In this document: positions 1-31,057 of the stretch, piece by piece
Position numbering within the stretch: the first letter of the stretch is position 1
Layout: each line of letters starts with the position of its first letter
DNA from: a virus
Length of the DNA: 31,057 nucleotides
Strand: one strand, 5' to 3'
Virus record (IMG/VR): IMGVR_UViG_3300035698_035445
Coordinates: 1-31,057 of that record
Made by a program: the position numbers and the translations under genes
The notes under the pieces: generated by a model
The model's database searches: none
What the model saw: only the letters and a program-made list of their open reading frames with translations
What the model was told of the DNA's origin: nothing

Positions 1-855
1 TCAGTCGGACACCGGTTCATCACGTCCGCGATCGCTTGCGTAGAAGGCTTCGGCGAAAGTATCGGCTTCGTTGAATCGAATCAGGGCTTGTTTGCCATGA
101 AGGTGGCATGTGCGTCCGTCGCGGAAGGCCCACTCGCCGCGATCACATTTGTCTGCTTTCACAAAGCCATTGATATACAGTCGACGGTCTTGAAATTCGG
201 TGGTGTTATAACCGCCGCCGTGAACGGTGTAGGCGTTCCACAGGGCAATGTCACCTGGGTTGAGCACGACGTCACGGGTACGTGGGTCGTCGGAATAATG
301 CGGGACGTTGTAGAGGTCCTGGTTCATTGGATCGGCTTCAAAGTCGCGGTGTGAGCCGGGCACGACCTTCATCGCGCCGTTCTCCGGGCGGTGTGGATCG
401 ATAGCGATGCCAGTCTGTACCCAGGATTGAAACAGGTCACGGAAGTCACTTACGGGTTTGCGTGATCGCACATCCCGGTGCAGCGGCCAAGTGATACGTG
501 AGCCGGGCTTCTTCCAGTGGACCTGGTTGATGATTTGTTTGACGTTGATGCCGAGGATAGGCTCGATGATCATGAGCATGCGAGGGTCGGTACGGTAGTG
601 ATCCAGCACAGCGTCGTAGTACGTGGGCCACTGCATGCCGCGAACAATCGTCTCGGGGTTTTGGGCGCCATCCTGATGTGAGTTGTCTACCCAGATGACA
701 GTATTCTGTTTGCGCCATGTTCGGCCGATCAAGCTTGCAGTAAACTTCCATCGGTCAAGGGCGGATGACATTTGTTCGATTTCATGGGCTTGGAAAACAT
801 TTCGGACAATGGTGTAACCCTCTTCCCAAAATTGCTCGACGTTGTCGCGCTTCAT
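1..855 (-). CDS. Phytanoyl-CoA dioxygenase (PhyH) family oxygenase
   Basis: The 284-residue product has the Fe(II)/2-oxoglutarate dioxygenase hallmarks: an iron-binding HxD in PLHRDV, the stretch GAMKVVPGSHR typical of PhyH proteins, a distal iron-binding His in YTVHGGG and a 2-oxoglutarate-binding Arg in DRRLYINGF. Family members hydroxylate small organic substrates in the cytoplasm; this substrate cannot be told. The reading frame stays open upstream to 972, but those 39 residues resemble nothing in the family, so I place the start at the ATG at 853-855. I see no Shine-Dalgarno sequence. The stop codon is exactly at bases 1-3. The gene is not phage-like and abuts a truncated phage gene, so it is either host DNA beyond a rearrangement or cargo. 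Confidence 0.85.
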   Translation of the reverse strand: MKRDNVEQFWEEGYTIVRNVFQAHEIEQMSSALDRWKFTASLIGRTWRKQNTVIWVDNSHQDGAQNPETIVRGMQWPTYYDAVLDHYRTDPRMLMIIEPILGINVKQIINQVHWKKPGSRITWPLHRDVRSRKPVSDFRDLFQSWVQTGIAIDPHRPENGAMKVVPGSHRDFEADPMNQDLYNVPHYSDDPRTRDVVLNPGDIALWNAYTVHGGGYNTTEFQDRRLYINGFVKADKCDRGEWAFRDGRTCHLHGKQALIRFNEADTFAEAFYASDRGRDEPVSD

Positions 856-1993
856 TGGGTTGGCTGGAGTGCCGATCGTTTGGGGCAACGGCTGGATTCG
901 CCATGACCTCCACCGGCAGACCGTTGTTGTGAACACAGACGCCCAAAAGCACCGTGACACCTGCCGATGCACTGATCATGCCTGGGCTGTCATCATCAAC
1001 CAGTACGTCATGGACACCGATGAATCCGCCGGTGCCACCGTGATAGATAACGTCACCTGGACCAACCGGTCCGGCAGCGACATCTCTGAGGTTGATTGAA
1101 GCGGTGCCCGCCAAGTAGACCAGCGTCGTGACGTTCATCCCAATCGCGCTGAGTTGACCATCACTCATGCTCAGCGAGGCAGCGCCCGACAGATTGATGG
1201 CCGTGGCGTCCCCACCGACGACGTTGCAACCCCGCATGACCAGGCGACCGCGTGTCATGGTCACGACACTGCTGTTGTTGTTCTCGTCGGAGTAGAACAC
1301 GGTCTGCCCGGACGCTGTAATCAGGACATCACCACCGCCGTTGTCCACGTAGAAGGCGATTTTGCCGGTATGGATGGCGTTAACCTGCACATCGCTGATG
1401 AACAATCGCAACTTGCCGGTAAAGCTGGCATGTCCTTTAACGTAGAGCACCTTATCCGTCGTGGCGGCAAAGGTGGACTCCAAAGTCAGTCCGCGCAGGG
1501 CAATGGCATTACTCGAAGCATTGCTGGGACTGTCGATACGCAGTGGTGGGAGTACAGTGGTCTTTGCTTCACCGATTGAATCGGTCACGATCGCCAGATT
1601 CCGGGTGGTGACGCTATCGCTGGGCAGTGTCATGACCAGTTCATCGGTCTGTGCCAGGTACTTGCCTGAAGGCGACACGACCAGGGCACCATGGAGTACG
1701 GTGCCATCGGGGCTCATGGCCAAGAGGGCATCAATACCGTCCTGAAGCAGGACATAAGGCTTGTCGAAGGTGCCGTCGGCGGTGTACACATCGGTGCGCT
1801 CAGCATCGACATACACCGTGTTCACGCTGCCCAGCGCACTGCCGCCACCGCCCGGTTCGCCAACCTCCGACAGCAGCGCCAGCACCCGACCGTCCGGGTC
1901 GGCGATGCGGTCATTCCCCGTGGACCAGTCCCCCTGCTGGTGAAGGACAATACCGTCTGCAATGTCACCAATAAGTACTTTACGATCACTCAT
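782..1993 (-). CDS. Fibre-like phage structural protein, 3' end lost
   Basis: The open frame gives 403 residues, low in Cys and rich in Gly, Ser, Val and Asp. It has repeating short beta-strand-like segments (residues about 90-350) and the opening pattern NTVYVDAERTD...DGTFDKPY, seen in right-handed beta-helix fibre or appendage proteins. The last roughly 40 residues are simply the dioxygenase gene read in another frame, so the true C-terminus was lost at a junction between about 860 and 905. It lies downstream of the capsid gene in the head operon, where decoration, fibre and tail genes usually sit. Its ATG (1991-1993) is directly followed on the minus-strand upstream side by the stop of the preceding small gene. 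The exact structural role is unknown. Confidence 0.55.
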   Translation of the reverse strand: MSDRKVLIGDIADGIVLHQQGDWSTGNDRIADPDGRVLALLSEVGEPGGGGSALGSVNTVYVDAERTDVYTADGTFDKPYVLLQDGIDALLAMSPDGTVLHGALVVSPSGKYLAQTDELVMTLPSDSVTTRNLAIVTDSIGEAKTTVLPPLRIDSPSNASSNAIALRGLTLESTFAATTDKVLYVKGHASFTGKLRLFISDVQVNAIHTGKIAFYVDNGGGDVLITASGQTVFYSDENNNSSVVTMTRGRLVMRGCNVVGGDATAINLSGAASLSMSDGQLSAIGMNVTTLVYLAGTASINLRDVAAGPVGPGDVIYHGGTGGFIGVHDVLVDDDSPGMISASAGVTVLLGVCVHNNGLPVEVMANPAVAPNDRHSSQPNEARQRRAILGRGLHHCPKCFPSP

Positions 1994-1995
1994 GA

Positions 1996-2202
1996 TTAGG
2001 ACTCCTGTTGTAGTTCGGGAATGATGATTCCCAGATGTTGTTCAAGTAATTCAGCGATGCGATACAACGCCTGTCGTTCGGCGTCTGTGATGATTTTGCC
2101 GCTGCCTGCGGTTGTGATCTGATCCAGCGCAGCTTTATTGGGATGCCCCCCGGAAGTGTCCCCGTCCCCGTCCCCGGTAGTTCCGCCTGCGTAATAACCC
2201 AT
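1996..2202 (-). CDS. Small phage structural-operon protein, unknown
   Basis: A 68-residue acidic protein with a Gly/Asp-rich, flexible N-terminus (residues 4-20) and a helical C-terminus (DAERQALYRIAELLEQHLGI). The low-complexity part is encoded by a C-rich stretch containing the recurrent 12-mer CCCCCGGAAGTG (2147-2158). A GGAGGG-like ribosome site lies upstream of the ATG at 2200-2202. It is packed between two phage genes with almost no spacing, so it is probably translated as part of the head operon. I do not recognise a family. Confidence 0.5.
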   Translation of the reverse strand: MGYYAGGTTGDGDGDTSGGHPNKAALDQITTAGSGKIITDAERQALYRIAELLEQHLGIIIPELQQES

Positions 2203-2205
2203 GGT

Positions 2206-2466
2206 TCACCATGTCCCTCCGATGAGGGTCACCTTGTCGCCAGCGGTGCCTTTGACCTGAATCGTCGAAAGATCAACGCGCTGGACGCAATGCCATTCGC
2301 CCGTCACAAAGAACGTCTCATGCTCTGGCTCATTGATGCTGCGGAACAGCACAGTGGCGGCGTTGGTCGGTGGCGTGCTGATGGTCACCGATCCCACCAG
2401 GGGCGTTGCAGACAATGGCTGCCATGCGCTGGTGACGGTGATCGTTCGCAGAATGACGTTGTGCAT
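2206..2466 (-). CDS. Small beta-rich phage protein, unknown
   Basis: An 86-residue protein of alternating beta-prone and polar residues (RTITVTSAWQPL, GSVTISTPPTNAATVLF, STIQVKGTAGDKVTLI). This is compatible with a small head-decoration or head-completion protein in this position after the capsid gene, but I recognise no family. The frame is open to 2499; I prefer the ATG at 2464-2466 because a GGAGAG ribosome site precedes it at normal spacing. The 80-bp gap to the capsid gene contains two TTCCGGGGG repeats. Confidence 0.5.
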   Translation of the reverse strand: MHNVILRTITVTSAWQPLSATPLVGSVTISTPPTNAATVLFRSINEPEHETFFVTGEWHCVQRVDLSTIQVKGTAGDKVTLIGGTW

Positions 2467-2520
2467 GTGCAACTCTCCAAGGGGCACGACGAAAACCACC
2501 AGCAGGCAACAATGGAAAAC

Positions 2521-2546
2521 TTCCGGGGGCCGGGGGTTCCGGGGGG
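2521..2546 (+). repeat. Pair of TTCCGGGGG repeats
   Basis: Two copies of TTCCGGGGG (starting at 2521 and 2537) fill the gap after the capsid gene. The same core recurs at about 4713, 4732, 4741, 5532, 6240, 6438, 6463, 13752, 17983, 19149, 23162 and 23180, mostly in gaps or low-complexity coding linkers. I found none to the right of 23,190. Confidence 0.7.
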
Positions 2547-4667
2547 TTAGGCTTCGCCTTTGAGTTTCAACGCGCCACGGTAATCCTGTTCTCGTACGCC
2601 GAAGTCGATGTAACCTCGGAACTGCACGCCCAAGGTGTTGAAGTCGGCGTCGGTTTTTTCGACTGTGGGACGATCGATGCCATTGAGGAACGCCACTTCA
2701 ATGGCAGGCAGGCGATTGGGGTCTGACAGCAGATACCAGGCTTTGAGTGAGCTGCCGGTAAAGCTGGCGTTGGAGAGATAGGACGAACTGACCACTTCGA
2801 ACTTGCCCACATGCGGGTTGGTATTGGGCTTGGCCTTATTGGCCGTGGTGGTTTCATTGACCTGCATGCTGGTCATGAGCAATTGTGCAGGCACTTTGAG
2901 GGCCGTGGGCACCAGGAGGATGGAGGCAGGGATGCCCAAGGGTCGGCCGTTGGGTTTAACCTGCTGGCCGAAGCTAATTTCAGCAGCGGTCAGGCCGTCA
3001 ACGGTCAGAGCGGTGTCGACACCCTCGAGGTAGTTTTTGTGCTCGGCAGAGAAGAATGTGTGGCTGTCAGACTGCACAGGGTTGCTGAGCCAGAGATTCC
3101 ACACGGCATCGGCAATGGATTCACCGGCGCCCATACCGATCTGGCGTGGGATGTCGGTGAAGGCGCCCATATCATCGTTGATGATCATCTGTCTTGTGAG
3201 CGCGAACATGATGCCATGGGTCTGAGCCTTCTGGCCATATTTTTGCTCAGACAGCTTGCCGTGCTTGAGTTCGCCGTCAGGTCCCACTTCTTCAAAGGTG
3301 AAGGAACCAGTCATGCGGTAGCGGCTGTGCTCCTTAAAATCGTTGACACTGGCGATCTTGGCCACCTTGCGCCAGCTGTCCTCGATGTAGGTGTAACCTT
3401 CCAACAGCATCTTGTTGGCAATATTGCTCAGAATGCCAGGCAGGCTGGTAGTGGAGAATGCAGCCTGCAACCAGCCTGCGGCATCACGACGGAAGCGTGG
3501 CAGCTGCTGCCCGCAGGCCAGCTCGCAGAATTCCTGAATACCAATACCTCGCAGCTTGTCGGCGGCTTCGAGGATCGGTTCGCTGTAAAGGGCTTCGATG
3601 CGTGTGTTGGGACAACCTGAGGCCATCAGTCCGACCGCTTCGAAGACTTGGGGCGTGGTATTACGCGGCGTGTGACGCGAGCCGCTGCCACCTGTGCCCG
3701 AAGTGTTGATGATAGGTCGTGAGGCGCGAAGGATGGCCAGTTCGGTCTTGGTTTCATCCCAACCTTCCTCAATGGCCTTGGCTTGGATGTCGGCGTGTTT
3801 GTTGGTGTCTGTCACGCAGATTTTCTGGATGGATTCGATGCGCCGAGTTTCAGCGGCGACACGTTGACGCATCTGCTGTACGGGGTCTGAAGCATCAGTG
3901 CTGGCGTGGCCATGAACCGTGGCCGACGCGTTGACCGTGGCAGGTGTTACCGGCTTGGGTGTAACGGTAGGTTGCTGCGTGTTTTGGGCAGTCCCTTCGT
4001 CATTGGGTTTGGAATCGACTTCTGCGGTGTTGGTCGTGGTCGAGGTGGTAGACGTGTTGGTCTGCTGAGTGGTCATGGACGGTGTCTCCAAAGAGAGTGA
4101 TTGAGATTGCATGGCTGCGATACGGGCAGACGTTGCGGTGTCGGCACCGCTATCGACAAACGAGATTTCTTTAAGGATGGCCTTGCGGACCACGTGAAGG
4201 GGCCCGTTAAAACTTCGACCGTTGACGGTGACGCTCTGGCCGTTGGGAATAAACTCGGCATCCACCACGGCAGCGCCGATACTCGCCTGCCACGGAAAAC
4301 CTTTGACACCGCTCTTGGCCACATCACGCGCCCATGAGGTGTCACGGCTGACGACGCCTTCGGCGATCACTTCTCCCTTCTCAATAGACACACGCTGGGT
4401 GTGACCCACGCCTTGTCTTGGGTTGTGATCGAGGCGCACGGGGATGTCCTGGCGATCAATGGCAAGGCCTTCAAGGTCCACCACGACCGGGTGTGGGAAT
4501 CCAGCGATGCGCATGACCCCGCCGGTGTAAGCCACCATGCTGAATTTCGGCGCCCCGGCCCCCGGAAGTGCTGACGCATCGTCGGCGGCCTCAATGGTGA
4601 GCGGGCATTCAAAGACCAGGTACTCAGGCTGCGTCAGCGTCTTGGTTGGCATCGTTTTTGTCGTCAA
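2547..4667 (-). CDS. Prohead protease / major capsid protein fusion
   Basis: A 706-residue polyprotein-like fusion. Residues 1 to about 185 resemble a prohead (caudoviral) protease: a His in VRLDHNPRQG, a candidate Ser in WQASIGA and the family-typical ILKEISFVDSGAD. Residues about 190-290 are a Thr/Ser/Pro-rich and helical linker that may act as scaffold. Residues about 340-706 have the character of an HK97-type major capsid protein (TGSFTFEEVGPDGELKHG, ALTRQMIINDDMGAF, C-terminal GYIDFGVREQDYRGAL). The protease would cut the linker during head maturation. The start is a TTG at 4665-4667 with GGAGG 6 nt upstream; the next ATG (4652) has no well-spaced site. It overlaps the portal gene by 44 bp, implying coupled translation. 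Confidence 0.85.
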   Translation of the reverse strand: MTTKTMPTKTLTQPEYLVFECPLTIEAADDASALPGAGAPKFSMVAYTGGVMRIAGFPHPVVVDLEGLAIDRQDIPVRLDHNPRQGVGHTQRVSIEKGEVIAEGVVSRDTSWARDVAKSGVKGFPWQASIGAAVVDAEFIPNGQSVTVNGRSFNGPLHVVRKAILKEISFVDSGADTATSARIAAMQSQSLSLETPSMTTQQTNTSTTSTTTNTAEVDSKPNDEGTAQNTQQPTVTPKPVTPATVNASATVHGHASTDASDPVQQMRQRVAAETRRIESIQKICVTDTNKHADIQAKAIEEGWDETKTELAILRASRPIINTSGTGGSGSRHTPRNTTPQVFEAVGLMASGCPNTRIEALYSEPILEAADKLRGIGIQEFCELACGQQLPRFRRDAAGWLQAAFSTTSLPGILSNIANKMLLEGYTYIEDSWRKVAKIASVNDFKEHSRYRMTGSFTFEEVGPDGELKHGKLSEQKYGQKAQTHGIMFALTRQMIINDDMGAFTDIPRQIGMGAGESIADAVWNLWLSNPVQSDSHTFFSAEHKNYLEGVDTALTVDGLTAAEISFGQQVKPNGRPLGIPASILLVPTALKVPAQLLMTSMQVNETTTANKAKPNTNPHVGKFEVVSSSYLSNASFTGSSLKAWYLLSDPNRLPAIEVAFLNGIDRPTVEKTDADFNTLGVQFRGYIDFGVREQDYRGALKLKGEA
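4559..4570 (+). repeat. CCCCCGGAAGTG repeat inside capsid gene
   Basis: An exact copy of the 12-mer also found at 2147-2158, 9367-9378 and 9927-9938. In each case it lies within a coding region at a Gly/Pro/Ala-rich spot, here in the N-terminal part of the protease domain. Confidence 0.6.
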
Positions 4668-6135
4668 GGTCGTCCTCCGTATCGTTTGGGTTGGTTGAGG
4701 GTGAGGCCTGGGATTCCGGGGATTTAGGGGGTTCCGGGGTTTCCGGGGGGGCAGGCATCAGGCCCAGCTTGTTCATGAGCGTCAGTTCTTTGGCACGCTG
4801 GTGTAATTCCACTTCCCAGTCTTTACCTTGCCGGGCATATTCAGCGGCAAGGGTTGTGGTGTTGCTGCTTAATCGTGTGGCCTGGGCATTGGCCTCTTTG
4901 GCCGGGTCCACATGCTCGGTGCCATCAAAGAACCATTGGTGGGCGATGGCAGATTGCCTGTCTAAACTCAGGACGATCTGGGCTTCATGCAGCCACGCGC
5001 TAAAAATGCGATCCAGAACCTGCTCGGCCAGATGGGCCTGCTCCACGCGGATGCTCTTGAAATAGGTCTGGTGGTCCAGACGACCTGAGGCGTAGTTGTA
5101 GCCAGCGCTGTTACCGGCGGCGACGTTAAAGGGAAGGTTTAAGCAGCGGGCGATTTCGTTGAGGATTTCGTGTTTGAATTCGGCGTAGGTGGTGGTGGGC
5201 TGCTGCGCTTCGATCTGGCCAAGCCGCCACCCGTCAGGGAGGACCGTGGCCATGCGTTTTTCAAGTGAGACCACGTCCATGGGTTCCAATGCCTGCGCTT
5301 CGCCGTTGGCAGGCGAATCAGTAAACAACACGGCAGCAAAATCCGCGGCCGTCTCTGCGGCTGCAATCACTGCCAGGGTGTAACGACGAAGCTGCGCGAA
5401 CAGTGGTAATGCAGGTGTAATCTCAGGCACACCACGATGCTGGCCAGGCCGATCACCACGGAACCAGTGAATCACCGCATCGGCAGGCACGATGTCATAC
5501 GGGGTCTGCCAAGTGCTCAGACTCCGGGGGCTTCCGGGGTCGCCAGGGTGATTCCGAAGGATGCTGTAGCTTGTGGGATTGCCATAGCCATCCAGTGTGA
5601 TGCCATCAATGTCTGTGCCGCTGGAAAAATCTGGCGACACCACGCGGTCTGCTTCGACGAGTCGAATGTCCAGACTGACGGGTGAATCAATACTTGGATT
5701 CTCGGTGAGGACGGCGAAGGCCTCGCCATCGGTACTCTTGGCCATGCGCATGGTGCGGAGTTTTTCAGGAAGGTTGACGGCACGTGCCCACTGGGTGAAG
5801 GCGACTTCCACATCGTGATTGGTCTTGTCATGACCACTGAGCAATTGCAGACGTGGTCCGGTGCCGATGCAGTCGTTGGCCAGCGTCAGAACGATGCCCT
5901 TGGCATAGCTGTTGTTGGCGACCTCGTAGCGGGCACGTTCACGCAGCTTGCGACGCACATCCTCTGAAGCAGAACTGTCGGCTGACAGCGAATCGGCCAT
6001 GGCCCAGTGGCGAGCGTTATCACGGGTGGTCTGTGCAGCGTCGTAGCGAGCCTGAATCACCCTGGGCATGCCCCCTGCGTAGCGGCGTGCCTCAGCGGGT
6101 TGCTGGTCTTTGCTTTTAAGGCGAAATGGCCACAT
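4624..6135 (-). CDS. Phage portal protein, lambda family
   Basis: The 503-residue product matches lambda-type portal proteins (the dodecameric DNA channel at the capsid vertex). It has the N-terminal segment RARYEVANNSYAKGIVLTLANDCIGTG, written here in two parts as RARYEVANNSYAKG and LANDCIGTG, then IRLVEADRV, HWFRGDRPGQHRGVPEITPA and the C-terminal NEIARCLNLPFNVAAGNSAGY with the tunnel/stem region. The frame is open to 6198; the ATG at 6133-6135 (MWPFRLKSK) is typical for the family. The C-terminal 60 residues are a Pro/Glu/Asp-rich tail encoded across several TTCCGGGG repeats (4713-4750). Terminase, small protein, portal and capsid follow the standard head-gene order. Confidence 0.9.
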   Translation of the reverse strand: MWPFRLKSKDQQPAEARRYAGGMPRVIQARYDAAQTTRDNARHWAMADSLSADSSASEDVRRKLRERARYEVANNSYAKGIVLTLANDCIGTGPRLQLLSGHDKTNHDVEVAFTQWARAVNLPEKLRTMRMAKSTDGEAFAVLTENPSIDSPVSLDIRLVEADRVVSPDFSSGTDIDGITLDGYGNPTSYSILRNHPGDPGSPRSLSTWQTPYDIVPADAVIHWFRGDRPGQHRGVPEITPALPLFAQLRRYTLAVIAAAETAADFAAVLFTDSPANGEAQALEPMDVVSLEKRMATVLPDGWRLGQIEAQQPTTTYAEFKHEILNEIARCLNLPFNVAAGNSAGYNYASGRLDHQTYFKSIRVEQAHLAEQVLDRIFSAWLHEAQIVLSLDRQSAIAHQWFFDGTEHVDPAKEANAQATRLSSNTTTLAAEYARQGKDWEVELHQRAKELTLMNKLGLMPAPPETPEPPKSPESQASPSTNPNDTEDDLDDKNDANQDADAA

Positions 6136-6228
6136 CAACGATGGGTTCCTGATGGGGATCGGGGTGGAACGATTCACGAAAAGATTGCAGACAGACACTG
6201 GAAGGGAAGCAGCGGAACTACCCCAGTT

Positions 6229-6429
6229 TCATTCTGAACTTCCGGGGGGAGATATTTTGAAGAGCTTGATGCCAAGGCCGCGTGTGCGGCTGGCCTTTTT
6301 GGATTCGAGATATTTATCGGCGGCGATCTGGTCAGGCAGACTGTGCTGTTCGACGGAGCCTTCATCGCCGCTGGCCTTGGAAGGGCCTTGGGCATTGGTC
6401 TTGATGGACTCGTCGAGTGTGTCAGTCAT
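6229..6429 (-). CDS. Small protein between terminase and portal genes
   Basis: A 66-residue protein whose second half (ADKYLESKKASRTRGLGIKL) is helical and basic. Lambda-type phages carry a short connector gene in exactly this position between terminase and portal (gpW in lambda), so a head-joining role is plausible by context; sequence alone does not show it. An overlapping minus-strand frame (6174-6395) is judged a shadow. The 3' end and the upstream gap carry TTCCGGGGG repeats. Confidence 0.55.
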   Translation of the reverse strand: MTDTLDESIKTNAQGPSKASGDEGSVEQHSLPDQIAADKYLESKKASRTRGLGIKLFKISPPGSSE

Positions 6430-6436
6430 GAAATGG

Positions 6437-6470
6437 CTTCCGGGGGATTCCGGGAAATTCCGGGGGGATT
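6437..6470 (+). repeat. Cluster of three TTCCGGG-type repeats
   Basis: Three near-tandem copies (CTTCCGGGGG, ATTCCGGGAA, ATTCCGGGGGG) lie just upstream of the small head gene, in the short gap before the terminase-tail remnant. They overlap the place where a ribosome binding site for that gene would be expected. Confidence 0.7.
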
Positions 6471-6523
6471 TATTTCCCCCTGCACTTATCTATATCTCCC
6501 GCTGGACGTTTTTTGTTGCGTAG

Positions 6524-6592
6524 ATTCATGCTTGAATTTGTTCGTATCTGGAAAATTGGATGCGCGATCGCGACGTGACCTGAGGGTCAGGC
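6524..6592 (-). pseudogene. Detached terminase 3'-end remnant (copy A)
   Basis: On the minus strand this stretch reads VTSRSRIQFSRYEQIQA then stop. The real terminase ends VISRSRIKLSRYQQNRA then stop. At DNA level the two stretches match at 57 of 69 positions by manual alignment with 8709-8777. It is therefore a diverged second copy of the terminase end, separated from the gene by the toxin-antitoxin cassette. The two copies form direct repeats around the cassette. Confidence 0.85.
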
Positions 6593-6675
6593 TGTACTAC
6601 CAAGCGAATGCAACCAATTGCATCAAATCAGAATTGATTTGTGATGAACATAAAGACATGTGTGGGAAGGGCGGT

Positions 6676-7557
6676 TTAACCGAGCAGGTGTTGCAAGGTT
6701 TCGATGAACAAATCTCGGCTCGGATTATTCTGCCAGAGTGGATGCGCACGCATTGCAAGCAAGCCTGGCGAGGTGGCATTGGCGAAGTCAGATTTTACGA
6801 GTGCTGCGCATGACTGCATCTGAGGATTGCTGGCGAAATGATTGACCAAACGGCGAACCTCCACGACATCGCCTTCGGTCATCATGGCAACGATGCGAAA
6901 GATATCCAGCGCATGGTGGCGACCCAAGTCCTTCTCCTGATCGTTGCGACGGTCACGAAAAGCGGTGAGTTTCATCAGCAGGTAAGTGAATGGATGTGGG
7001 ATTCTGATGCGAGTGGATGTGGATGTGCCATTGGAGAGTGTCCCTTCGATCTCGATCATGACCGGTGATTCTTCAAGACCCAAAGCTCCGTCGGTCGGGT
7101 GGGCGTGAAGCTGAGGTCGCGTCTTGGAAGTAGGTCTGGCACGACGGGCATCGGCCTGAATCAAAGGATATTGTCCAAGCACATCGAGTTGTGCAGTCAG
7201 TAAATCAATCTTGACACGCTGTGACCCCGTGACCACACGAGAGAACTGCAGGTATTCCGAGCCCACGACCACGCGGTAACCCAGAGCATCCAAACATTCA
7301 CGCACCGTGTCCATGGATTGCACATCTGCAACAAGCAACGCTGACAGCAGCAAGTCCAGGTCTTGTGTTGCTCGCGGCACTGGCCAATGATCTACAGGTA
7401 TCAGTGTGCGATGACGACCCGCTGCCAGGTTCAGCTGCTTTAAGTAAAGGCCATAACCTCCAGCAAGCAGCAGCCCGCCGCTCATGTTGCCAAGGCTCAT
7501 GTTGCCAAGATGGTGCAGCAGGTCTAACAGGCTGGTGCGCAGGACTTGATCGTTCAC
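6676..7557 (-). CDS. AbiEii-like nucleotidyltransferase toxin
   Basis: A 293-residue protein with the nucleotidyltransferase signature: a glycine motif LAGGYGLYLKQ (residues 31-41), the metal-binding pair D66xD68 in RATQDLDLLL, a third acidic residue in VKIDLL (about 118), and KLTAFRDRRNDQEKD (about 200), which matches the Lys-rich motif of AbiEii toxins. Such toxins transfer nucleotides to tRNA or other targets and stop growth, for example on phage infection. It overlaps the upstream antitoxin gene by 4 bp (7554-7557), so the pair is translationally coupled in antitoxin-toxin order. An in-frame tandem 15-bp duplication (7481-7510) gives LGNMS twice. The C-terminus follows phage gene borders without disrupting them. 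Confidence 0.8.
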   Translation of the reverse strand: MNDQVLRTSLLDLLHHLGNMSLGNMSGGLLLAGGYGLYLKQLNLAAGRHRTLIPVDHWPVPRATQDLDLLLSALLVADVQSMDTVRECLDALGYRVVVGSEYLQFSRVVTGSQRVKIDLLTAQLDVLGQYPLIQADARRARPTSKTRPQLHAHPTDGALGLEESPVMIEIEGTLSNGTSTSTRIRIPHPFTYLLMKLTAFRDRRNDQEKDLGRHHALDIFRIVAMMTEGDVVEVRRLVNHFASNPQMQSCAALVKSDFANATSPGLLAMRAHPLWQNNPSRDLFIETLQHLLG

Positions 7558-8606
7558 GAGGTGGTTCCGATCGTTTCAAGCAGGAGTTTTCGAATGTCCA
7601 CCGCGATGTCCTTCTGACGTTTGTCACCGCTGGCCATTTCAAGCCATGCTTGAATCGGTGAAGCGGTCAGTTTTGGACGGGGATCAAAGTACACCCGCTG
7701 ATCACTGGTCTGCATCAGTCGCAGGTTCGGGAAGATACGTGTCTCGCTGGCATCTGCGCCCAGCTGGCTTATCAACTCGGCAGGGTCTTTGCGACAGTAA
7801 CAGGAAATCACCGGTTCACCGGCATACACCCCGTACTGGGCAGCAGACCCATCTCCGGTGCGCACCACATCGTCATCCTGCCCGATCTCCTGCAGCCGAG
7901 CTTGCAGCTTGGTGTCCGACATCGCCAGCTTGCCCAGCCAGGTGGATTCGATCTTCGGCAGCTGGTAGGCCTCAAGCAACTGATTCAACACACGCTCTGG
8001 TTGAATCAAGCGGATTGATTTTGTGCTCTGACGCTCGATCACCAGATCTGATTCCAGTTGTTTAAGCACTTTGGAAACAGTACCCATGGTAAGCGACCCG
8101 CCACGACGTTTGATCGCCTCGAGAATTTCACCTACAGCATTAAACTCGGGCTCAAGCAGAAGCACTCTTGCGACCAGTGAACTGTCGCCACGATAGGCCG
8201 AACGAATCGGGGCGCTATCCGGATAACGATTGGGGTTACCTGTTTTCCAGAAGTAGAATTGACCCGGGGCCTCAATAGCGGCATTGCCGCAAAAATCCAT
8301 GGCACTGACGCCTTCATTGAGCAGCTGGCTCAGTTTTTCCTCGGTCAAATAAGGCACGATGACCATGGGTTTGCCTAACCCTGATTCCGCTGCGTAGCGT
8401 TTGACCTGATTGATGGCCAATTCAAGGGTCTGTGGCCTGGCGTCCGCCTTCAATTCAGCCACATACCGGCAGGATTGCCCTTGCCATGTAATATCCAGGA
8501 CCGCGTCGTAGCCATCCCCACGCCCACTCATGGCCACACGGATATCCATGGGCAGCACCTGTAATTGACCATTCCTGAGCATTTTTTCAAATTTAGCTTT
8601 GTTCAT
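7554..8606 (-). CDS. AbiEi-family antitoxin with nuclease-like N-terminus
   Basis: A 350-residue protein. Residues 30-75 hold D38 and E51-L-K53 (AVLDIT...YVAELK), followed by Gln67, which is the pattern of a PD-(D/E)XK nuclease-type fold. Residues about 95-150 (EGVSAMDFCGNAAIEAPG, KTGNPNRYP, RGDSSLVARVLL) are typical of the AbiEi family. Residues about 155-215 are a winged helix (TMGTVSKVLKQLESDLVI). AbiEi antitoxins counter the AbiEii toxin and repress their own promoter. The start ATG is 8604-8606. A strong promoter and a symmetric set of TTTTCC/GGAAAA sites lie directly upstream. Whether the nuclease-like site is active is unknown. Confidence 0.8.
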   Translation of the reverse strand: MNKAKFEKMLRNGQLQVLPMDIRVAMSGRGDGYDAVLDITWQGQSCRYVAELKADARPQTLELAINQVKRYAAESGLGKPMVIVPYLTEEKLSQLLNEGVSAMDFCGNAAIEAPGQFYFWKTGNPNRYPDSAPIRSAYRGDSSLVARVLLLEPEFNAVGEILEAIKRRGGSLTMGTVSKVLKQLESDLVIERQSTKSIRLIQPERVLNQLLEAYQLPKIESTWLGKLAMSDTKLQARLQEIGQDDDVVRTGDGSAAQYGVYAGEPVISCYCRKDPAELISQLGADASETRIFPNLRLMQTSDQRVYFDPRPKLTASPIQAWLEMASGDKRQKDIAVDIRKLLLETIGTTS

Positions 8607-8668
8607 TTTCCTACTTTCGACATTTTCCGCCTATGGAAAAAGTATATTCTAGGAAAATTGTACGTCAA
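8606..8668 (-). promoter_or_regulatory. AbiE promoter with symmetric four-site operator
   Basis: Minus-strand promoter: -35 TTGACG (8663-8668), 16-bp spacer, -10 TATACT (8641-8646). Overlapping it are TTTTCC at 8606-8611 and 8623-8628 and GGAAAA at 8635-8640 and 8652-8657. Each direct pair is spaced 17 bp and the set is mirror-symmetric around 8631. The arrangement fits known AbiEi autoregulation, where the antitoxin binds inverted repeats over its own promoter. Confidence 0.75.
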
Positions 8669-8708
8669 GGGATTGTTTTAAGTATTCGCTTTCGAGCTAT
8701 ACCCAGGC

Positions 8709-8777
8709 ATTCATGCCCGATTTTGTTGGTATCTGGAAAGTTTGATCCGCGATCGCGAGATGACCTGATGGTTGGGC
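8709..8777 (-). repeat. Terminase 3'-end direct repeat (copy B)
   Basis: The authentic last codons of the terminase gene. Paired with 6524-6592 in the same orientation (57 of 69 matching positions). Together they bracket the roughly 2.1-kb toxin-antitoxin cassette. Confidence 0.85.
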
Positions 8778-11044
8778 ATGTTGGCCAACGTGACGCCCTG
8801 CATGGACGCGCCCACTGCGCAACCCACCAAACAATCCAGCCAGTGATTGTCAGGCCGTGTGGGGCGCAGTTTCCATTCATCCACCGTCCGGCCCTGCGCC
8901 ATGGTCCTGATGCAATACTCTGCCGTCAGATGATCAGCCACCATGCGATGGCGATCCGATTCATGGCCATACAGCGACAGGCATCCCGGGTCGCCCATCG
9001 CCACACCCAGGCGTGCATGCACAAAGCTCTTCCAAAAATTCGTATCAATCAATGCATGACGCACCTGACGACGACCCGCTGTCTGCGGCATGCGCCAGTG
9101 CAATCCCAATCGATCGCCACGCTTGCGCTTGTACTCACTAAACGGCACACTTGATGCACCCACATATTTGCCATGACTGGGAACCAGTAACCCCGCATGC
9201 TGACTCTGCCTGCAGAACTGGTATATCACATCCGTGCTCTGGCCCCAGTTGGCATCTATCAAACAACGATCCACATGCATCTCTACCCCATCCTCACGTC
9301 GATAAGCCCGCCCCAACCGCTCAGCCGTTAGTCGTTCCAACCCCCCATAAATCTGCCCCTCAACCCCCCCCGGAAGTGCCCCCGCCCCCGGAAGCCCCGG
9401 CCCCGAAACCCCCTGAATTCCCGGTAGGTTTGGCTGGCTTAACGTCGAAGTCAGATCATTGAGCGTGAAGTAAGGCCGCTTCTGCCCCGGCCATGTCCCA
9501 TAGTCCACGACATAGCCTGTGAAGTTTTCTTCCCACGCACATAACATCCAGAACAACACACGCTGCTGCACGTCAATGAACAGTGTCAGATGGTTACAGT
9601 TCCCTGGAATCACCCCGGGCTGGTAACCGTTGGTCTTGGAGGCAATGAATTCCGGCGTCAACATCTCCTGACCCACGGCTTCGATCTTGGGTTCGTTCTG
9701 GTATTCCGCGAAAAACGCAGCCTCATCGCGGAACTTGAGGTTCATCGCATGCTGGATGGCTGAGCATTCATCCTCGTTGTACCGCTGCGGCCATGCCACG
9801 ATCACACCTGCGTCCATACTTTCACGGTTGGCCATGTAAAACGCAGTGGCTTCCTTACCATCGCCATCGTTGCGGAAAGAATCCGCTCGCAGCTGGGCAT
9901 AATGCGACCACTGCTTCTCACTTCCGCCCCCGGAAGTGGGGAACGCATACACCATCTTGGTGCGTTCACCTTGCCATTCAGGATGTTTATCGCGGTCCAG
10001 GATGTTGTCTGCCATGTCAGCAGGGCGAATGACCGTGCATGCCATCAGTCCTGCGATTTTTTTACCCGGGCCTGCCATACCCAGCACATCACCGGCAAGA
10101 ATCGCTTCACGACGCTGAGATTGCGAAGGGGACCATGCGGATTCAGTGGTCTGTGGGTCATCCACCAGCACCAATTGAGGCCGGACTACCTTGCCGTCGG
10201 CGCGGGCATAGTTCTGACCACGGATGTCAGAACCTTTCATCCCACTGCAGGAGATCACCACGCCTGAAGCGCTGCTCCCTGTGATGGTGGGCAGCACAAT
10301 CCTGTCCGATGACCAGTCGATGCGCGTGGGCTCGCCCTGGTATTTTTGGCCCTTCTGGCGATTGGTGATGCGCTCCAGGCACTGGATGGGATAAGTTACT
10401 TCGGGGAAGTCCGCCTGCAGAAGCGGATTGGTCTCCAGCCAGATTTTGATGTTCTCTAAAAGGTCACGGGCACGTTCGGCGCTGGCGGCGATCAGGCAGA
10501 CATAGGGCGTGGCACCGGTAAGGGCAGACCACAGAACGGCGGTCTGACATAGGACCGTCTTACCGCTTCCGCGCGGCATGGCCATGGCAAACAGTCCACC
10601 GGTGAGCACCGCTTTTTCGATCTTGTCGATCACACGCAGGTGATCGTCTGACCATGGCAGATAAAACACTGGCGCAAAGTACACATCGCAGAAGCGCCTG
10701 AACGATGCCTGACACTCTGCCTTGCGATGGGGGTCTGCGACAGCTGGCAATTCACCGATGTCCTGTGCCGCACGCACCAGATCTGCATTGCGCTGGGCCT
10801 GACGGGCTTTGACTTCCTCGTAGGTTAACGGCTCGCCACGGTCTTTGAGCTTGGCGTACTCCAACGTCAACCACGCGGCGTAGCGGAACAGGTCCACCGT
10901 TTTGGGTTTCTGCGGGTCGCTGATGGCAAAGCCAGCGCGCGTGCGGTGACGATGCAGTTGGCGCTCGCTGATGACCTCGCCTTGACCCACGGAATTTAGC
11001 ATCCGCGCCAGCACGGCAGGTTTGATCTGGCGCGGGTTAATCAT
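8711..11044 (-). CDS. Phage terminase large subunit (intein-free copy)
   Basis: A 777-residue packaging motor protein. Residues 157-163 are the Walker A PRGSGKT; VLVDDP near residue 293 is Walker B; LFIDVQQRVLFW and CLIDANWGQ in the C-terminal half fit the RNase-H-like nuclease domain that cuts the concatemer. This resembles the large gpA-like (lambda/GpA-type) terminases with an N-terminal extension. The frame is open to 11074; I choose the ATG at 11042-11044 because the second copy in the window starts at the same point. Two C-rich repeats with CCCCCGGAAG (9364-9395 and 9919-9938) encode Gly/Pro-rich or Gly-Ser linkers within the protein. The upstream small gene overlaps by 8 bp. Confidence 0.9.
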   Translation of the reverse strand: MINPRQIKPAVLARMLNSVGQGEVISERQLHRHRTRAGFAISDPQKPKTVDLFRYAAWLTLEYAKLKDRGEPLTYEEVKARQAQRNADLVRAAQDIGELPAVADPHRKAECQASFRRFCDVYFAPVFYLPWSDDHLRVIDKIEKAVLTGGLFAMAMPRGSGKTVLCQTAVLWSALTGATPYVCLIAASAERARDLLENIKIWLETNPLLQADFPEVTYPIQCLERITNRQKGQKYQGEPTRIDWSSDRIVLPTITGSSASGVVISCSGMKGSDIRGQNYARADGKVVRPQLVLVDDPQTTESAWSPSQSQRREAILAGDVLGMAGPGKKIAGLMACTVIRPADMADNILDRDKHPEWQGERTKMVYAFPTSGGGSEKQWSHYAQLRADSFRNDGDGKEATAFYMANRESMDAGVIVAWPQRYNEDECSAIQHAMNLKFRDEAAFFAEYQNEPKIEAVGQEMLTPEFIASKTNGYQPGVIPGNCNHLTLFIDVQQRVLFWMLCAWEENFTGYVVDYGTWPGQKRPYFTLNDLTSTLSQPNLPGIQGVSGPGLPGAGALPGGVEGQIYGGLERLTAERLGRAYRREDGVEMHVDRCLIDANWGQSTDVIYQFCRQSQHAGLLVPSHGKYVGASSVPFSEYKRKRGDRLGLHWRMPQTAGRRQVRHALIDTNFWKSFVHARLGVAMGDPGCLSLYGHESDRHRMVADHLTAEYCIRTMAQGRTVDEWKLRPTRPDNHWLDCLVGCAVGASMQGVTLANMPNHQVISRSRIKLSRYQQNRA
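9364..9395 (+). repeat. C-rich double CCCCCGGAAG repeat in terminase gene
   Basis: Two copies of CCCCCGGAAG in one C-rich stretch, in frame, encoding a Gly/Pro/Ala linker (PGAGALPGG) in the terminase nuclease half. A further copy at 9919-9938 is a perfect hairpin: CACTTCCG, a four-base loop, then CGGAAGTG. Confidence 0.65.
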
Positions 11045-11270
11045 TTTCTTGCATCCCTTCCCGGGAAAGTTCATGAATCAGATACGCCGTGTATTCCAGC
11101 AGGTTGATGGTGTCGTCAGCGCGAATCAGATCGCCAGATTCGGCGATGGCACGCACTTGTTCCGGGGGGATCTGCCGTCCAAAGGCCGAGGCCAGAATAC
11201 GAGCTGCATCGGCTACCGGAATGGCCGTGATCTTGAGTGAAGGTGATGGCTTTTTAGCGGACTGGTTCAT
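11037..11270 (-). CDS. Small terminase-partner protein
   Basis: A 77-residue protein (SLKITAIPVADAARILASAFG, then helical NLLEYTAYLIHELSREG) whose end overlaps the terminase start by 8 bp. By position it could be a terminase small subunit or DNA-recognition adaptor, but I see no clear helix-turn-helix and recognise no family. A close copy lies at 25746-25979; the two differ mainly in residues 33-46, suggesting that part faces a variable partner. The ATG is at 11268-11270. Confidence 0.6.
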   Translation of the reverse strand: MNQSAKKPSPSLKITAIPVADAARILASAFGRQIPPEQVRAIAESGDLIRADDTINLLEYTAYLIHELSREGMQEND

Positions 11271-11301
11271 GACTTTTCTCTTGAATAAACGAACTTCCCC
11301 A

Positions 11302-11391
11302 CAAGGCGATGAATCACCTTGATGTCTTTGGCAGGGTGTGGCTTCATGTGCATGTCACCTGCATGTTGCAGGTCTGACAGACATGTACATT
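11302..11391. promoter_or_regulatory. Divergent control region with two palindromes
   Basis: This 140-bp gap separates minus-strand packaging genes from plus-strand regulators. It holds CAAGG..CCTTG around GAT/ATC (11302-11321) and a perfect 7-bp inverted repeat ACCTGCA-TGT-TGCAGGT (11357-11373), extended by TGTC and GACA arms with a two-base bulge. Both are conserved at 26012-26031 and 26067-26083, where the only change in the second is inside the 3-base loop. They are likely operators; the HARE-HTH protein next door is a candidate binder (inference). Confidence 0.6.
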
Positions 11392-11410
11392 TTTTTATGG
11401 AGCCATCGGT

Positions 11411-11944
11411 ATGAAGAAGGAACAAATCAAAATCGGCCAGGTGTACACCGCCAAGGTCAGCGACAAGCTGGTGCCGGTACGCATTGAGAAGGAACATTCA
11501 GGAGGTGGTTGGGATGCCACGAATCTAAAGACCAATCGACCAGTACGAATCAAAAGCGCACAGCGGCTGAGGAACGCACTCAGCACGCACAACGAACCGG
11601 CCAAGCCAACAGACGGCGACGCGGTTCCCACGCCGAACAAAGAACCTGCTACACCGTCCAAACCACGTGCGCCCAAGGCCACCAAACCCGCCAGCACCAA
11701 ACGCACAGGCCCATCGTTGATTCAGGCTGCCATCCAGGTGCTTGGCCAGAGCAAGGAGCCCATGACCTGCACCCGGATGGTGGAAACGATCCTTGAACAA
11801 AAGCTCTGGTCCTCAACCGGTAAGACGCCAGCGCAAACGTTGTACAGCTCGATCCTTCGCGAGATTCAGAAGAAGGGCGACGAGGCGCGCTTCACCCATG
11901 TCGCCAAAGGTCAGTTTGAACTCAACACCAAGAAGGAGGCCTGA
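11411..11944 (+). CDS. HARE-HTH domain protein
   Basis: A 177-residue protein in three parts. Residues 1-55 form a compact basic N-domain (IKIGQVYTAKVSDKLVPVRI, GGGWDATNLKTNRPV). Residues 58-100 are a Pro/Lys/Thr-rich flexible linker. Residues 105-175 are a HARE-HTH winged helix (SLIQAAIQVLGQSKEPMTC, TLYSSILREIQKKGDEARF, VAKGQFEL). HARE-HTH domains occur in DNA-modification and chromatin-linked proteins and in RNA polymerase delta. Proteins of this layout are, to my knowledge, frequent in planctomycetes. It is followed after 3 bp by the 114-aa gene, and both are duplicated at 26120-27010. Confidence 0.75.
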   Translation: MKKEQIKIGQVYTAKVSDKLVPVRIEKEHSGGGWDATNLKTNRPVRIKSAQRLRNALSTHNEPAKPTDGDAVPTPNKEPATPSKPRAPKATKPASTKRTGPSLIQAAIQVLGQSKEPMTCTRMVETILEQKLWSSTGKTPAQTLYSSILREIQKKGDEARFTHVAKGQFELNTKKEA

Positions 11945-11947
11945 GCC

Positions 11948-12292
11948 ATGCCGACACGCCACCTTCATCGCAGCGTGCTCTTCGATGTGATCGATGATCA
12001 CCTGGTGCGTACCGTCATTTTTTCTGAGGGTCACCAGTACACTCACCGCTGCACGCGAGACGTATTCTGCGACACTGCCTATGCCATCGAAAAACACGCA
12101 GACAAGGGTGTGACGCTCGACGAGCTGGTTCAGGCCATGGACGCACCGCATACGCAGGTTGCCGTAGCGCTGGACTTCATGAAGGAGCATGGCTGTGTGG
12201 TCACGCGATTGCGACGCAACTATCCAGCCTCCAATGCTCTGTATGAGGATGCCATGACTGAGTTCATGTTTTTGGCTGAAGCGCCGTATTGA
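11948..12292 (+). CDS. Conserved 114-aa protein, probable winged helix
   Basis: The sequence has an N-terminal beta-rich part (SVLFDVIDDHLVRTVIF, HRCTRDVF) and a C-terminal helical segment (GVTLDELVQAMDAPHTQVAVALDFMKEHGCV) that reads like a winged helix ending in a basic wing (TRLRRNYPA). It follows the HARE-HTH gene by 3 bp and precedes a terminator, so the two form one operon. The copy at 26666-27010 is about as similar as the HARE-HTH copies. A DNA-binding partner role is inference; no named function is known to me. Confidence 0.65.
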   Translation: MPTRHLHRSVLFDVIDDHLVRTVIFSEGHQYTHRCTRDVFCDTAYAIEKHADKGVTLDELVQAMDAPHTQVAVALDFMKEHGCVVTRLRRNYPASNALYEDAMTEFMFLAEAPY

Positions 12293-12312
12293 AATCATTT
12301 TCATCCTTTCCA

Positions 12313-12340
12313 AACCTCGGCCGCGATGGCCGAGGTTTTC
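12313..12340 (+). terminator. Rho-independent terminator after the HARE-HTH operon
   Basis: A 10-bp perfect stem: AACCTCGGCC, loop GCGAT, GGCCGAGGTT, continuing into TTC. The homologous hairpin at 27034-27060 keeps the same loop and one G-T wobble pair. Confidence 0.85.
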
Positions 12341-12362
12341 TCAGTCTGGTGACACAAAATAC

Positions 12363-12390
12363 TTGTCTCGGTCCGCCATTGTGTTACAAT
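12363..12390 (+). promoter_or_regulatory. Promoter of RHH/PIN toxin-antitoxin pair
   Basis: TTGTCT (12363-12368), 16-bp spacer, TACAAT (12385-12390), lying after the terminator and 10 bp before the preferred antitoxin ATG. The nearly leaderless spacing supports the start at 12401 rather than at 12389. Confidence 0.6.
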
Positions 12391-12400
12391 GTCTTACGCT

Positions 12401-12616
12401 ATGAGCTCACTCACCATTCGTATCCCCGACGACCTCAAGAAGCAGCTCGAAACCTACTGCGAGCAGCAGCATCTGGCATTCAGTGACGTGGTTCGAGATT
12501 CACTGCGCCGCTATCTGGCGGTGGAGCAGTTCCGGTCGCTTCGGCGTAAGACGCTGCCTTTTGCCGAAGCGCAGGGTCTGCTCACCGATGAAGATGTCTT
12601 CCGGAAAATCTCGTGA
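12401..12616 (+). CDS. Ribbon-helix-helix antitoxin
   Basis: A 71-residue protein beginning SSLTIRIPDDLKKQLETYC, a classical ribbon-helix-helix strand and first helix, with the second helix FSDVVRDSLRRYLAV. The remaining C-terminus would wrap the toxin. The frame opens at 12389, but that codon overlaps the -10 box, so I choose ATG 12401. It overlaps the PIN gene start (GTG 12613, stop TGA 12614-12616), showing translational coupling. Confidence 0.8.
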   Translation: MSSLTIRIPDDLKKQLETYCEQQHLAFSDVVRDSLRRYLAVEQFRSLRRKTLPFAEAQGLLTDEDVFRKIS

Positions 12617-13008
12617 AAATCGTCCTTGATACCAATGTCCTGTTGGCCGCGTTCGCTGCACGTGGCCTGTGTGAAGCCGTGTACGAGGCCTGCCTGATCC
12701 ACCATGAGATTGTGCTCAGTGAGCACATACTGGGAGAGCTAAGGCGGCATCTGCCACGCGTCCTGAAAGTCAGCGCAGAACATGCCGACCAGGTCGTTAC
12801 GGCCATTCGCGGTCAGGCCACCATGGTGACGCCTGCCCCAGTACCCAAAGATGCGTGTCGTGATGTTCATGATCTTCCTGTCCTGGGAACCTTGGTCGCT
12901 GGGGACGCGGACTGCCTTGTCACAGGTGACGATGACCTCTTGGCATTGGAGCAATTCCATGGCAAACCGATCTTGTCACCGCGTGGGCTGCATTCACTGA
13001 TCAGCTGA
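12613..13008 (+). CDS. PIN-domain ribonuclease toxin
   Basis: A 131-residue PIN protein: D6 in IVLDTNV, E42 in ILGELR, acidic residues in CRDVHDLPVLGTLVAGDAD (84-100) and TGDDDLL (105-110), forming the usual metal-binding acidic site. Members of this family cleave RNA and are restrained by an RHH antitoxin encoded just before them. The start is GTG. The module sits in a slot that in the second copy carries AbrB/Doc. Confidence 0.85.
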   Translation: MKIVLDTNVLLAAFAARGLCEAVYEACLIHHEIVLSEHILGELRRHLPRVLKVSAEHADQVVTAIRGQATMVTPAPVPKDACRDVHDLPVLGTLVAGDADCLVTGDDDLLALEQFHGKPILSPRGLHSLIS

Positions 13009-13099
13009 TCCCTCTGGAAATTCATTCGTTTAATGGCCTTGATGTTTTTGGTGTTTCATGGCTCAATGGTGTCAGACAACGAACACCAAGGAGAACACC

Positions 13100-13142
13100 A
13101 TGACCACCGACACCACCACCAACTCCCACGACACCTACCAGG
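13100..13142 (+). pseudogene. 5' stub of the small helical gene
   Basis: The first 14 codons (MTTDTTTNSHDTYQ) match the start of the intact gene at 27831-28073, with the same AAGGAG ribosome site and upstream sequence. The rest is deleted and the methyltransferase end follows in antisense. The deletion removes about 550 bp relative to the second copy, including a terminator. Confidence 0.8.
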
Positions 13143-13420
13143 ACCATGCTCTGCGGATTGACCTTTTTCACATGCCACAGGTCGGTCGCGTTGTTGGGTC
13201 CGTAAAAATGATGACCTGCACCCAGCTTCCAACCGTAGAAGCAGATTTCAAATGCCCCCATAAAATCTTTGCGGGTCAAAACAGGATGTTGCTTATCCCA
13301 GATGACGCCCTGGCTGAAGTAAAATCCCATCTTCTCCAGTGGTGCGGGGTAATTGCCCAGGTTGGCGTACCCACCCCAGATGTAGAACGAGCCGCCTGGC
13401 TTAAGCACACGTGACGCATT
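13141..13420 (-). repeat. Methyltransferase segment shared with 28420-28699
   Basis: This stretch covers the middle of the methyltransferase and aligns without gaps to 28420-28699. It is the only part of the gene that both copies keep, and its ends mark the two breakpoints. Confidence 0.85.
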
Positions 13421-14649
13421 ACCAAACCATGCCAGCAGCATCTGGTCAAATGCTTCTTTGGTCACAAAATCATTTTCCAGCGGACGGTCTTTGGCACGCA
13501 TCTTTTTGGTGGTGCCATGTTTTTCCCCCTGACGTGCAACGTCAAAGGACTGGTGGTGACCACGACTGCGCTTGTCGTTTTTGTTGGGGTTGGCAAAACT
13601 GGACAAGCCTGCAGCGATGGCATTGTTGCTGCGTGGTTCCACCTTCACGTTGTAGGGCGGGTCCATGTTCACCAGGTCAATGCCGTTCCCATCCAGCAGG
13701 CGATCCAGATCGGCTTCGCTGCTGCTGTCACCGCACATCAGGCGGTGACCATTCCGGGGGTCGCCCATCACCCAGATATCTCCCTTGCGGGTGATCGGCT
13801 CATCCGGCGGCTCAGGGATTGCATTGGGATCAGTCAATCCCTCGGTGATGCCCATGGCCACGTTGAGCAGCTGGGTGAGTTCTTCCTCATCAAAAGCCAG
13901 CACGTCCATGCTGAAGCCTGCATCATCCATCGCGGCCAGCTCGCGCAGTTCATTGAGCTCGATGGGCAGGATGTCCAGATCCCACTCCGCCAGTTCGCCG
14001 GTCTTGTTGTCTGCGATGCGATACGCACGCACCTGCTCTGGTGTCAGATCGGTGGCCACGTGCACGGGCACCTGGGTCAGGCCAAGTTTTTGCGCGGCCT
14101 TCCATCGCGTGTGGCCCGCGATGATGACACCGTCACCATCCACCACGATTGGCTGGCGAAAACCGAAGGTGGTCAGTGATGCCGCCACCGCATCCACCGC
14201 CTGGTCGTTGATGCGCGGGTTGCGTTCGTAGGGACGGATGTCATCAATCTTGCGAAGCTGAACGTCAAAAGTCGTTGTGGTCATGGCAGAATTCCTTTGT
14301 GAAAAATGATGATCCATGTGATGCAAATCGTGGTCAGAAAAAAAAGCGGACAGCGCAACAAACTGTGCCCATACTCCCGATGCGTTCCCGTGCCATTTTG
14401 GCAGTCGATTTCACCAAGTACCTATTGCATTGAGCCTCCCTCCGATGCCGAGTTCCCCACTGCCAGACTGGCACCATGTGGGGAACTCTGAGTCTGGCCC
14501 ACGTTGGCCCGTGTGGCGTTGGTGCGAGGGGTGGTCTGGTGATGCCACTCACATCCGGGGACGTAACACGGGCGAACGTGTGGCGTTGAGGGCATAAACG
14601 GCACGTGCCCGCACGGCCAGATTTCGGGCTTGATTGGCAGCGCCGTAAC

Positions 14650-14900
14650 TTCTTTCACTTCTTTCACCCCTCCCTCACGTACACACGCAAATACACGTGT
14701 GCGGGCGTCGCGCGGGGGGGTGGGGGTGAAAGTGAGAAATATATAGAGAGAGTTGTTGTTTCTTCTTATATATAGGCCTTTTCCGTGACGAACTTCTTTC
14801 ACCCTCAGGGGGTGAAAGAAGGGTGAATAAAGGTGAAAGAAGGTCGGGTTTGAGGGAATCATCTTTCACCCCCGGTACTTGTTTCACCACCTTCTTTCAC
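14650..14900. other. Iteron-like CTTTCAC repeats and AT-rich stretch: possible origin
   Basis: The 574-bp gap 14285-14858 holds no convincing gene. Within 14650-14900, CTTTCAC or its complement occurs at 14652, 14661, 14726, 14796, 14812, 14833, 14863 and 14894, with near copies at 14823 and 14881. Two of them form a perfect 11-bp inverted repeat (14794-14804 and 14810-14820). An AT-rich run with two TATATA blocks (about 14735-14775) lies in the middle of otherwise GC-rich DNA. Iterons plus an AT-rich element next to a primase gene are the layout of a replication origin; operator sites are the alternative. The array runs into the primase 3' codons. Confidence 0.5.
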
Positions 14901-17135
14901 CCCCGCGCTGCCACAGGCGAGCCGGTATGCCCGCATGCCGCGACCGGATGTGGATGCGGTCACAACCTCCACGTCCCCTTGTTGGCAGAGCGTGTCGATT
15001 AGCGCTGCAAAGGCCTTTGTATCCATCTTCATCCGCTTGAGCAGCACGCTGTGCGGCAACTCGTACCCGGTCGCGTTGCGCAGTTTCTCCACCGCCTTAA
15101 GACATTCGGCGTGGAACGGATTCTCCGCGACGTGGCCTGCCGCCATAAATAGCATGCGCCGGGTCTGGTGCATGACGAACCGTGACGCCCATCGCACCGC
15201 TTCGACACCGATACTGGGCGATTCATGGTTCTCGCTGATGGCATAGAGCAGCGCCAGCTTGCGGGTCTGTTCACTGACACGGCCCCAGACCGTGGTGCCG
15301 ACCGGATCGCTCTTGGCCTCTGCCGTTGTGTATTCGACCTCAGCTTGCTTGCGTGTCTCAATCAGGACACGTTTAGCCTCGTCGCAGTGCTCCACCACTG
15401 TGGGCATCGGATGCCAATCCTGAAGATTGCCCGTGCCGGGTTGGTAGTCGGCCCACCACTTGGCCGTCGCCAGAATTCTTGGCGGCAAATCACCGATGCT
15501 CGGTTCCTGTCCCTCAGGTCGCGGTCCGGACTCGAGGATGATCATTCGAGCGAAGAAGCCGTTGGTGAGCATCCGCTCGGATAGCGCCTCGTAGTAGTGA
15601 TTCGGAATAGCTGTTCCATAGAGCACCAGGCAGGGCTGGTTGATGATCCCCGGCGATTCCTTACCCGCCTTACGGCGCATGGGATAGACGCTATTAGCCG
15701 ACGAGTACATCGTCAGCATCGTGCCCATGATCGCCTCGTGCCTGGCGTCCTTGGCCTTGTTGATCGACTGGAGCATTCCGTCGATCTCGTCGGTCTGAAA
15801 CAACATGCTCGGCGACTGAAAGAGCGCGTCCTGCAATCCTTCGCCACTGGCAAAATGCAGCCCGAGGCATTCGGACATGCCCACGGCGTGGAGAATGTCA
15901 TTATTGACCTTGCGCGACTGGTCTTTGCCAGCGCTCGAGTGCGCCAATCCAAGCAGATAAATATTGGTGCGGTTGTCACCGGGGTCGCGGACTTTGCGGC
16001 CCGCAAGCACCGCCTGAAGCGTCAAGGCTCCGGCAAAGGCCATCACTGGATTGGGGTATGGCGCGATGGCCAGCGTGTGATCCATCACCTCGCTGATGAA
16101 GCCCGGCACCCGCAGCATTTCGGCAGGCATTGGACCTGGGTCAACTAGGGCATCGACAGGCGAATTCACAGGCGAAGAAGGTGCACTTCCCGCAATCCTC
16201 GAAATATCCGTAGGTATATCGAAAGCATCATCTTGACCATAGCACTGCGTGCGTAACGCTGACGCAGCCTGTGCGTAATCGCCTGCGTGTGCAAGCAAGG
16301 AATAGACAGCAAAGGGCGAGTAAGCGTGATGGGGTTCAAACGGCGCAGCGTTGGCACTGAAGACATAGAACACACCATCCTTTAATGACGCTGACCAGCC
16401 TGTCTCTTTGCCAGGTCGTCGCCAGTATTCATTTTCACCTGTGCGGGCCAACGTCCAGCCGTGGTCGGTAAGGACTTTACGAATGTCGCCACGCTGGTTG
16501 AAGTCATCGCCAGGGCGGACAGACGAAGGCGACGAGGGTGATGCTGACGCACTACTGCTTGAGGTAGTGACCGCGCCGTTCACCACCGGCGGCACATATT
16601 CATTGAGTTCCCATGCCGCCTGCAGCATGATGTCACGCTCTTGTGCCGTCAGGATCGGCAGCTTGGTCATGTCGCCCTGTTCCAATTTGTAGCCTTGTGT
16701 TGGGGCACACAAGAACAAGCCGCCTTGGCCACGGGTTTCGATCAGGGTGATGAGCTTGTCGCCATCATGACGTTGCGCGAGTTTCAGATTGCCGCAGATG
16801 GGCGCTGCGTTGCCATAGATGACGTGCATTCCGCCTGAGGGTGTCGATTCAATCACCAGACGGTCGGCCAGATCTGCAGGCACACGATCCCGCCAAGCTA
16901 AGAATCGTTCGCCATGGGCATCGAAGTCGATGATCTCCATGTGATGTGAAACACTGCCGCAGAGAATGCAGATGGCGTCTTGCGGATTCGATAGCCACGC
17001 AGACAGCTCTGCCTCAGTGGGCAGACGATCCTGATACCGCTTCCACGCACCGATCGCCGGGCGCTTTTGAGCACGGATGGCAGGTAGCACACACAGGCCT
17101 GCATTCAGATAGTTATGGGCAGCGTCGTTTAACAT
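14859..17135 (-). CDS. Primase-polymerase / DUF3987 replication protein
   Basis: A 758-residue replication protein. The N-terminus is a prim-pol (bifunctional primase/polymerase) domain with D70xD72 in IIDFDAHG and H104 in TPSGGMHVIYG, the catalytic motifs of that fold. The middle (about 215-300) resembles a small wing found in such fusions. The C-terminal half is DUF3987-like, with a P-loop-type GLAHSSAGKDQS and an acidic motif FQTDEIDGM, probably an ATPase/helicase. It would start DNA synthesis for phage replication. The ATG at 17133-17135 overlaps the helicase stop (TGATG), better than the TTG 3 bp upstream. Its last codons lie within the CTTTCAC array. Confidence 0.85.
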   Translation of the reverse strand: MLNDAAHNYLNAGLCVLPAIRAQKRPAIGAWKRYQDRLPTEAELSAWLSNPQDAICILCGSVSHHMEIIDFDAHGERFLAWRDRVPADLADRLVIESTPSGGMHVIYGNAAPICGNLKLAQRHDGDKLITLIETRGQGGLFLCAPTQGYKLEQGDMTKLPILTAQERDIMLQAAWELNEYVPPVVNGAVTTSSSSASASPSSPSSVRPGDDFNQRGDIRKVLTDHGWTLARTGENEYWRRPGKETGWSASLKDGVFYVFSANAAPFEPHHAYSPFAVYSLLAHAGDYAQAASALRTQCYGQDDAFDIPTDISRIAGSAPSSPVNSPVDALVDPGPMPAEMLRVPGFISEVMDHTLAIAPYPNPVMAFAGALTLQAVLAGRKVRDPGDNRTNIYLLGLAHSSAGKDQSRKVNNDILHAVGMSECLGLHFASGEGLQDALFQSPSMLFQTDEIDGMLQSINKAKDARHEAIMGTMLTMYSSANSVYPMRRKAGKESPGIINQPCLVLYGTAIPNHYYEALSERMLTNGFFARMIILESGPRPEGQEPSIGDLPPRILATAKWWADYQPGTGNLQDWHPMPTVVEHCDEAKRVLIETRKQAEVEYTTAEAKSDPVGTTVWGRVSEQTRKLALLYAISENHESPSIGVEAVRWASRFVMHQTRRMLFMAAGHVAENPFHAECLKAVEKLRNATGYELPHSVLLKRMKMDTKAFAALIDTLCQQGDVEVVTASTSGRGMRAYRLACGSAGVKEGGETSTGGER

Positions 17136-18859
17136 CAAAATGGAATATCCTCGTCAGGGATGTGCAGGTAATCCGGTTCACTGCCAGCTAGGTCACCAAC
17201 AGCAGTGCTGTAAGGTTTTTCGCCAAGACTGTACTTGACGATGCGGTCGAATTTTTCACCGGCAACAGATCGCACGGTGATCGCGAGCGTTGGGGCAAGC
17301 CCACCGGTATCAGCAATCTTGATGGCGTGATCGACATTGGTCGGGCATGGTTCATTCGAACGTGCCTGCCACCATGCCTGGGCTTTCTGGCGAGCAAAAC
17401 TTCCGGGTGGATGCTCGATGCAGACCCATTCACTGTGGTGCTCGTTAAAGCTCACCTGATAATCAACGCGAAGTGTGCGTGGGTGACCCTCTGGCGCACC
17501 ACGTTTGCTGTGCGCTGAGTAGTACACCGCTTTGACCTCATATTCGATCTCAGTCACCTCACCCGAAAGCACACCGCCCACATGCGCCTGGGCATCATGC
17601 TTCTGTTTATCTGGCGGTGGGAATTCATAGCCGCAGTCCGGACAGTGGGTGTAGGCTGCATGAATGACCGCCTGACACTCTGGGCATTCTTTAGCGGGTG
17701 CTTCGCCGTTGCCACAAGGCCGATCTTTGATCTGCAATGCATCCACCGGACCATGGCGCAGGATGTTGCCACCGAAGTCCAGCACAAGGCAGTTGTCTTT
17801 ACCAGGGTCGAGCCGAAAACCGCGCCCGACCATTTGATAGAAAAGACCCGGTGAGTTGGTTGGGCGCAACAGTGACACAGCATCAATGTTGGGTGCATCA
17901 AAACCAGTCGTTAGCACATTGACGTTGACCAGGTATTTCAACTCACTCGTTTTGAATCTTCGGAGAATCTCATCTCTAAAAATTCCGGGGGTATCGCCAC
18001 AGACAAAGCCGCATTCGTGGCCCAGCTCCTGCAAGACGCTCTGGACATGCTGAGCGTGTTTCACACCCGAAGCAAAGATCAGAACGCTGTGGCGATCCTT
18101 GGTCTGTTCTACGATCTCATAGCAGGCCGAACGCACCAGGGCGTCGTCATCCATCAGAGATTCAACTTCACCAGCGATGAATTCACCGCCGCGAAGATGA
18201 AGACCTGATGTATCCGCTTTGCGTTTGCCTGCTTTGGTTTTTAGTGGGCAGAGGTAACCTTGCACGATCAATTCGCGCACACCAACCTCATAGCACACAT
18301 GGTTGAGCAGGTGATCAGGTGCTGGCCCACAGATCATGCCGCTGGTCATGCGATAGGGCGTGGCGGTCAACCCCACCAATCGCACATTGGGATTGATGAC
18401 CTTGGCATCTTTGAGGAATTGTTGGTACATGCCTTCCCCCTCAGGGGGGAGTAGATGACATTCATCAATGAGAATCAGATCAAAGCGGCCCAGCTCACAG
18501 GCCTTGCGATACACACTCTGAATACCTGCGACGATGATGGCCTGATCGGTGTCCCGACTTTTAAGGCTCGCGGAATAGACACCAATCTGATGCCAGAGAT
18601 CTGGCGCAGCAAGATGCAGCTTGTCGACGGCCTGTTCAAGCAGTTCTTTGACGTGCGCCAGGATGAGCACACGTCCATCCCACATCTGCACCGCGTCACG
18701 ACAGATGGTGGCCATCACTGGCGTTTTGCCACCTGCGGTTGGGATGACGACACACGGGTTGTCATCCCGTGTGCGCAGGTGGTCATACACCGCGTTAACA
18801 GCTTCGCCCTGATAGGGCCGCAAGATCAGAGGTTGTGAGGGTGTGATGACAGGGTTCAT
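17135..18859 (-). CDS. Superfamily 2 DEAD/DEAH-type helicase
   Basis: A 574-residue helicase: Walker A PTAGGKT (residues 40-46), DECH (132-135) as motif II, GLTATPYR as motif III, and QMVGRGFRLDPGK as motif VI. A four-Cys zinc ribbon follows (CPECQAVIHAAYTHCPDCG, about 405-425), then a C-terminal domain of about 130 residues rich in Trp and His. Phages often carry such helicases beside a primase and a RusA resolvase. It is 3 bp from the RusA gene and overlaps the primase start, so the three are co-translated. The ATG is 18857-18859. Confidence 0.88.
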   Translation of the reverse strand: MNPVITPSQPLILRPYQGEAVNAVYDHLRTRDDNPCVVIPTAGGKTPVMATICRDAVQMWDGRVLILAHVKELLEQAVDKLHLAAPDLWHQIGVYSASLKSRDTDQAIIVAGIQSVYRKACELGRFDLILIDECHLLPPEGEGMYQQFLKDAKVINPNVRLVGLTATPYRMTSGMICGPAPDHLLNHVCYEVGVRELIVQGYLCPLKTKAGKRKADTSGLHLRGGEFIAGEVESLMDDDALVRSACYEIVEQTKDRHSVLIFASGVKHAQHVQSVLQELGHECGFVCGDTPGIFRDEILRRFKTSELKYLVNVNVLTTGFDAPNIDAVSLLRPTNSPGLFYQMVGRGFRLDPGKDNCLVLDFGGNILRHGPVDALQIKDRPCGNGEAPAKECPECQAVIHAAYTHCPDCGYEFPPPDKQKHDAQAHVGGVLSGEVTEIEYEVKAVYYSAHSKRGAPEGHPRTLRVDYQVSFNEHHSEWVCIEHPPGSFARQKAQAWWQARSNEPCPTNVDHAIKIADTGGLAPTLAITVRSVAGEKFDRIVKYSLGEKPYSTAVGDLAGSEPDYLHIPDEDIPF

Positions 18860-18862
18860 GGG

Positions 18863-19285
18863 TCAGTTGTTTTCAGAGTCAAAGTGGCTGCCGCACAGTG
18901 GGCATCTGCAAAGTGGTAATTCGTGAAGCTGGATTTCCAGACGACCTGGCGGATCAACTTCGCACCGCCTGGTGATTAACAGGTCGATCTGGCTGTCGTC
19001 CTGGTACACACCGGCATGCTCCAGCGCATCGAGCGTTGCTTTTTGAATGTTGTCCAGATCACGACGACGTCGATCAGGTGGGAAGGCGTCCATCGCCAGT
19101 GCGATGCGTCCGCCCGAGGGTGGTTTGCGTGGGCCGTTGCCGCTTCCCATTCCGGGGGCGGTGGCCAGGAGGGCCTGGACATTTGTGCGGAACGTCCGGC
19201 CCTCCCGGCTGATGACTGTTCGGCCCCTGAATTGCCGCCACAGGCGATTCACCGATGGCGGATAGGGAAGAACGAGTTTCACCAC
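18863..19285 (-). CDS. RusA-like Holliday junction resolvase
   Basis: A 140-residue protein with the RusA catalytic region DRRRRDLDNIQKATLDAL (D71, D76, D78) and AGVYQDDSQID (D96, D97), which coordinate Mg2+ for cutting four-way junctions. The N-terminal LPYPPSVNRLWR is also typical. It ends in an extra CxCPLC cysteine cluster, which could be a small metal knuckle; RusA proteins usually stop earlier. The start is GTG at 19285 (or 19282), with AAGGAGG at good distance. It overlaps the upstream membrane-protein gene by 7 bp. Confidence 0.88.
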   Translation of the reverse strand: MVKLVLPYPPSVNRLWRQFRGRTVISREGRTFRTNVQALLATAPGMGSGNGPRKPPSGGRIALAMDAFPPDRRRRDLDNIQKATLDALEHAGVYQDDSQIDLLITRRCEVDPPGRLEIQLHELPLCRCPLCGSHFDSENN

Positions 19286-19512
19286 TTGACCTCCTTCTTG
19301 CCCCAGTCCGAATCAAGGACAATTTCGATCAGTTCGGATGTGGAAGTAGCAAACAGGAGAATGGGACCACCGGCCAGCGAACTGATGACCGCAAGCAGGC
19401 GTGCTCCTTTGGTCCATGTCCCGTCTGAACCCCGAAGGGCTTTTCGAATGTTGATGTAGTTCCAGGGAGCAAGGACAAGCCAGATGATCAAAAAGTTGTG
19501 GAATGGATTCAT
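19279..19512 (-). CDS. Small two-helix membrane protein
   Basis: A 77-residue protein with two predicted membrane segments, FLIIWLVLAPWNYI (about 7-20) and ARLLAVISSLAGGPILLFA (about 37-55), and a charged C-terminus (DSDWGKKEVKW). The frame is open to 19692, but the upstream part is low quality; I use ATG 19510-19512. It sits inside the replication operon, overlapping RusA. Function unknown; small phage membrane proteins of this kind can act in superinfection exclusion or lysis, but nothing here proves it. Confidence 0.55.
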   Translation of the reverse strand: MNPFHNFLIIWLVLAPWNYINIRKALRGSDGTWTKGARLLAVISSLAGGPILLFATSTSELIEIVLDSDWGKKEVKW

Positions 19513-19585
19513 GTGTGTGTTTCCTGATAAGAAAAGTGTTTGGTGATCTATGTCAGTGAATGGGCAGTGAACATTTCTGGTGGAG

Positions 19586-20047
19586 TTAACGCTTCCAGGG
19601 CGGTGTGTTGCTTTGAACGGGCGCCTGCGGTGCGTGTGCAGTACTGGCGGTTGCCTTGGCTTCATAGCCCTTGATTTCGTTGGTGAGCTCATCGTTGTCC
19701 GAACGTTTCTTGAGCTTGACGTTGATGATCATGGGCAGGTTGTGAAGCTCAGCGCTGTCGCGGGGCTGCAGCACACCCACGGCTCGACAGATGGCCGAGA
19801 GATTGCCCCGTGCGATCTTGACCGTCATGGGATTGGGGTGGTTGGTGCAGAGCCTGTCCCACACCTTGCGTCCCTGGTATTCGCCTTCCACCACCGTGAA
19901 GGTGAGCTCGAGGTAGCTGCCATCGCCATCCTTGGTGGGTTTGATCACGCTTTCGGTGATGGCTGCGGGGTACTTGCCAGCGGGGATCGGGTCAAAAGAC
20001 GTTGTGGGTTCTACTTGTGTTGCATCAAAGCCATTGAGAGTCGCCAT
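19586..20047 (-). CDS. DUF669 family, single-strand DNA-binding-like protein
   Basis: A 153-residue protein with the DUF669 pattern: FDPIPAGKYPAAITES near the N-terminus, YLELTFTVVEGEYQGRKVWDRL in the middle, and MIINVKLKKRSDNDELTNEIKGY toward the end (all read as separate short motifs). The C-terminal 25 residues are flexible and end in PPWKR. DUF669 proteins lie in phage recombination operons and are thought to bind single-stranded DNA. The gene is 6 bp from the Sak4-like gene; an AGGAG site precedes ATG 20045-20047. Confidence 0.8.
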   Translation of the reverse strand: MATLNGFDATQVEPTTSFDPIPAGKYPAAITESVIKPTKDGDGSYLELTFTVVEGEYQGRKVWDRLCTNHPNPMTVKIARGNLSAICRAVGVLQPRDSAELHNLPMIINVKLKKRSDNDELTNEIKGYEAKATASTAHAPQAPVQSNTPPWKR

Positions 20048-20053
20048 GTTGTA

Positions 20054-20926
20054 TTACTCCTGAGGGTTGTTGGTTGATTCATTGCCGACCAGACGCAGTG
20101 ATGGCGCTGGTTGAGATTTTGAAGGGACTGGTGAAGTTGAATTCGAAGTTGGTGCCGGGGTAGGAGATACCGGCGGTACAAGCCCATGCATCAGGGCTGG
20201 CCAGGCCAGTGGCAATTCCGGAGGCAGGTTGAAACGGTTCTTGGCCACACAGGCTGGGCTGCCGATGGTGCGCAGGATGCGCTCACCACCATCCTTCCCG
20301 AGACCAGACGCGGTCGTGCGTTCACGATTGAAGCCCGTCTCATGGGTCTGCGTGATGATTTTCCGCGTGGCAAACAACACCGCGTCAGCCCATTCAGTGA
20401 CCAGAGCAGCTGCGTGTTTGTGCAAACGTGGTGAGTACCGGTCATAAGCCAAATGTTCGGGATCTTCGAACTTTTCGACCTTGGCATGAGCCAGCAGAAT
20501 CACACACAGGCCTCGCTGTCCCCGGAGTAGGTCGATGTCGTTGAGCAGGGATCGCCATTGCGTCAGAGCATGGGTGTAGCCCTTGGCAAAACCGCCATCG
20601 ACTTTTTCAATGCTTGTGACACCGTACTGTTCGCACAAGGCATCGAAGATCAGGCGCTCCAGCCAGTCCACACTGTCGATGACGACCGTCTGGTAGTCAT
20701 GATCTTGGTGGAGCAAATCAGCCAGCGCGGTCTTCACGTCTTTAAACGACCGCATCAATGGGAAGCTGGCACAATCGATCTGATCCAGACCATCTTCGGT
20801 TGGAATGAAGATCGGATTGGGTGCTTGAGAGGCAAGGGTGGACTTGCCGATGCCTTCGGTGCCGTAGACCAGCAGGCGAGGTGGGCTGTGGCGTCGGCCG
20901 ATGTGAACACGTTGCAGTAATGACAT
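20054..20926 (-). CDS. Sak4-like RecA-fold recombination ATPase
   Basis: A 290-residue RecA-fold ATPase: Walker A GTEGIGKST (22-30), Walker B TVVIDSVDWLE (80-90) and a conserved LLAHAKVEKFEDP segment around 145. The last 60 residues are a Pro/Ser/Thr-rich tail. Phage proteins of this AAA_24/Sak4 type promote single-strand annealing together with an SSB and a 5' exonuclease, both of which are encoded next to it. An AAAGGAG site lies upstream of ATG 20924-20926. Confidence 0.82.
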   Translation of the reverse strand: MSLLQRVHIGRRHSPPRLLVYGTEGIGKSTLASQAPNPIFIPTEDGLDQIDCASFPLMRSFKDVKTALADLLHQDHDYQTVVIDSVDWLERLIFDALCEQYGVTSIEKVDGGFAKGYTHALTQWRSLLNDIDLLRGQRGLCVILLAHAKVEKFEDPEHLAYDRYSPRLHKHAAALVTEWADAVLFATRKIITQTHETGFNRERTTASGLGKDGGERILRTIGSPACVAKNRFNLPPELPLAWPALMHGLVPPVSPTPAPTSNSTSPVPSKSQPAPSLRLVGNESTNNPQE

Positions 20927-21038
20927 TCAGATTCTCCTTTGAGAGAAAAGAGGATTAACAGCCCATGGCTGGTGGTGATTAAAAACCCCCGAAACCCCGG
21001 GAATTAGCACCTGCACACTGAGGGGTCCGGGGGGGCAG

Positions 21039-21872
21039 TCAGGCGACGTCGAGGAAGCGGATGTCCTCGTAGCCGGTTGGCCATAGATCGTTCGCCTGAC
21101 AGGAAATGAGTCGTTGAATAGCCGCTTCGTTTTCTTTGCGTGCGATGGCCAGGGTGTCGTCGCTTAAGCGCCAGACACCGCAGCGAAACGGTTCGATCTT
21201 TTCAATACCGATGAGGTAGACCGGTACAAGTTCACCAATGGCCTGGGCAAGCACAGCCTGGTAGAACGCCATCTGGTTGTGGTAACGACGACGTTTGGTC
21301 TCGTTCTCAAACCACGTCAGATCGGCAGTGGTTTTAAGGTCCACGATGCCGCGGTGCGGATGCACCCAGTCCAGTCGAATCTGACATGGCATGCCGCAGT
21401 ATTCGGTGCGCAAAACACCTTCAGCTCTACCGTAGAGAATCAAATCAACCGCTTCGTCGTTCATGGCCACGCCAGAGGCCATCTGTTCAATGAGGTCGAC
21501 ATTCTCCTGCGATAGCACCGGCTTGCCTTGCACTTCCGCCCACTCAGCAAATGCCTTGGTGTTGGAACCGAACGGCTTTTGGGTCCGGGGATTGATGGGG
21601 CCGCCTAAGGCGAACTGCGATTCATAGACGTCGCGACCTTCAAGAATTCTTGCATGGGCAGCACTGCCGATGAGCAGGGCCGGACTGTTGCTGTTGAGAG
21701 AACCGGCCAAGCCAAGTCGCTTCTTGCGGTGAAGCCATGGGCAGGACATGAAGTCCATCAACTGATGGCTGCTCAGGTAATTGATCGCCTGGTCGTGGTA
21801 TTCACTGGCGGGTTCAGACAAGAGCATGCTCAAGTCCAGGGAAGGTTCAATGGTCAATGGATGATCCAACAT
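21039..21872 (-). CDS. RecE/Cas4-like PD-(D/E)XK exonuclease
   Basis: A 277-residue nuclease with H73 in IGSAAHARIL, then D168 in RLDWV, and D178-L-K180 in GIVDLKTT, followed by YHNQMAFYQAVL with the supporting Gln. This is the RecB-type PD-(D/E)XK order. Members resect double-stranded ends for recombination. The frame is open to 21917; I use the ATG at 21870-21872, which has an AAAGG site at normal spacing. It lies just upstream of the Sak4-like gene in the operon. Confidence 0.85.
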   Translation of the reverse strand: MLDHPLTIEPSLDLSMLLSEPASEYHDQAINYLSSHQLMDFMSCPWLHRKKRLGLAGSLNSNSPALLIGSAAHARILEGRDVYESQFALGGPINPRTQKPFGSNTKAFAEWAEVQGKPVLSQENVDLIEQMASGVAMNDEAVDLILYGRAEGVLRTEYCGMPCQIRLDWVHPHRGIVDLKTTADLTWFENETKRRRYHNQMAFYQAVLAQAIGELVPVYLIGIEKIEPFRCGVWRLSDDTLAIARKENEAAIQRLISCQANDLWPTGYEDIRFLDVA

Positions 21873-21928
21873 CTGATGTACCTTTTGTGATGTGTTTTGA
21901 AACGTGAAACACGACATGCAATGGAAGT

Positions 21929-22495
21929 TCAGCGGGGTAACAGATCCGATTGCTCAAACCCTGCCTCTTTGAGCTTGTCACGCAGCTCATCCATGGCCCT
22001 GTGAACTGAGCTGCGATGCCAGCCCAGTTCCTTTGCGACCTGAGCTGGAGAATGTTCCGCCAGTAGACTGGCCACCTGTTTGAGCCGAGGGGAGAGGGTG
22101 TTCAGGAAGGTTTCAAGATCAAGGCGTAAATCCACAAGCTGGACTTCCGCCAGGCCTTCAGAGGCATCATTGACCACCAGTTCGTGGGCATGACTCAATG
22201 GCGTGGTTGAGTGGGTGGGATTACGGCGCTGCCGCAGTGTGCGGCGGATGAGCTTTTTTGCGTACCGGTTGAGCACATGGCTGATGTAGGTGCGCTGGCA
22301 GCTTCGATCTGAATCAAACCGCTGCATGGCATCACACACTTCGACATGCATGTCCTGTTGAAAATCTTCAGCGTCCTGTTTGGACAGACGCAGTTGCTTT
22401 GTCAGCTTGCCCGTCCAGTAAGACACCCGGCGAGCGATGTAGTCTTCCATGGACGTCTGGTTAGTTGTGAGGCTTGGTAGAGCAATCGTGGTCAT
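21929..22495 (-). CDS. Phage-encoded sigma-70-like factor
   Basis: A 188-residue protein: an N-terminal region-2-like segment (LTKQLRLSKQDAEDFQQDMHVEV, then QRTYISHVLNRYAKKLIR) and a C-terminal region-4-like helix-turn-helix (SPAQVAKELGWHRSSVHRAMDELRDKL). It lacks regions 1 and 3, like small ECF-type factors. Sited at the start of the minus-strand operon, it may direct host RNA polymerase to phage promoters. An AAGGA site precedes ATG 22493-22495. Confidence 0.75.
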   Translation of the reverse strand: MTTIALPSLTTNQTSMEDYIARRVSYWTGKLTKQLRLSKQDAEDFQQDMHVEVCDAMQRFDSDRSCQRTYISHVLNRYAKKLIRRTLRQRRNPTHSTTPLSHAHELVVNDASEGLAEVQLVDLRLDLETFLNTLSPRLKQVASLLAEHSPAQVAKELGWHRSSVHRAMDELRDKLKEAGFEQSDLLPR

Positions 22496-22570
22496 GCTTA
22501 AAATCCTTATGCGTCAAAAAACAATGGCCTTCTTCTTGTTACCTATGCAGTGGAAAAGGCTGTTTCGTAT

Positions 22571-23191
22571 TCACCGATCAAAAAATCCTGAATTTCTGAA
22601 AATTTCTTGGAAGTCGCGAAGCTTCTTCTCGACTCTGCAGCGTGGAATCTGGTACACCCGCGCAGCGCTGCTGACGCCATGCCTTGCCGTATGCATCAAC
22701 AGATCACGGTCTTCAAGAGACAACTGAGCGATGGCATGATTGACTGCCTCCTGCTGTTCGAGGTTCTCAATGAAGGATGTTTGAAAAACCTGAAGATGCC
22801 GTTTTGCATCAGCGACACTGGCGGGAGCAGACATCGTGGTTTGGGGGCCATCGGCGTCGATGAACGCGTCATCAATCGATGATGGACGATGATCACCGCC
22901 ACACTTCTCGCTTTTGCGACTGCGCAGCAGCTGGGCGATCCATGAATTGACGATCATGGTGACGAAGGCCTCGATGTTGCCGCGTGTCGGGTCATACTGA
23001 TCTGCGACTTCCAGCAGATGCACGAGCATGTCCTGTTGGAGATCGTGGACGTCGGATCGACTGAAGTCCGATCGACTTGCTAACCGTTTTGCTTTGGTTC
23101 GGGTGAAGGTGGTGGTGAACGGGTGAGAAACAATGTCATGCGCAGAAACGCAGCTTGGCGCTTCCGGGGCCGGGGGGAATTCCGGGGGCAT
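22571..23191 (-). CDS. Second sigma-70-like factor
   Basis: A 206-residue protein with a region-2-like segment (SRSDVHDLQQDMLVHLLEVADQYDP, then GNIEAFVTMIVNSWIAQLLR, split for reading) and a weaker C-terminal helix-turn-helix (LMHTARHGVSSAARVYQIPRCRV). It resembles the next gene in layout, so the two are likely old paralogues. The frame is open to 23251; I choose ATG 23189-23191 because AGGAGG lies 5 nt upstream. That site is inside a hairpin. The N-terminal Pro-rich part is encoded over TTCCGGGG repeats (23161-23189). Confidence 0.7.
   Translation of the reverse strand: MPPEFPPAPEAPSCVSAHDIVSHPFTTTFTRTKAKRLASRSDFSRSDVHDLQQDMLVHLLEVADQYDPTRGNIEAFVTMIVNSWIAQLLRSRKSEKCGGDHRPSSIDDAFIDADGPQTTMSAPASVADAKRHLQVFQTSFIENLEQQEAVNHAIAQLSLEDRDLLMHTARHGVSSAARVYQIPRCRVEKKLRDFQEIFRNSGFFDR
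23161..23189 (+). repeat. Rightmost TTCCGGGG repeat pair
   Basis: CTTCCGGGG and ATTCCGGGGG in tandem, within the first codons of the second sigma-like gene. No further copy was seen between here and the end of the window, although the second gene cluster is homologous to part of the first. Confidence 0.7.
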
Positions 23192-23196
23192 TTGGA

Positions 23197-23215
23197 CCTC
23201 CTGTTGACCAGGAGG
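23197..23215 (-). promoter_or_regulatory. Hairpin hiding the ribosome binding site
   Basis: In the minus-strand transcript, CCTCCT (23210-23215) can pair fully with the AGGAGG ribosome site (23197-23202) across a 7-base loop, just before the ATG of the second sigma-like gene. Translation would need this stem to open. Confidence 0.6.
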
Positions 23216-23250
23216 CGAAATGCAGGTGCCAACCAAAGCGGCTGCGACCA

Positions 23251-23313
23251 CATAAAAAAAGTGGAGGCGTCGCAGGTATGCCGCTTTTGCGGCACCTACA
23301 ACGCCTCCACTTT
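23251..23313 (-). terminator. Strong minus-strand terminator hairpin
   Basis: Perfect 13-bp outer stem (arms 23258-23270 and 23301-23313), with an inner GCCGC/GCGGC stem, a 4-base loop and a partial AGGT/ACCT pair. On the minus strand it is followed by a run of seven T. It would end transcripts coming from 23387-23629. Part of the inner arm can instead pair with 23222-23247, which lies between this hairpin and the sigma-like gene. Confidence 0.75.
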
Positions 23314-23386
23314 GTGGTCAGTTAGTTGTCAGGTACTTGAGTTTTTTTAGATCACGAATTCATAAGGGGAGGTTGAGCCCCGGTGC

Positions 23387-23629
23387 TTAGCCAGGCATCT
23401 CCTCGATGGTCATCCGGAACGGAAGACCTCGTTGAATTTCGATACAGGAAACCACGCCGTCGCCCAATGCCTCCAAGTTGGCAAGCAGGTCAAGGACATG
23501 GGCCTTGAGCGCAAAGTCGGCTTTGGTGATTTCAGGCCGTGGCCCGTTCTCGCTGGGGAACTTGATCTCGCGGACAACGTACGGTGGCGGGTCCATCACC
23601 GGCTCGCCACCGCATACCAGAATGAACAT
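23387..23629 (-). CDS. Conserved-looking small protein, unknown
   Basis: An 80-residue frame (or 69 residues from the ATG at 23594-23596). The core DFALKAHVLDLLANLEALG is a helix and GVVSCIEIQRGLPFRMTIEE is two strands. Neither start has a clear ribosome site. It is divergent from the truncated gene at 23639 and followed by a strong terminator. I recognise no family; codon pattern and reading length support a real gene. Confidence 0.5.
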   Translation of the reverse strand: MFILVCGGEPVMDPPPYVVREIKFPSENGPRPEITKADFALKAHVLDLLANLEALGDGVVSCIEIQRGLPFRMTIEEMPG

Positions 23630-23638
23630 GAGGGTCCG

Positions 23639-24019
23639 ATGATGACGGCGAAGACTTATACCGACGGAATAGTGACATTTCTTGATCTACTGGGATTCCG
23701 CGATTTACTCGCCAAAGAGAGTCCCGAAGAACTGTCGCGGATCATGGAGATTTTCCGTTCTCAAGGAAATCCCAAAACAGGAGGCGATGAAGATGAATCA
23801 GTTGATCAGATGTTCGAATATGCAGCGTTGTCGGATTGCTTCTTCAGGGCTACAGACGTAAGCCACGAGATGAATGCCACACATCCTTCCGGTCATTTTT
23901 TCCATGAACTCCTGTCAGTAGTATTCATCCAGTGCAGGCTACTACGCGAGAAGTTGCTCATTCGAGGGGCCATCACCTGTGGTCAGTATCGAGCTGAGCG
24001 AGACGAATATCCGTCATAG
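23639..24019 (+). pseudogene. Truncated gene, possible cyclase-fold family
   Basis: The frame begins MMTAKTYTDGIVTFLDLLGF and keeps a coherent protein to about LLIRGAITCGQY, then turns into antisense of the next fragment and stops. The motifs FLDLLGF, ALSDCFF and IRGAITCG are spaced as in a widespread family of uncharacterised bacterial proteins that recall class III nucleotidyl cyclase folds; such proteins are usually about twice this length. Only about 120 residues remain. The breakpoint lies between 23985 and 24018. The family assignment is tentative. Confidence 0.5.
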
Positions 24020-24732
24020 CCGCGCAGCAGATGATTCCAAGGATCGTATCGCGAGCGTTGAATATTGTCGCCCGTTGCATAGGACCACTGATAAATGCAC
24101 GTGTCGTCACGACGGAACGACTCTTCAAGCCGTGTATGAAAGCCGCCATAAGTTGCCACACTGCCTTGCACCTGCATGAGTCGATACCAGTCCAGACCGT
24201 TGTCGCCGGTCGTTTCACGCGTGCCGGACAAGCCAAGTCGAAAGTTTGGTGTTATTTCCCCGGCCGCTTTTGCGAGCCTTTCAAGATACATCACTGTCGC
24301 GTCTTCTTTCATCGCCTGCAGATCAGCCCACGGCACAGGCGAGACGCCATCATCACGAATCCGCTCGGGAGCGCATTGCTCCAGTGTGATCTGATCAAAC
24401 GAAGACATTTGCGTAGACCACGACTTGTTTAGCGACGCAATATTTTCATAAACCCGCTTGAGATAATCGCGGAAGTAGGCGAGCGTTGACGGCTCGTCCT
24501 GCGTACGAATGTCCTTAAACTGCCATTCGTCCACTGCAATCGCAGACACCGTATGGTATGGCAGCGTAGCTCGCACTTCGTTCTGGATCATCGCAGCCAT
24601 GCGGGACAAGGTCTGCTCGCTGGTGATGACATCATCCGATCGCACAAGGCGACGGTCTTCACCATCAGGTATGACGTCCATCCAGGGATATAGGCGCAGC
24701 CCAATGTCGGTCGCCTCTATGTCAGCACTCAC
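23983..24732 (-). pseudogene. Glycoside hydrolase fragment (GH42-like)
   Basis: The frame of about 245 residues has no proper start or end. AVDEWQFKDIRTQDEPST, then YFRDYLKRVYENIASLNKSW resembles the region after the catalytic barrel core in GH42-like beta-galactosidases (F..YL...Y..I..LN..W). GYDGY near the end fits the same family. Upstream it runs directly out of the intein C-terminus at about 24725-24735; downstream it abuts the truncated gene at about 23985-24018. It is thus an internal piece of a larger gene, about 0.7 kb, caught between two breakpoints. Confidence 0.5.
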
Positions 24733-25753
24733 ATACCATCTTGCGCCCTGCCAGGTACAAATGCGAAGGTGAATCGACCTGAATACATCGGACAGGCACC
24801 GAGTTCACAGGCTCAATGGCCGTGATGTGCCTGGAGATGGACAAAGGTCGTGTGGCTGGGACCGGGCGAAGACGATCCTGCTTGCGCTGTAGCTTGCCTG
24901 ACCAGACACCCAATGCATGGGACGCTATGGGTACCTGCAGCGGTTTCGCAAAAGGAATGCTATAACGTTTTTCAGTCCGGCGACCCGTGGGCAGGTCAAC
25001 GCGATGAACCATCTCTTGCGTGGTCAGGATGAGAGGGTTTTGCCTGCTGTAGCGATCATGGACGCTCCACAGATGTTCAGCGTCACAGACGATGGATCCA
25101 CCATCGCTAAAGTCCACGCTGTAACATGGGTGATTGTGCATCACCTCTGTCACATGCGTCACCTGACACATGTGGCCCTGCTCATCGAACAGCCATTCAC
25201 CGATCTTGATATCGCCCATGGTGGTCCAGCCCGTGGGCGTGGCCAAGGGTGTGTCCAGCGCCAGCGCCTTACCACTTCCACGCGGCATGGCCATCGCAAA
25301 CAATCCGCCGGTGAGCACTGCTTTTTCGATCTTGTCGATCACACGAAGGTGATCATCTGACCAGGGCAGATAAAACACCGGCGCAAAGTACACATCGCAG
25401 AAGCGCCTGAACGATGCCTGGCACTCTGCCTTGCGCTGGGGATCTGCGACGGCTGGCAATTCGCCGATGTCCTGGGCCGCACGGACCAAATCAGCGTTGC
25501 GCTGGGCCTGGCGGGCTTTGACTTCCTCGTAGGTTAACGGCTCACCACGGTCTTTGAGTTTGGCGTATTCCAATGTCAGCCATGCGGCGTAGCAGAACAG
25601 GTCCACTGTTTTGGGTTTCTGCGGGTCGCTGATGGCAAAGCCAGCGCGCGTGCGGTGACGATGCAGCTGGCGCTCACTGATGACCTCGCCCTGGCCCACG
25701 GAGTTGAGCATCCGAGCCAGCACGGCAGGTTTGATCTGGCGTGGGTTAATCAT
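24722..25753 (-). pseudogene. Terminase N-terminus interrupted by intein, rest lost
   Basis: Residues 1-162 are almost identical to the terminase at 8711-11044 and stop at the P-loop PRGSGK. An intein of about 178 residues follows, then VCEC and a stop. The C-extein (Walker B and nuclease) is absent; instead a glycoside hydrolase fragment begins. The start ATG 25751-25753 matches that of the first copy. The product cannot package DNA. It is useful as evidence of the intein insertion point relative to the uninterrupted copy. Confidence 0.88.
24734..25267 (-). mobile_element. Class 3-like mini-intein at the terminase P-loop
   Basis: It begins directly after GSGK with Ala instead of Cys/Ser (ALALDTPLATPTGWTTMGDI). 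It has the B-block ending in EHLW, and an F-block Cys in VRCIQVDSPSHLYLAG. A non-nucleophilic first residue with W in block B and Cys in block F is the signature of class 3 inteins, which splice through the internal Cys. After SHALGVW, where a LAGLIDADG endonuclease would begin, only about 20 linker residues remain, so it is a mini-intein. The expected C-terminal His-Asn is missing because of the breakpoint, so splicing is dead. Confidence 0.82.
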
Positions 25754-25979
25754 TTTCTTGCACCCCTTCCCGGGAAAGTTCGTGAATCAGATACGCCGTG
25801 TATTCCAGCAGGTTGAGGGTGTCGTCGGCACGGATCAGATCGCCAGACATGGCGGCCTCGCGCACCTGGTCTTCGGTGACCTGACGTCCAAAGGCCGAGG
25901 CCAGAATACGAGCTGCATCGGCTACCGGAATGGCTGTGATCTTGAGTGAGGGCGATGGCTTTTTGGAAGATTGGTTCAT
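25746..25979 (-). CDS. Small terminase-partner protein, copy 2
   Basis: A 77-residue copy of the gene at 11037-11270. Most residues are the same; RQVTEDQVREAAMSGD replaces RQIPPEQVRAIAESGD. It overlaps the interrupted terminase start by 8 bp. The ATG is 25977-25979. Possibly still expressed although its partner is broken. Confidence 0.6.
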   Translation of the reverse strand: MNQSSKKPSPSLKITAIPVADAARILASAFGRQVTEDQVREAAMSGDLIRADDTLNLLEYTAYLIHELSREGVQEND

Positions 25980-26011
25980 GGGTTTTCTCTCTGATTAAAC
26001 GAACTTCCCCA

Positions 26012-26101
26012 CAAGGCGATGAATCACCTTGATGTCGTTGGCAGGGTGTGGCTTCATGTGCATGTCACCTGCACGTTGCAGGTCTGACAGACATGTACAT
26101 T
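26012..26101. promoter_or_regulatory. Divergent control region, copy 2
   Basis: Keeps both palindromes of copy 1: CAAGG..CCTTG (26012-26031) and ACCTGCA-CGT-TGCAGGT (26067-26083). The arms are unchanged and only a loop base differs, which argues for selection on the arms. Confidence 0.6.
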
Positions 26102-26119
26102 TTTTTTGGAGCCAACGGT

Positions 26120-26662
26120 ATGAAGAAAGAACAGATCAAAATCGGCCAGGTGTACACCGCCAAAGTCAGCGACAAGCTGGTGCCGGTACGCATTGAAAAG
26201 GAACATTCAGGAGGCGGATGGGACGCGACGAATTTAAAGACCAACAGACCGGTGAGAATCAAAAGTGCACAGCGGCTGAGGAACGCGCTCACCCATCGCG
26301 ACGAAACCACCAAGCCAGCCGATGGCGACGCGGTGCCCACGCCGACCAAAGAACCTGATGCGCCATCGAAGCCACGTACGCCCAAGGCTGCTAAACCCGC
26401 CAGCACCAAACGCACCGGCCCATCGCTGATCCAGGCCGCCATCCAGGTGCTTGGCCAGAACAAAGAACCCATGACCTGCACGCAGATGGTTGAATCGATC
26501 CTCCAGCAGAAGCTCTGGTCCTCAACCGGTAAGACCCCTGCCCAAACTTTGTACAGCTCGATTCTTAGAGAGCTGCAGAAGCACGGCGACCAGGCACGCT
26601 TCATCCACGCCGCCAAAGGCCAATTCCAATTGAACGCGAACGCAGCCAAGAAGGAAGCCTGA
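26120..26662 (+). CDS. HARE-HTH domain protein, copy 2
   Basis: A 180-residue paralogue of 11411-11944. N-domain and HARE-HTH are nearly unchanged; most differences lie in the Pro/Lys linker, and the C-terminus has three extra residues (NAA). The frame is open to 26048, but the homologous ATG 26120 is used. Conservation of two intact copies while neighbouring genes are broken suggests recent duplication or continued function. Confidence 0.75.
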   Translation: MKKEQIKIGQVYTAKVSDKLVPVRIEKEHSGGGWDATNLKTNRPVRIKSAQRLRNALTHRDETTKPADGDAVPTPTKEPDAPSKPRTPKAAKPASTKRTGPSLIQAAIQVLGQNKEPMTCTQMVESILQQKLWSSTGKTPAQTLYSSILRELQKHGDQARFIHAAKGQFQLNANAAKKEA

Positions 26663-26665
26663 ACC

Positions 26666-27010
26666 ATGACGACCCGCTCTCGAGAAAAAAGCGTGCTGTT
26701 CGACGTCCTCGACGACCACCTGGTCCGCACCGTGGTCTTCGCTGATGGGCGCAAATACCAGCACCGCTGTACACGCGACATCTTCCGCGATACCGCCTAC
26801 ACCATCGAAGAACAGGCGGCTGGCGGCGTGACCCTGTACGAACTGGTCAGGCTCATGGACGCGCCATACACCCAGGTGGCCGTGGCGCTGGATTTCATGA
26901 AAGAGCATGGTTGCGTGGAAGTCCGGCATCGGCGGACTTACGCTGCCTCCAACTTTGTGTATGAAGATGCCATGAGCCAGTACATGTATTTGGCGGAAGC
27001 CCCTTACTGA
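26666..27010 (+). CDS. Conserved 114-aa protein, copy 2
   Basis: Paralogue of 11948-12292 with the same length. The first ten residues and the wing (VEVRHRRTYAA) vary; the helix with TQVAVALDFMKEHGCV is identical. It is 3 bp after the HARE-HTH gene and before a terminator, as in copy 1. Confidence 0.65.
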   Translation: MTTRSREKSVLFDVLDDHLVRTVVFADGRKYQHRCTRDIFRDTAYTIEEQAAGGVTLYELVRLMDAPYTQVAVALDFMKEHGCVEVRHRRTYAASNFVYEDAMSQYMYLAEAPY

Positions 27011-27033
27011 AACCATCGATTAACCCTTTCAAT

Positions 27034-27060
27034 CACCTCGGCCGCGATGGTCGAGGTTTT
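27034..27060 (+). terminator. Terminator, copy 2
   Basis: ACCTCGGCC, loop GCGAT, GGTCGAGGT, then TTT. One G-T wobble replaces the perfect pair of copy 1; the loop is unchanged. Confidence 0.8.
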
Positions 27061-27082
27061 CTCAGTCATAGATTCAAGCAAG

Positions 27083-27110
27083 TGGAAAATTGGAACGATA
27101 GTGATACAAT
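27083..27110 (+). promoter_or_regulatory. Promoter of AbrB/Doc pair
   Basis: TGGAAA (27083-27088), 16-bp spacer, TACAAT (27105-27110), 36 bp before the antitoxin ATG. The -10 neighbourhood GTGATACAATG resembles GTGTTACAATG at the same place in copy 1 although the genes differ. Confidence 0.5.
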
Positions 27111-27146
27111 GGAATGACGACGTAACAACCAACCAGGAGTTGCATC

Positions 27147-27374
27147 ATGATTAAAAATCTCACCAAGCACGGCAACAGCTACGCGATGGTCATCGACAAG
27201 CCCATCCTCGACCTGCTCAAAGTCACCCCCGACACATCGTTTGAGATCATCTCTGACGGCAGGTCACTTGTACTCACGCCAGTCCGTTCGCCCAAAGAAG
27301 AAAAGAAGTTTCAGGATGCGTTGGACATGGTCCACAAGCGCTTTGGCAACGCCATGAAGAAATTGGCGGAGTAA
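27147..27374 (+). CDS. AbrB/MazE-like antitoxin
   Basis: A 75-residue protein with the swapped-hairpin pattern KNLTKHGNSYAMVIDKPILDLL and SFEIISDGRSLVLTPV (given as separate short motifs), then a helical tail that would bind the toxin (KKFQDALDMVHKRFG). AGGAG at 27135-27139 serves ATG 27147. It is followed at once by the Doc toxin gene. Confidence 0.8.
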   Translation: MIKNLTKHGNSYAMVIDKPILDLLKVTPDTSFEIISDGRSLVLTPVRSPKEEKKFQDALDMVHKRFGNAMKKLAE

Positions 27375-27377
27375 TTG

Positions 27378-27764
27378 ATGAAGACGCCGCTGTTTTTAGA
27401 CTTGGACCAGACCCTTCGTCTGCACCGTAGTCTCATCCAAACCTATGGTGGAACGGATGGCACCCGTGACGTAGGCCTGCTTCAGTCAGCCATCGCCATG
27501 CCACAAGCGGCATATGGTGGTGCGTATCTGCATGAAGACCTCTTTGGAATGGCCGCAGCGTACCTCTATCACATCGTGCAAAATCACGCGTTCCTGGATG
27601 GCAACAAACGTACCGGTGCAGCTGCTGCCATCGTGTTCCTTGCGCTCAATGACGTTCATATCCACAACGACGAACAAGGACTTGTCGACCTCACTTTGGA
27701 GGTCGCTACAGGCATAGCAGACAAATCTCAGATTGCTGCATTTTTTCGCGCTCGAGTCGTTTAA
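27378..27764 (+). CDS. doc: Doc (Fic-fold) toxin
   Basis: A 128-residue Doc protein with the full Fic motif HAFLDGNKRTG (H70, D74, N76, K77, R78). In P1 Doc this site phosphorylates EF-Tu and stops translation. The ATG 27378-27380 lies 3 bp after the antitoxin stop; a TTG at 27375 is less likely. The stop codon lies in CGTTTAA (27758-27764), the exact point where similarity to copy 1 resumes. Confidence 0.88.
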   Translation: MKTPLFLDLDQTLRLHRSLIQTYGGTDGTRDVGLLQSAIAMPQAAYGGAYLHEDLFGMAAAYLYHIVQNHAFLDGNKRTGAAAAIVFLALNDVHIHNDEQGLVDLTLEVATGIADKSQIAAFFRARVV

Positions 27765-27876
27765 TGGCCTTGATGTTTCCGGTGTTTCATGGCTCAATGG
27801 TGTCAGACAACGAACACCAAGGAGAACACCATGACCACCGACACCACCACTACCAACTCCCACGACACCTACCAGG
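27758..27876 (+). repeat. Right border repeat of the toxin-antitoxin slot
   Basis: Matches 13027-13142 from CGTTTAATGGCC through the leader and first codons of the small helical gene. In copy 1 the repeat therefore begins with the last codons of doc, although doc itself is not there. Confidence 0.85.
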
Positions 27877-28073
27877 CCCGAGCCAACGACATCGCCCGCC
27901 TGATGGATGTCCTGCAGATGGAACTGGCCAAGCACACCCAGGCCGCCACCACGAAAACCAAATGCTGGGGCGAGGCCCAAGAGCTTGGCAAGGTCCGCAG
28001 CGACCTGATCGACCTGGTGGGATTCATCAGCGGCTTCGACCGTCAGAACATCGAAGACTTTCTGGCCGAATGA
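27831..28073 (+). CDS. Small helical protein, unknown
   Basis: An 80-residue protein: Thr-rich start, then helices DIARLMDVLQMELAKH, and LGKVRSDLIDLVGFISGF, then EDFLAE. AAGGAG precedes ATG 27831. I associate similar short proteins with planctomycete genomes, but the function is unknown. It is intact here and reduced to a 14-codon stub at 13100-13142. A terminator follows. Confidence 0.6.
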   Translation: MTTDTTTTNSHDTYQARANDIARLMDVLQMELAKHTQAATTKTKCWGEAQELGKVRSDLIDLVGFISGFDRQNIEDFLAE

Positions 28074-28117
28074 CCACCAACTCATAGGGCTTCCATCAAC
28101 CATGACCATGCATGACA

Positions 28118-28747
28118 TCACTTTGTCTCTCCCGCACCGACCCCGGCCAACTCGGCTGGGGTTTTCTCTGGCATGTCAGCGCTCGCCTCGCCCCCTGCAC
28201 CGATCCGCTGAGCCTTCTTGCCGGTAAACGCTTCCCACCTTTGCACAATCACATCGCAGTACGCCTGATCCAGTTCCATCAGGAACGCACGACGACCAGT
28301 CTGCTCACATCCCATGAGTGTTGAGCCACTACCGCCAAAGAGGTCTAGGACATTCTCGTCAGGCTTGCTGGAATACTGAATGGCCTTCACTGCCAGTTCC
28401 ACGGGCTTCTCGGTCAGGTGGACCATGCTCTGCGGATTGACCTTCTTCACGTGCCACAGGTCCGTCGCGTTGTTGGGTCCGTAAAAATGATGACCAGCGC
28501 CCAGCTTCCAACCGTAGAAGCAGATCTCAAATGCCCCCATAAAATCTTTTCTTGTGAGGACCGGATGCTGCTTGTCCCAGATGACACCCTGGCTGAAATA
28601 AAAGCCCATCTTCTCCAGAGGCGCTGGGTAGTTGCCCAGGTTGGCATACCCGCCCCAGATGTAGAACGAGCCGCCAGGCTTAAGCACACGTGACGCATTG
28701 CGACGTGCCTTGGTCTTGAATTGAATCTGTCTTGTCACGGTAGTCAT
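28118..28747 (-). pseudogene. DNA methyltransferase C-terminal half
   Basis: From NASRVLKPGGSFYIWGG on, this matches the enzyme at 13022-14284 and continues where that one breaks: HLTEKPVELAVKAIQYSS, the SAM-binding DLFGGSGST, and EQTGRRAFLMELD. The ParB domain and catalytic DPPY are missing. The first 16 residues (MTTVTRQIQFKTKARR) are unrelated and may be the start of a gene that normally follows the recombinase. The breakpoint is at 28699-28700. Its ATG overlaps the recombinase stop by 4 bp, so a fused product could still be made. Confidence 0.8.
28141..28165 (+). terminator. Plus-strand terminator
   Basis: CCCCGGCC, loop AACTC, GGCTGGGG, then TTTT. It ends transcripts of the small helical gene and lies inside the 3' end of the opposing methyltransferase gene. 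Confidence 0.7.
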
Positions 28748-30312
28748 GCTGCAGCCTCCAGTTTGTGGTCGATCAAAGTACGAATGCTTGTGGGCCTGAA
28801 GGTGACGCAGATCGTGCTGGCTTTGCCGTCATATTCAACTTTGTCAATCAACAGCTTTAGCAGGCGTATCTGCTCGCGTGGGGCCAGGTTGCTCCAGAGC
28901 TTGTCAAAATCACCAAATACCAAGCGTGCTTCGCCTGGCGTCACCTTCTGGTTTTGCAATGCGTGAATACGTGCTTCCGTAGTTGGTAAATCGCGGCCTA
29001 TCTGCGCCAGCTGCTCGTTGAGAGAAGCGATCCGGTCCGTCGTACTTTTGTCCGTTTCGCCCTTGACGGCCAGGCTGCGCAGTTCCTTCTCGTGACGGTT
29101 GTGCTGCTGACGCAGGTCGTCATGTTCTTGTTCAGCAGCCAGCAGGTCTGCATGGATGGCGACATGGGCTTCGTCCAGGACTTGGTTTAAGAGGGTTTCG
29201 TCCTTGGCCAGGCCACGGATTTCATCAATGACCATGCGTTCGATCTCAATGGCAGGAAGACTGCCTGTGGTGCACGTCTCCTGGCCAGCCTTGATCGCAT
29301 GGACACATCGGTAATACCGGTACATGTTTTCCCTGTTCTTGCTGGTAAACGTATGTGTCATGGAAGAATCGCAGCATTTGCAGCGAAGCAGGCCTCGGAG
29401 CAACGCGCCATACTTGTTGCGAACCTCCACACCACCATTTCGCCCATTCTGCTTGAGCTGTACCTGAACCTGATCAAATACCTCCGTGGGTATGATGGCC
29501 TGGTGTTCACCCTGGTGCAGTTCGTCCTTGTAGCGCGTCTTGCCTGTGTAGACCGGGTTGGTTAGCAATCCATATAGATTGGTCTTATTAAAGGCCTTGC
29601 CCCCAAGGGACTGTCCCTTCTTGGTGACCCGGTGTTTATTGATCCAGCCACGCCTGGCCAGTTCCTTGACCACGGGTAGCAGCGATGCTTTCTCAAGGTA
29701 CATCTCAAAAATTTCACGGACCTGCGCTGATTCTTTGGTGTTGATCACCAGCTTGGGGCTTGGGTTGGAACGATCGACGTCATACCCAAGCACAGGAGCG
29801 CCACCTGTCCATTTGCCCCTGCGGGCCTGGGCAGCCAGTTTGTCACGGATGCGCTCGCCAATGATCTCGCGTTCAAATTGGGCAAATGACAGCAGGATGT
29901 TGAGCGTCAACCTGCCCATGGAATGGGTCGTGTTGAATTGCTGTGTGACCGAGACGAAGGAGACGTGTTGTTTATCAAACGTCTCCATGATGCGAGAGAA
30001 GTCCAGAAGTGACCGACTCAGGCGATCCACCTTATAAACCACCACACAATCAACCTTCCCAGAAGTGATGTCCCGTATCAGGCGATCCAATGCTGGCCGT
30101 TCCATGCTGCCACCGGAATAGCCACCGTCGTCGTAGCGATCAGATAGTGCGGTCCAACCCTCAGCCTTCTGGCTGGCAATAAAAGCTTCGGCAGCTTCGC
30201 GCTGGGCGTCCAGTGAGTTGAATTCCAGGTCTAGGCCTTCTTCGCTGGACTTGCGGGTATAGATGGCACATCGAATGACAGGTTTAGGTGTTTTGATGGT
30301 AGGGCGATTCAA
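28744..30312 (-). CDS. Large serine recombinase
   Basis: A 522-residue recombinase. The N-terminal resolvase domain carries the catalytic Ser region YTRKSSEEGLDLEFNSLDAQ and VVYKVDRLSRSLLDF. It is followed by the Recombinase domain (GAPVLGYDVDRSNP, YGLLTNPVYTGKTRYK), a zinc-ribbon segment (LLRCKCCDSSM, then YYRCVHAIKAGQETC), and a coiled coil (about residues 370-440). Such enzymes integrate or excise phages and islands. The ATG 30310-30312 overlaps the DUF2924 stop. Confidence 0.92.
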   Translation of the reverse strand: MNRPTIKTPKPVIRCAIYTRKSSEEGLDLEFNSLDAQREAAEAFIASQKAEGWTALSDRYDDGGYSGGSMERPALDRLIRDITSGKVDCVVVYKVDRLSRSLLDFSRIMETFDKQHVSFVSVTQQFNTTHSMGRLTLNILLSFAQFEREIIGERIRDKLAAQARRGKWTGGAPVLGYDVDRSNPSPKLVINTKESAQVREIFEMYLEKASLLPVVKELARRGWINKHRVTKKGQSLGGKAFNKTNLYGLLTNPVYTGKTRYKDELHQGEHQAIIPTEVFDQVQVQLKQNGRNGGVEVRNKYGALLRGLLRCKCCDSSMTHTFTSKNRENMYRYYRCVHAIKAGQETCTTGSLPAIEIERMVIDEIRGLAKDETLLNQVLDEAHVAIHADLLAAEQEHDDLRQQHNRHEKELRSLAVKGETDKSTTDRIASLNEQLAQIGRDLPTTEARIHALQNQKVTPGEARLVFGDFDKLWSNLAPREQIRLLKLLIDKVEYDGKASTICVTFRPTSIRTLIDHKLEAAA

Positions 30313-30806
30313 GGTTGTGCTCCCAGGTTGAAGAATCGATAGCCATTGGTATGGGTGCCAGTGATCTGTTTGGCCACAGCGGTCAGCGTGTTGTAGCGCT
30401 CGCCGTGGTAATCAAAGCTGTTGCCATCAGGCAGTACGACGATGCGATGGGTGCGACCCTTGTATTGCCGAACCAGCGCTGACCCAGGCGCTGGCAGGCG
30501 TGGATCAGCTTTGGGTGGCGCAGCACGGCTGACGCTGCCTGCTTCGCCTTGCTGTGGCGGGCAGACCATGGTCTTGGGTGCCATGACGCGAATGTCCGCA
30601 TCGTTGGCCAGTTCCATGGCTCGCCTGCGGGCACGTTCAGAAAGGCCGCCTTCTGCGTTGGCCTGGATGCGCCATGCGATCTTGCGGATGAGATATGCCT
30701 TGTGGCGTGTGCGGCAGGGCTGTTTATGCAGCTCTTCGTAATACTCAGCAAGCTCACTGGTGGGCATGTCCTGGAGCTTTGCAAGTTCCTTCTCAATATG
30801 ATTCAC
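30309..30806 (-). CDS. DUF2924 family protein
   Basis: A 165-residue protein ending in the DUF2924 pattern: LPAPGSALVRQYKGRTHRI, GNSFDYHGERYNTLTAVA and ITGTHTNGYRFF. DUF2924 genes are regularly found right before a serine recombinase, so an accessory role in integration or its control is likely (context, not proof). The frame is open to 30863, but AAGGAG lies just upstream of the GTG at 30804-30806 and the family starts there (NHIEKELAKLQDM). Confidence 0.85.
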   Translation of the reverse strand: MNHIEKELAKLQDMPTSELAEYYEELHKQPCRTRHKAYLIRKIAWRIQANAEGGLSERARRRAMELANDADIRVMAPKTMVCPPQQGEAGSVSRAAPPKADPRLPAPGSALVRQYKGRTHRIVVLPDGNSFDYHGERYNTLTAVAKQITGTHTNGYRFFNLGAQP

Positions 30807-30859
30807 GATGTGTCTCCTTCGTTCAGTTGGCCAGAAATTCGAACCCGTTAACACGCGGG

Positions 30860-31057
30860 TCATTGAGACACATTGAGCCTCGTTTTAGAAGGAACATCAA
30901 GGCGTTCTGGCAAAGGATTTGAGACTTTTTCAAGCGTAGAAGAAGTGGTGTTTCTGGCTTGCTGAACGCAGCGGAGCAGGGCGGTGGCCAGGATGCTGGC
31001 GACCTCCTGGCTGCGGGCCTGAGTGGTCATGGTGTCGGGGTGGGATGTGGCGTGCAT
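30860..31057 (-). CDS. Small first gene of the recombinase module, edge of window
   Basis: A 65-residue frame (SQEVASILATALLRCVQQ helix, then a basic, Pro-rich tail). Recombinase/DUF2924 modules often carry a short gene with a similar VA.ILA...LR helix in front. The ATG is at the last three bases of the window, so the true start may lie outside, or at the internal ATG 31028-31030. The 53-bp gap to DUF2924 shows only a weak ACCCG/CGGGT hairpin. Confidence 0.5.
   Translation of the reverse strand: MHATSHPDTMTTQARSQEVASILATALLRCVQQARNTTSSTLEKVSNPLPERLDVPSKTRLNVSQ

Follow-up and report, generated by a model that had tools for sequence, protein, structure and literature searches.

The window analysed here is a complete IMG/VR record of 31,057 bases. 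It carries a pair of AbiE-type genes between the large terminase gene and the portal gene, and this pair lies between two versions of the terminase 3' end. One version (tail B) is joined to the body of the terminase gene, and the other (tail A) lies detached on the portal side. The question raised by this locus is how the second end came about, and whether it marks an element that brings along a separate version of its target gene's end.

Two copies of the terminase 3' end and the genes between them

The features of the region are listed in Table 1. Tail A and tail B were identical at 57 of 69 positions and were spaced by 2185 nt, which confirmed the two copies that had been described from the sequence. 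Their local alignment scored 45, far above the maximum of 15 obtained with shuffled sequences. The core pattern of the repeat occurred at two places only within the window, namely in the two tails, and had no match in 100 shuffles. Gapped extension downstream revealed no further similarity between the tails, and the similarity stopped near the borders given in Table 1. A longer copy, proposed by gapped upstream extension of tail A against the terminase, was unconvincing and was equalled by 3–6% of shuffles. It had also been pointed out that both tails still read to a stop codon. This is literally true, but about 11 random changes would leave the tail open with P = 0.55, so that the open frame of tail A has little meaning.

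Table 1. Features of the terminase-portal region of the window
Feature	Position	Strand	Evidence
Portal protein (lambda family)	4624..6198	-	Pfam Phage_portal_2, E=1.3e-53
Conserved 66-aa protein encoded before the portal gene; marks the right-hand side of the cargo site	6229..6429	-	Found between terminase and portal in most relatives
Tail A, second copy of the terminase 3' end, predicted to be decayed and non-coding	6524..6592	-	Codon and motif comparison
Spacer between AbiEii and tail A	6593..6675	-	No detectable homologue
AbiEii-like nucleotidyltransferase toxin, 293 aa	6676..7557	-	Pfam AbiEii, E=0.0014, below cut-off
AbiEi-like antitoxin, 350 aa, divergent	7554..8606	-	Alignment by tblastn with plasmid genes annotated as AbiEi, best E=7e-16
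Putative AbiE promoter/operator region	8605..8658	-	24-nt inverted repeat, 75% complementary, 6-nt loop
Tail B, predicted functional terminase 3' end, joined to the gene body	8709..8777	-	Conserved RxRIKLSxxQ motif retained
Large terminase (TerL, GpA-type), complete, 787 aa	8711..11074	-	Pfam GpA_nuclease, E=1.1e-22

The only genes between the two tails were those of AbiEi and AbiEii. Both are on the same strand with the antitoxin gene first, the start of AbiEii overlaps the stop of AbiEi by 4 nt, and 83 nt separate AbiEii from tail A. The predicted AbiE-type pair directly behind the terminase gene, between two versions of its end, was thus supported. The antitoxin had no AbiEi match in the Pfam, NCBIfam and PADLOC models, and its match to HTH_Crp_2 was weak (E=0.04). 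AbiEii scored 19 bits against PF08843, for which the cut-off is 22.5. Because AbiEi is unrecognised by the HMM libraries and AbiEii falls under the Pfam cut-off, the assignment to AbiE is based on homologues. PF08843 was matched by 10 of 18 AbiEii homologues (best E value 4.2e-8), and the motifs GG, R..DxD and KLxAFxDR were present in AbiEii and mostly invariant across the 18. Motif IV (+DxxD) was not found in its strict form. The pairing of antitoxin and toxin recurred in 17 further genome loci and in the prophage L083 described below. Searches of viral contigs with the AbiEi and AbiEii proteins, as single sequences and as two-row alignments, found no relative, and a search of phage records for AbiEi found none. 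Structure prediction of both proteins from two-row alignments was uninformative (mean pLDDT 35–38).

Comparison with chromosomal AbiE pairs showed similarity between their upstream regions and the window, starting at about position 8669 and running inward. The cassette therefore came with a predicted promoter of its own and starts no more than about 42 nt from the end of the terminase gene. The inverted repeat in this region is of the kind expected if AbiEi represses its own operon. The original prediction had further noted that the cassette lacks the TTCCGGGG repeats of the flanking phage DNA. The absence is real but without significance (P(0) = 0.26 at an expectation of 1.4), and TTCCGGGG-free gaps of 2.6–4.2 kb occur elsewhere in the window.

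Other parts of the contig were doubled. A second, partial terminase (24722–25753, minus strand) covers residues 2–180 at 95% identity, with no C-terminal terminase part behind it, and is broken at the Walker A motif (GSGK) by an apparent mini-intein (ALALDTPLATPTG...HLYLAGRKMVCEC). The small terminase region is present twice at 85–95% (10556–12346 and 25265–27067). Pieces of a DNA methyltransferase gene are also present twice, within the same range of identity (13026–13420 and 27757–28699), and these copies are truncated at opposite ends. The doubled regions represent either two related prophages joined together or an assembly mixture. The contig also encodes a large serine recombinase (CcrB/XisF-like; 28744–30312, minus strand). 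The cassette itself contains no integrase, as had been stated, but the contig is not integrase-free, because this recombinase is probably the phage integrase.

Codon and motif comparison of the two tails

Codon-by-codon comparison of tail A with tail B showed 2 synonymous and 8 non-synonymous changes, and the rate of change was 0.19 at each of the three codon positions. If tail B changed at random, 25% of the changes would be expected to be synonymous. The second terminase fragment (24722–25753), compared with the main terminase over 165 codons, had 35 synonymous and 5 non-synonymous changes, and the two ratios differed in a Fisher test (2:8 against 35:5, P = 9e-5). A comparison set was formed by 146 pairs of real terminase ends of 80–86% identity, which are not independent of one another. 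The non-synonymous share was at most 0.62 throughout these pairs, and in none of the 146 were 7 or more non-synonymous codons accompanied by 2 or fewer synonymous ones.

The conserved motif RxRIKLSxxQ was affected as well. Where tail B has K, L and Q, tail A has Q, F and E; among 123 relatives, this Q and this E occurred in none and the F in 16. The terminase tail closest to tail A was tail B, and other tails resembled tail A less. An exact search of IMG/VR for tail A or tail B returned no match.

From the pattern of codon changes and the motif residues, tail B is judged to be the end under selection. Tail A bears no sign of selection and is read from the same comparison as a decayed copy, not as an alternative working end of the gene. 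It had been proposed that recombination between the repeats would remove the cassette and leave a complete terminase ending in tail A. The product of such an excision would carry substitutions at conserved positions.

The terminase-portal junction in related prophages

The window's terminase falls into a family found in phages and prophages of Planctomycetota, mainly those of Phycisphaerae. The family comprised 384 viral stretches and 133 genome stretches, and it was found in 149 of 397 genomes of the class Phycisphaerae; relatives in Phycisphaerae prophages were 77–80% identical to the terminase of the window. A single complete planctomycete chromosome, CP087563, contains some ten related prophages (L092–L098 and L104–L108) whose terminases are of this family; in some of them the terminase gene is interrupted, probably by inteins.

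In most relatives the interval between terminase and portal contained the 66-aa gene alone, often preceded by a zinc-ribbon gene of 57–63 aa. In many relatives, among them L069, L078, L032, L011 and L005, this CxxC gene lies just after the terminase stop or overlaps it; the window is without it. Among 142 relatives with both ends, the gap from the terminase to the 66-aa gene ranged from 57 to 4610 nt and reached at least 500 nt in 31, some of these loci being near-duplicates. The search of related phages for genes at this point, which had been suggested as a check, thus found inserted genes. Related phages with empty and with filled sites could be paired (L039 with L040; L032 with L006; L069 or L078 with L058 or L061). 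In filled sites the insert began either immediately after the terminase stop codon or close to where the zinc-ribbon gene ends.

Eleven of the 32 filled sites (the 31 relatives and the window) carried AbiE, of at least four types and in both orientations; the window and L083 are among the eleven. The pairs were reversed in L058, L116, L117, L154 and L024 (the toxin gene of L024 being read by eye) and forward in L064 and L073. The AbiEii profile of the window gave no full-length match to the AbiEii of L058, L064, L073 and L116, with only a short stretch around DxD aligned, and the AbiEi profile did not match the other AbiE families found at the junction. In L061 and L062 the antitoxin is kept and the toxin is cut after codon 29, which gives an antitoxin-only derivative beside the intact pairs of the L058 type. 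The cargo of L006 consisted of HipA and a helix-turn-helix gene. No second terminase end was found in any of the relatives examined, those with filled sites included. A tail-like match in L073 was weak, lay inside another gene and was no better than shuffles.

An unbiased sample of 101 genomes was searched with the AbiEii model, counting hits within 2.5 kb behind a terminase of the window's family. Three of the 67 terminases had AbiEii just behind them, where 0.044 were expected (P = 1.4e-5). L223 and L224 were of the L024 kind, with AbiE cleanly placed between terminase and portal; the remaining case, L225, was more distant and rearranged, and L226 was a further, more distant case. The junction is a recurrent AbiE site and is enriched in toxin-antitoxin cargo.

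A homologous AbiE pair was present in L083, a Phycisphaeraceae prophage with a terminase 78% identical to that of the window, at the same terminase-portal place and in the same direction. It matched the window at 67–68% in AbiEii and at 73% in the C-terminal part of AbiEi, and the N-terminal domain of AbiEi was much diverged. In the better-conserved parts of the pair, the window and L083 were mutual nearest relatives, and trees supported a common ancestry of the two insertions weakly. In the protein tree of the terminase, the nearest relative of the window was L004; because L004 has no AbiE, the window and L083 could represent separate acquisitions. No terminase end was present between AbiEii and the 66-aa gene of L083. 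The L083 phage and the window differ by 25–30% in DNA, and tail A differs from tail B by 17%; it is possible that L083 once had a tail copy that has since been lost or outlived.

Strong matches to the AbiE pair numbered 18 in the 397 Phycisphaerae genomes. At the three chromosomal loci that were read in detail, the neighbours were not of phage type but polA-like, gcvP-like or metabolic genes, and the 1.5-kb flanks of the remaining loci contained no terminase of the window's type. By these sequence matches, the pair is a common chromosomal module in Phycisphaerae.

Origin of the cassette and of the second tail

The AbiE pair is probably a moron at a reused junction, and tail A a one-off duplication scar. 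An AbiE pair with its own promoter and operator would have been inserted directly behind the terminase, at the junction with the 66-aa gene and the portal. In the lineage of the window, a stretch of about 70 bp at the 3' end of the terminase gene was duplicated. The simplest route would be an illegitimate recombination event within the old terminase end that formed the right-hand junction of the cassette; insertion of the cassette with target duplication would be an alternative route. The portal-side copy then decayed freely, and the copy attached to the gene stayed under selection. On this account the duplication arose with the cassette. By the known biology of AbiE (PMC3985639), the pair most likely acts as other AbiE pairs do: AbiEi would repress the operon and counteract AbiEii, and the nucleotidyltransferase AbiEii would halt growth when the balance is disturbed. 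The pair may serve to abort infections by rival phages or to stabilise the prophage.

Genomic islands in tRNA genes restore the end of the tRNA gene on integration. The original prediction saw the locus in these terms; the cassette would then be a mobile element that enters the terminase gene by recombination at its 3' end and supplies a version of that end itself. The geometry fits, with direct repeats at both edges, two versions of the gene end flanking the insert and the terminase whole, and the AbiE pair clearly moves between genomes. However, the second end of the window is decayed, it is absent from the homologous cassette of L083 and from the other filled sites examined, the cassette has no integrase, and the chromosomal pairs read in detail adjoin other genes. 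This explanation is largely refuted and very improbable. A related idea is that AbiE modules travel on segments including the terminase 3' end, which would act as a homology arm for integrase-free cargo swaps, with tail A as a trace. It would, if true, explain the frequent reuse of the junction, and it is given little credence.

The same structure would result from an exchange in which a segment with terminase and AbiE took the place of the old terminase. Its left border would have formed by homologous recombination and its right border by an illegitimate join within the end of the old gene, leaving tail A as a remnant of that gene. The family is mosaic, with different closest relatives for terminase (L004) and portal, and the contig holds a second copy of the terminase region at 85% identity. 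Two working alleles, however, predict mostly synonymous changes, and 2 of 10 were seen; moreover, the old end must have been nearly identical to the new one, and among terminase tails the best match to tail A is tail B. Such an exchange is considered unlikely. It is possible, though doubtful, that AbiE was already present, as in L083, and that the tail was copied afterwards by replication slippage or repair. L083 does carry AbiE without a tail copy, although the two phages have diverged more than the two tails. Against a later copy, the position of tail A coincides with the right-hand edge of the cassette, as expected of an insertion scar, and the trees support a shared ancestry of the insertions of L083 and the window weakly.

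The reading of the pair as a moron at a reused junction can be compared with known systems. Anti-phage hotspots of P2-like and P4-like phages are stretches of 1–5 kb with fast gene turnover between two conserved phage genes, and the P2 hotspot of E. coli lies between gpA and the portal gene gpQ, next to cos (Rousset et al. 2022, PMC9122126). These stretches contain one or more small defence or toxin-antitoxin systems. The present junction likewise has small cargo of predicted defence or toxin-antitoxin type between conserved genes, one of which, as in P2, is the portal gene. It differs in lying between the large terminase and the 66-aa gene with the portal, in Phycisphaerae prophages. A cargo hotspot between conserved phage genes is thus already known from P2-type phages, and the present place is new: the open papers searched held no report on the terminase-portal junction of planctomycete prophages, most subscription journals being outside the scope of the search.

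The COG4849 form of the AbiE toxin has a KLxAaxxR motif (Dy et al. 2014, PMC3985639). Like type IV AbiE systems, the pair of the window has the antitoxin first, overlapping genes, a predicted nucleotidyltransferase toxin with DxD and KLxAaxxR, and an inverted repeat at the promoter. Unlike them, it has an antitoxin missed by AbiEi models and a toxin under the Pfam cut-off, with longer spacing between motifs I and II and no strict motif IV. The pair is probably nearest to the COG4861–COG4849 branch, a putative placement.

The claimed new kind of integration, by islands in a phage packaging gene, is removed. It is replaced by the picture of a cargo site that lies between terminase and portal in prophages of a little-studied phylum, and at which unrelated AbiE pairs have arrived several times and in both orientations. 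The junction is a place to seek defence systems missed by current models, such as the AbiEi variant of the window, which none of three HMM libraries recognised as AbiEi. It also raises the question of why AbiE in particular is favoured beside packaging genes.
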